From Thuidium tamariscinum (taxonomy: Eukaryota > Streptophyta > Bryopsida > Hypnales > Thuidiaceae): a stretch of DNA of 64,000 nucleotides. Under the pieces are notes generated by a model that was not told the DNA's origin, made no database searches, and was given only the letters and a program-made list of their open reading frames with translations. The stretch lies in contig OX344749.2 of the NCBI GenBank assembly GCA_947034885.2, forward strand, positions 33,661,182-33,725,181, given 5' to 3'. The stretch's first letter is position 1; each line of letters starts with the position of its first letter. Of the stretch, positions 1 through 64,000 are shown one piece after another. The translations under genes and the position numbers were made by a program.

Positions 1-993
1 TTGTTTTTCCATGTCCTTAGAGTTATTGGACATGGCAGTGCTCATTCATGGAGAATGACATTTGGCATGTATGACTGAATATAAGTAAGTGAACCGTGAA
101 ATGTTTGGAAAAAAAAATTTCCTCCTACCATCATGAGGGGACATGCAAACAGTTTCTGTGAACGGAAAATGATAATTTGCAGTAGCTTTGTTGATCGTGA
201 ATGGAACATGTGAAACTGATTAGGATGAGGTCAGACAATTAAACAGAGGACTGAATTGTGTGGAGGATTTGGTATGCATTGTAAGGTATTATTGATGTGT
301 AATTTTTTTGGTGTATGCAGTGGTCATAGTATAGATTGAGAGGGTCCTCCTCCTTTTAAATTGTATTCACATATGTGTTAGACTAAATAGCAGTAGCACA
401 TGCATAATCCCATATGTATATATTCACCGAGAAGATGGCAATGTCATTAGCTGAAGGGCTGATGATGGTGAATGAGTGTTTAATTGTTATTCATGATTGT
501 AAAAATAGTTTTCTGAGTTATAGTTAGAAAGGCAAATGTATTTGCGCTGAATGCCAGAACATAGCAGAGTACCAAGTGCTTATGCTGGATGCTTTCACTG
601 CCTATATGTTTGGAGTGTTAGCCTAGTAGTACAACAGAGGATTCATGTATGTGTTTTTATAACGTAATAGACATCATGATGGTGTGGTATACATTTTCCC
701 AGGAAGTGTGTTTTGGTAGCATGGAGATTTAGAAATTAGTCAAGAGTAACGGAAATTGAAGAGTACTGATGTGAATAGTGAATACATTTGAATGACTGGT
801 ATGCAAGGAATATTTTATCTAAGAAAATGGCAGTGAAAGTGTCATAGTGAAGTTTTTGAATAGTAGTCTTCTCTATTGATGCAAGATTTTAGTACATGAA
901 TTTTGCAGTGCACTGAATCAGAGGAAATTGAATTTTATTTGTAATTGTGTGATGCACTTCATATCATACTTAATTGTGGCTATGTTCTAGCAG
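1..993. other. Non-coding flank, probably CACTA intron
   Basis: No coding frame can be supported here. The stretch is AT-rich and ends in a splice acceptor (CAG at 991-993) directly before the TNP2-type exon, so it is most simply an intron of the CACTA transposase gene whose catalytic exons would lie left of the window. Confidence 0.45.
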
Positions 994-1892
994 GATTTAC
1001 CAGTGAGGCATGTGTTGGACGTAATGCACTGTGAGAAGAACATCTCCGAGAATTTCTTGAAGACTGTGCTTGGTGAAAAAGATACTCCAGCCGTGAGAGC
1101 AGATATGGAAGCTCGTGGCATCCGGTCACATTTGCACCTGAGGCGAGTAGGTGGAAACCAAGAGACATTATTCATGCCAAGTGCCTCGTATGTGCTATCA
1201 CCAGACGATAAAGCAAAGTTTTTCTCAGTGTTGGAGTCCTTGAGGACTCCAACAAATTATGCGTCAGCACTGCATAAGAAAATATCCAAAGGTAAATTCA
1301 GTGGCTTAAAGTCACATGATTATCACGTGTTACTACAGCAAATTCTTCCTTTATGTTTCAGGAAGGTTTCTAATAAGGCTCTGGCTGGAACCATTATACG
1401 TCTGAGTAGAGTTTTCAGAAAGGTTTGTGCGAAAGTGGTGGATGCTGATGACCAAGCGCAATTGTCCTTCGACTGTGCGGAGACCATGTGTATGATGGAG
1501 AAGGAAATGCCTCCTTCGTTTTTTGACATCATGTCACACTTACCACATCACATAGTGGAGGAACTATATATTTGTGGACCTGTTCATACGAGATGGATGT
1601 ACCCATATGAACGTTACTTCAAGTTGTTGAAGGGATATGTGAAGAACCTGGCTAGACCAAAAGGTAGTATTGCACAAGGATACCAAATTGATGAAGCACT
1701 AGGATTTGTTACAGAGTACATGAAGGACTACAACTTGACGAGCAGAAGAGTTTGGGATAGTGAAGAAGAACCAGCAATGGTGGACGAGATTTTGGAAGGA
1801 AAAGGGAAGCGGAAGGTGCTCTCTGATGAATTGAGGAGTGCAATGCACGACTTTGTCCTCGACAACGCTGTGCACATTGACCCGTATCGCCA
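994..1892 (+). CDS. CACTA (En/Spm) TNP2-type transposase exon, C-terminal part with DUF4218
   Basis: The exon opens in frame with D-L-P-V-R-H-V-L-D-V-M-H-C-E-K-N, the hallmark junction between the tnp2 transposase core and DUF4218 in plant CACTA elements. The DUF4218 signature follows: the H-L-P-H-H-I-V-E-E-L block, then GPVHTRWMYPYERY, then LKGYVKN.AR.KGSIAQGY. The acceptor is CAG at 991-993 and the donor is CA|GTAAGT at 1892/1893. It joins in phase to the exon at 4225 (C-A plus G gives Gln, then Arg-Tyr-Gln). The catalytic core is not in the window. The frame has no stop over about 300 codons, so this copy is either young or still maintained. In life it would be the mobilising protein of the element, acting in the nucleus. 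Confidence 0.85.
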
Positions 1893-4224
1893 GTAAGTTC
1901 TTGAATGACACAAAATTTGAAGTAATTGTATCTTTATCATGAAGTAGTCAGAGTTGGATTATGTGTTCTTGAAATGTGAAACTTACTTCCTATTCATGCT
2001 GTAAACATATTTTATTGTTTTCTGTGAAATCATGTAGTGATCTAGTGTTTCTGGACAGAAGGAATGCCTTTCACCTTAACATCAAGTTTTCATATTAATT
2101 GAGTGGTCAATAGTTGAAGGCATTAAAAGAACTGTGACATAATGAGGAATAGTTTGAATGGCACAGTTTGTTATTAGATAAAGAGGTACAGTGATGAGTG
2201 AATTATATTTCATGCATGACATTTTTATTTAAGAATTAGTAAGTGAACTGGAATGGCATTGGTGAAGTACCTAAAATAGTAAAGGAGAGGTAGTGTTTTA
2301 TGAATTGTGGTTCCATGCTGCATGAACTTTTAAAGGGCTGCAGTGAAGTGTGCTATACATTTCCTCTGAAGAAAGATGTGGACTACTTACGAGGAAGAGG
2401 GTGAGTGCTCAGTATAGGAATTACAAGAGCAACAGTATTAATGAATCCAGAACTGAAGATATCTGGACATAGCAATGTGGAGAAAACTGAAGTTGAGGTA
2501 GAGAAATTATTTACGTCTTTCAGTTGTATTGAAACAAAATAGAAGGTAAGCATGTGATGATTGAATTTATTTACGAGGAATAGCTGGGTTAAAGCAATGC
2601 AATTGAAAGTTGGTGCGTGCAATTGGCATCAGTAGGTGGGAGTAATGAAAGCTGGATTCAGTCTGATTGAGTCATGTATAGTGAAGTCAAGAATAAATAG
2701 AGGTTCCTAGTGAGTGCAGTTGTACTTCAAGTTACAATGTCAATAATATAGAGTGAAGCAAACAGTGGGGAGGGAAGCTTTTCTAGCCACAAATACATGA
2801 AAATGAAGAAATAAAGGCATATATATGGAATTGAAAGGAGGAAACTATGAATTTTCTTTTTTAATGACAACTACTCGACATAATGAAGGTATGTGAGGAA
2901 AGAGCAGTATTCCAAGAGTCAGTATCGATGGGAAAGGAATGTGCCCCACTTCTAAGCGGTGAAGTCATATGTTGGGGTATTTTTTTTTTTTAATAAAGTG
3001 AATAGCGTTAAATCCGGATTATGATATGTGTATTACTGTCAGTGACCCTCACTACAGAGGAAAGGAGGAAATATTGTGAAGTGTGAATCCTGTTAGGAAC
3101 TGCATTGACGTAGTGTAGGACCAAAGAGGATTCAGATGAACTTGTGAATGAAATCGAAGTCATTGATTATTGGGAGAAGTTAGTTTAATTTGGGCTGCAC
3201 TTGTTATTTGTTTTGGCCACTGTGACATAGTAGCTAAGGACATGATTTATGAAAATGAATTGTGGTACAGAAGTGCAGAACATGTAAAAGTCATTTCATT
3301 TTTTTAAATAGTGATGGAGAAGAGAGCATGTGAGGTAGGGTTAGAGCTTGCAAAGTAGCTGTAATGTGGAATTGAGCACAGGAGTTGAACATGTCAGTTC
3401 TTTTACAAAGCATGTACCTGTAGTGAGAGAACGGTAATGAAGGAGTCCCTTGCATTCAATAGAAATTATATATGAACTTCTAGATATCTTAAAAGAAGAA
3501 AAGGAAGAGGAAAATCTGAAAGATTGTCTTGAGAGTTCCAATTGAAGTGGGAAATGATTCGAAGTACATGTTAGACTGAATATTTGTACCTTTGTAACTC
3601 ATAGCGAAGGCCGTCCAACTGCTGGAATAGGGAAACAGGCAGAAGTGATGAGAGGTTGATTCACGAAATGAAGAGTATGTTTTCATTTGTGGCAGGTTGA
3701 TGCCTTTTTGTTTTCGGGGGGGAAGCAGTGGATGTTGTTCACTGTAGGGTGCAGTACATGAGCTTGAGGAGCGTGAAAGAGTAGTAACTTATTTAAAGAT
3801 AGCCATGTAGTCAGGAATAGACAACCACTAGCATTTCATAAGGAGAAAAGGGTTACAGGAGAATCCCTAATTGAGAAGTGCAGCAGAAGTAGTGGATTCT
3901 TTGAAGATGAGGAATTTTAATTAGAAATAAACAAGGTTTTTCTGTGATCATGGTTGTCCTGCATGAAGTGTAAGTTGAATATTTTTTTATGTCAAGGGAC
4001 CAATGAGCATGTATAGTGCAGTAGGAAATGTAATGGTTTATGTGGTTCCAGTGGTATGGTGTATGTGAGAGGAATTGAATGTTCAGTTGCAGCAGGGTCA
4101 CTTGTTCATTATTCCTTGTAGCATTTGAATTTAATTAAGCTAAGTTTCAGAAATCAGTTGCAGAAGTGCTTTTGTATTTCAATAATAAAATGGGATTGAA
4201 TTTGCATGGATGACCTGGGTGCAG
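1893..4224 (+). other. 2.3-kb intron of the CACTA transposase gene
   Basis: GTAAGT donor at 1893 and GGTGCAG acceptor ending at 4224; the flanking exons join in phase. No coding frame is supported inside. Confidence 0.7.
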
Positions 4225-5104
4225 GAGATATCAGGAGCTACTTGAGGAGAGAACCAATGCTCGAAATGAATTTCGAAGAATGAATCCATCCAGAGGTGGA
4301 CGGAGAGGAGCACCATATCCTGTAGGGATGGAGGAAATGGCACGTTTTGCCCAATGGTTTGAAGAAGAAGTCCGAAAGGAAATCCAAGAAGGAATGGAGA
4401 TTTCCCAGGACATGCAGGACTCCTCTAATCTACCTTGCAGTGAAGCGAAGACATTTAAAAGCATGTATGCATATGGATATCACTTTCGAGTGAAGAGCGC
4501 AGAGATTCACAGAAGTACCTGTGATTCAGGAGTAGCAGCTATTTTTCGACAAGCATGTCGATCAGGAAGTCGAGATCAAAATTTAATAGCAGCTGACCTT
4601 GAATATGTTGGTCAAATTCTGGAGATCTTGGAGCTCAATTATAGGGGACACTGTGTTGTCCTTTTATTGTGTGATTGGGTGAAGGCTAACTACCGAGGAC
4701 GCAATGCTACTGTAAAAAAGGATGAATGGGGATTCACGTTGGCAAATTTTGGAGTGCTTGTCCCTCTTGGGTATGAGTCTTTTGCTTTCCCTATTCATTG
4801 TCATCAAGTATTTTTCAGCGATGATGAAGATGACCCAGCTTGGAAAGTGGTTCTTCGAACAGACGTGAGAGGTCGTAGAAACGGCATTGAAGGTGGCAAT
4901 GACGAGGATCCAGAATTGTTTTCAATGGGAAGAGATGCTGACTTCCAAGGGCTCCAAGAAGCAGCTGAATCTGCAGAGGCATATGTGAATCCAAATTCCG
5001 GGGGGCGAACCATCGCCGTGAACGAAATAATTAATGACTCCATGGAAGGTGGACCTTCATTGTTTGACAGAGACTTTGGGGAGTCTTCAGAAGATGAGGA
5101 CTGA
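4225..5104 (+). CDS. CACTA element last exon with DUF4216
   Basis: The exon begins in frame with RYQELLEERTNARNEFRRMN and runs to a TGA at 5102-5104. Its centre carries a DUF4216-like segment: LEYVGQILEILELNYRG, then a V-x-L-L-L-C-D-W-V strand, then DEWGFTLANFG and the HQVFFSDDEDDPAWKVV block. This domain follows DUF4218 in plant CACTA proteins. The tail is acidic and Ser-rich (ends ESSEDED). About 293 codons belong to the exon. Intact frame, GT-AG junction and domain order all support a single spliced transposase gene with the exon at 994-1892. I did not find the CACTA termini. Confidence 0.82.
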
Positions 5105-8100
5105 GGAGGCAAAAGAAAATTCCAGGTATGCCCTCCTGACTTGTTGAATTCCAAATGCCCGTGTAGGATTGTTAGTGATGTTGCATTTAATTTTTAAGGT
5201 AGTCTGTGTACTAGGTAGTTTATAAAAAAAAATTGCACAAACGGACCGTGACTGAGAATATGAGGGGGATGAGAAGTACCGGTCATGTATAGAACCCTGA
5301 AGTGCATGGAATATGATGTATAGAACAGAAAACAAATGTGCAGAGTCTGTACATGAAGAGGGCACATTATATTACATCATTTTTATTGTGTTTCAATTGA
5401 AAATATTTAGAATATTTCAGTAGTTATAGAGTGAAACTTTGGAATTAGAAGGAATGAGGTAGTTGTGATGGGGAAGTGTGAGCCCTGAAGCACTTGGTTA
5501 GTATGGTAGGTAATAATGAAGCAGAGTCGGTAATAAAAATGTCTTCATGGCTTTTGAATTAAGTTTCCAGATGTGAAACAGTGAAGTGTTGGAGGGCAGT
5601 GAAGAAACTTCAAAATTAAATTGGAAACTGACTTGGAAGACCTCTTGTAATGCCTTACAAGGATGTTTTAACCGTGAAGTGCTCCGACGTCCATATTCTG
5701 GACGATGAACAGAGGGCTTCAAGGCACTGTTTCATCCCACTAACTTCTCATTTATCAATTGTAACACTTGAATCTAGAGAAGACAACCTTCCTTAATGAC
5801 CAAATTCATTAAAATCTGGTGAATGATATATCTGTACAGAGCTACAAGCTAAAAGGTGCAAAAATTCCAAGAAGGATTGAGACATTTCAGTGTTAATTCA
5901 ATGAGCGAAAATTTAGTGTCATGGGAAATAGTGAGTAGTGTTATTTAAAAATATGTGGCTGCAAAGCCTCTAAGAGTGTGAACGAGGCCTTCGGGAAGAA
6001 TGTGTATGCGGAATTGCTTCAAGTGAACGTCAACAGTGTTTTTGAGTTCGAGAATGTCTGTGAGATTATTGTAAGTGAAGGACCAAAACCTGTTTCAGTT
6101 TTAGAGGGCATTAGTTAAGCAGCTCAGTCTTTGAAGCATTAGCTGTATTACCTGTGATTGAATTAGTGGGAGGTGGAAGAGGTGGAATACATTATTAAGG
6201 ACTTCTTTGAAATGTCAGTGGAGTGAGGATGCAAGAAGTATAGGAGGAGGCTCTTGAATGGAGCGGGTTCTAAAATGGTGCCCTATCTTAAATGTACAGT
6301 ACTGGTACATGTTGCATTTTCATAGCCTTTAGTAGTGTACTGACAGTGTACATTTTAGCTAGGGCACCATTTTAGAGCCCTATGCCCTTTCCACTTCAGA
6401 ATTTGATAACTAATTCTAGAGAGCTCCAAAAGATATGAAACGACTTGGGTTAGATGCCTATTCAAGCTGTCTTTCAAGGAAAATTGTCTGAAAAATATTT
6501 CAAGATGTTTGACCTGCCCAAAATTCTGTTCCAGCCCTTAGATGGTCGGTTTATGGACCTCCTCCCCTATATGTAGTGGTGCATGCTGTGGTCCTCCATA
6601 TCATTAGTGATGAAGTTATGGAAATGGGAATGGTCAGTGACTGGAGCTGGCACACCACTGAAATGCACAGTACTGTATAGAGGATGATATGTTTTAGTTT
6701 CAACAGAAATGTTCAAGTACTGTGCAGAGGAGGTGGTGGGCAGCTGTAGAGAGTGAGGATGACAGTGAGACCTTAGTGATTGAGAGTAATTTATGTTCAG
6801 ATTGTGCTGGGACTACGAACATGCAAACAGAGTGGAAGTGCTGAAATGAGGTAGGTGTGGTAACCTGGTGCTAGTAAGGTAAGAGGCTGTAGTAGCAATG
6901 ATTTAAGACCTGGTGAACATTCTTCAAGTATCTTCTTAGGTGAGAGAATTTGTAGTGTAACTATATGTCAGTCGAGTAGGAATACATGGCAATCAGTACC
7001 CCATAGAAGGATTGTCCTTCACTTTCTGAAGTCCCCATCACATAATCCCATGTTCTAGTTCTTCAAGTTTGCAGCTGTAGTTTCGGAATGGTGTGGAATA
7101 TTTCAGACCATTCCATCTGTGGGGAGGGAGTGTAACATGCTAGTACTGAGGGTTATGTAGGTGAGGAATCAAGGAGAGAAAACCTTCAGATGTTTGAAAT
7201 TTTTACTGATTCAGAAATGATTTCTGAAGCAGAATATGTCGTAGGACCCTTGTTGTGATAATACGCTTTTCGTAAACCATGCATGCATATTTAGAGGGGA
7301 ACCTAGGGCTTGTACAGGAACTGGCATTGCAACATGTATGAAGCAATGAATTTGGTTTCAGAGAGTGTCTATTTCTAATATGAAGTGACGGCTTCATTGA
7401 TTTCCCGTCTCAAATGTTTCAATTCTTGTGAGAAGGTAGTTAAAAACTGAAATTTAATTTGGAATGAAATTATGAACACGTAGCCAGTGAGTTATAAATG
7501 AATGGAATGTGGTTCTAGAAAAATACATTACATGTGTTATAGCAAATGTTCTAAAGGCCCATTGTCATGCAAATATCATGTCCCCATAGTTCAGATGCCC
7601 ATTTCACAGCATGTACTGCATGGTTGCAAGTGGCCACTGAGTTTTGGAGCCCTCTCCGGTACACATGGGTGTCAGCAGAAGACAGTTTTGGAGTTTGTTG
7701 TCAGTGACAGGGAAGTGAGAATTACTAGTGGCTGAAATAGAGAAGTTGATGATATTCATCAGGAACTCAGGAGTTACAATTTACAGTGCTATGTTCTGTA
7801 CAGGTTCAGTAGAAAGAGTTGGAAGTTGTGGAGAGGAAGGCAGATTGAGTTTTGTTTTTTGTTTTTTTTCTTAATGTCAGTTGCAACAAAGGTGGCCTGT
7901 ACAATGAGAGTGGCAGAGGGAGTGTGCGAACACTTAGTGAAGGTGCTGAGTGTATGAAGTTTTATTATATAAAAATCAATGATTGTGAAGAGTAGAAGTC
8001 ACAGAATGACAGATTTAACGAGTACGAAGAAGTAGTCATGGTTAACTCTGTAATTCATAATTCGTATGTATGGTGGACTGACTTTTTTCTTACCTTTTTT

Positions 8101-8149
8101 TTACAGGGTGGACAGGAGGTGCCACACGTTGTCATTTCAAGTGTTGCAG
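5105..8149. other. No gene seen; AT-rich, one foldback element
   Basis: Only short frames with no family resemblance. The one clear structure is the inverted repeat at 6265-6380, listed separately. Confidence 0.5.
6265..6380. mobile_element. Foldback MITE, about 116 bp
   Basis: Arms 6265-6308 and 6337-6380 are near-perfect inverse copies. Each arm starts GGG[TC]TCTAAAATGGTGCCC and continues through AAATGTACA, leaving a loop of about 28 bp. No transposase and no certain target duplication. Confidence 0.6.
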
Positions 8150-8426
8150 TAAGGTGGGTACACCTAAAAGCGCCACTTATTCATACCTAGCCAAGCTTTT
8201 GCTATTAATTAGTTCAAATTTTTATGTAGTCTTGTTGGCAAGTGAAAGCATGTTCCAATGCACCAAAGAACGCAGGATATGGATACTGTATGCAAAAGTT
8301 ATTAACAGTGAAAGTCTGTTTCTGAAAGCACCGTCTACAGTCTGTGAACATGACTGATTTCGTAAACATATGTGCGCTGTTTTTGGCGCTTTTAGGAACA
8401 GGGCGCTTGTGGGTGTGCCTACCTTA
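8150..8426. mobile_element. TA-flanked MITE, AGGTRGGTACACC family, copy 1
   Basis: Terminal inverted repeats AGGTGGGTACACC and GGTGTGCCTACCT sit between direct TA dinucleotides (8150-8151 and 8425-8426). Subterminal AAAGCGCC / GGCGCTTT blocks are also inverted. The interior is clearly homologous to the element at 62330-62605. TA flanks are what Tc1/mariner (Stowaway-type) insertion would leave. Confidence 0.75.
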
Positions 8427-10120
8427 CAAACAAGTGGTGGAAGAAGGAATGAAGAGTGACAGAGTGATTGCAGTCATATGAATTCTCAGTTCATGAGGCA
8501 AACGAGGACTTCGCTGCAGAGAAGAGCTTGGCAGTGCCTTTGTCATTGCTGAATATGATCATGTGCTCCATCTTGGGTATCATGTCACAGATAATGGATT
8601 TCTGAATGTTATGTGCTATTTGAAAGGTAGTTCAGCTTCAGAGTGATCATGTAGGTCGAGAGGCAGATGGTGGCCTACACATGTTATATACATGCAAGTG
8701 TTTTTAGAGCTTGTGGATTGTCTATAGAAAATTAAGTTTTGCATTTTTTTTTCCAGAAATGAATAATGGTATTGGGTGTGCATCTTTATGTCTAGGAAGT
8801 GAACACAGTGTGCAATGTACATTGTATCTCTTTGAATGGAATATATATTACAATCTTTTAAAAAATAGTGGAATCTGTGTGGAAACCATTGAAGGACAGA
8901 ACCTTCTTCAATGAAGGCAGACTATTGCATAGGATTAATTTTGAGTTCCTTCAGAGCAGAAGTGATGAAGATGTGGAATGTTATTTGTGTCAATCCTTGA
9001 TTTATGTGTTATTCATTTCTGCCACAAACATGTCAGCCTAAATCAACAAAAATATGTTGATTTTTTGTTTAACAAAATTTTACTCAACACCAAAATGTGC
9101 AAATGGACAAACCAGTACCCGAATCAACAGAAAACTGTTAATGTCTTGTTAATTCGGACACCAGTTTTCTACTAGTGTGTATGTAATTGCCTAAGACAAT
9201 GCATATTCTCAACATTGAGAATTCAAAGGGCAATTCTTGAACCAAAATGCGAGTCCTCTCTCCTACCGCTCCATTTTTAGTATCTATTGTTTATTGCAAG
9301 AAATAAGTAGTAACTATAGAAGTTCACATTTACATTTTCCAACCCTCAAACTCGAATGAGAACAAGAATTGTGTAGAATTGTTTAATCGTATTGCCTTTT
9401 TGTCCTTGAATCATTCTATACATTTTGTATCTATAGTGTATGCTTCCACCTTTTTTTATTTGTCCTCTGCAAGATGCAAGATTCAAATTTTTTTTTGGTA
9501 GTTCATTATAATATTCAAATTTTTTTAGTTTAATTGTAATTCTCTTGCAATTGTTGCATTCATGTGAATTCCATGGAAGGGGGATCATGTGCAATCCCAT
9601 TTTTGTTTTTTTGGAAAATCCATTAGTTTTGGACTCATTACCTGGTCCCTATTATTATTATTATTAAAAACGATAGGTAATAATAATTCTTATTATTTCA
9701 TTACATATTGATGAATCATTTAAGAACATCTAATTCTTTATAATTTTTGAGGATGGCACACCTTCAATTTCCTTCTTTTACTTTAAGATAAAGAGATCTT
9801 GTAAAGAATATAAAAACCTTTGAAAGAAAACAGAAACTCATCCTACATGCTTCTTTGAAACCAAAATCACCTTATTCTATTACCATAAGACTTACATGTA
9901 AAGAAACTTCCTTTGAAATAGAAAACTTTTACCCTTAACTACCTTACCGGTGTATAATTTTTAACACGCAATTTGTTTTGGCAATGTACCCATCTGTCCT
10001 AAGTCCTATATGGAAATCACTTCTTCCATGTAGCCACAACTGACATAATCCTAAGCATTACACTATAAATAAAGCACCCTAACCTCTATGTAGACCTACA
10101 TATACCCAATTTTTTTTCTC
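8427..10120. other. No gene seen; AT-rich with ATT microsatellite
   Basis: No supportable coding frame. A short (ATT)n run sits near 9648-9665, and an AT-rich non-coding tract continues to 10.1 kb. Confidence 0.5.
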
Positions 10121-10129
10121 TTTGGATCC

Positions 10130-10795
10130 CACTTCCAATTTGTCTTTCCATTCTGGCAATTCTTTCATGATCATTTTCTTATTTCACTTGCACTTCCCAT
10201 TTTCTTCTCCTCATGTAATTTTATAAGGAATATTTCTAGTTCTTAGAAATGCTTCCAAATTTTTGTTCTCCCAGTCTACGCTTACACCAAGTATAATTTC
10301 TGATTGGATTCCATTTCCAATTTTTTTTTCCATTCGAGCACATAAGAGGACTTCTCAAGGCTTTGAGAGACCATTTCAGCCCTATTTCCCAATCTATGAA
10401 CTAGTTAGATTAAATAATAATAATCAAATAATATAGAAATACTTATATTTTAAAATTATAATTATATACATATATATATATATATAAAATCTTCATATCG
10501 GATGTGGGAGTCTCTTGGTCACATTAGGTTGCCTTTGTGGCAACTTTTCACGAGTTCCCACGATCCGGGAACTCATGCTCTTCTACACCATTTGGAAATC
10601 CTCTTATGATTCCTTCACAGTCATTTTTCATTTCACTTGCACTTTTTTTTTTCCTCCAGCTATTTCATAAGGATTATTTCTGGTTTCCTAGTCTTCTTCT
10701 AAGTTTTTTTCTTTCCTAGCCTACACTTACACCAAGTATTCTTTGTCTTTGAATTCCACTTCCCAATTTTTTTCCCATTCGAATTAGTCCTTCAG
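10130..10795. repeat. Diverged direct repeat pair, about 200 bp each
   Basis: Segments near 10140-10335 and 10600-10790 share the same order of blocks: TTTCACTTGCAC, TTTTATAAGGA/TTTCATAAGGA, CCTAGTCT, CTACRCTTACACCAAGTAT, CATTTCCAATTTTTTTT. A (TA)n microsatellite lies between them at about 10466-10489. Confidence 0.6.
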
Positions 10796-11194
10796 GGGGC
10801 TATTTACCTCCTAGGTGGAAATATATAAAGGCAACTATAATTACCTAATTTGGAAAAATGACCTATATTAGTGCACCCTACCATTACTTATTTTACCCTT
10901 GGACATTGAAATTAATGTATGCTATATTCCTTATAATGAAAAAAATGAATGTAAAAGCTAATAAAGAATAAAAGTGTTAGAGGACAAATTGAACATGATC
11001 TTCTTTTTTCCTACACCCTTCACGCACCCTTATACTCTTGAAAAGACAATATTGACTGTAAATTATATTTTCTAAGCCTAAGTTTATTATTGTGAAGACT
11101 GTGGATCATCCAAATTTCTCCTTTTCTTTGCATAACCTACTTTGTACAGATTTCAAAGTCACTTTCTATAGTATGAGTGAGAATATGAGAGATA

Positions 11195-11965
11195 TAAATG
11201 TTTCACACCCCATTCTTTTCCACACCCCATTCTTTTCACATGGTTTTTTTATTTTACACATGAATTTTTTTCACAGCCCATTTTATTCCACACCCCATTA
11301 TTTTAACACTCTTTTTTATTTCACACCCCATTTGTTCTAATAACACTCTTCTTTACTGCACACCCCATTTTTCTTACACTTTTTTTTATTTCACACCCCA
11401 TTTTTTTTCCACATTCCATTTTTCTTACACTTTTTTTTTCTGCATGCCATTTTTATTAACAATCTCTTTTATTTCACACCCCATTTTTTTAATTTCACGC
11501 CCTTTTTTATGTCACACCCCATTCTTTTGTATTTCACACCCCATTTTTCTTACACTTTTTTTTTTCTGCACGCCATTTTTATTAACAATCTTTTTTATTT
11601 CACACCCCATTTTTTTTATTTCACGCCCTTTTTTATGTCGCACCCCATTCTTTTGTATGTTGTAAAACATTTTTCTTACACTTTTTTTAATTTCACACCC
11701 CATTTTTTTGCACACTCCATTTTTCTTACACTTTTTTTTTCTGCACGCCATTTTTATTAACAATATTTTTTATTTCACACCCCATTTTTTTTTATTTCAC
11801 GCTCTTTTTTATGTCACACCCCATTCTTTTTTATTTCACACCCCATTTTTCTTAGACTTTTTTTTATTTCACACCTCATTTTCTTAACACTCTTTTTTTT
11901 GCACACCCCATTTTTTTTACACCCCACTTCTTTTCACACCACATTTTATTCGACAACCCATTTTA
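11195..11965. repeat. Poly-pyrimidine tandem array (CACACCCCATTTTT phrase)
   Basis: Dozens of copies of a short phrase, CACACCCCA followed by a T-run, are organised into at least three higher-order units of about 145-170 bp. The units start near 11430, 11571 and 11742, each beginning CTGCAYGCCATTTTTATTAACAAT. Apparent proteins here are low-complexity Phe/His/Ser artefacts. Strong strand asymmetry (C+T on plus). Confidence 0.8.
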
Positions 11966-12640
11966 TTCAACCAACAAAGAAGCCAACGGACTCATACCAA
12001 ATCTAAATTGAATTTGAAAATGAACTGCACTATAGAGTACTCGAGTACTCGACCTTCAATTTTCATCCACTACGCATATTTTTTCATCCAAAATAGTCTG
12101 CACCCATTAATACATCTAGATGGTTGTTTACTTTGGCTACCATAATACACCCAATTGGTTGTAGAGACTTATACTCAATACACTAATGTAGTACTATACA
12201 TAGGATACTTTCAAATTTATAGCCCATAAATTACATATAATTTATCTTAATGGCCCAAATTTGTAATAACCCTATATTATTTATACTACATTTTTTTAAC
12301 ATGTCCTATTTTATTTGTAATTTCTTTATAAATTTTAGCTCAAATGAATAGAACCCTCTCTATATTATGCCGCATGTGGTTTTTAGAAAGAGGGAGTGGG
12401 TTTAAATATTGAAAATATTTTTGGTGGACACATGACTTTGCAATGTGTACGTATAGTAAAAGAATTTCAAGTGCAGATCATTAATTTAGGATACTCTACA
12501 AGACTGAAGAACCCTAAATTGCTAAGTGTGATGGAATACCAAATTTGAAATGAAATTAAAACAATTTCAACAATTTCTTAAATTGGCACTTTTCATTTTT
12601 TGCCTCAAGCTTTTTCTTTAGGATAAAATTAGGGTTTTGG
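11966..12640. other. No gene seen
   Basis: AT-rich unique sequence between two poly-pyrimidine arrays; no coding frame or repeat recognised. Confidence 0.5.
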
Positions 12641-13325
12641 GTCCTCTTCCCATACTATGGTTCCTCTTTGTAAGCATTTGTTTCCAATCTCTTCTATTTA
12701 TTTTTGGACTACATACCCTATTTTTTTTCCTTAGGCATTTTTGTCATGGTGATTTTTCCAATTCAATTGCACTTCCCATCTATTCTAATCTTTCTTACAC
12801 TTCCCATTTTTTTCATTTCCAAGGGTAATTTTGTTTTGCGAGTTTTTTCGACAAATCTAGTTCCCATTTTTTTTTCTTTGGTCATTTCTTTCACACTTCC
12901 CCTTTCTTTAGTTTCCAAGGGCATTTCATTTCACACCACATTTCTTTCACAAATTCACACCCCATTTTTTTTCCTTTGGTCATTTCTTTCTTACACTTCC
13001 CATTTTTTTGGTTTCCAAGGGCAATTCTTTTTTTTTTTTTTTTTTCAGAAATCCACTTCCCATTTTTTTTTCCTTTGGTCATTTCTTTCACACTTCCCAT
13101 TTTTTTTGTTTCGAAGGGCAATTCTTTTGTGCGAATTTTTTCCACAAATCCATTTTCCATTTTTTTTCCTTTGATCATTTCCTGCACACTTCACATTTTT
13201 TTTAATCTTTGTATCACTTCACATTTTTTTCCATTTGCCAGGGCAATTCTTCTTCATGAAATTTTTGAACCCACATCCACTTCCCATTTTTTTTTCCTTT
13301 GGACACTTCTTTTGCACATGGTCAT
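12640..13325. repeat. Poly-pyrimidine tandem array (CTTCCCATTTTTTTT / CCTTTGGTCATTTCT phrase)
   Basis: About five degenerate units of roughly 100-125 bp. Each holds CACTTCCCATTTTTTT, then TTTCCAAGGGCAATTC, then CCTTTGGTCATTTCTTTC. It resembles the array at 11.2 kb in composition but has a different unit. Phe-rich frames across it are spurious. Confidence 0.75.
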
Positions 13326-13332
13326 TTTCTAA

Positions 13333-13497
13333 TAGGGTTTAGGGTTTTAGGGTTTTAAGGTTTAGGATCAAAGTAGGTTTAGGGTGGTTTTACGGTTTAG
13401 GGTCAAAGTAGATTGAGGGTGGTTTTTTGGTTTAGGGTTGATTAAGGGTTGGTTTAGTGTGGGTTTTGTAATAGGGTTTAGGGCATACCCTAAACCC
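13333..13497. repeat. Degenerate interstitial telomere-like tract
   Basis: About a dozen TTTAGGG or near-match units (GGGTTTAGGG, GGTTTAGGGT, TTTAGGGTGG) in one orientation, ending in CCCTAAACCC at about 13488-13497. Degenerate, so an old internal array rather than a chromosome end. Confidence 0.6.
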
Positions 13498-13500
13498 AAA

Positions 13501-14273
13501 ATTCCTTTCCTCTACTACAATCTCCATTTTATGTTTCCCTTTGGGGCATCTCTTTTAGGCCACTCATGGCCTCTATCCACTGCATTGTATTTCTAATGGA
13601 GGCGGTGTTTGGAGGATGTTGTATAATTTATTTACAAAACCATATGTCTATGGTATATGTCATTTCGGTTGGTTATGAAGATGTGGCATTTCCTGAGTAT
13701 GAATTTCATCCCATAGGCCTTGTACTTCCTCTATGAAACATGTATGATGAAAATGCACCACTCATTTGCATAAGATCAACACAAAATGGAAACCAGAAAT
13801 GAGGTCTGAGTGAAAAAAGTAGGGCCTCTCACCTATACTAAACTTTAACTACTTTAAATGGAACTCGTGAATTAAAGACATGCCATCCATACTAGCAAAG
13901 CACAGATATGGAAGTGGCACTGCATCCTTTCTTTCATTGCATGAGAAAACTTTCATACAAAAAGAGCATGCAGCACTTCAAGTACATGTCATACATCGTA
14001 GCACACAGTAGGACATGGGAAGTCAGAATGAGTACTATTATAGTACTATTTTATACACGCAGTGTATATTGTAACACTCAGAAAGATCCAAACGAAGAAT
14101 GCGACTACATAGAACAGTCCCATATACTTGAGGTTTTTTCACATCTGTCTACAAGGTGAACTGTAAACAAACACAAAATACTATACAGTTGCAATTTTTT
14201 TCCAGTCTGAGGTACAGTTTTGTATTTGGATGTTTATAGCCGCCCCTAAAAGCCTAAACCACCTTGTCCATGT
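13501..14273. other. No gene seen; region 3' of the SET-domain gene
   Basis: No supported coding frame. It lies just downstream of the stop of the minus-strand SET gene and may hold its 3' untranslated region. Confidence 0.4.
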
Positions 14274-14411
14274 TCACTTACATCTACAGGAAGCACTGCC
14301 ACATTGACATTGGAAAGGTAAGACTCGACAATCTTCACGTGTGAACTCCACACCATAATCCCATGTGATCTCTTCACCAGCTCCTATATCCCTGTTTGCA
14401 AAAAAAGCTAC
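14274..14411 (-). CDS. SET gene: end of SET domain plus post-SET
   Basis: Acceptor GTGTGCAG precedes the exon. It encodes VAFFANRDIGAGEEITWDYG, the C-terminal SET core. GEEITWDYG corresponds to the GEEL-F-DYG motif with the catalytic Tyr. FQCQCGSASCR follows, a CxCx4C post-SET zinc site. TGA lies at 14274-14276. An alternative reading is that GATGTAAGT at 14282 onward is a donor and one more exon follows. Confidence 0.8.
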   Translation of the reverse strand, partial: VAFFANRDIGAGEEITWDYGVEFTREDCRVLPFQCQCGSASCRCK

Positions 14412-14512
14412 CTGCACACAGATTTTAGAAGAATGTCACAATCTGCATGAAGCAACCATAAAATCAGAAATAACTGCCACTGAAAGTTGTAGACATTCGT
14501 TTGGGGGCTCAC

Positions 14513-14579
14513 ATGGTATAGCGTGGGCAATGTACAGCCTATCCAAACAGGCATGTCCATAGCATTTCCATCGCCACAT
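14513..14579 (-). CDS. SET gene: SET-core exon with the NH-C motif
   Basis: 67-nt exon; its first base completes Ile, giving N-H-I-C-G-D-G-N across the junction with the upstream exon. This matches the conserved N-H-x-C pseudoknot motif of SET domains. Acceptor TATGCAG, donor CAT|GTGAGC; phases agree with both neighbours. Confidence 0.8.
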
Positions 14580-14667
14580 CTGCATACCACACCGACTTTA
14601 GCGATACAGGAAAAACTTATCTACAGGTAGACAATAAATTCAAGCTGTGCATATGTAGAGGTCTCAC

Positions 14668-14915
14668 ATGTGATTCATCCATCGTACAACATTGGTGTAC
14701 TGTAAAGAGTCAACGCATAACAATTCCTTGTCACTTTTGACAGACTCCAACTGCCAATGGGCATCAAGGAGGAGTGTATATTCCGGACCAGTCTTCCGTT
14801 GAAGCAACTCCACATTGCTAACTACCTCGCCCGCGAACTCAAATAAGAAGGTACCTTCACGAAGCGGGTGCACTGTACGGATTCCCCAGCCCACTACGAC
14901 GCTTACAAAGAACAC
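14668..14915 (-). CDS. SET gene: N-terminal SET exon
   Basis: 248-nt exon in phase 0 at its start. It encodes GWGIRTVHPLREGTFLFEF, the GWG(L/V)RT motif that binds S-adenosylmethionine, then EFAGEVVSNVELLQR and a segment ending VRWMNH. Donor CACAT|GTGAGA, acceptor GCATGCAG. The motif spacing fits SUVR1/2/4-type SET domains. Confidence 0.82.
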
Positions 14916-15010
14916 CTGCATGCACCAAACCAGCAATTGGAAGAAGAGTTATTGCTAGTGTAAGGCTGTCGTAATGTGTATAAATTCTTTGAAGCACTAA
15001 AGTGACATAC

Positions 15011-15205
15011 CTCAAATTTCTGTCTCAAGCCGTTCTGGACAACTCTATTTCCACAATGTGGACTGCAAAGACATGTATTTGTGCACTCTTGTATGTAATC
15101 ACGTTGCACGTGACCCGGACAGGCTCCGTTCCAATATCCCTTACAAAGAAATTCCCCACGGCAGTGAACCAATGGCGATCTTGTTCCATCTCTAATCTCT
15201 TTGAA
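15011..15205 (-). CDS. SET gene: second pre-SET/AWS-like exon
   Basis: Exactly 65 codons, phase 0 to 0. Contains the Cys-rich string YIQECTNTCLCSPHCGNRVV followed by QNGLRQKFE. This is the conserved C..C.C...CGNRVVQ.G segment just before GWGIRT in SUVR proteins. Acceptor GTCTGCACAG, donor GAG|GTATGT. Confidence 0.82.
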
Positions 15206-15365
15206 CTGTGCAGACACAAGTTGTAGAAGTTAGCAAAAAAAAGGCAACGAAGTCCATATCAGCTACTATACAAGAAAAATATTACATAGTTACCCAACAT
15301 GACTTGCAAAAAATTGGAACAAAATACACACATGCACCTAAAAATTGGTGCGTGAATGAACGCAC

Positions 15366-15662
15366 CTGCTTAATATATCAGCTTTCCAACATTCCATCAA
15401 CAGTATACGCACAACCAGTGGAGACGGAACAACACTGGCAGGTCCTCCTATCATGAACACAAGTACCCCTACACGTACAACCCAGTTCTGTGGAAACACA
15501 TGCCCGCAGAACCTTCCGAGGTAAAGAATGGTGCAATATTGGATTCCTCACATAAATGTAGGACGAGACGTCCCAATGTGGGGATCCCTCAAAGGCACCA
15601 AAGGTAGAGCACAGAATAGGAACGCTCTCACAACCTTGAGAGCAGTCGATGACAACAAATCC
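15366..15662 (-). CDS. SET gene: first pre-SET exon, carrying an in-frame TGA
   Basis: 99 codons, phase 0 to 0. Starts GFVVIDCSQGCESVPI, equivalent to the conserved D-x-S-x-G-x-E-x-V-x-I segment. It continues with Y-I-Y-V-R-N-P-I, C-T-C-R-G-T-C and Q-C-C-S...G-C-A-Y-T-V-D-G-M-L, the Cys pattern and A-Y-T-x-x-G-x-L block of plant pre-SET domains. A TGA at 15378-15380 interrupts the frame four codons before the CAG|GTGCGT donor. CGA to TGA would explain it. A different donor upstream could avoid the stop, but none is obvious. Confidence 0.72.
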
Positions 15663-16106
15663 CTGTTGTAGAATTTGCAGACATTACCAGATAGGAAAAG
15701 GAAGCTCTCCTAAGTGACAATAGCCATTCAGTCCACATACCAAACAGAAATATATTGTAGCACGCAATAATGAAAAGCACAAACTATAACAAATGCATGG
15801 CAGATACCACTTCCTTCCAAGGACATGCACAAGTGCGTAACACATATTCACAACACTATGGCCACGTAGAACTACAGAGGCCTCCCAAAACGTGCCATGG
15901 GAATAGGAAAGACAAATAACACGAGAGTTTGCAGTACTATAATACTCAGAAGGGCTACTAGGTTCTGAAATGAATACAAGTGGAAGACCCCTGAAGCAAG
16001 CGGCCTCTTGAATGGCTTTCCTTCAGCGTAGGGGAGCTGTGCGCCAAATATCTTCGGGGGTGGTTCTCCTCACCAGGGCAAAGGAAATGCCTCACTTCTT
16101 TGTTAC

Positions 16107-16330
16107 CTTGACCTTTTTTGGTGGCGGTGCAGCGACTGCTGTGTCGGGATCTGCGGCCACCGAAGACTTTTGTGCCTGCTTGCCAGATTGTCGGGGCCTA
16201 GGAAGCGCTGGGGGAGGTGCCTGCGTCTTTGCTAAGCGGCTCTTGCTACCCTTACCTGAACCACCAGAGTCCTCCGGAGGACTCTTCTCATCCTCTGTCG
16301 TTTCAGTCGGTTGTGCAGTAGTCTTCTTCT
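16107..16330 (-). CDS. SET gene: low-complexity exon ending in a basic NLS-like motif
   Basis: Acceptor TCCTTTGCAG and donor AAG|GTAACA. The exon is Lys/Pro/Ser/Glu-rich and ends PPPKKVK, which looks like a nuclear localisation signal. Its entry phase matches the upstream exon (17247-16443) only after the 583-bp insertion is removed. Confidence 0.6.
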
Positions 16331-16442
16331 CTGCAAAGGAGGAAGGCGTGGAAAGTGAGTATTACTCCCAGTGGTGGCAAACAATGCATCCTACTACAAG
16401 GACTGAAGTGAACACATTACAAGTGGTTCAGGTAAGCGGTAC

Positions 16443-17247
16443 CTGTGGCTGCTGTCCTACTCTTGTACACCAAAAGATTGACCGCTGACCCGGGGAGATA
16501 ACTTAGAGTAACTTTTAGACACCATGTGTGAGAATATTTTGGACCCCCTATTTTATGTCCTAAAATTTAAAGAAAAAGAAAAGAAAAAAATATGAGAATA
16601 TTCTCCTACTTTGAAAGTTTATAACTTGAATTATTTTTATTTTTATTTGTTGATTATAATTAGTTACAAATTTTTTAAGTAAAAAAATACACTGTAGAGC
16701 TGAAAATAACTTTCACACCTCTATTTTATATAAGAAAAAATTGTCTAAAAAATGAACAAAAAATTGTCAAAAATAGTTTTTCGTTGAAAGTTTAATTTTC
16801 TTGAATATTGATGCGATACTCATTTAAATGCATTCTCTATAAATATTTGAGTTGAAAAATATGGCAGTTTAGTTCATTTTTCAACCTACTCTAATAATCA
16901 TTTCATATGTTATTTAAATTCAAATTTTTTGGCAATAGAAGACTATAGTAATTGTTAAGGACATCTCAAAATTATAGGTCAAAATCATAGTTTATAAAAA
17001 AGTATATAGGGGGTCGAAAATTCACTTTAACACACGTAGTTTGTTTTTATACACTAAGTTATCTCCCCGGGACCGCTGAAGGGGGATCCTTAGTAGGTGG
17101 GGTCTCCAACAGTGGTGAATCCTTCTGCACTACCACATCAAAGTGCGCATAAGGGTCATCCTTCTCTTCTTCCAGCTCTTCTTCAAGAACTATAGGGCCC
17201 ACAATGTTAACTAGGCTAGAAGGTGCTGGTTGTGACGTCCCGTCCAC
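16443..17247 (-). pseudogene. SET gene: acidic exon split by a hAT-type MITE
   Basis: Acceptor TATTGCAG at 17248-17250 starts an in-frame acidic segment (EEELEEEKDDPYAHF). It is cut at Ser-Ala-Val by the MITE at 16489-17071 and resumes as N-L-L-V-Y-K-S-R-T, ending at ACAG|GTACC. Without the MITE and one duplication copy the exon is 214 nt and leaves phase 1, exactly what the next exon (16330) needs. Confidence 0.62.
16489..17071. mobile_element. hAT-type MITE, 583 bp, with 8-bp target duplication
   Basis: Perfect inverted ends CCCGGGGAGATAACTTAG at 16489-16506 and its complement at 17054-17071. The flanking direct repeat is ACCGCTGA (16481-16488 and 17072-17079). Eight-bp duplications are typical of hAT insertion. 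No coding capacity. The first motif after the ends (a GGACCCCC / GGGGGTC pair) is also inverted. Confidence 0.82.
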
Positions 17248-17349
17248 CTGCAATAGTCGAAAGCAAGCGAGCAAGTTGAATCAGGAAAGGAAGGTAATTT
17301 TTTTTCCACAGTTGAAGTAGAGAAGCATTATTATGTGGAAGGAATAATC

Positions 17350-17764
17350 ACGCACCTTTTCAAGCTCAGGCACAAGCACGGCATCAAGAACGGCCTGCTC
17401 TTCATTAGGGAGGAGGGCATCCCCCTCCAACAGAACCAGGGAAGAACCTGGGTCTTCCACATCGCTTGTGTTCTCAAGTAGAGGGCTCTCTGCACCAACA
17501 TTGTCCGACAAGTTAGGGAGTGTTGCAAACGCTTCCAGGTTGGTGGAGACTGTCGATACGTAGGCAGCTTGTGATTGAGTGGATCCAGGAGTCTGCATGG
17601 GAGACCTCGCCCTGAATTCGGATGTCCACGTCTGAGAGGAGCGATGTGCCAGTGGTACTGAACCAATGTCTGCAGCATCTACCATGCACTTTGAAAACGT
17701 GCTTCCAGATGTAGAAGCCGTTGGAGCTCCTTGGCCAATCGGGAGAGAACCTGGACCTAGCATA
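17350..17764 (-). CDS. SET gene: Ser/Thr/Pro-rich acidic exon
   Basis: Begins after ATGCTAG; G plus GT joins it in phase to the upstream exon ending CAGTG|GTGAGT. It encodes GPGSLPIGQGAPTASTSG... and ends PELEK at a GTGCGT donor near 17355. No domain is recognised; it is probably a disordered linker. Confidence 0.5.
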
Positions 17765-17859
17765 CAACATAGCAGTCCAATATTAAGGCATAGTGGAAAG
17801 AGCCTAGGAACGGGACAAGTAAGGCAAGTAAGAAGTAGAAGGTGGAATTGAACTCACCA

Positions 17860-18253
17860 CTGCAATGTATTGTGTTCTGAGCAGCAGTGACGTGGGATTC
17901 CATTTTCATCGCTTCTATAGCACCTTCAAGGCAGACAGAGTCACGAGTTGCGCCACTTGCATCTTCCTTCTGTAGAGTGGAGAAGCCACATGCTTTCAGC
18001 CACATAGGGTGCACACGTCCGCAATCCGACACAACACAGTCGAAGGCGTCCTTAAACCACGCCGTAGCACACCACAGATGGTACAAGTGATGACAACTGC
18101 AGATGAGGGCATGCTAAAATGGGAAGCCCTCTAAGCACACAGGACAAGTTGAAGGCACAAGGAAGACACCAAATTCAGTAGTACAGCCGGTTTCGGAAAT
18201 AGAAAGAGGGAGTGGGTTTGGGTGCATAAAGCACCCGAGCTCGCCAGCTTACA
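17860..18253 (-). CDS. SET gene: RING-like Cys/His cluster
   Basis: Encodes CHHLYHLWC, then C-V-V-S-D-C eleven residues later, and R-V-H-P-M-W, ending at G|GTGAGT. Just upstream in the same frame lies CPVCLEGF, which would complete a C3H2C3-like RING. Two stops interrupt that upstream part (TAA 18249-18251, TAG 18114-18116). Either they are decay, or the 156-nt GTAAGC...CTGCAG segment (18097-18252, a multiple of three) is an intron that removes CPVC. The frame is compatible with both. Confidence 0.45.
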
Positions 18254-18716
18254 AGCAGCTCTGATCTGACTGCAGCGCTGACAAATAGCGTTTGGAGCCC
18301 TTCAGTCGGCTCAAGACCTCCTCATGTGCATGCTCCAGTTCCGTCTTCTTAGCTTGTAACGCTTTGAGGTCCTTCACATTGTTGCAGAGCATGTCATGCA
18401 TAGGTCCATTGCCCTGAACCTGCAAGCCAAACTCGAAGGACTCGTCAGCAGAAGGGAGCTTGTATTGCTCTCCGAACTTTGCAAACTGCTTCATGAGCTG
18501 CTCGACCATACCGGAACAGAAAGAGCATTCTTTCTCCAATTCTTGAAGCTTGAGGGAAAGAGAATCTAAATCTGACTGTAGGGCCTCAACATTTTGCTCC
18601 ACTTTGCTCACAATTGCATCCATGTCAGCATTTCTGGAGCACAACCCACAGGATATTGTGAGTCCTTTGTGCTTGAAATGAATTGCAGCAGCTGTAGGTG
18701 TCATACAAGACATATT
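18254..18716 (-). CDS. SET gene: coiled-coil exon
   Basis: Open frame after acceptor CCTTTTAG. Heptad-rich stretches (VSKVEQNVEALQSDLDSL; LKALQAKKTELEHAHEEVL) indicate a coiled coil of about 120 residues. It ends at a GTAAGC donor (18252). The junction with the upstream exon (ending near 18800 at AG|GTTTCT) is not in phase as I read it, so a frameshift or an unseen small exon is possible. Confidence 0.5.
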
Positions 18717-18799
18717 CTAAAAGGCCTTGTATTTAGTAAGGCAACACCCACGAACTACAGACCCCAAAGAACGACAGAGAAGTTGGGAGTGAAAGAAAC

Positions 18800-19316
18800 C
18801 TGGAAGCCAGCATGTCAAAATCAAACGATGGCATCGTGGAGGTAGACTTTGGCGCCTTCTTGTCGTCATTGTCCACCAAAATGGGTAGAGGGCGCTTGAA
18901 TCCCCCTCGAGTCTCTGGCTACAGAACACCTGCACCCGTCTCTTTAAGGAAGTTGTGAAGATCACGCTCCACGTCGACATCCTTGTCATCCGAAGCGTGG
19001 AGCCGTTTGAGCCAGGTCCTCACTCTCGTTGTGTAATTGAGTTGCTGCACTTGATGAGTCTCAGCAGCAAATTCAGCCCAATCCACATCCTCTCGTCTAA
19101 CATGGTGGAAAACCCAACCAATTGCAAACTCCTTTGCAACATGGTTGGGGGCGAATTCCTTCTGGTAACATACACAATAGAGGTCCTCCACCAGCTGCTG
19201 ATCTTCGATAGAGAGCTTGTCCGCCAGACTATAGCCATTTCGACCTTTCTCTGCCCCAAACACGGCCTCCACTTCATGAATAGGGATGTTCTTACCAATT
19301 TTGAGCTTGTGGGGAT
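18800..19316 (-). pseudogene. SET gene: N-terminal exon, part left of the 16.5-kb insertion
   Basis: Reads HKLKIGKNIPIHEVEAVFG, then LSIEDQQLVEDLYCVCYQKE, then REDVDWAEFAAETHQ, ending GFKRPLPILVDNDDKKAPK with donor near 18800. TAG at 18919-18921 is in frame (CAG to TAG would explain it). The frame continues without shift across the transposon into 35792-35938 once one GTGGGGAT copy is removed. No known domain; I do not see a WIYLD domain here. Confidence 0.6.
19309..19316. repeat. Left target-site duplication of the 16.5-kb hAT element
   Basis: GTGGGGAT directly left of CAGGGTTG; identical to 35792-35799. Confidence 0.88.
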
Positions 19317-19340
19317 CAGGGTTGTCTATCCCGACGTGAC

Positions 19341-19880
19341 GTGGGCTTTTCCCGTCCAGATGTCATGACGCGTCAGTCGTGACGAGTCAGGACGCGTCAG
19401 AGGCCGTCCTGAATGCTGATGGCATCGTCGACAACGCGGATGAAGTCCGTCGACAGCGCGCAGACGGCTTGTTGGCCGCCTCGACGACTGGCCGTCGCGT
19501 GGACGGCCAGAGCGTCCGCGGCTTTAGGGTTTAGGCGCGACGGCCAGGTCGTCGCCTCAACAATTTTCTGTTCAGCGGACGATCACGGCGTCCAGAGTCC
19601 GTCCACGCTGCGGGGACGGCCAGGCCGTCATCTGGACGGCTAGAGCGTCCGCGGCTTGTGCACTTCGACGGGACGGCCAGGCCGTCGCCTCGACAGTTTT
19701 CCGTTCAGCGGACGGTCACGGCGTCCAGAGTCTGTCCACGCTGCGGGGACGGCCAGGCCGTCGTTTGGACAGCAGGACGTCCGCTGGACGGCCAGAGCGT
19801 CTACGGGGACGACCACGACGTCGCGTCCGCGGCTGTCCACAGTGCGCCAACGGACAGGCCGTCGACTGGACGACTACTGC
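19341..19880. repeat. GGACGG/CCGTCC array, left subterminal
   Basis: Extremely GC- and CpG-rich island in AT-rich surroundings, with motif GGACGG/CCGTCC or GACGG every 10-20 bp in both orientations. It contains a tandem unit of about 135 bp repeated twice (about 19495-19630 and 19632-19765), each including CGGCGTCCAGAGT and GGGGACGGCCAGGCCGTC. A third partial copy follows. Position suggests transposase-binding subterminal repeats and the promoter of the transposase gene (inference). Confidence 0.8.
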
Positions 19881-20029
19881 CAGGCCTTCACAGTATATAG
19901 TACGAGCCGTGTATTTGAAGGTCACTTTTCCTTGTTGATCTCTGCTCTTATGACCTGGTTGGCACACAGCCATTGCACTAGAGTGAAGTCCAAGAAGAGT
20001 GTGTGGGAGGAATACTTACTGTGAAAGCA

Positions 20030-20087
20030 GTAAGTGTTATTTCCACATCACATCCAAACAGAATACTAACCTGTTTTGTTTGTGCAG
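20030..20087 (+). other. Candidate 58-nt leader intron of the hAT transposase
   Basis: GTAAGT donor at 20030, perfect branch-type TACTAAC at 20064-20070, TTTGTGCAG acceptor ending 20087. It lies just upstream of the chosen ATG at 20114. Confidence 0.5.
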
Positions 20088-20113
20088 TTTCAAGTGAAGA
20101 ACCAGTGGGAGCA

Positions 20114-23014
20114 ATGGGAGGGGGGAGGACACAATGGGAACCCTGGTACAGGCTACAACAGGATGGGAAAGTGGAATGCAAGTTCTGCAAAACGAAGATT
20201 AGTTACCGCAAGGATCGCTTGCTTTTCCACTTGGGTTATAAACGAAATGACACCCTCCCCGGAGTGAGAATGTGCAACAAGGCCAGTGCAGCAGTGAAGG
20301 CTATGTTTTTCAATTGTGGGGGGAATGTTCCTACGGTCTCCGAAGACGAAGAAGAACATGATGTGGAAGTGACATCACCGTCATCGAATCCAACGAGGGT
20401 GGTACGTAATCAAGAACTACCCAATGCTTCAATCTCAATTAGTGGAGGGGGAGGAAATACTTTGGGCCAAAATTCTCAAGTTCGATCATCAGAGGTGCCT
20501 GTCCCTTCTTCGACCCATAGTCGACCGCTGAGGCAATTATCCGTACAAGAAGGGATGGACACATCCAAAAAGCAAGTACTAGACAAGAAGTGGGCGAAGT
20601 TTTTCTACGAAGCAAATATCCCATTCAATGTGGTGAGACACCCCGCTTTTGTGGATGCCGTGAAATCAACCTCCGAGTCCAGAGTTCTTTACAAACCTCC
20701 ACCTTACAATGCCATACGTATGAAGCTCATGACATCAACAAAGGAGGAAGTGGCTGCACTAGTAGCGGAGAAGACAAGGGGGCCTATCCACAAGTACGGT
20801 GTTACTATATGTTCTGACGGATGGGACAATGTCACCCATCGGCCATTGATCAATGTAATGTTGTCGTGCACGAGTGGAGAAGTATTTTTGGAATCGGTGG
20901 ACACTACAAGCGAAAGCAAAGACGCTGTTTATGTGGCTAATTACATGATCGAATACATTGACGTAGTGGGGGGACATAATGTGGTGCAAGTTTGCACGGA
21001 CAATGCGCCAAACATGCGTTTGGCTGGTACTCAAATTACTCGCGAATTCCCTCACCTATATTTCCAAGGTTGTTCCGCGCATGTACTTGACCTTCTACTT
21101 GAAGATTGGGGCAAGCAACTTTGGGTGGTCAAAATGGTGAAGAAAGTAAAATCAATCGTGAAATTCATTCGCACGCATCACATGCCACTCGCCATTTTCC
21201 GAAGACATTCTCCTAATCTCATGTTGAAGAATCCCATTGAGACACGTTTTGCGACCATGTTCCTCATGATCGAGCGTTTGGTCGAGGTCAAGGAAGCCGT
21301 GGAATCTACAGTCCATGATCCACAGTGGAACGAATATGTGAGGTCCTCGAACGCTGCAATACACAATAAGGCAAAAAAGGTTCGACGTAGGGTTCGAAAG
21401 GACGAGTTCTGGAGGAGGTGTCTCAACTTCGTGCACATGGTAGAGCCTGTGTTGGTGGCTCTTCAAGAGTTTGATGGAAAACATCCGGTCATGGGCAAAG
21501 CATGGATCGTGATGAAGAAGCTAGAAAAGCATGTTTTGGCTTTGAGGAATCGACCATTTTCATTGGAGGCAAATTATGCGGACCGTGCTGAATATGCGTT
21601 TTACGAACGATGGGATTTGATGAAGACCGATTTGCACTACGCAACTGCCCTGCTCAATCCATTCCTCCTTGATGAAATTGTACTAATAGACAATAACGAG
21701 GCAAAGGAGGCCATTCTTAGAGTACTACGCAAATTGGTAGTTGGAGGGTTGGGATATGCAGCCGCTTTGTTTGAGTACCAATCCTTTCGAGACCGTCGAG
21801 GCATGTTCGCTGGACTTCCCGATGTGAATACTTTGAATTTGGAGCCGCATGAATGGTGGGATCTTCTCGGAGCCAGTGCTCATACGCTTGCACCTATTGC
21901 AAGAAGGATCCTCGCACAAGTATGTTCCGCATCATCATGCGAACGCAATTGGAGCATGTATTCATTTGTCCACAGCAAGTCTCGCAACAGATTGACATCT
22001 GAGCGCGCGGAGGAATTGGTTTACATTTATACCAATTCGAGGACTCTTAGGGAAAGGGGTGCGGCGGATGCAGCACGATGGTACACTGAGAACATGTTGT
22101 CCGAAGATTCCATGACAACCGAATCAGATGGCTTGGATCGTGGTTCGGTTATGTCAGACGCTAACAACGATGACTCAGATGACAGTTCCAATGGCAATGA
22201 TGATCCACCATTTCGGCCTTTGGGTAAAAGGCAAGAAAGGGGTCCCCTAATTGACGAGTCCGTATTTGACTTTGATGGCGCGGATAATGATGGAAATGAC
22301 CACGGGGGAGATGAGGATGGAAATGACAACGGGGGAAATGATGGCAGTCCGTCATGGATGCCACGTACATCGATTGCGGGGTCAAGTGGTGGAAATCAAA
22401 ACGAAGGGGTTGAAGCCCCACCTTCGCCGGTTATAGGGCCGATTGAAGAAGAAATGCGTACTTGGAGACATGAACATGTCGTTGTGGTAGAAAGACAAGG
22501 CGAAGATGAGGTCGTTGCCACAGATCCCTCAATGGCGCGGAACACTCGTAGCCACAAATCCCCCATTGGTGTCGAGATAGACTTTCGCACATTGCGTCGA
22601 GACACGATCGGCGTGCGACCACAAGCGCCTAGCTTGGATGATCCACCCGTCCAAAATTCAGCACGGCCTTCATCTTCTAGAGCCCGCCCCAACCAAGAAA
22701 CTCCATCAATCGGTACACGATTGGCCGGTCTCTTCCCAACTCTAAATATGACCGAGCGAAGGAATGCACCTCCATCCTCAAAACAACCCGTTGCACCGCC
22801 TACACGCACTACTAATCAACGGCCGCGGCCACGTGAAGAAGGCCCTACCAACGAACGTGTGAGTAGAAGAACACGTAGAAGGCTAAGAAGGGAAGAAGCG
22901 GCGAGTATACCATTTCTCCGCGAAGGTCTTCTCCCTGGACCGGCGGGGCCTAGTGTGGATACCGCTGGAGATGGAGTGGGGGGCGAACAATCCGCAGATT
23001 GGCTTCTATTGTAG
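20114..23014 (+). CDS. hAT transposase (BED-like zinc finger, DUF659, hAT dimerisation domain)
   Basis: 966-residue frame, uninterrupted. Start chosen at ATG 20114 because a leader intron appears to end just upstream and the first conserved block (QWEPWYRLQQDGKVECKFC) follows at once. Residues about 1-60: BED-like finger with CKFC and FHLGY...RMC. Residues about 155-330: DUF659/RNase H-like fold with first Asp in SDGWD (235) and second in TDNAPN (296). C-terminal dimerisation domain around 575-650: WWDLLGA, then SSCERNWS with the catalytic Glu (610), then HSKSRNRL. A long acidic, Gly/Asn-rich and then basic tail follows. All three DDE residues are present, so it may be active. It would cut and paste this element; cargo genes are its neighbours within the same ends. 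Confidence 0.92.
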   Translation: MGGGRTQWEPWYRLQQDGKVECKFCKTKISYRKDRLLFHLGYKRNDTLPGVRMCNKASAAVKAMFFNCGGNVPTVSEDEEEHDVEVTSPSSNPTRVVRNQELPNASISISGGGGNTLGQNSQVRSSEVPVPSSTHSRPLRQLSVQEGMDTSKKQVLDKKWAKFFYEANIPFNVVRHPAFVDAVKSTSESRVLYKPPPYNAIRMKLMTSTKEEVAALVAEKTRGPIHKYGVTICSDGWDNVTHRPLINVMLSCTSGEVFLESVDTTSESKDAVYVANYMIEYIDVVGGHNVVQVCTDNAPNMRLAGTQITREFPHLYFQGCSAHVLDLLLEDWGKQLWVVKMVKKVKSIVKFIRTHHMPLAIFRRHSPNLMLKNPIETRFATMFLMIERLVEVKEAVESTVHDPQWNEYVRSSNAAIHNKAKKVRRRVRKDEFWRRCLNFVHMVEPVLVALQEFDGKHPVMGKAWIVMKKLEKHVLALRNRPFSLEANYADRAEYAFYERWDLMKTDLHYATALLNPFLLDEIVLIDNNEAKEAILRVLRKLVVGGLGYAAALFEYQSFRDRRGMFAGLPDVNTLNLEPHEWWDLLGASAHTLAPIARRILAQVCSASSCERNWSMYSFVHSKSRNRLTSERAEELVYIYTNSRTLRERGAADAARWYTENMLSEDSMTTESDGLDRGSVMSDANNDDSDDSSNGNDDPPFRPLGKRQERGPLIDESVFDFDGADNDGNDHGGDEDGNDNGGNDGSPSWMPRTSIAGSSGGNQNEGVEAPPSPVIGPIEEEMRTWRHEHVVVVERQGEDEVVATDPSMARNTRSHKSPIGVEIDFRTLRRDTIGVRPQAPSLDDPPVQNSARPSSSRARPNQETPSIGTRLAGLFPTLNMTERRNAPPSSKQPVAPPTRTTNQRPRPREEGPTNERVSRRTRRRLRREEAASIPFLREGLLPGPAGPSVDTAGDGVGGEQSADWLLL

Positions 23015-23247
23015 GTGAAGGCTCAGACAGCCCTGACAACTCACCAAGCGAAGTTGGTAGGGCAACGTCCAATCATGATGATGAATCCATGGGTCCTAGT
23101 ATAGGTGAAGATGGTGAAGTTCCGGGAGATAGTGATTATAGAGGGACTCGTAGAGGTCCTCCACCTGCACCTCAAGACAACCAAGCAACCATGCGAGAGG
23201 CTGCTGCAAGGAGCATGGCTCTTAATCGTACACGTGCAAGACGTTGA
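22978..23247 (+). CDS. Trailing frame after the hAT transposase (-1 relative)
   Basis: Overlaps the end of the transposase in the -1 frame and runs about 82-90 codons to TGA at 23245-23247. Composition (Asp/Gly/Ser-rich then Arg-rich, ending RARR) continues the style of the transposase tail. It could be the original C-terminus after a frameshift, an alternative splice product, or chance. Confidence 0.3.
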   Translation, partial: GGRTIRRLASIVGEGSDSPDNSPSEVGRATSNHDDESMGPSIGEDGEVPGDSDYRGTRRGPPPAPQDNQATMREAAARSMALNRTRARR

Positions 23248-23628
23248 AAGCATCTAGGGAAAAAAATGTCTCCATGTCATCTTATGTAATACTGTGTAAG
23301 GCTGAATACCTTGCATGTGAAATTCGGCATTAATTATAAATACTACCCATGCTTCCTGTGCTCATGTAAGGCGCATGGGTAGAAATTTTTTATCTTCACA
23401 TGTCACAAATTCTACAACGCAACAACGGATCCATTTATGGATATTTGTCCCAAGAAATGGAAATATTTGCTTTGTCGTTTGCCATGTGTTCTATACTCTT
23501 AAATTTGGATTCATTCTTCGAAGCTGGTTACCTATATGCTTGGATATTTTGAGATCATTATGGATTTTGCCCTGTACAAGAAAACAAATGTAATCTGGAA
23601 TATGGAGAAAATGATTGAAAGTACTGAA

Positions 23629-24558
23629 TTAACCCCTAAAGGACCAAGAGTCCCCTCGGGGAACTTTAAGAATTAGGGCAGGTACTTGTGACTTCAATTT
23701 TTAATGAATTTTATTGAAATTTTCACATAAGATAAAAAAACTGATTAGCTCCGTGGAAATATTAATTTCTTTTCAATTGGTGACCGGGAGCAAAAGTTAT
23801 GCCATCGTAAACATAATTTTCATGTTGCCGGGCAGAAAAAAAAATCTACAAAAACTTCAAAATTAAAAAAATAATTTTTTTTTCTTATAGATTTTATTTT
23901 TGTCTACAAGTAAAGCTTTGATTCATTCCATTTGGATTAGTAATGTGAAAGTTATGAACAATCTTGTTTTTCGGGCAATCTAAGCATCTTCTTGAAAAAA
24001 TAACTTATAGGATTCATTTGTGAATGCAATTTTCACAATTTTTCAAAAAAAATTGTTGGACAAGGTTGATTTTGTTTTCTAGAACAATCTCACCATTGGG
24101 ATTATTGTGTTTCAATTCCATCTATGAGATATTTGCAATTTAGTTTTTCTTTCAATCTTGGACCTACATCTACTTGACAATTTTTTAAAGAATGAAAAAA
24201 AGTCTTTATTTTGTGAATTTTTTTTCCTAAGCTCTTAGCTCAATTTCTCAATAGAAAAAAATTTAAATTCAAGGTCTGTAGTGCAAAAAAATTACATAAA
24301 TGGAGGACAAAGTCATTTGAAGTTGCAAACTAGAGTTTAAGAAAACTTTGTTTTCCAACTTTGAATGCTCATATCTTCCTATCTATACGGTCAAACTTCA
24401 TGAAATTTTCACCACATGATCTTAGTTAAGTAAAGTACAAGATCCTATGGTTAGATTCTAAAAATTTAGTTTTTTTGTTTTTCATGGATGAATGGAACAA
24501 AAATGGCAGTTTTGAGTGGTTTTGGGTTGAAAAACGGCCGTGGTCCTTTAGGGGTTAA
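23629..24558. mobile_element. piggyBac-like TTAA-flanked non-autonomous element, 930 bp, nested in the hAT element
   Basis: TTAA at 23629-23632 and 24555-24558. Perfect 14-bp inverted ends CCCCTAAAGGACCA and TGGTCCTTTAGGGG lie just inside. No transposase frame. TTAA target duplication with CCC-starting ends is the signature of the piggyBac superfamily. Diverged relatives occur at 48299-49113 and about 49240-50740. Confidence 0.75.
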
Positions 24559-24770
24559 CATGGCATTAAGTCCAAAATTTGTGAAGGGACAGAACTACTC
24601 ACAAATCCACTCACCGGAATCATACTCGAATGGAACAAAAAGATTTACATATATTTATTTCAAAAAGGAGTTAGTACAAAATTCAGTGAGGCAAAGTTTG
24701 TGGACTATACTGTGGTAAAAGCAAGTACTAAGGTACGTCTACGATTACATTGCCACTAAAATACTATTCT
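24559..24770. other. Short spacer between nested element and kinase gene
   Basis: No feature recognised. Confidence 0.4.
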
Positions 24771-26432
24771 CTAATCTTCATTCCTTGCTTGTTCTTGTAG
24801 AAGTGCTTGCTCCTTGCGGACCTCGTGGTAGCAATCCACGAGTGGAGTCCAAAATAAGGGGGCGCCACTAATTCGTCCCACGGCGTACGTAACCGTGCGT
24901 CGTTGTAGTGGGTCCTCTTTGCACAATTCGCCCAATGTGGCTTGAAATGTACCAAACACTGTATGGTCGGGAAGCATTTCCGTATTTTCGCGGTCTTTCT
25001 TCCATATCTTCTCCGCAAGCTTCCCAACAACAAATCCGTCTGTATGTATACTGACACACGGTGCCCCATCTACGCGAGTGGGGGATACCGGAGTGCCCGC
25101 CTCTCCAGTCACATACATCAATTCAGGGGCCACCCACCAACGTTTCTGACGTGTAGCCCGCATTTGGCTTCCACATTGAAACTGGTACAAAGAATGGGTT
25201 TCTTCATTGATACGACTAGCCATTCCCCAATCACATAGCCCAATCCACACTGTTCACCCATCATCATTCGGAAAATGCAACATGACGTTTTCTGGCGTGA
25301 TGTCGTTGTGGAGCACCGAAGATTGTTGCACCGCATCCACGATGCAAATTAACGCCCATGCAATCTTGGTGCGGTTTCTATGATAAGCCAAGAGTCTTTT
25401 GGCTTCTTGCATCGTCTGTGGAGTTGCATGGTAGGCAAGTTCCCCAATCTCAGCATAATCTCGGTTTTTGTGGTCCAAGGCGAACATGGCTTCCAATGTT
25501 CCTCCATTCCACCATTGAGAATAACACTCCATGGTCATGTCATTTATAGCAAAAAATTTTATGACCCCTGGATGATTACATGGACAAACCAAAGCCTCGA
25601 TGGACAACTTCTCCCGCGACTTCTTCAATTGATCCACATATAGGGCTGTCTTGCCCGCCAATTCCATCGTGGGGGGAATGTGCCTTGAATTTTGGAGGCT
25701 CACTTTACGCACCCTCCCGTGCCCCCCTTGTTTGTTGTGGCTTGACAATGGAACCACCACCACTCCTTGTTCGAGAAATACCACTCCTCCTGCACCCGCT
25801 TGGCCTAGGGACAAGCTTTGGCTCTGCTGAAACCATGGGGCAGAGCGGATATTGCTGGAAGATAGCGCTCGCATTGCGTCATGCTACCAATACACCTTTT
25901 TGTGCAACAAATGCAATGCTTGTTGCTTCGGCGCTACATCTCGTTTGAAGCCCTTTATCGATGCGGCGACTTGGGCGATGTTGAAAACACAAGTTTGCAC
26001 TTGTTCGTCAAGCCAACGACGGAAGTGTTCCTTTGTGCGATCTTCAAGCCACTCATCCTCGCCCATTGTTGTCCAAAACATGTGGGTGAATTTGTTTTTT
26101 ATTGTCTCCACCCCTTGCAATCCACACGAGACGTAGGTCGTATTCAATTGAGCAATCGTATATTGCTCCAGAAAATCCAATGCCACTTCCTGCACTTTCC
26201 TGGTCGCAGCCTTCCTTGGCCAGTCGTCTGTATTCGCAGCCTTGTGCCTCCGCCTGTTCTTTTTTTTCTTGGCCCCCGAAGATTCTCCTCCAGCCACACC
26301 ACCGACCCCTTCTCCGGCCAATATTGCCTCCGATACGCAGTCAATGGATTCTGGAGACTGTTCACCAACAGGATCTCCGATGCCTGAAAACCACGCATCA
26401 ACCTTGCGCTTCGACGCACCTCGCCCGTCCAT
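24771..26432 (-). pseudogene. Protein-kinase-like cargo gene of the hAT element, two in-frame stops
   Basis: One continuous frame of 554 codons with stops only at TAG 25884-25886 (codon 183) and TGA 25254-25256 (codon 393). N-terminal 180 residues: Lys/Arg-rich stretch, then a region of unknown type (VQEVALDFLEQYTIAQLN). Kinase-like domain: GGHGRV glycine loop (about 236-241), AGK Lys (261), HPGVIKFF, WWNGGTLEAMF, VLHNDITPENVML catalytic loop (Asp 377, Asn present), CDWG in place of DFG (401-403), VAPE (435-437), DGFVVGKLAEKIW. All core catalytic positions are present, with HND for HRD and DWG for DFG. The nearest upstream DNA holds an intron-like GTGAGT...TTTCAG ending one base before the ATG, then a CCGTC array. 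It lies between the transposase and the second array, so it moves with the element. Confidence 0.75.
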
Positions 26433-26433
26433 T

Positions 26434-26485
26434 CTGAAAAAAAATATGCGATGGTAAAACCAAGGAATTAGGGTTCAGTACTCAC
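26434..26485 (-). other. Candidate 52-nt leader intron of the kinase-like gene
   Basis: GTGAGT donor at 26485 and poly-T CAG acceptor ending 26434, one base before the ATG (26432). Unusually short; a more distal donor is possible. Confidence 0.4.
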
Positions 26486-26640
26486 AAATGTGAAAACTAT
26501 CCCCCCTTCCTCAGCCGAGCCTCCTCGCAAGCACCCGCGCTCCCAAGCAAGGACTGCAACCAATCTAGGGCAAGAGAGCACCGTCAGAGCAGGAGAGACT
26601 TGTGCAGAGTGGGGGAACTGGCCCACCTTATATAGCTGTT

Positions 26641-26950
26641 GGTGAGCCGTCGCATGGACGGCCGATCCGTCCAGGGAACTCGAAAGCCGTCGAGGGGTGT
26701 CGGGAACTCCGAGACCGTCGAGGGGACGCGCTGGCCGTCCTCAGAATTCGGAAGCCGTCAAGGGGAATGTCGAGGACGATGAGGCCGTCGATGGGACGCC
26801 CCATCCGTCCCGAGAATTTCAAAGCCGTCGTGGGGACCGTCGAGGAACTGCGAGACCGTCGAGGGGACGCACAAGCTGAATGGGGAATTCGGGGGTCCGT
26901 CGTGGAACGAGGCCGTCCACGGGACCCCACTGGGCGTCCCGGGAATTCTG
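26641..26950. repeat. CCGTC/GACGG array upstream of the kinase-like gene
   Basis: Repeated CCGTCGAGGGGACG, GCCGTC and CCGTCC blocks at 10-25 bp spacing. It starts about 155 bp upstream of the leader intron of the kinase gene. Same motif as the terminal arrays. Confidence 0.72.
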
Positions 26951-29900
26951 AACCATTAAGGGGAAGCACAGGGTGGTGAAGATGCCAGTGAAGCCATTAA
27001 CGAACTTAATGGCAAGCCTCGTGCGACTAAAATTCTTCTACAAGGTAATAAGGTAACAGGCCCAAAAACCGCCCATCTAAGGGCTGACACTGAATTTTGA
27101 GAAGGTGAAAACCCAACCTAAAGGCCTTGCCCAACCGAGGGTTTAGGGTTTAGGATTTAGGGTTTAAGTTCCTTTTTACTTTTGCGTAAATGAGGGTAAA
27201 ATGTCTAGTTTAGTAATTTAATAACTTAAGAAGTGCATTATAATTTGTATTCGGTAATTGATCTTTCTTTTCCTAGCGTCAATCTAATTTTGCAAATTTT
27301 GAAGTAAATAAAAGAAATAACATGAAATGATTAAACTTATTGGTTCTAGTCTAAACACATACCTCTTCGGTTGATGCGTATCCGTTCTCAGTTGTGTCGT
27401 CAAAAAGCTCTACTTCCTCCCTTTCCATCTAATTTCATTCTCCCCCGCAAATTTAGGAAATAGGAGCTAATTTTAATAATTTAATCCGGCTTAATTAGCA
27501 TTTGCTATTTGATGGTCACACTATAACTCCTTGAGGAACTTAAATCATTTCCGTACAATGACTTTGCCAAAATCTAATTCAAGCGTACATACATCTATTT
27601 TACAAAATGGGGTCATATAAAATGCCTAATTGAATTCTTCAACCCAATTATATTGTTGTAACTTACTAGGAATCTAGGATGTTTTTTGGTATGAAAGATG
27701 TGCATATGGATGTTTCCTACATATCTCCTCTTTGCAAATTAATGCTAATTCATCACCAATGTTTTATAATCAATTATCATGCTAAACCATGAATTTTGAA
27801 TGAAACAATTCACCAAAAACTGAATTTGACTTATGTGAAATCCACATTTGGTATGCTTGATTATATTATGCAAAATTCGTTTCAATGGCAGAATTGGATG
27901 ATCCTAAACTTGTTGGTGGGTAGTGTGTAATTTACACGGCTAAAATTTTACATTGCCTTCCAGTGCTTCAGCTCATATCGAGAATGGCTGAAGTGATGGA
28001 CCTTAAATTTTAGAAGTTGCCCTATGGATATGTAGGGATTTAAACTTCTCAATTTTAAATTCGGGAGCCATCCGACTAGGCATATATTTTTTAGGAAATT
28101 AGATTAGTACTACATGTACATATTAGTATATTACTATATTGCATAATATTCTGGTCATATAGTCATGTACTCTACTTATGAGTTATGAAAGTATAAGTGA
28201 ACTAAAGCACTAATTAGGAGTTTAGGACGGGGGCATTGGCAAGCAAGACTCCGTTAGTGGGCACCAACCAATTTTCAGAATTCAGACTCTTCTGCGGAAC
28301 CCTAAACCGCTCTAATCCTCTCTTTGCCGAAGTGTATGATAAACCCTAGAAGAAAGAGTTAGAATTCCGCAAGTGTGTTAATGGTTTGAACCAAAAAAAC
28401 ACGTCAAAGGGTTAAAAAAGTTACCCCAAAAAAATATAGAAATGGTTTAGAAAGAAATTGTCGAGCCCGGTTCGAATAAAAAAATGTGGAAATGGGTTGG
28501 AAAAAAATGTGTTAATGGTTCGATTAAAAAAAATATGGAAATGGTTTGAATCCCAAAAATGGAAGTGGTGTGAATAAAGCAAAACGTTAATGGTTTCGGG
28601 TGTTGGGCAAAAATATATAGAAGGGATTTGGACCAAAAAATGGGTTAATGGTTCGACTAAAAAAATATGGAAATGGTTCGGTTTGGAAAAAAATGTGGAA
28701 ATGGTTTGAATAAAAAAAATGGGAATGGTTTGAATAACAGACTCGGGGGGTTCACACCCCTTATCTTTTGGTAACCACGTGCGATAATGGGGTATTTAAT
28801 GGGGGGGTATTTATGTCCTTCTCATGTTTTTTTCCCTCCCTATTAGTAGAAATAAAGCTACCGGAGTGTATTTTAGAGTACCCTATTTTCTTTTGTAAAT
28901 TCTTTGAAGGACTATTTTTGAACACCCTATTTTTTTTCTACATTTCATAATTACAAAATACTGAGAAGATCAAAAACATTGTATACAAGGAAACATGTCA
29001 GCTTCAAGGATTTTGATGAACTAAGAACATGGTGAAACGCACAGCATATGCTATCTATGTGCCACTAAAGAGTTTGAAAATCAAAAATCAAAGCTACAAC
29101 TATTTATATTTCACCATTTATAAGAAAACAAAGCACACAATAGAAAAATTAAACTATAGTATACAATCCTAATGCAATATTTAAAACCAATTTAAAGGCA
29201 CAAGAGCATATTCACATTCATTTATATAATAAGAAAACTTAGGGAATTTAATAAGCCGATTGTGTTTAAAAACACAAGTATCAATAAGTTTGCAAATCCA
29301 TTCTAACATCTAAAATGAAGAAGTTCAAGGACCTCTTGCTCTCAAATCAACTATTATGGTAGGAAGCTCACACGGAGGTTCATAAACTATGCAGGCTTTT
29401 TAATCTGCCTAATAGGAGGGTCTGAATTGGATAGCTCATTGTGAGAAAACTAATTGTGGATTATATTGAAGCATGCTAAGATTTGATTTTTACTATATGA
29501 ATGGATGGTTTTAGAGTTACAATGGATTCAATCCTAACTAAGTGTACTTATAGGTGTCTACCAATCCACATTCAAAATAAAAAATGGTTGGTAAACTACC
29601 TTCTTTCAAATGTTAAATTGTTTTGAAATAATGATTAATTGAAGAATTCATTTCAGTTTTTGAAAGGGACACATTTAGAAACCATTTCTAGTGTTTTTTA
29701 CATGTTGCATTACTAGTTTTTGAACCAAACCAGATTTTTTTAGAAACTGTGCATGTATAGGTTTTCAAGGCTTACTGATCACAAATAGGGTCCTATGACA
29801 AATTGTGTTTGAAATTTCATAATTAATTCAATTTTGCTTCAAAAAAATATGAAACAACTTGTATTAGATTCCTCATCTATTTCTCCTTGACTGAAAAATA

Positions 29901-30317
29901 AACTAAAAATATTTTCATCTAAAGACATACACGAAAAAGGCAAATCAACTCTTAATTTAAATAAGTGGAATCTTAGCCTCCTACCATGCATACATGGCTA
30001 ACACACTTGTCACAATCATGAATCCCAAAAAAATTTAAAAAGAAATACAAGATCTGAATGAGTCACACACTTGTCACAATCATGAATGAATCCCAAAATT
30101 TTTTAAAAAGAAATGCAAGCTGTGAATGTTAACTCATTGAGCTCCAATAAAAATTACAATATACAGGTACTGCATTGGCAATCTTCACCAGTTCACCCTC
30201 ATTAAAATTCAGCTGTCTTACAGCTTATTGCATCTCAACTGCCTAACTGAATACCAATTGCGTAATTGGATTCCACCTGCCTAATTGAAATTGAGGGTAT
30301 ATATTGTAGCCACCTAT
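26951..30317. other. AT-rich spacer inside the hAT element, no gene seen
   Basis: No supportable coding frame. Contains a GGGTTTAGGG run at about 27138-27170 and the poly-A/GGAAATGGTTTGAA array at 28390-28745. Confidence 0.5.
28390..28745. repeat. GGAAATGGTTTGAA / poly-A array (inverse of the 33.9-kb array)
   Basis: Phrases such as GGAAATGGTTTGAA, TGTTAATGGTTCGA and poly-A runs, repeated about every 25-35 bp. It is the reverse complement of the phrase making up 33890-35180, so the two arrays flank the coiled-coil/RING gene in inverted orientation. Confidence 0.7.
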
Positions 30318-30860
30318 TGGGCCCGTCCAGGACTTGGGCAGGCCGTCACGGGGACGGAGGGCGTCCAGAAAACCGTCCAGGAAGACGGGCCCGTCCAGGA
30401 CCTGGGCAGGCTGTCACGGGGACGGAGGGCGTCCAGAAAACCGTCCAGGAAGACGGGCCCGTCGAGGACCTGGGCAGGCCATCACGGGGACGGAGGGCGT
30501 CCAGAAAACCGTCCAGCAATACGGGCCCGTCCGCGGACCTGGGCAGGCCGTCCGCAACGAATTTAGGCCGTCCAGGACCTCGGGCCGGAGCGTCGACCTG
30601 TCCGGGCAGGCTGTCCACAGCGGAACAGTGGCCGTCCAAGACCACGGGCAGGCCGTCACGATGAGCCATTTTGGGCCGTCGAATTTGTAATTCGGCGGAG
30701 TAATAATTGGCTTCTATTGTCATGAGTGCTTTTCGAACTCGTTGACGGCGCCGGACCTGTGGACGGCCTCTGTGACGTCATCCCGAAGCTGTCGACGGCC
30801 TCCCGAACCAGAGTCGATGCTCCCTGGACATACCAACCGTCGATGGCCGTCCGCATCAAC
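30318..30860. repeat. CCGTCC array with 67-68-bp tandem units, upstream of the coiled-coil/RING gene
   Basis: Three near-identical 67-68-bp units start at about 30320, 30388 and 30456 (GCCCGTCCAGGACYTGGGCA... AGAAAACCGTCCAG). A fourth partial copy at about 30523 and irregular GACGG/CCGTC motifs run to 30860. CpG-rich. It ends about 280 bp before the ATG of the following gene. Confidence 0.8.
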
Positions 30861-31140
30861 GGCTCCAGGTGGTGCATGGCGATGTGATTAGACACAAATT
30901 AGCACTCCTAACGAGCCTTGGTAATGGGGAGTATAAATCTCAAATTAAGCCACATTCACCTTGCTTTCTCTCTTGAGTTGCTCTGTCCCAGCTTGAAAAA
31001 AGCTTTGCATTGCAATTCGGGAGGAAGTCAAGCATTTGGCTATTGCTTTGCCACATTCCAGTTGCCCTCACGCAACAGGAGGCAGAGCATAGTCATCTGT
31101 ATATACATACATCCGTGTTGTGGCATTGTGTGCAGGTACT

Positions 31141-33318
31141 ATGGCAGAAATTGAAGAGATGGTAATACATGTAGAGAACCCCCCTATGGCAGAGAACAAG
31201 GAGGTGGTAATTGCTGCAAATCACCCCCCAGTGGTAGAAAACCAGGAGATGGTGACCCATGAAGGTGAACCCCCACACAGGAGGCGTCATGGGAACAAGA
31301 GCACTGTAGACTGGGCGACTTTCAACACTGGTGAAGTTTTGGCCGCGCCCGGGTGGGAACAAGTGCTTGAGCCATGGACCCGCACCACATGTCGGACATA
31401 CGTGGACTAGGCCCACATCAACCGCCATTTTCCACGGGAGAGAAATGAGACGCAAGTGCGATCTGGCGTTGCATTGATAAAGTACTGCATACACCCGGCG
31501 TTCAAGAAGCGGTTGACCGAGGTGGCATTGGCACTTTGGGGGACCCTCTCGAAGAAGGATGGGACCCTCGCATTGTGTCAAATGGCGTATGCGGAGGTTT
31601 TTTTGGGCAAGGACGTGGATTGGAATACGTATACGGCAAAACAACGGGGTGGCCGTTTCCCTACTAAAAGCCGTAGAATTCCACCAAATCCTGCAGTGCA
31701 ATTGGAGGGCAAAGGAGTGGCTTGGGCACAAGGGGACGAAGCAGCGGACGCGGACCCCATGGAGGTCGATAATGCACTTCAAGGCGCCAACGAACAAAAC
31801 CCGGTGGCTCCCGAATTGGAGGCGCCCATTGCCGGTCCAAGCGAGCCCATGCCACTCGCCATTCACCCAATTCCCCCGTCCACGACAATTAATGAAGTAT
31901 TTGGAGCGAATGGGGAATTAGAGGCATTACGTGCATTGGTGACTCAGCTGCGTGAGGATGGTGCAGAAGCTGGGCGAAGGCATGAGATGGAGGTACAAGC
32001 CCACAACGCACGGGTGAAGGCTCTGGAGGAAACGAATGCTAAGTTACTAGCAAGTAACATTGACTTGCTTGAACGTGTACGTCGCCAAAGCACAGATGGC
32101 ACTCCACTATTGGATGAGGTCGTGGAGCGGGCCACATATGGTCTAATTGAGCCAGCTGACCCATTGACGGTGCGCCGGGTGTGGCCTCGTGGTATATTCC
32201 CAACACCACATTTTCGTGGTGAAAGTTCAAATGCGGCAAACCAATCAACAGATGCGTTGGGCCAAGAGTTCATTAGCGTTGAGCGCGTGGCGTACGATGC
32301 CATTGTGGCACGAGCGGAGCGTGCAGAGGGCGAGTGCAATGAGGCCAAGGCCAGCATGGAGGCTGTATCAGCGTCCATGCGTGAACTACAGGACGAGTTG
32401 GCATTTGTAAATGCCATGAAGGATAGATTGTTGCTCCAAACGTCAACTACGAGGGAGCAAAAGTTGCTTGCCATGAGCAACATGAGATTGGCATGCACTT
32501 TGGCTATGAATGAGGTCGCGCAACTGCAGCGTGAGGTCAAGAGAGTAGCTGCAGAATTTAGAGATGGTAGCCAACGTTATTTTGGCTTGACATCGTGGGC
32601 CTGACTGGAGGATATGTTTCCAGTTACATTGCCCACAAATCGCGATAATGCAAGCATTGATTGGGACGGGCATCCGCATCTAGACTTCCAATTCAACACC
32701 GCGAGATACCGATACGGGCCCGTGGATAGAGAAGGCAATACCCCCTTATTGTGGCCCACTGTTCCCGTGTTTGTGAAGAATGGAACGACGTGCATGATTT
32801 GCATGGAACCGTTTGGGCCCGAGGGTGGATGGAGCCTTGGAACGTGTGGACATATGTACCACCCCGGATGTCTCATTCTGCACATGGTCACAAGAAAGCG
32901 GTGCGCGCAATGCAAGGCTCCTTTGCACCGGCGGTTGTACGTCCAATTTGGGTTGGAGCATCACATGCCCCCGCACTTCGAGTTAAACGAAGAGAACTTG
33001 CCTGGCGATGAGAATAGAGGGAGTTGGGGTAATGACATGATATGGATGTGGAAGTGGGGCCATGACAGTAGACACCTCACTGTGCGCAGCGTACAAGACG
33101 TTCCGTGGATCGATGATGCGAAGATTACGGAGGTGTGCAAGAAGCTAATTGGTGCAGGCAATCCAGGGCGGCGAGTATTTTTTGGCCAACTTACTGGTGG
33201 CCATTGGGACTTGGACCGAGAGGAGTTCGTGCGCCGACCACATCCAGAGAATGTGGTTTTTGACTCCAGCGGAAACCCTATCAGAATACTCCAAGACCTG
33301 GATCATGAGGCACAATGA
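31141..33318 (+). pseudogene. Coiled-coil plus RING-H2 cargo gene of the hAT element, two in-frame stops
   Basis: A single frame of 725 codons from ATG 31141, directly after a splice-like acceptor (GTGTGCAG ending 31135). It is interrupted only by TAG 31408-31410 (codon 90) and TGA 32602-32604 (codon 488). N-terminal region carries YAEVFLGKDVDWNTY (about residues 145-165). Residues about 255-480 are coiled-coil-rich (LEALRALVTQLRED, ERAEGECNEAKASMEAV). RING-H2 at about 551-592: CMICMEPF, CGHMYHPGC, C-A-Q-C, a C3H2C3 pattern. C-terminal Trp-rich region unknown. RING-H2 proteins usually act as ubiquitin ligases; activity here is inference. TGA at 32602 could instead end one protein and ATG 32614 start another, but the unbroken frame argues for one gene. 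Confidence 0.7.
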
Positions 33319-33500
33319 GGTTCGTCGAAGACACTACGTTCAATGAGGTGCAAATGTTGTCATCCATTTCTTCCTACTTGCACGATCGATATGATCGGAC
33401 CGTAGTGGCTACGTTGAACAGTTTGCAATCTAGAGAAGGATTGCAAAATTTTTTGAGAAATAGTATAGCCAGAGGCATTGTAGAACCAGAACAAGGTTGA
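33315..33500 (+). CDS. Trailing small frame overlapping the RING gene (-1 relative)
   Basis: ATGA overlap with the RING frame, 61 codons, ends in TGA 33498-33500. Helical composition (VQMLSSISSYLHDRYDR). It may be the shifted original C-terminus or a separate small protein; not recognised. Confidence 0.3.
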   Translation: MRFVEDTTFNEVQMLSSISSYLHDRYDRTVVATLNSLQSREGLQNFLRNSIARGIVEPEQG

Positions 33501-33889
33501 ATACCTTCTGGTGATGAGTTAGGCCATTAGACGGATGTATAGTATATTAGTATTGTAAATAGTATTTGGCTGTGACGACCATTTACGAGCGTTTATTGCT
33601 CATGTTGCAAAAGTACATTTTTTGGGCAATGAAGCATTTTCATTTTTCTCGTACAACTGTATTGTTTGTTAAACACTTAAACAGAAAACTTAACCATGAA
33701 CAAATGAAAAGAATACTCAATACGTTTGCTTGAAATGTATGTGCAACAAGTTCATTTAAATCCAATGCCATACTTTCACTTAAAGTATATTTTCTAAGTT
33801 TACTTTTAAAAAATGCCAAAATTCTATTTTTTACATATGCTGATATGCCACAAGTATATATGCTTTTGTTTTTTATTCCCACCATTTCG
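33501..33889. other. No gene seen
   Basis: AT-rich 3' flank of the RING gene. Confidence 0.4.
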
Positions 33890-35180
33890 AATTTTTTTAA
33901 TCAAACCATTAACCCAATTTTTTCCCACCGCATTTTTCCACATTTTTTTTTCCACATGTCAAACCATAACCATTTTTTTTACCCTAACCCATTTCCATTT
34001 TTTAGATTCAACCCCTTTCCATATTTTAGATTGAACCCATTTCCATATTTTTATTAGTCAAACCATGAACACATTTTTTTAAACCATTTCTATATTTTTT
34101 TGTTGTCCACATTTCAAACCATCAACGTTCTTTTTTATTCAAACCATTCCCATTTTATTGATTCAAACTATTTCCAATTTGAGCTTTAACCATTAAGGCA
34201 TTAACATTTTTTTTCCAAACCATTTCTAAATGTTTTTTATTCAACATTTCAAACCATGAAAGTTTTTTTTTTTCAAACCATTTCCATATTATTTTTAATC
34301 AAACCCTGAACACATTTTCTTTCCAACTTATTTCCATATTTTTTTTAGTCGAACCATTAACACATTTTTTTTCACGACCCTTTCTATATATTTTTTTCCA
34401 ACCTTTCAAACCATTGCCTTTTTTTTTATTCAAACCATTCCCAATTTTTTTTATTCAACCCATTTCCATTTTTTTTTTTATTCGAAGCATTTTCATATTT
34501 TTTTTAGTCGAAACATGAACACATTTTTTTTCCAAACCATTTCTATATTTTTTTGTATTCAACATTTCAAATTATTAACTTTTTTTTTATTCAAAGCATT
34601 TCCTTTTTCTTTTTCTTTGATTCAAACCATTTCCATATTTTTTTTAGTCGAACCATTAACCCATCTTTTTTCCAAACCATTTCTATATTTTTATTTCCAA
34701 CACCCTAAACCATTACCATTTTTCTTTACTCAAAACTTGGCCATTTTTTTTACCCTAAACCATTTCCATATTTATTCTAGTCAAACAATTAACACATTTT
34801 TTTTCCAAACCATTTCTAAATTTGTTTTTCCAACACTTCAACCCATTTCCATATTTTTTTTAGTCAAACCCTAATCACATTTTTTTCCCAACCCATTTCC
34901 AAATTTTTTTGGTCGAGCCATTAACACATTTTTTTCCAAACCCTTTCTATATTTTTTTTCATTCAACATTTCAAACCATTAACGTGTTTTTTTTTATTCA
35001 AACCATTTCCATTTGTTTGATTCAAACCATTTCCATAATTTTTTTATTCGAACAATTAACACATTTTTTTTCAAAACCAGTTTTACATTTTTTTTTATTC
35101 ACAATTCCAAACCATTAACGTTATTTTCATTCAAACCATTTCCATTTTTTTGATTCAAACCATTAACACCCTTTTTTTAA
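33890..35180. repeat. CAAACCATT / poly-T tandem array, 1.3 kb
   Basis: About 25 copies of [AG]AACCATT followed by TCC, AAC or TCT and a T-run, alternating in a recurring order of about 130-150 bp (..TTTCCATATTTTTTTTAG, TCGAACCATTAACACA, TTTCCAAACCATTTCTA..). Strongly strand-asymmetric and free of real coding frames. Inverse of 28390-28745. Confidence 0.8.
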
Positions 35181-35339
35181 ATACAGAATATATATTATAT
35201 TTAGACTATGGAACTAATGGAAGGCCTAAAATACAAAACTTTCGAAATTATTTTTTTAGAGATGGTTAAACCTCATAGACTAGTGAGAAAATTTTGATTG
35301 CGAATATGAACTCAGACTTTTAAGTCTTACAAATAAAGA

Positions 35340-35783
35340 GTTTCAGTCCACGGAGCCCAGGCCGTCCAACCTTCCTTTCAATCCAAGCCGTCCTTCCCAA
35401 GCGTAGACCGTACCCAAACCGTCGATCTGGAGGCGTCCGTCCGGGCCGTCCACTGGACAGCCTGTCCATCGGGGCCGTCCATACCCCGTGGATCGTCTGA
35501 GCGGGGCCGTCCCCTAAAACCGTCCACCGGATCCGGACCGTCCGCAGAACCCAGAGTGTCCATCCAAGCCGCCCAGTCAGCCAGGACCGTCCATCGGAAC
35601 TGTCCACCGAGCACGTCCTTCCAAGCCGTCCACGGAGGTCGTCCGTGAGGGCGTCCATGACCGCTGTCACGATTTTTCATCCTCTGTCGCGGATTCTGTT
35701 GTGAATTTCATCCTGACGGACGCTCGGCTCCCCGTCACGTCAGCGGACGGACATCCTGACGGACGGACGTGATGCGACGGAAG
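35340..35783. repeat. CCGTCC/GGACGG array, right subterminal
   Basis: CCGTCC or CCGTC about every 12-20 bp, mostly on the plus strand, turning to GACGGACG in the last 70 bp before the right terminal repeat. Mirrors the left array, as expected of subterminal transposase-binding repeats. Confidence 0.78.
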
Positions 35784-35791
35784 CAACCCTG

Positions 35792-35799
35792 GTGGGGAT
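35792..35799. repeat. Right target-site duplication of the 16.5-kb hAT element
   Basis: GTGGGGAT directly right of CAACCCTG; identical to 19309-19316. Confidence 0.88.
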
Positions 35800-35938
35800 T
35801 CATACCGACATTCTTCAACTTGAATTGCTTGTGGAAGTCTTCCTTGCTCAGTCGGCGAGGAGGCAACTTAGGAGCAGTTTTGAGGTCTAAAAGTGCCCTT
35901 TTACACTCTTGCTGTGTGTAGAGCTTCTTCCCTTTCTT
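35792..35938 (-). pseudogene. SET gene: N-terminal exon, part right of the insertion
   Basis: After acceptor GATAG the frame reads KKGKKLYTQQECKRALLDL, then LPPRRLSKEDFHKQF and NVGMNPH, where the transposon breaks it. It continues at 19308 as K-L-K-I-G-K-N-I-P. Entry phase 0 matches the exon at 36337-36444. Confidence 0.6.
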
Positions 35939-36336
35939 CTATCTCTGCACAGAATTTCAAGAGTGGTATAAATTACATGTGGGATCGATGCCACAGCAAA
36001 GGATAAGTCCATCACAATGGGTCTGCATAGCTCTACATTACAAGAGGACACTATAGGGGCACTCAGTTTAAAGCAGTAGCAGTCCTCCCTAGAACAAGTC
36101 AGTACCTTAAAGGACTACTTTAATGCATATGTGTCCAATATCGCAGGCTGTGGGAGTGCATACTAGTATCCATTGTGTCTTATAAGTACTACAAAAGTGA
36201 TTGGATGTAGCGCTATACAGTACTTAGTTGGTCCTATTAGGCAATCTGAAGCCCTTCCACTTCCCTAAACCCACAATATGAAAAACTTCCCAAACACTTG
36301 TAAGAGAGGGTAAGAATGCACTCCATGGACACTCAC

Positions 36337-36444
36337 CTTGTTACCAGAAGCCTTCCTTGGGGAGGACTCTTCGTCTTCTTCTCCATCAGTGGGGTAGGAT
36401 GAGTCACCGGAGTTCACCTGCCTTTGCCTTTTCCCTTTGGACTG
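36337..36444 (-). CDS. SET gene: small acidic exon
   Basis: 36 codons, phase 0 to 0: QSKGKRQRQ, then GDSSYPTDGEEDEESSPRK. Acceptor GCACACAG, donor AAG|GTGAGT. Confidence 0.55.
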
Positions 36445-36570
36445 CTGTGTGCGTGCAGAAATAGGAGACTAAGAAGGTGCTTTCGAACCTTTCAGAATCA
36501 GTCAGCGTTTGTCTTTAACATCAGTCACTGTGCAAGCCTAAATTCCACCCTTTTGTTTCCTTTGCATCAC

Positions 36571-37020
36571 CGGTGACGCTCCTTGCTTTGCGGCATCTCC
36601 ATCTTCAGTATGCAAGTCGTCCACATCGTCTACGTCTTCGTCTTCGTCCTCTGATGTGCGTTGACTGTCTTCGTCTCCTCGGGAAGGTTTGCTCCAGACT
36701 GGATCTCCGTTCTTGTCATGACCAAATGGGTTGGCAGACTTTGATTGCCTCGCTTTCCCAGCTACTGTACCACCACCGCCTGCAGTCCCTTGACCCTTCT
36801 TCATTGCGGCCGTGGAAGGTCTGGGGGAGGAATGCGAATTCATTGATTTCAAAGGCTTCTTGGCAGTATTTGCCGCCTGCCCCGCCTCCTCATCTAACGG
36901 GTCCAACCTCCGTCCCCCTTTCGGAGCGTCTTTTGTACTCCGTGCCTGTTGGGTCTGGGCTTCATCACGCAAACCTCCTAAGGCCACAAGTTTTCTCTTC
37001 GCAGATTTGGAGGCGTCCAT
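36571..37020 (-). CDS. SET gene: probable first coding exon
   Basis: ATG at 37018-37020 follows an acceptor-like TTCTTGCAG about 17 bases upstream, suggesting a leader intron. 150 codons, Lys/Ala/Ser-rich then strongly acidic (SEDEDEDVDDVDDLHTEDGD), ending at CCG|GTGATG in phase 0. Basic stretches fit a nuclear protein. Low complexity gives no family assignment by itself; it is placed in the SET gene by strand, phase and spacing. Confidence 0.5.
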
Positions 37021-38090
37021 GAGTGGAACATTGGATTCTGCAAGAATCAGTAAGAGCAAACATGAAAGCTTCAGTAAACAGGAAAGGCTAAAAACTTGTC
37101 CAAAGCCAAGAAGTCGTTGGCACTCACAAGTGACCTCTAGCAAGTAGTGGGAAGGAAAGTCCTAATCCTATGAAAGACAAAAAGTACTAAGGGCACTTGC
37201 TCAAATAGTACTACCGTTAGGACATAGGAGTCAAGGTAGTACTTCGATTGTGGAGGAAATTGCATACGTGAGGATGGCATGTCCTGACACCGTTAGAGAG
37301 GACAGTAACTTCCACTTGTAGGAGTACTGATTCCTAACTTGGAAGTGGAGAGTGTCCACTATGCTTCTACAGTAGAAACCAAAGCACCACCGATTTGACA
37401 TTCAGATACTAATAGAGAATTTGTAGGACTTCGCGGCGAAGGTCTTTTAGTGGTACTCGTCTGCGAAGACTACTAGTTTTCAGGAGTAGTGCTACGCAAT
37501 AGCTATTACACGGGTGGCTGTACTGGAAGGAGTCACTTTAGTAGGGCCTAGATAGGTATCTGTAATTGCAAGCGTTTTGCATTTTAAGTGAGTGACGCAC
37601 ACTTGGATATAGTACTAAATTCAAGTCCTAGGCGTACGTAAAATGCAGAAGCACGCAGTCATAGTCTTACATGGAAACGTAAGTAGGCACGGGTTTATAG
37701 AATTGAAGCATTGCAATGCTACACTAGTGCAGACATGTGTACAGAAGAGGGTCTTGCAAATGGAAATAGAGAAAGACACTGAAGTTTTTGAGTCCTAAGT
37801 GATAGAGGGGACTACATCAGATGTGTGGAGGATTACAAGGATGGCACTGCATACATAAGAGGTCCTATAGAGTACAAGGGAAGGTGACATCATGTTTCTT
37901 CTATTAGCAGCTACAACGTCAAAGTGGTCAGAGGAGTAGGAATATGACGTGAAAATACGAAGAGTACTTCTTCTATCAATCACAGGACCCCGAGAGTAAT
38001 GTAAGTGGATTGCAAGAGAAATAAGACTGAATTGTGAAGTCACGTACTGTAAAGAGCGCCATGCAAGGCTAATCTTTATTAAAGAAGTTA
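37021..38090. other. No gene seen; upstream of the SET gene
   Basis: Unique sequence with no supported frame; it may hold the promoter and leader exon of the SET gene. Confidence 0.4.
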
Positions 38091-38537
38091 CTACATTTCA
38101 GCCACGGAGGGCAAAGGTCTCTCTGATTCACATGGAGAACCTATAGGAAGATTTCCTAATCCATGCCTACATCTATCAAGGGTAGCATCCCACCCCCGAT
38201 CTAATTCCTCAGCCAAAGACTGGTAACGAATTCTACACCTCTGACGTCGGGGAATGGTAGGTTCATCCTCCGTAAGTCCTATAGTACATAATGTAGATGG
38301 TAATGTCAATTGTTTCCCCTCAAACTCAGACAGTACATCCTTTGTCTGATTTGTGGCAAGAATACAATTTTCAAGACCGTCCGAAACACACTTAGCAATA
38401 CTCTCATGTGAAGGCACTTCGGCTGCGGACTGCAAAAGGTCGTGCGTAGCCACCTCGTCGCCGGAATCCGGGGTACGAGGTCTACATCAAATTCTCCTAT
38501 GCAACGGAGCAGCTTTGAGAACTTTCTTCCTCTGCAT
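38091..38537 (-). CDS. Hypothetical frame of 149 codons with one in-frame TGA
   Basis: ATG at 38535-38537 opens MQRKKVLKAAPLHRRI, then TGA (38487-38489), then CRPRTPDSGDEVATHDLLQ on to TAG at 38091-38093. Codon use and composition look coding (Glu/Asp/Arg-rich, no low complexity). The single TGA fits CGA to TGA. Alternatively TTTGATGTAG is a splice acceptor and only the downstream part is an exon. No family recognised. It lies about 1 kb upstream of the SET gene on the same strand. Confidence 0.35.
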
Positions 38538-38796
38538 TTCTGAGGGGTACTCAAAAACCGAAGAAGAGGACAACAAACGTGTCGACTCTGCACATCATTA
38601 AGGTTCAGAGACGGAGGAAGCTCTACAAGGACAGACCTAATCCTCGAAACCCCAATTTTGACCCCTAAACCGTAAAAGCAATGAGGACCCACGGAACACA
38701 ATTGTAATGCCAACATTATGACTTCAAGCTACACGCGACTATTCCTTGCACATTTAGCTTCTCAAATGGCATTGGACAAGTAGGAATACTGACCTG

Positions 38797-38962
38797 TAGT
38801 AGCTGAGCGCTGGAACCTCAAGCAGCCTACTTGTGCAAGGGGGAAGAAGCCGTTCGGTGCCTCTTGCACTATCATGAACCCCTCCATCCGTTGATGCTGA
38901 AGCACCCCTCTTCGTCGCGTGTAGCTCCCTTCCGGAGAAGCCCGCTTGCCTCGCAACACCAA
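38797..38962 (-). CDS. Possible upstream exon of the 38-kb frame
   Basis: Frame GVARQAGFSGRELHATKRG ... LLEVPALSYYR ends at a good AG|GTCAGT donor near 38797. No start codon found and no family recognised; the phase to the next exon is unresolved. Confidence 0.25.
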
Positions 38963-41900
38963 ACGCCGCTACTGTGACGATATCGGAAGATCGTCAATCT
39001 TCAATTTCTCTCCCTCTAGTGCCAATGCACCCTCTTCCCTTCCACATTGAACCCTTCTACTCCTACATTGTCAATCGCAAGGGATTTGCAACACCTCACT
39101 CCAATGCCATTGCAGTTGTGAACCCTAAAGCAAAACCGTGAAAAATTCACCCTCACCAGGAAGCCATTGTCAGAATTGCACACAAGAAACTGCAATCCTC
39201 CCAAGGTGCAGCAAAAACAAAGTTGTCAGGTGACATTCAAAGTGGGTGAAGCCCTGACATCTCAGGAGTCATTGAGGTGCTGACGGTGGCTCCCCTCATT
39301 ACTATCATCGAACCGCGTCGTGCCACTTGTCGTGATGGATGCAACGATCTTTTGAAATCAACGGTCCACATTGCGAGTGCCATGCTGCCGTGCAGTCCTC
39401 GTAGGACTCGTAGTACTGGCAGTCCTATGCTGAAAAACCACGATTTTGAGACAAAATCGTGAAGTGTTTCTTGCAACAGCCCATGAGTACAAATTTTTTC
39501 CCATTGCATACAATTTTTGAACATTGATGATGGTTCTAAAATAATTCTTTTGGTGAAATCTCATCAACATCAACTTTCTTTAAATGGCCAATTTTTAATT
39601 TAAAAAAAATTATTTATCTATTTTTTACAAATTAAAATGTAGAAGTACGAATTTTCATGAGATTTTGCACTATTCTAGTTTCCCTCCTTAGAGATTTTTT
39701 CTATGTTTTTTCTCTCTAGGGTACCTTATTCTTAAAGGTGTATAAATGAAACATATTTTTCACTTTTTAAAAAAAATTATTTTTCTAATTTTAAAGTATT
39801 TCCGATTTCCCGGAAAAAAAAATATTATTGAAAACACTACGCTTTTTGCACAATGTTTCTTGCAACAACCCTTTAGCATCAAAATCCAATTTAAAGTCTT
39901 TGTCAAGCTTGTATTTAATAAAATTATATAAAATAATTATACTTAAAAGAGGAGGATTGTCTAATACAATACATTGGGCCTATAGAAGCATTTGTAAATT
40001 GGTTTACAAGTATCATTTTGACACACCTTGTGAAATTTCACACAAATAGAGAATCCTCCCTACACTTGAACACCTTTCAAGAATAGTTTTTTTCCTATAC
40101 TACACATGCAAGATGAATGAAGATGCGGCCTTGCCATCACCTATCCATTCAAAACATGATGAAGACAAGTGTAAGTTCAACTTACATGGTACTTTAAGAA
40201 ATCCACGATTCAACTGATTAGTTCAATTTTTTCAAACAAATTTTAGGTGACATCCAATGTAATAGCTCAGGAACAATTCCATGTTTCTATATCAAAATTG
40301 ATACTACATTGGATATTTTAGTTGACATAAAAACATGGACCAAGTTGTTCTTAAGTTGTTGCATTTGTTGTCATCAAAAATCCGTTTAAAAAATTAGACT
40401 CGTCACCTCAAATACAATTATGTTATAGTGAGGCCATGCATTAATTAAAGCTGTTCCCTATTACCAAAATAATTTGAAGTATTCACATTGCAATTGATTG
40501 TGTGGTAGAAATCCTACATTAACTAGTGTCATATCAACTTGGTTGTTTGGACTTCTACTTGAAGGATTTATTAGCTTTGGATTGTATAGGATGAGGCTTT
40601 GCATCGACAAAAGCTAAGTTTACATGTGAAGAAGTTTGAAGAGGTACCTTACTGGAAAAGTCAATGCCAACGCTACAAACACATAGCTAACTGTAGTGTA
40701 GCTACTTGTTTTAATTTTGGCATTCAATTCACTTTTTGTATGGATTTTTTCAATTTTAATTTTGATTCAAAATTATTGATAAGAGTAATTGGTCATTCCA
40801 AATTGATTAGTAAAAACCACATCTACAAAAAGACCATGTGCATGGAGGCACACTTTGCATGCTTTATACTTGGGCTCAAACTTTTAATCATGATTGAAAT
40901 TGATGATAGGCTATTTTCACCAAATTTTAACATTCTTGTGTCAAAAGGATGAATTGAGGTTCAATGTGGTCATTTCATAGCAAAATAGGATGACCTTAAT
41001 TTAATTGCAAGTCCTATAGTTGAATCCAAATCCACTCCCTCCTATCCTAATGTACTAAAAATTATAGAAAGTTAGAGACAAGTTGTCCCAATGTCAGGTT
41101 GAAATTAAACTCTAAGAAAACAATTTCATGACTTCAATGGACAAGCTATGAATATAATGCACATGACATAGGATAGATTTCACTTGTATTTTTACAATGA
41201 GCAGAATAAGAAACAAGTGTAAAGTTCAAATGAACTAAACACAAGATGTGTAAGTCTTTGTAATTGGAGATTATCTAATTTCTACAATATATTGTATTGT
41301 AGTGTAGTGATTGTAGATTGAATGTATTTGGCTAATTTTGTCAAGTGCTACAAGAAACTTGTTGCATGTTGTAGGACTCTACCTACACCTTACATCTTAA
41401 AATAAATTTGTGGTTTCTTGGAAAATGCTAGATTAATGTATGAGAGGCTTATATATAGATGGAAATGTATAGATCTTGTAGATTTTACTTAGTCCAAGTA
41501 GGCCTAAAAGTTTCAAACTGAAAAGTAAAGTAGACACACAACAAAATTCATAGTTTTTTTTGTTTTCTTCAACTAGCTCCAGTGCTATAAAATTTGGTTT
41601 CCCTACTACCAACTTCATTGAATTTCACTTCAATGAGGTTTTCTCCTTTTAGTATGGATGGTTTCAATCAATTTTGATTAGTTCCTTTACTAAATTTTGA
41701 TGACCTTAAGTGAACATTTTTTTATACTTTTTGAAACAGAGAGAGTAGTTTGAACTATTGAGTTTTGGTTTGCTATTCTTTGGCTATGAAAATTTGGGCC
41801 ACACTAGTTACATGCACTTAGGATACCAAAAGGTATGTACATTACATTTGCACCTACTCTTCCATAAGAACGTTTTGAAGAGCATAAGACCAAGTCAAGA

Positions 41901-42530
41901 AAGAGAGTCTTATTCACACTTCTAAAGAAGAGGTATTTGCAATCAATCACTTAAACAATGTTTAGGCAAATCATAAGCAATATGAAGCAAGTAAATTTTT
42001 TTCTATTTACAAAAATAGAAAATATGGGGATTGCAAATTTAAAAAAAATTTATTCCCAAAATTGAAATTGCTATAATTTTTGGGAGCCAAAAAGTTGTCC
42101 AAATTAATTGTAGACTCTTCCGATTCCAATCATAGATCAATTACTTTCTCGCTCACTATTTGCTACATTCTTGCTCACACTTTAGAACATGTGTTATGAT
42201 CTTATGGGGCCCAACCTTGAGAAGAGAGAAAAACACATTCCAAGCTTTAGTTGGAAAATTGTCTCAACCTTAGTTGGAAATAGTTGCATTATATAGGTCC
42301 TTGATTGGGAACAATGACCTCAAAATGAATTCAAGGTTTTTAGCCAAATTATCATCTTTGGAAGATTTATTTTTTGAATTTACACTGAGGGCACGAGGAA
42401 TTTAAGTAGAAACCAAGCAAAATTTGTCCGTCAGTGATTGGGAATGGGTGGTCCTACCTTAAGTTATCTTATACCTTAAATTGGCCGGGAATTGTGTGCG
42501 AGGCTGTAACTTCTGGAGAGAACGAAGCTC
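38963..42530. other. No gene seen; AT-rich
   Basis: No supported gene. Contains one copy of the dispersed repeat described at 41930-42350. Confidence 0.45.
41930..42350. repeat. Dispersed repeat (AGGTAGAACCACC MITE family), copy
   Basis: Shares ordered blocks with 56754-57162 and 63155-63570: GGGGATTGCAAAT, AAAATTGAAATTGCTAT, GGGAGCCAAAAAGTTGTCC, CTCACTATTTGC, GAACATGTGTTATGATCTTA, AACCTTAGTTGGAAATAG. Ends diverged. Confidence 0.55.
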
Positions 42531-42537
42531 ACTTGTT

Positions 42538-42783
42538 TCAGGGGTTTTGGTAACCGCTGACGGCCATCGTTTCCCCGCCCTGCACTTCAGCTGAAAGGAC
42601 CTTCACCCTAAACGCGTGGAAAATGGCAATGGTGCCGAAGTCATCAGATTCATGAGCCCTAATTCGAACAGATGAGTTGAAAACCATGAATCCGTAGTCA
42701 TTGAGGAAGGGGTTACTGGGTTCCGTGATGAGAGAGCTCCTCGAATTTTGGGTGTGCGATGTAGCCTGTGCATGCCACTAGCT
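42538..42783 (-). CDS. Unassigned open frame, possible terminal exon
   Basis: About 80 codons reading ...EPSNPFLNDYGFMVFNSS, then RAHESDDFGTIAIFHAFRVK and GGETMAVSGYQNP, to TGA 42538-42540. Composition looks protein-like, but no start, no family and no clear acceptor were found. Confidence 0.22.
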
Positions 42784-45700
42784 GTGAAAGCCAATGCGGC
42801 TGGGCGGGGGCGCAAGGCCCCTTCAAAACACAAGCAAAGAAAAATTACAAATTGAACTCGTCAGGTAAAGTGCATGCCACTAGCTGCTGAGTTCCTAAAT
42901 AGTGATTTGTTTAGGATTTACGGTTCTCTCAGACCAAAGATGTCACGCAGCGTACCGGAAATTCGGAAGGCATCTAGAACAAGCAAGCACTTGTGGACAG
43001 GATTCTGCACGTTGGTGTGTATATTGATCTGCTTCATGCGGACGATGAAAAGAATCACGGCCACGGGAGTCTTTAATTTGAAACATGGCAATGCCAAATT
43101 GAATTCCTTTAATTTCACCAGAAACTACTATCGGCTGCAGGGAAAGGACTATTTTGGGATTGACACATTCTGTGCGAGGAATGTCCGAAGAATGGGTGAT
43201 GGAGGGCTTTGGGAATATTTTCCAGAAAGGAAGGCAGACCGAAGTTGGAAGCGAAGAGCTAGTGCGCAGGCACGAGGTCGCTTGGATTGATGTTGGGTTC
43301 CCATACTTCCTCCTCATTTCGTCCATGGCCTGCTGCGCGCACCGAGGATCATGCCAGTTTGTGACGCGCAGAAGATTTTGTGCTTTCTGAGCCGCAGGTT
43401 TCTGCTTGTCACTGTGAAGAGGATGGACATTATGTCACAGCTCGTTTCCTTTAGATGCTGTGCTATCATGGCCGGGTGGAGAGTGAGGTCAGTGGGCAAT
43501 AGAGAGAGTGGTGATTTGGATTTGCATCAGTTTCAGTTGGGAAGACTGCTGTGAGGATTGTGGTTTGGTTTGGGAGAGTGGCCCCTTGATTGGAATTGTG
43601 AGAGTACTTCTGGATTGGATTAGTTTCATTTCTTTTCGAGCTTGACACTGAATCTTTACTTCTGTTGGTGTTCAGAGGATTAGACTCTGAATTTGCATGT
43701 CAATCAGGTGAGAAGGATTGGTGCTGAGGCACAGGGTGTGTTTCATTAATTCAGTCTTCTGAGAGCTTTCTTTTAGACCATGATTCCTTTTTCAGTTTCA
43801 TCGTCTCTCTGTTGTTCTCTTCGTCTCATCTGTTTGCACGTTCCCTTCAAATCCTGTTGAATTGATTCTCTTTGGCGATGACTACCCACACACGATCCCA
43901 TACAAAAACATGGTCACCAGCCCTATTCTAAACTCGGTTTTTCTTGCACAGGAACTCAAGCAAATTGATGTGAAGTCTAGAAGAAGACCGTGCCTTAGAG
44001 GTCTCGCCTTTTCCTGTTAAATCGAATTGAATGTTCGCTGTCTACTTGACATGCTTTGCTGCTGAATCTTGTGGATGCTAAACTCCATGTTGGTTGAATT
44101 TGGATTACTCGAATACTCAAGCTATCTGGAACTGATAGTGAAAACAAAGCTAGAGTTCATGAAAATTAGGGTTTTGTGTCTTTTGAGACGAAGAAAAGCA
44201 AAGGTACTTCATGATATCAATACTACATTGGACCGGAGGATCGACAGAGCTGCAGTCGTTGTCCCATGGGAGTGAAGTCTGACGCATTTCAAGTATTAAG
44301 CTTACGTCATAAATTTATATGACCACGTGATCGATCACTTGTAATACAAGATATTTATTACGTTCGGAAATGAAAACGTCCTGACTTTATGAACATTCAT
44401 TTACACTCTAGAACAAGTTCTCATATTTTACATGTTCGTACACACGACAAAGAAGTCTAGTGAGGTGGATTGCAAAACACATTGGGACTCATGGAAATTG
44501 ATATACAACCTGATCGACAACTTCTACAATGAATTGATACATGAAAAACTTGGTCCGCTCCAAATTGATCTGGTTCTATCGCTCCAAAACCGAGCAAATC
44601 GAAACTTAGCTAGATCGCTAGTACGAGTTCAAAGACGCCGGTAGAATGGTCTTGTGACCATGCCAAAATGCAGCTATGCATTTAGGCCAGATCGGAACTC
44701 CTGTGAGCGTGTGACTTGCCACAGCAGGCACACTTATAAGCTACATCAAATTGTACCATGAACTCGTCCCATGCTTCGACTCGATCACCCGCCGCCCCTG
44801 CAAATTTCTATTTCTCGTGAACAAATTTACGGCTCCTCATACAAGAAGCGACTGACAATTCTTAGAAGCATGGTTCTGATGCCATCGTGCATGTTGCTCT
44901 TGCTGCCGATTCAGAAATTCGTGGACCATGGAACAATATGTAGGCGTTGCCATCTACATGTTAGTTAATTGCCCATGATAACATAGCAATGGAAAGCTAT
45001 AACTCATTCCTTCAGGATGTGGTTCTACTCCGAAAACGAGTTGACCAAAATATTGCATCTACAGCGAATTTTCCACTAAAAATAGTAGGGACTTTCAGAG
45101 GTCCGAATATGTATAATGACTACAAGATTCACAATGGGTCATCATACTCTACTGTATGAACTACCCACACCTAATTGCAACATTGTTGTGAAACCAAAAC
45201 ATGAAATGTAGACAGTAAGCTGATTTGCGTCCAAAAACCTCAACTTAGGAAGAACATTAGGGCGTAATTGTATTCAATGTGATCAGATTGCATACAATCA
45301 TGCCATCTTGTCAATCTAAAACATAGCAGAATTGAAAATACATGTTACAGAATTTCTCACATATCAATCGGAACATTTACCTGTATAAGGAGCAGTCATA
45401 CCCCTTATCAAGGAATAGTGTAGATCCCTGAAGCAGTGAAGGGGATTCTTACATAGTAAATCAATCCATAACCAAAATTCTCCAAGGGTTGTGCAAGAAG
45501 GAATACAGCTGAGCACAGTAATCTAGAGTGCAACCACGAATTCCGGCATGCATGATCAGCACTCAGTAGGACAATTCATACACCGTTTCGATTTAAGGAT
45601 GCCAAATCAGCCAGTTTCAAGTATGGATAATGACAGTGAACAGCCCCTGTATCCAGAAACACCACTGCAATGACCCTAACAGATATTGTACAGGACAGAG

Positions 45701-45983
45701 CGAGAAATAGATACCCACGAAGCCATCTCAAATCATCACTAACCATGCAAATCAACACCAGCTCAAGATGCATAGAAACATGTAAGTTAGGACTCAAACA
45801 AACACGGATGAAAAAATGGCAACACAAGGCAGGACACTACTAGCACAGCAGAACTCCATTCGCTCCACAGCAACAAAACGAAAAGCGGGATCATCTAATG
45901 TTGCGAAACAGGATAAGATAATATCAATTGATGGACTGAAATACATTTAATGCGATGCATCCTACATGAGGATTGCCGTTCTC
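42784..45983. other. No gene assigned; higher-GC region 3' of RPL8
   Basis: GC content is raised around 42.5-44.3 kb, and stretches near 43.7-43.9 kb are CT-rich like a 5' leader. No coding frame could be tied to a family. The part next to 45984 probably holds the RPL8 3' untranslated region. Confidence 0.4.
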
Positions 45984-46334
<351 letters not shown>

Positions 46335-46473
46335 TCAGAAAAATCACAAAAACCCTAAATTCAGTGGACATCCATTACCAATCACCACTTCACGAAACAC
46401 CAATCCACCATTCGATCCACACCTAATCGACGCGAAATCAAGAGAGAAAAACCATACAAGCGACAACACCTAC

Positions 46474-46913
46474 CGGGTGGTCCCGCTGTCCACGTTGTGC
46501 GACACCACGATGGCGTAGTCGCCGGAAGCCCTAGCGAACGCACCCCGATCACCCATGCGGTGCTCCACGTTGCACACCACGGCGCCCTCGGGCACGGAAC
46601 GCAGCGGAAGCACGTTCCCGATCGACAAAGTCGCCTTCTTCCCGCAGTACACGAATTGACCAGAATACATGCCCTCGGCGGCGATGAAGCGCTCCTTCTG
46701 CCTCTTGAAGCGGAAAGGGTGGCGGAACGTCACCTTGCACAGCGGAGCTCCGCGACCGGAGTCGTGGACCACCTCCGAGACCACCCCCTTGATGTACCCA
46801 TTGCGCTCGGCGTAGTCCAGCGAACGGAACTGCGCAGGACCCTTGCGACGGTGGGTGTGACTCCTGAAGATGGAGCCAGCTCCCTTGCGCTGGGCACGAA
46901 TCACACGACCCAT
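46474..46913 (-). CDS. RPL8: 60S ribosomal protein L8 (uL2), exon 1
   Basis: ATG at 46911-46913 gives [20 protein letters not shown], the canonical eukaryotic uL2 start. In-frame codons upstream are not conserved and belong to the leader. Exon 1 ends [10 protein letters not shown] at CG|GTAGGT and joins exon 2 across a 147-nt intron (46327-46473) in phase 2. The protein is a core component of the large cytosolic ribosomal subunit near the peptidyl transferase centre. The frame is intact, and this is the only clearly intact host gene in the window. GC content is well above the surroundings. Confidence 0.97.
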
Positions 46914-46982
46914 CGCAACCAAATCGGAACCGCGGACTCCGACCAGAGAGTGAGAGCGGGAAAGGAAGAGTTCGGGCGTCCG

Positions 46983-47014
46983 CCCAACCCTAATCCTCTG
47001 CAGCAAACCCTAAT
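46983..47014. promoter_or_regulatory. Telo-box motifs in the RPL8 leader/promoter
   Basis: Two AACCCTAAT copies (about 46985 and 47006) lie within 100 bp upstream of the RPL8 ATG. AAACCCTAA telo-boxes are a known element of plant ribosomal-protein promoters. Confidence 0.55.
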
Positions 47015-47129
47015 TCCAATTCACTGGGAGAGACAGCGTTCCCCACGCATTTGGGATGTTCCACTCGACTGACGTTCCCTGCAAAGAGTTTTTGCAAACT
47101 AGTGCAATATTGGATGCACGAGAAATTAG

Positions 47130-47150
47130 TTAACCCCTAAGCGTCCAGAC
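47130..47150. repeat. Single TTAACCCC end of a TTAA-type element
   Basis: TTAACCCCTAAGCGTC resembles the left end of 52237-52971, and the DNA behind it has a TATGGTTAGATTC block seen in related elements. No matching right end was identified. Confidence 0.35.
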
Positions 47151-47936
47151 TCATCTCCAGAATTGAAAATTTTAGACAAATCATCATAAAATACTATTTG
47201 GAAGAATAGTTTGGAATTGAGATGCAAGTAAGAGTTGCAGAGATTGAGTTTCAAATTCTATTCATATGGTTAGATTCAACAATGCTATCATTGATATTAT
47301 TCTATAAGTTTTCAAAGGGAAAATTGTAAATTCTTTCTAAATTCATTTGGAAGCAAAATATTATCATTTTTTGAGTAAACTTTGTTATAATGGATTTGAA
47401 ATGAGTTTTTCTTTACATAGTGGTTTTTTGGAATTTTGGGTTCCTTGATTCTATGACCTCATTTTGCAATTCTAGCTTTGAACCAAAGTCAATTAAATTT
47501 TGGCTTTGTCAAATACTTAACATACTTCCACATTTTCGTAGCATGGGACGAGATTGCACCATTTCAAAATAAATGTCTTTTCTTTGCCAAATAAAAGTAA
47601 TCCTTTTTTGCTAGAACTTTTCCAGTTTTATTAAAAATATAGATGAAGTTGCCAAATTTGGATTAAAAAGTGTATGAATGTGATGAAAAAGTGTTTTTAA
47701 GTCCAAAAGATGGATGAATGTAGAAATACAATGCTTCACCAAATTTGAAGTGATTGTCATCTTGACACTTTATCAAAAAAAAATTTTAAAGGTTGCTGAT
47801 TACTGAATACAAAAGTACCCTACCATTGTAAATTCAATATAGTGTAAACAGACTCGACTTGACCCAGACAATGGCAATTAGTGCAATTTTGTTGCTGCCG
47901 GAAGTTGAGCCAATGGTTATCTTGAACCCTAAACCC

Positions 47937-48148
47937 TAAACCCTTGAAGGACGGATTGGTGGCTGTGGAAATTGTGCATTTTGATACCGTGTGACATCAT
48001 CTACTTTGAAAAAGCCAAAATATTCATTGGAAGATCTTCCCTTTCCACTTCTAATACCGAAGATGAAAAGTTGCTCTTCTATCCTACAAGGAAAGATTCT
48101 TTGTCATTCAAAGGACACCAAACATCCATGGTGACGTTTAAGGGTTAA
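47937..48148. mobile_element. TTAA-type MITE, 220-bp family, degenerate copy
   Basis: Starts CCCTTGAAGGACGG and ends GACGTTTAAGGGTTAA (TTAA 48145-48148). Left TTAA decayed to CTAAA. The interior (TTTTGATACCGTG, GGAAGATCTTCCCTTTCCA, GGAAAGATTCTTTG) matches 49355-49573 and, inverted, 57262-57491. Confidence 0.65.
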
Positions 48149-48298
48149 GAGAAGGATAAAATAATGAAGTAACTTGGATGTACTTGATGCTATTGATGCA
48201 AACCTGGTGAACAAATGATAAATGATTTAACAACACAAGTGATATCAAATTATCAATAGTTCATTCCAAGATTTATGCAATCGAGGGCAGGGACAATG

Positions 48299-49113
48299 TT
48301 TTGACCCATAAAGTCCAAAGGTTGGGGTTTTCTTGGTCAAAAATTGCTCAAAATTGTCAATTTTGCTGCAATTATCCAAGAAATTTGGAAGATATTTAGC
48401 ATTCAAAGTTGGAAAAAATATGTTTTTTGAATGTTAGCTTGCAATTGTAGATGACTTTGACCAGCATATGTAGAAATTTCTCTCATTGAAAACTTCGAAT
48501 TACATTTTTTGTGTGTTGAAAAATTGAGTTGAAAGTCTAAGAAAAAAAATTCAAGAACAACACACTTGATTTTCTTTCTTAAAAAATATATTAAATAGAA
48601 GTAGATCTAAGATTGAAAGATTGAAAGAAAAGTTAAAATGTTAATAGTTCTAAGATGGGATTGAAATATAATAATTCCAATAGTGAGATTATTCTAGTAA
48701 AACAACTAAACTTGTCAAACAATTTTTTTGTAAAATTGTAAAAACTACATTCAAAAATGTGTCCTATGTGTTATATTTTCAAGAACATGCTTAGATTACC
48801 CCCAAAACAAGATTGTTCATAACTTTTATGTCACTAGTCAATATAGAATGAATGAAAACTTCACATATAGAAAAAAATTAATTAATTTTAATTTTGACTT
48901 TTTGCAATTTTTTTGAGCTACATATTGTATACTATCCTAGGTTTTTGTAGTATAACTCATGCTTTGGACACCAATTGAAATTTAAAAAATTATATTTTCA
49001 TGAAGCTTATCAGTTTTTCTATCTTATGAGAAAATTTCACTAAAAATCAAGGTCATAAAAACCTATCTAAAATCTATTTCATCCCATGAGGAAACAATGG
49101 GACTTAATGATTT
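48299..49113. mobile_element. Degenerate inverse relative of the 930-bp TTAA element
   Basis: Left end TTTTGACCCATAAAGTCCA corresponds to TTAACCCCTAAAGGACCA; right end near 49100. Internal blocks match the complement of 23629-24558 in order. Confidence 0.5.
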
Positions 49114-49354
49114 ACTAATAAGTGAGTATAAAAAAATAGGAAGTGTTAGAGTCTAGAGAATTATTAGAGACAAGCTAAAATTTGCAATTCCAGAGAAGAT
49201 AGGCGGGTAGTGCTACTAACAAAGATTTTCAACTTTATTTAAAGCCATAATGTCCCTTGGAAGACATATTGGATTTTGAGTATGTTTGTGTGACCACAAT
49301 TTTTGGACTTGATTTTTCAAACTTTTTCTGTGAAGATGGAAAAACAGATTATCT

Positions 49355-49573
49355 TTAACCCTTGAAGGACGGACCGGTGGCCGTGGAAACCTTGCATTTT
49401 GATACCGTGGGACATCACCTACTTTGAAAAATCCAAATATATGCATTGGAAGTCAAAGTGATGTAGAAGATCTTCCCTTTCCACTCCCAATACCGAGGAT
49501 GAAAAGTTGCATTTCTGTCGTGGAAGGAAAGATTCTTTGACGCCAAATGTCCGCAGCGTCGTTCAAGGGTTAA
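49355..49573. mobile_element. TTAA-type MITE, 220-bp family, 219 bp
   Basis: TTAA at both ends (49355-49358, 49570-49573); inverted ends CCCTTGAAGGACG and GTCGTTCAAGGG. CpG-rich tips. Confidence 0.75.
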
Positions 49574-50061
49574 GCAAATTTAATTTAATTTCGATCCGTA
49601 TTTGCAAGCAAAAGTTACTAGCCATCACAAGCAGTTTGTTGGGTCAAAATGAAAAACCACAAAAGCTTGAAATAAAAAATTTAAAAATTTGTTTTCCATT
49701 GATTGCATTTTTGTCGACATAGAAGGCTTTTATTCATTCTATTTGGATTGATGATGCGCAAGTCATGATGGAGTTTTCTACTTTGCAAGCAATCATTACA
49801 TCTTGAAAAAATAATGTATCAAATTTGTTGTTGAACTCAATTTTTTCAATTTAAGAAGAAAAAAAGTTCTACAAGGTTTAATTTGGTTGATATAACAATC
49901 TCATTGTTAGAACCACTTTGTTTAACTCCATTTGAGAGCTATCAACAACTTTAGTCTCTCCTTCCATTTATACTTGCTTCTAGTTATCAATAGTTACTTA
50001 AGGATGAATATTGAGTCTTCCATTGTAAAATTCAAAGTAAAGAAGAATCAAAGTCAATAAT

Positions 50062-50273
50062 GCTAGTATATGAGTATAGAAATTTGAGCCTATGAGCCTT
50101 GAGCCTAAGTATAAGTAAATATCCTACACTCATTGAAGGTGTTTATAGCATAAATACCTATAATATAGGTGTTTAGAACATAAATACACTATAAGCATTC
50201 TATACTATAGGTATATAGAATTCTAGGCTCATAGGTTCACACTTTCTACACTCACATACTAGCAAACGTGGAA
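50062..50273. mobile_element. Inverted-repeat MITE, about 212 bp
   Basis: About 38-bp imperfect ends: GCTAGTATATGAGTATAGAA... and its near complement ending CACATACTAGC at 50273. No coding capacity. Confidence 0.55.
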
Positions 50274-50364
50274 TCAAAGTCTTATAATCTAGTCATGCAA
50301 GGTGCAAAAAAACTTATTTTCTTGACTTTAAACTCAAATATTTGGCAATCTATCAATTCAAGAG

Positions 50365-50554
50365 AAAGGGTTGTTTTAAGTATAGTCTTAGAGATAAGAT
50401 TTTAAGTAATGACCTTTTTAGGAGATTTTAAGTAAAAAATATGTGTCTTTCTAGTAAATTTTTATTAAAAAGACACTTATTTCTTACTTAAAATCTCCTA
50501 AAAAGGTCATTACTTAAAATCTTACTTCTAGGACTATACTTAAAACAACCCTTT
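50365..50554. mobile_element. Foldback element with long arms, about 190 bp
   Basis: Arms of about 85 bp pair almost perfectly: AAAGGGTTGTTTTAAGTATA... against its complement ending ACAACCCTTT. The hairpin includes AGTAATGACCTTTTTAGGAG and its complement. Confidence 0.65.
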
Positions 50555-50740
50555 TCTATTGTAGTGCCATGCAACCAAAGTTCATGAAATTTTTTTTTAC
50601 ATTTTTACATTAGTTTAGTGCAAGTACCTATAGTTCAATATGGAAAAAAGAATAATTTTAAAAGTCTTTTGCTCTTTGCAATAGACATGGCAATTTTGAT
50701 TGATTTTTGATGGAAAAGAACTTGGGACATTAGGGGTTAT

Positions 50741-52236
50741 ATTGGCATGATACTAATGCACCCAAAAAACTGATAAAATTCCTTTGCTAAAAAACTCTAC
50801 ACTAAATAGGGGTTTTAAAAGGACCAAAAAATTAAAGGGACTTATTTTAGAAAATTGTAGATGTTTGAAACATAATATACAAGTCCTACATACTTCAATA
50901 ACTATTGTTGTACAACCAAGGTAGATATTTGTATAGTGTAAAATATCATTTAATTAATACAAGTCCCCTTAAAATCCTCATTTAGTGTAGAAATGGGCCT
51001 AGTCTAGAGAAAATCCTTGACTAAGTCTAAAGAAGATTTTCACAACATATCCATACTATTGATATTGTTTCAATGGTACAACCGTACAACCTATCAATTT
51101 TGAATTGCAAATGACATCTTTTATATCAAATATCAAATACACAATTTCATGACTAACCCTTAAAATTTTCATCTACCATAATATGGTCAATTTATTTTTA
51201 GGACAACCATTTCTAGAGTTGAAAATATGAAAAGTCACTTTTTCTTGGGCTCATTCTTGGGTAAATAAAATTAGCTTTGAGGTGGTGTGTTAAGATTTAG
51301 AAGAAGATTCACTATTGTATTGAATTAATAAAAAAATTTAAAGTGTGAGTGGTCTAAAGGTAAAGAGTCAAAAAGTCAAAAAACTATCAAATAGGGAACT
51401 TTGGCCAATGAGGTGGAGGCATGTTTTTTTTACCTCTTCTTGGTTTGTATCTAGTGATAACCATTAGAATATACATCTTGCACTTGGATTTCAACCACTT
51501 TTCTAATTTTTTTTTCTCCTATTGTGTGTCTTTTCTTATGCTCTTTCACTCTACTATGTTCAATATTGAATTTTGGCTCCAAATTTGAGACAAATCTTTC
51601 ATTTATATCTTTTTTCTAATATTTAAGAGTGAAGTAGTGATCACTAATTCAAGACCACTTTCTCACTCATTTTTCATCCTAAAGATACAAGAGTTGTTTC
51701 TATACATGTGGAACTTAGTTACCTTAAGAATGAGCATAGGATGCCAACTTTCTAAAATGTTATGTATCCAAAAGAGCTATTCAAAGTGCAATTTTAGTTA
51801 TGCAAGAATATAGATTTCATTCAAGTAACCTTCATCTTTAAGTTATACGTTAATCTTGAAATTTACGAGTTGGATTGAAACCAAACTTTGTGGAGATATT
51901 ATGGACTTGGCTTCTTACAATCCTACAGTTAATTTTGCCTAAATACAACTCATTGCCCTTTGAACTTCAACTCTTTGTAACTTAGAAAATCAGGGTCCAA
52001 AACAGCTTGAAAGTCCGTGAAAATTTCAAGGGAAAGTTATGCAAACAATGGGGAACTTTCTTTAGTACAGAAGTTATATCCTCTCAAGGGATGCTATTCA
52101 ATATGCCACCTCTTTGAGACTTGGAATTGATGGTGAATTGGCTCAGAACTCCATGATCTGTAGTCCCCCTGCAATGTAGCTCTCATCAAATTATTGTTTG
52201 TGTGGTAGTATTCAACTTTAGTTGATTCAGAGGTAG
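50741..52236. other. No gene seen; AT-rich
   Basis: No supported coding frame or clear repeat. Confidence 0.45.
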
Positions 52237-52971
52237 TTAACCCCTAAGCGCCGGCAGCGCCATTCTGTGGCTTATGAATGACTTCTCCACGCCACCTGAA
52301 GCGTGAACAGTAGTTTTTTCATCCATTTTTTTTTTCAATGACCTTTCATGTTGAGTTACAAAGAGTGTCCCAGTGACTTTTTAGTGTAATTGATATTTCT
52401 TTTCATGTGATTGAGAAGTAATTAAGAAAAACGGATGGCAAAATTTGTCATTTTAGTGTATTTTGAGAAATTGAGTAAATCTGAAATTTCTCCTTGAAAA
52501 CTACATTTTTTGAATTTGAGCCCAACTAATGAAATAGAGGTCCTGTACTCTAGTTTCTTCTCCAATTGAAATTTTGGAAAAATTCATAAAACTGAATATT
52601 TTATTGCAGTTTGAACTTTGGCTGTATTTTTAATGTCCACTGAATTCTAATTATAGATGTACACGGGAAATTAGTTTACACCATGATGATTTCCACTGTA
52701 TTTTTCACACATGGTGAAATTTTCAGATTTTTTGAGAATTTTTTCTATTTTCTATGATTTTATCTTCAGTTTTACTTCAAAAAAATTCAGAAAATACAAT
52801 TTTCCTCAAAAAAATCTGAAATTTCTGTGAAGTACAGAGAACATGCAGTTTCATCTCTGAAAAATAAAAATAAAAATTTCCATACACATCTGGTTACAAA
52901 ATGCTAACAAATTCAGTGACAGAGAGTGCAACCTGAAAGCAGGGGTCACAGGCCCGGCGTTTCAGGGTTAA
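52237..52971. mobile_element. TTAA-type non-autonomous element, 735 bp
   Basis: TTAA at 52237-52240 and 52968-52971. Inverted ends CCCCTAAGCGCCGG and CCGGCGTTTCAGGG match apart from two small gaps. The interior is homologous to the inverse of 60275-60988. Confidence 0.68.
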
Positions 52972-54872
52972 GTTACTTGAATATTGATTCATAAGCTTGG
53001 TGTTTGTTGGACTTGCATTGTAAGAGAAGACTGCTGATTTTTGTGCTTGGGTTTAGAGAGTTAGTTTAGGGTTTTGTGTCTGTTCTAAGTTAGGTTACTT
53101 GCAGTGGGCTCTGCCAGCAGAATTGGGAAGTTGCAAGAAGGCTCTTCAAAGTGTGCACAAGCTGACTCATCAGCAGCTCAAGGCAACAGACTCACACAAA
53201 GGATCAATAATTTTCTGGAGTAAGTTACCGACCATATCTAATTTTATTTCTGACCTCCTCGAAACTGTCAAAGAAAACTTGAGGCTGCCTGCTCAATTTG
53301 AACCTCGGGTTTGGTTCTTGAGCAGTTTGGAAGCAGAAATTTTAATTTCCCTTAACTTAATCTTTGTAGTCTAGGCTCTTCGAATCATGTGAGAAGAGGA
53401 CCATGTGGTGCTCCATGTGAGGACCATGTGCTGGTTAACAAGATTTGTCTGTATGTGAGTGTGCACGACAAATTATATTTCTTTCTTTCTTTCTTTTGGA
53501 TATGGGAGATGTATCTGGAGAGTGAAACTGGCTTTAGAAAATTTTGCTGAGTAATGAGGTGAAAATACTGTCTGCCAGCAGGTCATTCTTGATTTGCATC
53601 TGCTCTTTTTCTTTGACTGCCGTGTTTGTTGTTGACTGTCCTTTGAGACAAAACGATTCTCAAATTTGAGCAGGATGATCAACTTTGCATCACCCTCAGC
53701 ATGTTGTAGCATCATGCACGGCCGGTGCCACTCACATGATCTCTTGTAAATTTATTAGCCTTTTTCTGTCAAAATTCCGGGGCTTGTTGCTCTGTTGTGA
53801 TGGGCAGCATCTTACTCAGATTCTTGACATGATTCAGAGCAGAAGGATTATATTCATAGCAGCACAGCAGTGAAGAATGATGACTAGTTTCTGATTATGA
53901 GCTGCACTGTAAGTTAATTTCCCTCCACAGTCATAGTCTAATCTTTCAGATTTCAGAAGACTTCTGCTCTTACAATGTTGTCTTCCTGGATGCTTTTATA
54001 ATTCAGAGCACATTTCGTCTAGAATTAATTGAAGAAGATTTGGTGAGAGGGAACATGGGCAGTATTAAATACTCACTGAAATCACCAAAATCACCAATAA
54101 TGTTCTTGTTGTGAGGGAAGTGCCTGCACTGACCTGTATATTATCATTCAAAATTACTTATGGTAGGAGGTCCAGAAAGTGACCATGTAAGAAGAAGACC
54201 TCTGTGAAGAATGAAGGCACTGGATGAATATTTTCGAAATTGAAATGCAAAGACAAATCAGTGACGTAGCATTTGCAACCTCCATGAGAATTTTCTAAGC
54301 CAAGAAACATTAATTACAAATTTATGAAGGAAGAACGCAGTAGGTATCTATTATAGTTCATAGGTAGAAGTTATAATGAGCACGTTAGTGGCATTGAGGA
54401 AATCAAGGACATCCTAGAATGCATGAAAGCATTGTCAATAAAACTTTCTGGAAGTGCTCATAAAGTTTGGCACACAAGCAAAAATGGATCGCTTTGTATG
54501 GGGTCTGAAAAGAAGGACTCCTGACATTAGATACACATGTGCTTCTAATCACCAAACACCTGTTAGAAATTTATTTTTTATAATGTCTTTCAATTACTGC
54601 CATAACTTGTTCACAAAATAAAACTGAATTGCAATTCCAGTGACCTCACAAACTAAGGTGCTAGAAAGACTCACTTTTGTTCAAATTGGGCCCACTGTCC
54701 AAAACTGGATACATTTGAAACATGCCATGCACCATTTTCCACCCTTCTGTAGGAGCGCTTTATATTGGCTGGTTGGTTTTCAAACCTCCTACCACTAGTG
54801 TTCATCAGCAGAACCCCAGTCATCTCCATAAGTACTGAACACCACACATGACTCAAAGTGTTTGGTAAGTTT
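52972..54872. other. No gene assigned
   Basis: Frames up to 90 codons but no start or family that can be supported. A (CTTT)n run at about 53479-53497. Confidence 0.4.
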
Positions 54873-54873
54873 A

Positions 54874-55205
54874 TGTAGAATCAAGGAATGCAGTTAATCC
54901 TGCCTCAAAATAGCTTTTGACTGATGAATGACTTTCAAAGTTCAGTCTGTGTAGAATCAAGGAATGCAGGTAACCCTACCATGAAATAGTTTTTGAAGTG
55001 CTGATGAATGACTTTCAAAGTTCCATTTGTGTAGAATCAAGGAATGCAGGTAATCCCACCCCAAAATAGTTTTTTTGGCTGATGAATGACTTTCAAAGTT
55101 CAGTTTGTGTAGAATCCAGGAATGCAGGTAACCCTACCACCAAATAGTTTTTGTTTGATCAGTGACTTCCAAGGTTGGGTAGAATGTAGGAATAGAATAG
55201 TTTTT
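54874..55205. repeat. Minisatellite, 70-80-bp unit, about 4.5 copies
   Basis: Units start GTAGAATCAAGGAATGCAGG at 54874, 54951, 55031 and 55109, with a decayed fifth at 55179. Each contains CTGATGAATGACTTTCAAAG. Confidence 0.8.
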
Positions 55206-56753
55206 AGCTGATGATCACAGCAGATGGTCACCTGTCATTTCAGTATTAAACACACTATCAAAATCATTTTCTAAAAATCTCCCTTTTTTTCTTAACTTAC
55301 CCTGTGAGCACTAGGTTATACATTTTATTTTCCAAGTGTGAGAATCTCCATCAGCCCACTTCCAAATGTATAACTTACACAACGCAGCACAACTCCAAAT
55401 GCACAACTTCCTCTTCTCCATCAGCATAGAAATCCCATGCCCTGCTCTCCTCTCTGGAGAACATGGATTCCAGCAGAACTGAACTTACACCTTCTGCAAC
55501 TGGGGGGAGGGAGTTGCTTGTTGATAACTTAACTTAGTTGTTTGTTCTGCCTCCTGCTCAAGAGATTCTCTGCTGCACATACCAGACTACACACCTACAA
55601 CCATAATGTGTCAAGTACTCCGTCATGTGGCTGGCCGGCAGGTTTTGTATTTTTATTTTCTTTGCAGTGAAAGTTTGTTTCATTTGTGTAAAATTCTATT
55701 AATTAATTAATTTTTTAAGTATTGAGTCACTGATTGATTTAGTTATTGAGTTCATCTTGTCTGAGGTCATCTCCCCCAGTCCCAACTCATATTTTGTTAT
55801 AACTTACTCTTGTCTCTAAATCATCTGAATCCATTGTCAAATCTTCACCATGCTGATGCAAACCCTAATTACTTGTGTCGAGCTCTGGTGCAAGGGGACT
55901 TGATGTGCGTAGTAAGTTAGCAACAAAGCAACTGTTGCCATGGGTACCTAGAAGAGAGAACTTACCAAGGACATCATCCAGGATAACCTTTATCCGTGGA
56001 AATAGTGTTCCAAACAACATGAAATGGTGTGACCATGAGGCTCTATCTTAGGTGAACACTGATATTAGTTTTATTGCTGGAAAATACTAAACAGTTGGGA
56101 AATTAAACAAGATTATTTAAACAAAGTAAATAATGGACTCAACCATGTTTGCCTAGGCGACCTTCCTTAGCCAGCCAAAGGTCCACCCATGCACCACTCT
56201 AAACCCTCAAGCAAGCACATGTCTGTCCATGTCGTTATGGTGCAATGCAAATAGGGTTATAGATAAGATTTGGAAAGAGAGATTCAAAACCCATAGTCAA
56301 TGCCATGATCTCTATCCAAAAGATCAGAGCCAATAATATTTATTGCAGGCTGGACTACTGATCAAATCCAGTATCTGATCATCAACATGTAGCAAAAATT
56401 ATTGTTTTGCAAAGATTATACCTTACCTTTGAATTAATTAGCCAAACCTTGAGTGCTTTTGATCACCATTTCTGCAGCACCTTACATTACCCTGTTTCTG
56501 AAATTGTTTCACTGTTTGCTTGCTTTCTGCCTCTGTCTGTGCCCCTCCTGTATGATAACATCTGAGAACAGGAATCATGGGCACAAAGAATGCCGTGTAT
56601 CCTCAAATTTCAAGCATCTAATTGGAATACAATTTCTGCCATGAGGCCCTAGTTACAGAACCTATTTCTAAGCAATACTTAATTACATGCTTGAAACTGT
56701 AAATGAAACCCTAGCTTAGATTCATTCTCAACCAAACTTATTTAAAAAAAATA
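55206..56753. other. No gene seen
   Basis: No supported feature. Confidence 0.4.
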
Positions 56754-57162
56754 TAAGGTAGAACCACCTGTAATTGATCATTTAAGATATCCTAGGTATG
56801 CTCTGGTTTAGTGCAAGGTAAAACTAATATTTGCAAAGGTGCAAAGATAAAAATGATGGGGATTGTCAAAAAATTGATGATTTTATCACATGAATTAAAT
56901 TTACTATGAATTTTGGAAGGCAAAAAGTGTGCTAGACCCAATGCCAATCTGTAAAGTCTTCTAATTTTGATCACATAAAAAACTACTTTTTTACTCACTC
57001 TTTCCTATTTTCTTGCACACTACTTTGGGACATGTGCCATGAACTTGTAGTCCCAACTTTAGAAACGAGAAAAAAAAACATTCTAACCTTGGTCGGAAAT
57101 ACATCCATCAACACATTACATTGGCTGTAAGGTGCCCATTGATTATAGGTGGTTCTATCTTA
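56754..57162. mobile_element. TA-flanked MITE, AGGTAGAACCACC family, 409 bp
   Basis: Ends AGGTAGAACCACCTGTAAT and ATTATAGGTGGTTCTATCT are inverted and flanked by TA. The best-preserved member of the dispersed family also at 41930, 58925, 62770, 63155 and 63760. Confidence 0.65.
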
Positions 57163-57261
57163 CTCACAGGTAAGCTAAGCTGTTGCTGAAAGGCCTTCTT
57201 GGTCAGCTCGATTGATCAGGAATGAAGGCCTTCACAACATGACACATGGCAGGTATGCTGC

Positions 57262-57491
57262 TTAACCCTTGAACGACACCGCGGACGTTTGGCATCCACT
57301 GGATGACAAAGAATCTTTCCTTCTAAGACATAAATGCAACTTTTCATCCTCAATATTGGGAGTGGAAAGGGAAGATCTTCTATAGTACTTTGACTTCCAA
57401 TGCATATATTTGGCTTTTTCAAAGTAAGTGATGTCACATGGTATCAAAATGCATGGTTTCCACGGCCACCGGTCCGTCCTTCAAGGGTTAA
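57262..57491. mobile_element. TTAA-type MITE, 220-bp family, inverted copy, 230 bp
   Basis: TTAA 57262-57265 and 57488-57491; ends CCCTTGAACGAC and GTCCTTCAAGGG. Reverse-complement of the 49355 copy with high similarity. Confidence 0.75.
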
Positions 57492-57836
57492 CTTAATTGA
57501 CCTGCAGTCAGTGCTTAACAAACTGGCCAGTCTCGAACTGAAGTTAGGGTTTGGAGTGACTCTGTAGATAGAAAATAATGTTTACTTATCCATTGCACAC
57601 AATGAGTGTCATGTTGGGATGACCAGACCAGACAGACATTCCAACAACCATTAAGGTATGATAAGTTAAGTTTTTCTCCAACCAAAATTGGTTCATGATT
57701 CTGAAAAAACAAAGTTACCCAAGTAACCAAAGTTAAAATTTGCTCTCACTGAACTGAATGGTAACAGGTTGAGTACAGTCAGTTGTAAAAAAATGGATAT
57801 CATATTTACTTGATGTGAATGACAGTAAGTTAATAG

Positions 57837-58658
57837 TTAACCCCTAACTGTCTGGGCAACCATATATGGTTGTGCAGAAAATTTCAGCTCAAATTTGAAA
57901 GGGCAGTTAAATTCCTTTGACCATTCTGAAAAAAATTCAGGCAGTTTTTAGTGTTAACTATTCAAAACTTTCATTTTTCACAGAATAAAGTAAATATTTG
58001 ATTATTTAGGGGTCTTAAAAGGCGTGTACGTAACATTAGTGGAGAGTAGAGCTTGTCAATTTTACTTCATTTTCCACTTTAGTGCACAACTTGCCAATTT
58101 CACTTGAATTGACATCTAAGAGGTTGTACTTATCCAAATGCTTTGAAAATGGTCCTAGTAGAAAGAATAAAGTCATTTCATGATTTTCACCATTAAAAAT
58201 TTCAACATGCAAGTGTTGATTTGAAGATTTTTGCAATTTTTAGTTATAAAAAAAAATTGTATTACCACAATTGTAAGGTGGATTGAATAATGAATCTGAT
58301 AGCTTTTCAAGTGAAATTAAGTTTTTTGAAAGTACATTTTAGTGTGCTAACACTATTTGTATTTGTTTATATCATTATTAATCCCAAAAAAATTTAATAT
58401 ACAAATTTCTAAAACATTGTGGGAAGAAGCTACATACTAAAAATAGAAAATACACATTTCTCTTGTTATAATCTCACAACTCCTTTGCAATTTTACACTC
58501 AAAATTGGTTTGATGAGTAATATGCAAGCTCTTAAAACATCTATGCGGTTAGATTTTGAAAAAAGAAAAATTTGCTTCATTGAAGATTACTAGAAGCCAA
58601 TGCTCTTTTTTTTTATAAGAAAAACACACTTGCCAAGGCTTAGGCACTTAGGGGTTAA
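57837..58658. mobile_element. TTAA-type non-autonomous element, 822 bp
   Basis: TTAA 57837-57840 and 58655-58658; inverted ends CCCCTAACTGTCT and AGGCACTTAGGGG (11 of 13 match). No transposase frame. Confidence 0.68.
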
Positions 58659-58924
58659 GGTGGGTACTTACCAAACCACCACAAATTGGTATTGTGCCTA
58701 GTTTATTAGGCTGGTCAAATTTTCATATTATCATGTTGGCATGTGAGAGGAAGATTCAATGCATTGAAGAACACGACATTGGGTACAATATGCAAATGTT
58801 ATGAAGGATGAAAGTTTGGTTTAAAAGCATTTCTTCCACATAGGTATACTTAATTGATTGTGGAAATGTAGAGATTGTGAATATGGTGGTTTTAGATCTA
58901 GGGTGATTCTTGGGGTGCCTACCA

Positions 58925-59200
58925 AAGTCACATATGGTAGAACCACAAATAGTTGATCACATAAGCAATTTTGTGCATGTATTTTGAAGTAGTATAAGGC
59001 AATGTAGATTTTTTGGTGTGTGAAAAGATAAGATAGAGACTATGGGGATTGTAAATATTTTGTAATTTTATTCACAAAATTGAAATTACTATGAATTTTG
59101 GGAGATAAAAGAGTGCTTCAAATCTATAAGCAATGTCTAGACTCTTTCAATTCCGATCATTCAAGAACTACTTTCCTGCTCACTACTTAAAGGGGGGTAT
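58925..59200. repeat. Dispersed AGGTAGAACCACC family, partial copy
   Basis: Begins TATGGTAGAACCAC and shares the GGGGATTGTAAAT and TTACTATGAATTTTGGGAG blocks; right end missing. Confidence 0.5.
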
Positions 59201-59800
59201 TATATAGGGTGTTCATTGGTATTGTGCATTCAAGTTCCTGTTCCATGAGGGCTATGTAGGTAAAAAAATTTAATTTCTATAGCACTATCTTTACCTAAAT
59301 TTTAGTCATTCCATTTCATTCAAACTTCTTTAGGGCACTATTTTAGTAAACCCTATATTCATTATAAATATTGAATATTCACAATTTTTTTTCAAACAAT
59401 TCATTGCTTCATATTGAAATTCATCACTTAAAATTTTACATATTAAAAACCATTTGAAAAATGAGTGAACTCTATAAACAGATTGCAAACCTCTACCAGG
59501 AACTTCTCATACAAAAAATCATATAAAAAAATGAGTGAAGTTCATAAAGTACTTGCAAAACTCTAATACTTCAAAATCCAAATTTGATTTAGGTTACTTT
59601 AGAAGTGAAGCATACTATACTTTGAATTCCAAAATTCAATCAAGAATTGCTTCCAAAGTGAAACTTACAAAACTTGGAAATCCAAAGTAGATTCAATCAC
59701 AAGTTGATTCCAAAGTGAAACTAGTTCAAGCACAAACTATTTTGAATGAAATTGTTGCCAAAGCCAAAGTACTTTCATACATTCAAAGCTAATTGAAGAG

Positions 59801-60086
59801 TAAGGTAGTAGCATCCATAACCGTTACTACACCCATAATTGACAAGTAGAGTATTCTTAAATTGTCTTCAAGAGTACCTCCAAATTGTCACTCATTCTTA
59901 ATTTTGATTGGTAAATTCTAAATTTCTTAGATTTTGTTGTGAGAATCAAGGTAGATTTATTAGAGTGCGGTATAGAGTGCCCTAGTGAGTTCCACTTTGA
60001 AAATTCACAGAAATTAGATGACTTGTCTAGAAGTTCTATTTTTTTTTAAATTGCTTATTTTGACGGTTGTGGGTGTTCCTACCTTA
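59801..60086. mobile_element. TA-flanked MITE with AGGTAG ends, about 282 bp
   Basis: Left AGGTAGTAGCATCCATAACC and right GGTTGTGGGTGTTCCTACCT are inverted; TA at 59801-59802 and 60085-60086. Ends resemble the 8150 and 62330 elements, but the interior differs. Confidence 0.6.
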
Positions 60087-60274
60087 TTGTGAATCACAAA
60101 GGAAGTACAAGCACAATTTGGATACAAACTAAGTTAGTGAGACTTACAGAACATTTGAATCATACACAAATTAACGAGGTAATTGCATTTAGAGTCAAAA
60201 TGCAACATGCATTTTGGGTGAAAATGCAATTTGTACAATCACGTCCATGCATTACCAAATACACCTCAAACCGC

Positions 60275-60988
60275 TTAACCCTCAAAGGACGGACCTATAA
60301 TCATTGGTTGATTGTCACTAAGTTTGTTGCCATTTTGGAACTAGATATGTATGAAAAAAATTTAATTTATTTTTCAAAGATGGAATTACATATCTTCTTT
60401 ACTTCACAAAAAAAAAATTCAAGAAAATTGATTTTTCAGAGAATTGTTGAAGAGAGAGTGAAGAAAAAATCATATCAAATAGAAAATTATCTCAAAAAAT
60501 CTGAAAATTTCACCATGTGTGTACATTATAGTGACAAAAATCATGGTGTAGACTCAATCTCCTTATACTTATATAAATAGAATGCAATAGACATTGAAAA
60601 TACATCCAAAGTTCAAATTGCTATAAAATATAAAATATTACGAATTCTTACAAAATTCTAATTGGAGTAGAAAGTAGAGTAGAGGACCTTCATTTCATTA
60701 GTTGGGCTCAAACTCAAAAAATATCATTTTTGTGGAGAAATTTCAGATTTATTCAATTTCTCAAAATACACTTAAATGGCAAATTTTGCCATCCATTTTC
60801 TTTATTTACTTCTTAACTACAAGAAAACAAACATTAGTTAGACTAAAAACTCAATTGGATACTCTTTGTAACTCAACATGAAAGGTCATTAAAAAAAATG
60901 GATGAAGAAACCATTGTTAACTTCTTCAAATGACCCTAGACTTTCATCCAAATGCCACAAAATGGTATTGGCAGCAGTCCAAGGTTAA
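60275..60988. mobile_element. TTAA-type element, inverse relative of 52237-52971
   Basis: Left TTAACCCTCAAAGGACGGACC at 60275; right end decayed (CCAAGGTTAA, TTAA 60985-60988). Shared interior, inverted: GGTCATT...AATGGATGAAGAAACC, CCACAAAATGG. Confidence 0.58.
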
Positions 60989-61554
60989 GGGCCACTTCAC
61001 ACTATGGCTGTCCAAAGTCGAGAGGCCGTGGGATTGCCGACCCAAAGTTTGGCGAGAGTTCGACGAAATGGGCAATAAATAGGCCCAAAAATGGCATTGG
61101 AAAAAAAATCACAGCAAATGCTCACATCATCAAATAAGGAATATGAAGGGTATAAATGGAATAACAAGGTAGCATTGGTCAAAGAATCTCCATTGTAGTG
61201 GTGGAGACTCTCCATTGTAAAGACTCTCTATTGTAATGGTGGAGACCAAGGTTCAAACCCCAATGGCAACAATAATAATAAAATAGAAATAGAAATTGAA
61301 ATAGAAATTGAAATGACGGACTCTCGACCATAGTTTGGGTCGGCCAAAAATGGCGACCCAAACTATGGACGAGAGTCCGTTGCCATGACCAAACTTTGCT
61401 GCCATGTAGGCAGTTTTGGGGACGTCGAATTCCGACGGACTCTGGACTGTGTTGTGTAGTGTGAAGGCTCGAGAGGCCGAACTCTTGGTTTCCTGCGATT
61501 TGATTGGTGGAGGCTGACGGACTCTCGACTTTCGGCCATAGTGTGAAGCGCCCC
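60989..61554. mobile_element. PIF/Harbinger-like MITE, 566 bp, TAA-flanked
   Basis: Ends GGGCCACTTCACACTATGGC and the complement of GGGGCGCTTCACACTATGGC differ at two positions, with AAAGTCGAGAG repeated just inside. TAA lies on both sides (60986-60988, 61555-61557). Three-bp TAA/TTA duplication and GGG ends suit PIF/Harbinger. Confidence 0.65.
61165..61315 (+). repeat. SINE-like sequence nested in the Harbinger-like MITE
   Basis: An A-box-like TAGCATTGGTC near 61170 and a B-box-like GGTTCAAACCCC at 61250-61261 sit about 80 bp apart. An AATAATAATAAAATAG-rich tail follows. This is the layout of a tRNA-derived SINE. No target duplication was established. Confidence 0.4.
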
Positions 61555-61557
61555 TAA

Positions 61558-62329
61558 GTTTCATTGTTTCCAAAAGTGAAGACTTCAATTTCATAAAATC
61601 CAGGTGCAAAGGTTCAAAATGGACTAGTAAAACTACCAAAAACTAGTTTGAACAAAACTTGGCCTCTTAGAATTCAAAACATTAAAGAAACCAACATCCT
61701 CATTAAATAATGTTGTGGATTTGGGTGTAATTGTGGAGCATCTGCACATTCTACAATACAACCTATATGGATGAAATCAAAGAAAGAAAAAAAAAATTCC
61801 AAATTTAATTAGTGACCAATTGAGTGAACCAATTTTATGGTTTAAGGTTGTCATTGTTAAGGGAGAAACACCCAATTATACTACACTTGTATCTTGCAAT
61901 GGACCCTAAACTCATCCAAAATCATCCCTAGACTATAGTGAATGTGTTTGCCAAATGTTTGATTGTAATTTGTTGACGCAAATGAAGGACACATACCAAA
62001 ATCTAATTGGCTCACTATTGGTTTTAGCATCATTCAGATTTGGGGGCAACTATTGAATAGTTTCAATGGTCTAGGGAGCCAACACTTTGAAAAACTATAG
62101 AAATTACATATGTCATCCAAAAATCTATTTTTTTTTAATATTCATGATTTTCACTTGTTAATACTAAGAAAAATATTATTTTTAGAAAAAAATTGCCTCC
62201 AACTATGCTGAATTCCTTCTTTGGACACTTTTGAGTGCTTCCACTGTACTTGAGCCTCCCAAATGCTGTGACACATTTGACATTTGAGTGTAAGAGTGAA
62301 GCTCCTGCTACATGAAGATGAAGACCATT
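61558..62329. other. No gene seen
   Basis: AT-rich; no supported feature. Confidence 0.4.
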
Positions 62330-62605
62330 TAAGGTAGGTACACCCCAAAGCGCCAGTTTTTCTACTATGCCTAGTTCCTTTTCTTATATTGTTCAAATTT
62401 TTTTACAGTCTTGTTGGTGAGTGAAAGCATATTCCAACGCACCAAAGAACAATGGATTTGGATACCGTATGCAAAAGTTATTAATAGTCAAAGTGTGTTT
62501 CTGAAAGCGCCATCTACAGTCTGGGTACATGACTGATTTTGAAAATCTATGCACGTTGTACATAGCGCTTTAAGGTCAGGTGCCATTTTGGGTGTACCTA
62601 CCTTA
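62330..62605. mobile_element. TA-flanked MITE, AGGTRGGTACACC family, copy 2
   Basis: TA 62330-62331 and 62604-62605; ends AGGTAGGTACACCCC and GGGTGTACCTACCT. The interior (GTGAAAGCATRTTCCAA, ACCAAAGAAC, GCAAAAGTTATTAA, ACATGACTGATTT) matches 8150-8426 in the same orientation. Confidence 0.75.
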
Positions 62606-64000
62606 TATTTGTTCAGCACTTTGTTATCCATAGAGCCTTCAAGGACCAACTACATCTATTGTAAAGTACTCCATAATTGCAATACTAAAATTACTTCACT
62701 ACGCCAGACATTGAATCCATGCCTTGGGAATTGGGATACTTCTTACAAAGTTACATTCCACAATACTAGTATTGTCATGAAGGGACTTATAACCAATAAA
62801 ATAAGCATATTTGGACATGATTCAAGGTAGTGTCAAGCAAAGTAAATATCTTTAGAGGTGAGTTGATAGAAATGATGGAGATTGCACAAAATTTGGTAAT
62901 TTTATCTCTTGAATTGAAATTACTATGAATTTTCAAGGGAAAAAGTTGGGCTTGATCCGTGACCAACATTTAAAGTCATCCAATTCCAATCATTCAAAAA
63001 CTACTTTCTTGCTCATTGCTTCCTACTTTTGGAAATAGGATACCCTATTGATTGTTGATGGGGTGCCGGTTAATAATGGATCCCTCTACTATAGTACTAT
63101 AGTTATCAAAAGTTCAATTTGTTTGTTTGTTTGTTTGGAAACCTTGTTGTAAGGTAGAAGTATCCATAGTCAATCACGTAAGTAATTTTCAGGCAGATTG
63201 TGAGCAATATGACGTAAGTAAAAAAATTTGACATGTAGGAAGATAGGAAATATGGAAATTACAAATTTTTCAGAATTTTATTCCTAGAATCAAGATTACT
63301 AATAGTTTTGGAAGCCAAAAAGTTGTTTGGACTAATAGCCAATGTATAGGCTCTTCCAATTCTAATTATAAACTAAGTACTTTTCCGCCACTACTTCCTA
63401 TTTTCTAACTCACTACTTTAGAATATGTGTCATGATCTTATTGAACCCAACATTAAAAAAGAAGAAAAAACAAATTCCAAGTTTTGGTTGGAAATATTTT
63501 TCAATCTTGGTTGAAAATAGATGTAACTTATAGGTTGGGCATGGGTCCCTAGTTGAGAATAGGTACCTCTATTTTAGGTCAAAAAATGACCTAAAAATTA
63601 TTAATATCCCATTCCCTTCATTATTTATAAAGGTCTTCTATCCATTATGATATTGCTAATTTATTTCAAATCCATTTCTAAAATTTACCTCCACCCTAAT
63701 TAAAATGACCCTTCATTTGATAGCACATCTCCAGCTAAATAAATGTAAGTGCATCCCCTAAAGCTCACTGCTTCCTACTTTCTTACTCACTACTTTGCAA
63801 AATGTGTCATGATCTTATTAGTTCCAACCTTGAAATGGAGAAAAAAGAAAAATTCCAAGCTTCAATAGGAAATTTGTTCAAGTCTTGATTGGAAATAGTT
63901 GCACTCTAGAAGTTGCATATGCATGGCTCCATGGTTATAAATGGGTTCTACCTGATTGGGTTTCACGCATTATCAATCCGATGAAAATCTTATTGAATTA
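62606..64000. repeat. Cluster of partial AGGTAGAACCACC-family copies, no gene
   Basis: Partial or full diverged copies at about 62770-63030, 63155-63570 and 63760-63955. The last shows the right end as AAATGGGTTCTACCT. A (GTTT)n run sits at 63119-63137. Confidence 0.5.

Follow-up and report, generated by a model that had tools for sequence, protein, structure and literature searches.

Structure of the element and its insertion site

The window, i.e., the whole 64,000-nucleotide stretch of DNA analyzed here, contains a hAT element of 16,475 bp (19317..35791, plus strand), delimited by its ends, by recurrence and by collinearity with two other copies that were read whole. Features below for which only positions are given have no strand. 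The element starts with the terminal inverted repeat CAGGGTTG (19317..19324, plus strand) and finishes with CAACCCTG (35784..35791, minus strand), which are short repeats of the CAGGG type found in the hAT superfamily. On both sides it is bordered by identical 8-bp target-site duplications, GTGGGGAT (19309..19316 and 35792..35799). A sequence-only reading of this DNA had described these inverted ends and direct repeats, and they were found exactly where it had placed them. It had also proposed that excision restores an open exon. When the flanks were joined without the element, a single GTGGGGAT was left and a frame of 178 codons was indeed open across the junction; this frame had no match in Pfam, and its status as an exon is plausible but unproven.

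Three genes are present inside the element. The transposase gene (20114..23247, plus strand) encodes DUF659 (E 5e-36) and the hAT dimerization domain Dimer_Tnp_hAT (E 2e-10), both above the Pfam cut-off in the window copy, a combination that is characteristic of hAT transposases. It had been regarded as intact, but this is not fully the case: a 1-bp shift near 22975-22984 places ~85-90 residues of the C-terminal tail out of frame. The protein kinase gene (24771..26432, minus strand) is interrupted by two premature stops (25884-25886 and 25254-25256), and its broken pieces scored below the Pfam cut-off. However, a relative of this protein, P0067, was above the cut-off for the eukaryotic protein kinase domain, and the conserved catalytic motifs (Lys, Glu, HND..N, DWG-like, APE) were recognized by eye. 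The third gene (31141..33491, plus strand) codes for a RING-H2/coiled-coil protein. Its zf-RING_2 domain was above the Pfam cut-off in the window copy, and all eight RING-H2 metal ligand columns were invariant in a four-row alignment. This gene has premature stops at 31408-31410 and 32602-32604, and near 33312 its frame is shifted by 1 bp. The possibility that introns account for the in-frame stops was rejected, as relatives read straight through these positions. Thus, the kinase-like and RING-H2 genes that had been proposed are present, though both carry premature stops in the window copy, which, with the 1-bp shifts in the RING gene and transposase tail, is a decayed one.

Predicted structures of the RING protein and the kinase were poor (mean pLDDT 42 and 56). 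A Foldseek search with the kinase model returned kinase structures only among the 50 rows listed, none of them at E<=0.001. The identity of the kinase was therefore based on sequence instead.

Motif clusters and repeats within the element

GACGGCC/CCGTCC motifs form a GC-rich cluster that includes a tandem repeat at the left end (19317..19960), and a GC-rich motif cluster is also located at the right end (35380..35791). Two further clusters are internal, one directly 5' of the kinase gene (26640..26980) and the other 5' of the RING gene (30310..30880). Of 46 CCGTCC motifs in the element, 40 fall in these four clusters, compared with a mean of 2.3 and a maximum of 9 for shuffled clusters. The tandem repeat of the left cluster has a 133-bp unit in the window copy, and the distance from the end to the transposase gene varied among other copies mostly in 113-bp steps. 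An AT-rich minisatellite lies inside the right end (33861..35168), and another, in inverted orientation relative to it, was detected at 28393..28737. In addition, a piggyBac-like MITE with TTAA and CCCCTAAAGGACCA inverted ends is nested at 23629..24558; its inverted ends were also found in two other element copies read whole.

This arrangement raises the possibility that the element was assembled from two or three elements, nested in one another or fused, which now move together and whose old ends would be the inner GC clusters. The end motif is indeed common to the inner clusters, a MITE is nested inside and the RING gene is flanked by inverted AT-rich arrays. However, inspection by eye revealed no correctly oriented CAGGG-type ends at the inner clusters, which instead sit directly 5' of each gene, and, as described below, other copies repeat this layout and other families have the gene set as well. 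We consider a composite origin unlikely.

Copies of the family in the genome

The 363-Mb genome contains dozens of copies with the ends, the transposase, the kinase and the RING gene in fixed spacing and orientation. When the left 300 bp were used as a query, the best 40 of 363 candidates, which were the ones scored and include the window, were 93-100% identical and all matched from base 1; 64 further rows were partial matches to the tandem repeat. With the right 300 bp, the best 40 of 312 candidates (window included) were 97-100% identical. At all seven other left-end loci analyzed, the share covered by homology was that expected if homology starts at the end. The sequence-only reading had called for other loci with both ends around the same genes, and such loci were found: 14 left-right pairs, the window included, span 16,475-17,322 bp. 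The ends and copies of the window element are far beyond chance. A separate search with the transposase P0012 gave 42 places, many of which coincided, by eye, with copies of this family.

Matching 8-bp duplications, which differed between copies, flanked 13 of the 15 other copies read (7/9 and 6/6 in two sets); in the remaining two, C3c and C6a, the flanks did not match. One copy with matching duplications ends in CAACCCTA, with the last base changed. Since the duplications match within copies and differ between them, the whole unit transposes, inserting with 8-bp duplications. It could be argued that a copy so much longer than typical hATs is a segmental duplication or an assembly artefact around an ordinary small element (the longest plant consensus in one survey, Gulliver, has 7,144 bp; PMC6027215). 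However, 13 of the 15 other copies have duplications of their own, and together with the sharp boundaries of homology this leaves the explanation with practically no probability.

The gene layout was similarly constant. The kinase gene followed 37 of 45 transposase genes by 1,525-1,529 bp, on the opposite strand, and the RING gene followed 38 of 79 kinase genes (equally, 38 of 57 RING genes), whereas wrong-orientation controls gave 0/40, 0/45 and 0/45; copy and gene counts refer to the best-scoring candidates and are biased toward intact copies. Many copies, duplications at 13 of 15 and fixed gene spacing support the earlier view that a giant hAT element transposes together with its non-transposase genes as one unit.

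In at least one other copy, C9a, all three frames are open (1061, 567 and 836 codons for the transposase, kinase and RING gene, respectively). The pN/pS ratios between the window and C9a were 0.42, 0.55 and 0.44 for the three genes, i.e., moderately below 1. Between C9a and C6b, whose transposase has a stop, they were 0.66, 0.85 and 0.24, based on few changes. Selection on the three genes within this burst is thus weakly shown. Every frame of 150 codons or more in C9a was one of the three genes, antisense to one of them or located in a GC-rich cluster, with no further large gene-like frame. This observation also bears on whether the element is a fusion between a hAT and pieces of a large DNA virus, by analogy with Teratorn, which is reportedly a piggyBac-like composite with a herpesvirus part. 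Large DNA viruses often encode kinases and RING proteins as well. The set of frames in C9a speaks against such a fusion, and IMG/VR scans with transposase, kinase and RING queries detected no relatives. We regard a viral contribution as highly improbable.

Kinase and RING-related genes in other hAT families

Two further hAT families in this genome were also associated with a kinase and with a relative of the N-terminal part of the RING protein, in family-specific spacing. Among the transposases of the two further types, 26/36 and 12/13 had a kinase of a second type within 30 kb, whereas random placement gave a mean of 0.8 of 49 and a maximum of 5 in 200 trials. The RING relative was found within 40 kb of 33/36 and 10/13 transposases, judged against a cross-family control of 1/36 and 0/13. 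Neither family has a complete pair of ends; family 2 probably spans at least 34.8 kb. The RING relatives of family 2 that were tested had no RING match in Pfam. The order of the genes differs among families that keep the kinase and the RING/coiled-coil relative, and transposase identity across the lineage goes down to about 44-49%.

In another organism, a 6.3-kb contig (L001) carries a transposase followed by a RING homologue, side by side; no kinase was seen on this contig. It was detected in species genomes with an alignment query, whereas a single-transposase query found none. Linkage thus places the kinase and the RING-type gene in a broader group of large hAT elements, which comprises three or more families in this genome and, in the other organism, a distant transposase-RING pair.

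The sequence-only reading had suggested that the element mobilizes host-type signaling genes. In the corresponding scenario, an ordinary hAT took in two host genes and amplified them, in the way fungal hATs did with histone H3. There is a precedent in concept (PMC6710886), and both the kinase domain and the RING domain resemble host types. However, all 30 kinase loci read were within element sequence over their whole length, no host parent gene stood out among the best 79 of 639 kinase candidates, which were the ones scored, the kinase and RING-relative linkages extend over three transposase families, and the RING linkage occurs in another organism. We think transduplication improbable, and the description as host-type cargo was not supported. 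Because the kinase occurs in three hAT families and a RING homologue lies beside a distant transposase, these look like conserved element genes rather than exchangeable cargo; whatever their ultimate origin, they would be part of the element's own gene set.

Comparison with known systems and possible function

The usual view of hAT elements is that of transposons with a single gene, which now and then capture cargo. The element described here shares 8-bp duplications, short CAGGG-type ends and DUF659 plus Dimer_Tnp_hAT with the Ac/Ds-type members of the superfamily, but differs in its size of ~17 kb (family 2, probably at least 34.8 kb) and in its recurrent extra genes. It widens the size range of plant hATs relative to the survey mentioned above, in which no hAT homologue was reported for the moss Physcomitrella (PMC6027215). 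The notion of a giant multi-gene unit built on hAT is supported here; cargo-bearing hATs are already known in fungi: ToxhAT, a hAT-like element of 14 kb, is also a large unit with several non-transposase genes. Histone H3 hATs of Dothideomycetes likewise have 8-bp duplications and a non-transposase gene amplified to many copies, but they are 9.5-9.9 kb, and the gene is a captured host gene with RIP-inactivated copies (PMC6710886). Starships of fungi are giant cargo transposons as well, but belong to a different enzyme class, with a tyrosine recombinase captain and variable cargo; the element here has instead a hAT transposase, hAT-type ends and 8-bp duplications.

Taken together, the window very probably holds a decayed copy of a high-copy, young, ~17-kb three-gene hAT family that is part of a wider lineage of large hATs, and whose extra proteins would be accessory factors. 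The kinase and RING/coiled-coil proteins would aid the element rather than the host, most likely by phosphorylating and ubiquitin-marking proteins so as to regulate the transposase or the silencing machinery. This regulation would run through a DNA-binding factor that recognizes the GCCGTCC clusters, both those at the two ends and those before each gene. More tentatively, and with less confidence than in the reading above, these elements may form an undescribed lineage of giant multi-gene hATs (17 to probably >34 kb) with their own kinase and RING/coiled-coil signaling module, kept down to ~44-49% transposase identity and represented by >160 scored kinase genes in this one genome, which would rewire host ubiquitin and phosphorylation signaling to escape silencing while one sequence-specific factor drives the ends and all promoters.

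Among the open-licence papers searched, none described a plant hAT that carries kinase or RING genes. That several families of a single plant genome retain a kinase and a RING/coiled-coil relative suggests selection for a hAT system of more than one protein. It also makes testable what a cut-and-paste transposon gains by encoding a kinase and a probable ubiquitin ligase. Open, recent copies make experiments on expression and function feasible.

VANDAL elements, which are of the Mutator-like type, offer a parallel. They are plant transposons with an accessory protein, VANC, whose target motifs are often arranged in tandem and differ from one related element to the next (PMC5735166); VANC, however, is a sequence-specific anti-silencing factor and neither a kinase nor a RING protein.

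The longest contig was 6,480 bp both for P0004, a relative of the transposase, and for the kinase relative P0067, which suggests that these two are linked.

The window element and its genes

The window contains a 16,475-bp hAT element (19317-35791) with an 8-bp duplication on both sides. These bounds follow from the left duplication GTGGGGAT and left end CAGGGTTG, read at 19309-19324, and the right end CAACCCTG and second GTGGGGAT, read at 35784-35799; the inverted ends and identical direct repeats noticed in a sequence-only reading were thus borne out. That reading also held that excision restores an open exon. When the flanks were joined without the element, a single GTGGGGAT and a 178-codon open frame spanning the junction were indeed obtained, but this frame matched no Pfam family, so it is plausible, rather than established, that the element interrupts a host exon.

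Pfam searches of the window copy detected DUF659 and a hAT dimerisation domain in the transposase (plus strand), a weak kinase match in the minus-strand gene, which is broken, and a RING-H2 finger in the third gene. P0067, a relative of the minus-strand gene, exceeds the Pfam kinase cut-off. The kinase-like and RING-H2 genes proposed earlier are present. Structure prediction for a relative of the RING protein gave long helices in a low-confidence model. The transposase had been described as intact; instead, its C-terminal tail lies out of frame after a 1-bp shift. Two in-frame stops interrupt the kinase, and the RING gene has two stops and a 1-bp shift. Introns were ruled out as their source, because the frames of relatives continue straight through the same places; thus, these changes represent decay.

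A family of mobile three-gene elements

A moss is the likely host, given a plant-like ribosomal protein L2-family gene in the window, a transposase relative from the moss Ceratodon and eleven large contigs, in keeping with the chromosome number of some mosses. The source genome (363,211,507 bp, 19 contigs) was searched with the element ends, a check that had been proposed from the sequence. It yielded at least 40 left and at least 40 right matches, window copy included: the best 40 of 363 candidates for the left 300 bp matched full-length (93-100%, every one from base 1), and the best 40 of 312 for the right 300 bp matched at 97-100%. A further 64 partial matches to the left query were tandem-repeat matches. 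Fourteen left-right pairs, the window included, were 16,475-17,322 bp long. Gene searches gave the best 79 of 639 kinase candidates (52 without a stop), 57 of 1,340 RING candidates (44) and 45 of 750 transposase candidates (38); the window's own three genes are absent from these scored lists. Such copy counts, being of best-scoring candidates, are lower bounds biased to open copies.

The gene order is conserved. An opposite-strand kinase lies 1,525-1,529 bp after 37 of the 45 scored transposases, the RING gene follows 38 of 79 scored kinases, and a kinase is upstream of 38 of 57 scored RING genes. Downstream of the 40 scored left ends we found a scored transposase at 14, kinase at 20 and RING gene at 15; absent partners are expected, because each list holds best-scoring candidates only. 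Wrong-orientation controls gave 0/40 (left end-kinase), 0/45 (transposase-kinase) and 0/45 (transposase-RING). Similarly, 32 of 40 scored right ends have a scored gene within 25 kb upstream (wrong-orientation kinase control, 0/40). A transposase was present at all eight left-end loci read, the window's own included, and its distance from the left end differs among copies mostly by 113-bp steps. At 30 kinase loci (L010-L039), element sequence was matched along the whole 4,659 bp (coverage 1.0, rounded).

This giant three-gene hAT family (family 1) moves as a single entity. Reading the two junctions of 15 other copies showed matching 8-bp flanks, with a different sequence each time, in 7 of 9 and 6 of 6 of them; the non-matching flanks of C3c and C6a are perhaps due to recombination. 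One copy with matching flanks terminates in CAACCCTA. Two copies, C9a and C6b, were read whole; their collinear blocks have 90-96% identity to the window copy and 97.6-98.7% between the two. In C9a the transposase, kinase and RING genes are open over 1061, 567 and 836 codons, respectively, and the C6b transposase has one stop.

Age and constraint

The 30 kinase copies share 98.8-100% identity, and the window copy is 96.9-97.3% identical to them. The 154 departures from the majority in the 30 copies include 103 C-to-T or G-to-A changes, and the window copy's 44 include 23, a pattern that would fit deamination of methylated DNA. Within this young burst constraint can be seen, though it is not strong: pN/pS was 0.39 among stop-free kinase copies (25 of 30) and, for transposase, kinase and RING respectively, 0.42, 0.55 and 0.44 between the window copy and C9a, and 0.66, 0.85 and 0.24, on few changes, between C9a and C6b. 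Stronger support for retained function comes from long metagenomic relatives, as 7 of 13 kinase matches have 55-85% identity across 86-100% of the query and three RING matches have 48-51% across 79-94%.

Related families in the same genome

A search with the distant kinase P0073 revealed a second high-copy kinase type (best 84 of 658 candidates, 61-63% to the query), one copy of which is ~30-34% identical to relatives of the family 1 kinase. Transposases similar to P0029 (best 49 of 726 candidates) were divided by match pattern, with 36 in one type and 13 in another. The second-type kinase occurs within 30 kb of 26 of the 36; it is upstream and in the same orientation in 24 cases, and 15,747-15,975 bp away in 16 of the 26. 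Of the 13, 12 have it upstream on the opposite strand, 10,231-11,725 bp away. Random placement gave a mean of 0.8 of 49 and a maximum of 5 (200 trials). Pairing across families amounted to 2/36 and 0/13 for the family 1 kinase, and 1/45 family 1 transposases had a second-type kinase.

A protein sharing the N-terminal part of the RING protein (34%, E 1e-18) was also detected; its best 86 of 1,055 candidates fall into 49 and 37. Such a relative lies within 40 kb of 33/36 and 10/13 transposases (1/36 and 0/13 cross-family, the only control here), and 29/49 and 22/37 of these relatives have a kinase within 15 kb. All three genes are near 24/36 and 9/13 transposases. The two family 2 relatives searched against Pfam had no match there. 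This hAT lineage is thus repeatedly accompanied by a kinase and a RING/coiled-coil relative.

Two family 2 copies are ~99% identical over the ~24 kb compared and 90% in the last 0.8 kb, and their homology ends at ...AAAACCCTG and ...AAAACCCTA, which appears to be a hAT-like right end. It carries a GC-rich repeat, unlike that of family 1. If, as the spacing indicates, the transposase and this end are parts of one element, copy A would probably measure 34.8 kb or more between them. Loci L062-L066 and L079-L082 hold the family 2 kinase, two N-terminal-part relatives and a nearby hAT transposase. The copy on C1 adjoins a GACGGC-rich stretch similar to family 1 clusters.

Transposase-RING pairing in another organism

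On the 6.3-kb contig L001 (CADCWO010000266.1), deposited as a cyanobacterial genome bin, a hAT transposase is represented by its end (44% to P0001, a metagenomic relative, and 63% to P0046 from the moss Ceratodon). Next comes an 875-codon frame with homology to the RING proteins (24-25% over ~725 residues, E ~1e-46; 31% over 290 to P0080). With both genes adjacent, the transposase-RING pairing is therefore old; a kinase was not found on these 6.3 kb. L001 is presumably contaminating plant DNA. Another hAT transposase, P0047, is named as from a Bacilli bin, and both bacterial assignments probably reflect plant contamination.

Possible roles of the accessory genes

We infer that the kinase and RING/coiled-coil proteins serve the element, and favour the idea that they would regulate transposition or relieve silencing. 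VANC of VANDAL elements (PMC5735166) is the nearest analogue in logic. Fungal hATs bearing cargo are already described (PMC6710886), so the concept of hAT cargo is an established one; the open-licence papers searched yielded no kinase and RING-type gene set recurring across several giant hAT families.

Of the 46 CCGTCC motifs counted on both strands of the window element, 40 fall within four GC-rich clusters with a combined length of 1,968 bp, located at both ends and on the 5' sides of the kinase and RING genes (shuffled-cluster control: mean 2.3, maximum 9). The same clustering, with bounds set by eye, was seen in C9a (49/54) and C6b (51/56). Clusters common to ends and promoters suggest that a single binding factor may act in both mobility and expression.

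Other features of the window

A piggyBac-like MITE with TTAA and 14-bp inverted ends lies within the element (23629-24558); its ends also occur in C9a and C6b, and a diverged inverted relative is at 48398-48881. AT-rich minisatellites whose units, CACCCCATTTTT and CAAACCATTTCC, look related occur outside (11201-11969, 12789-13203) and inside (28393-28737, 33861-35168) the element. Interior telomere-like repeats containing TTTAGGG are at 13351-13466 and 27138-27166. Long inverted repeats (52329-52809/60418-60898, 82%; 49355-49539/57307-57491, 93% complementary) are ~7.6-7.8 kb apart. An open frame at 991-1896 has DUF4218, a domain typical of CACTA-type transposon proteins; another large frame is at 4214-5104, and a plant-like ribosomal protein L2-family gene fragment is on the minus strand at 46470-47009.
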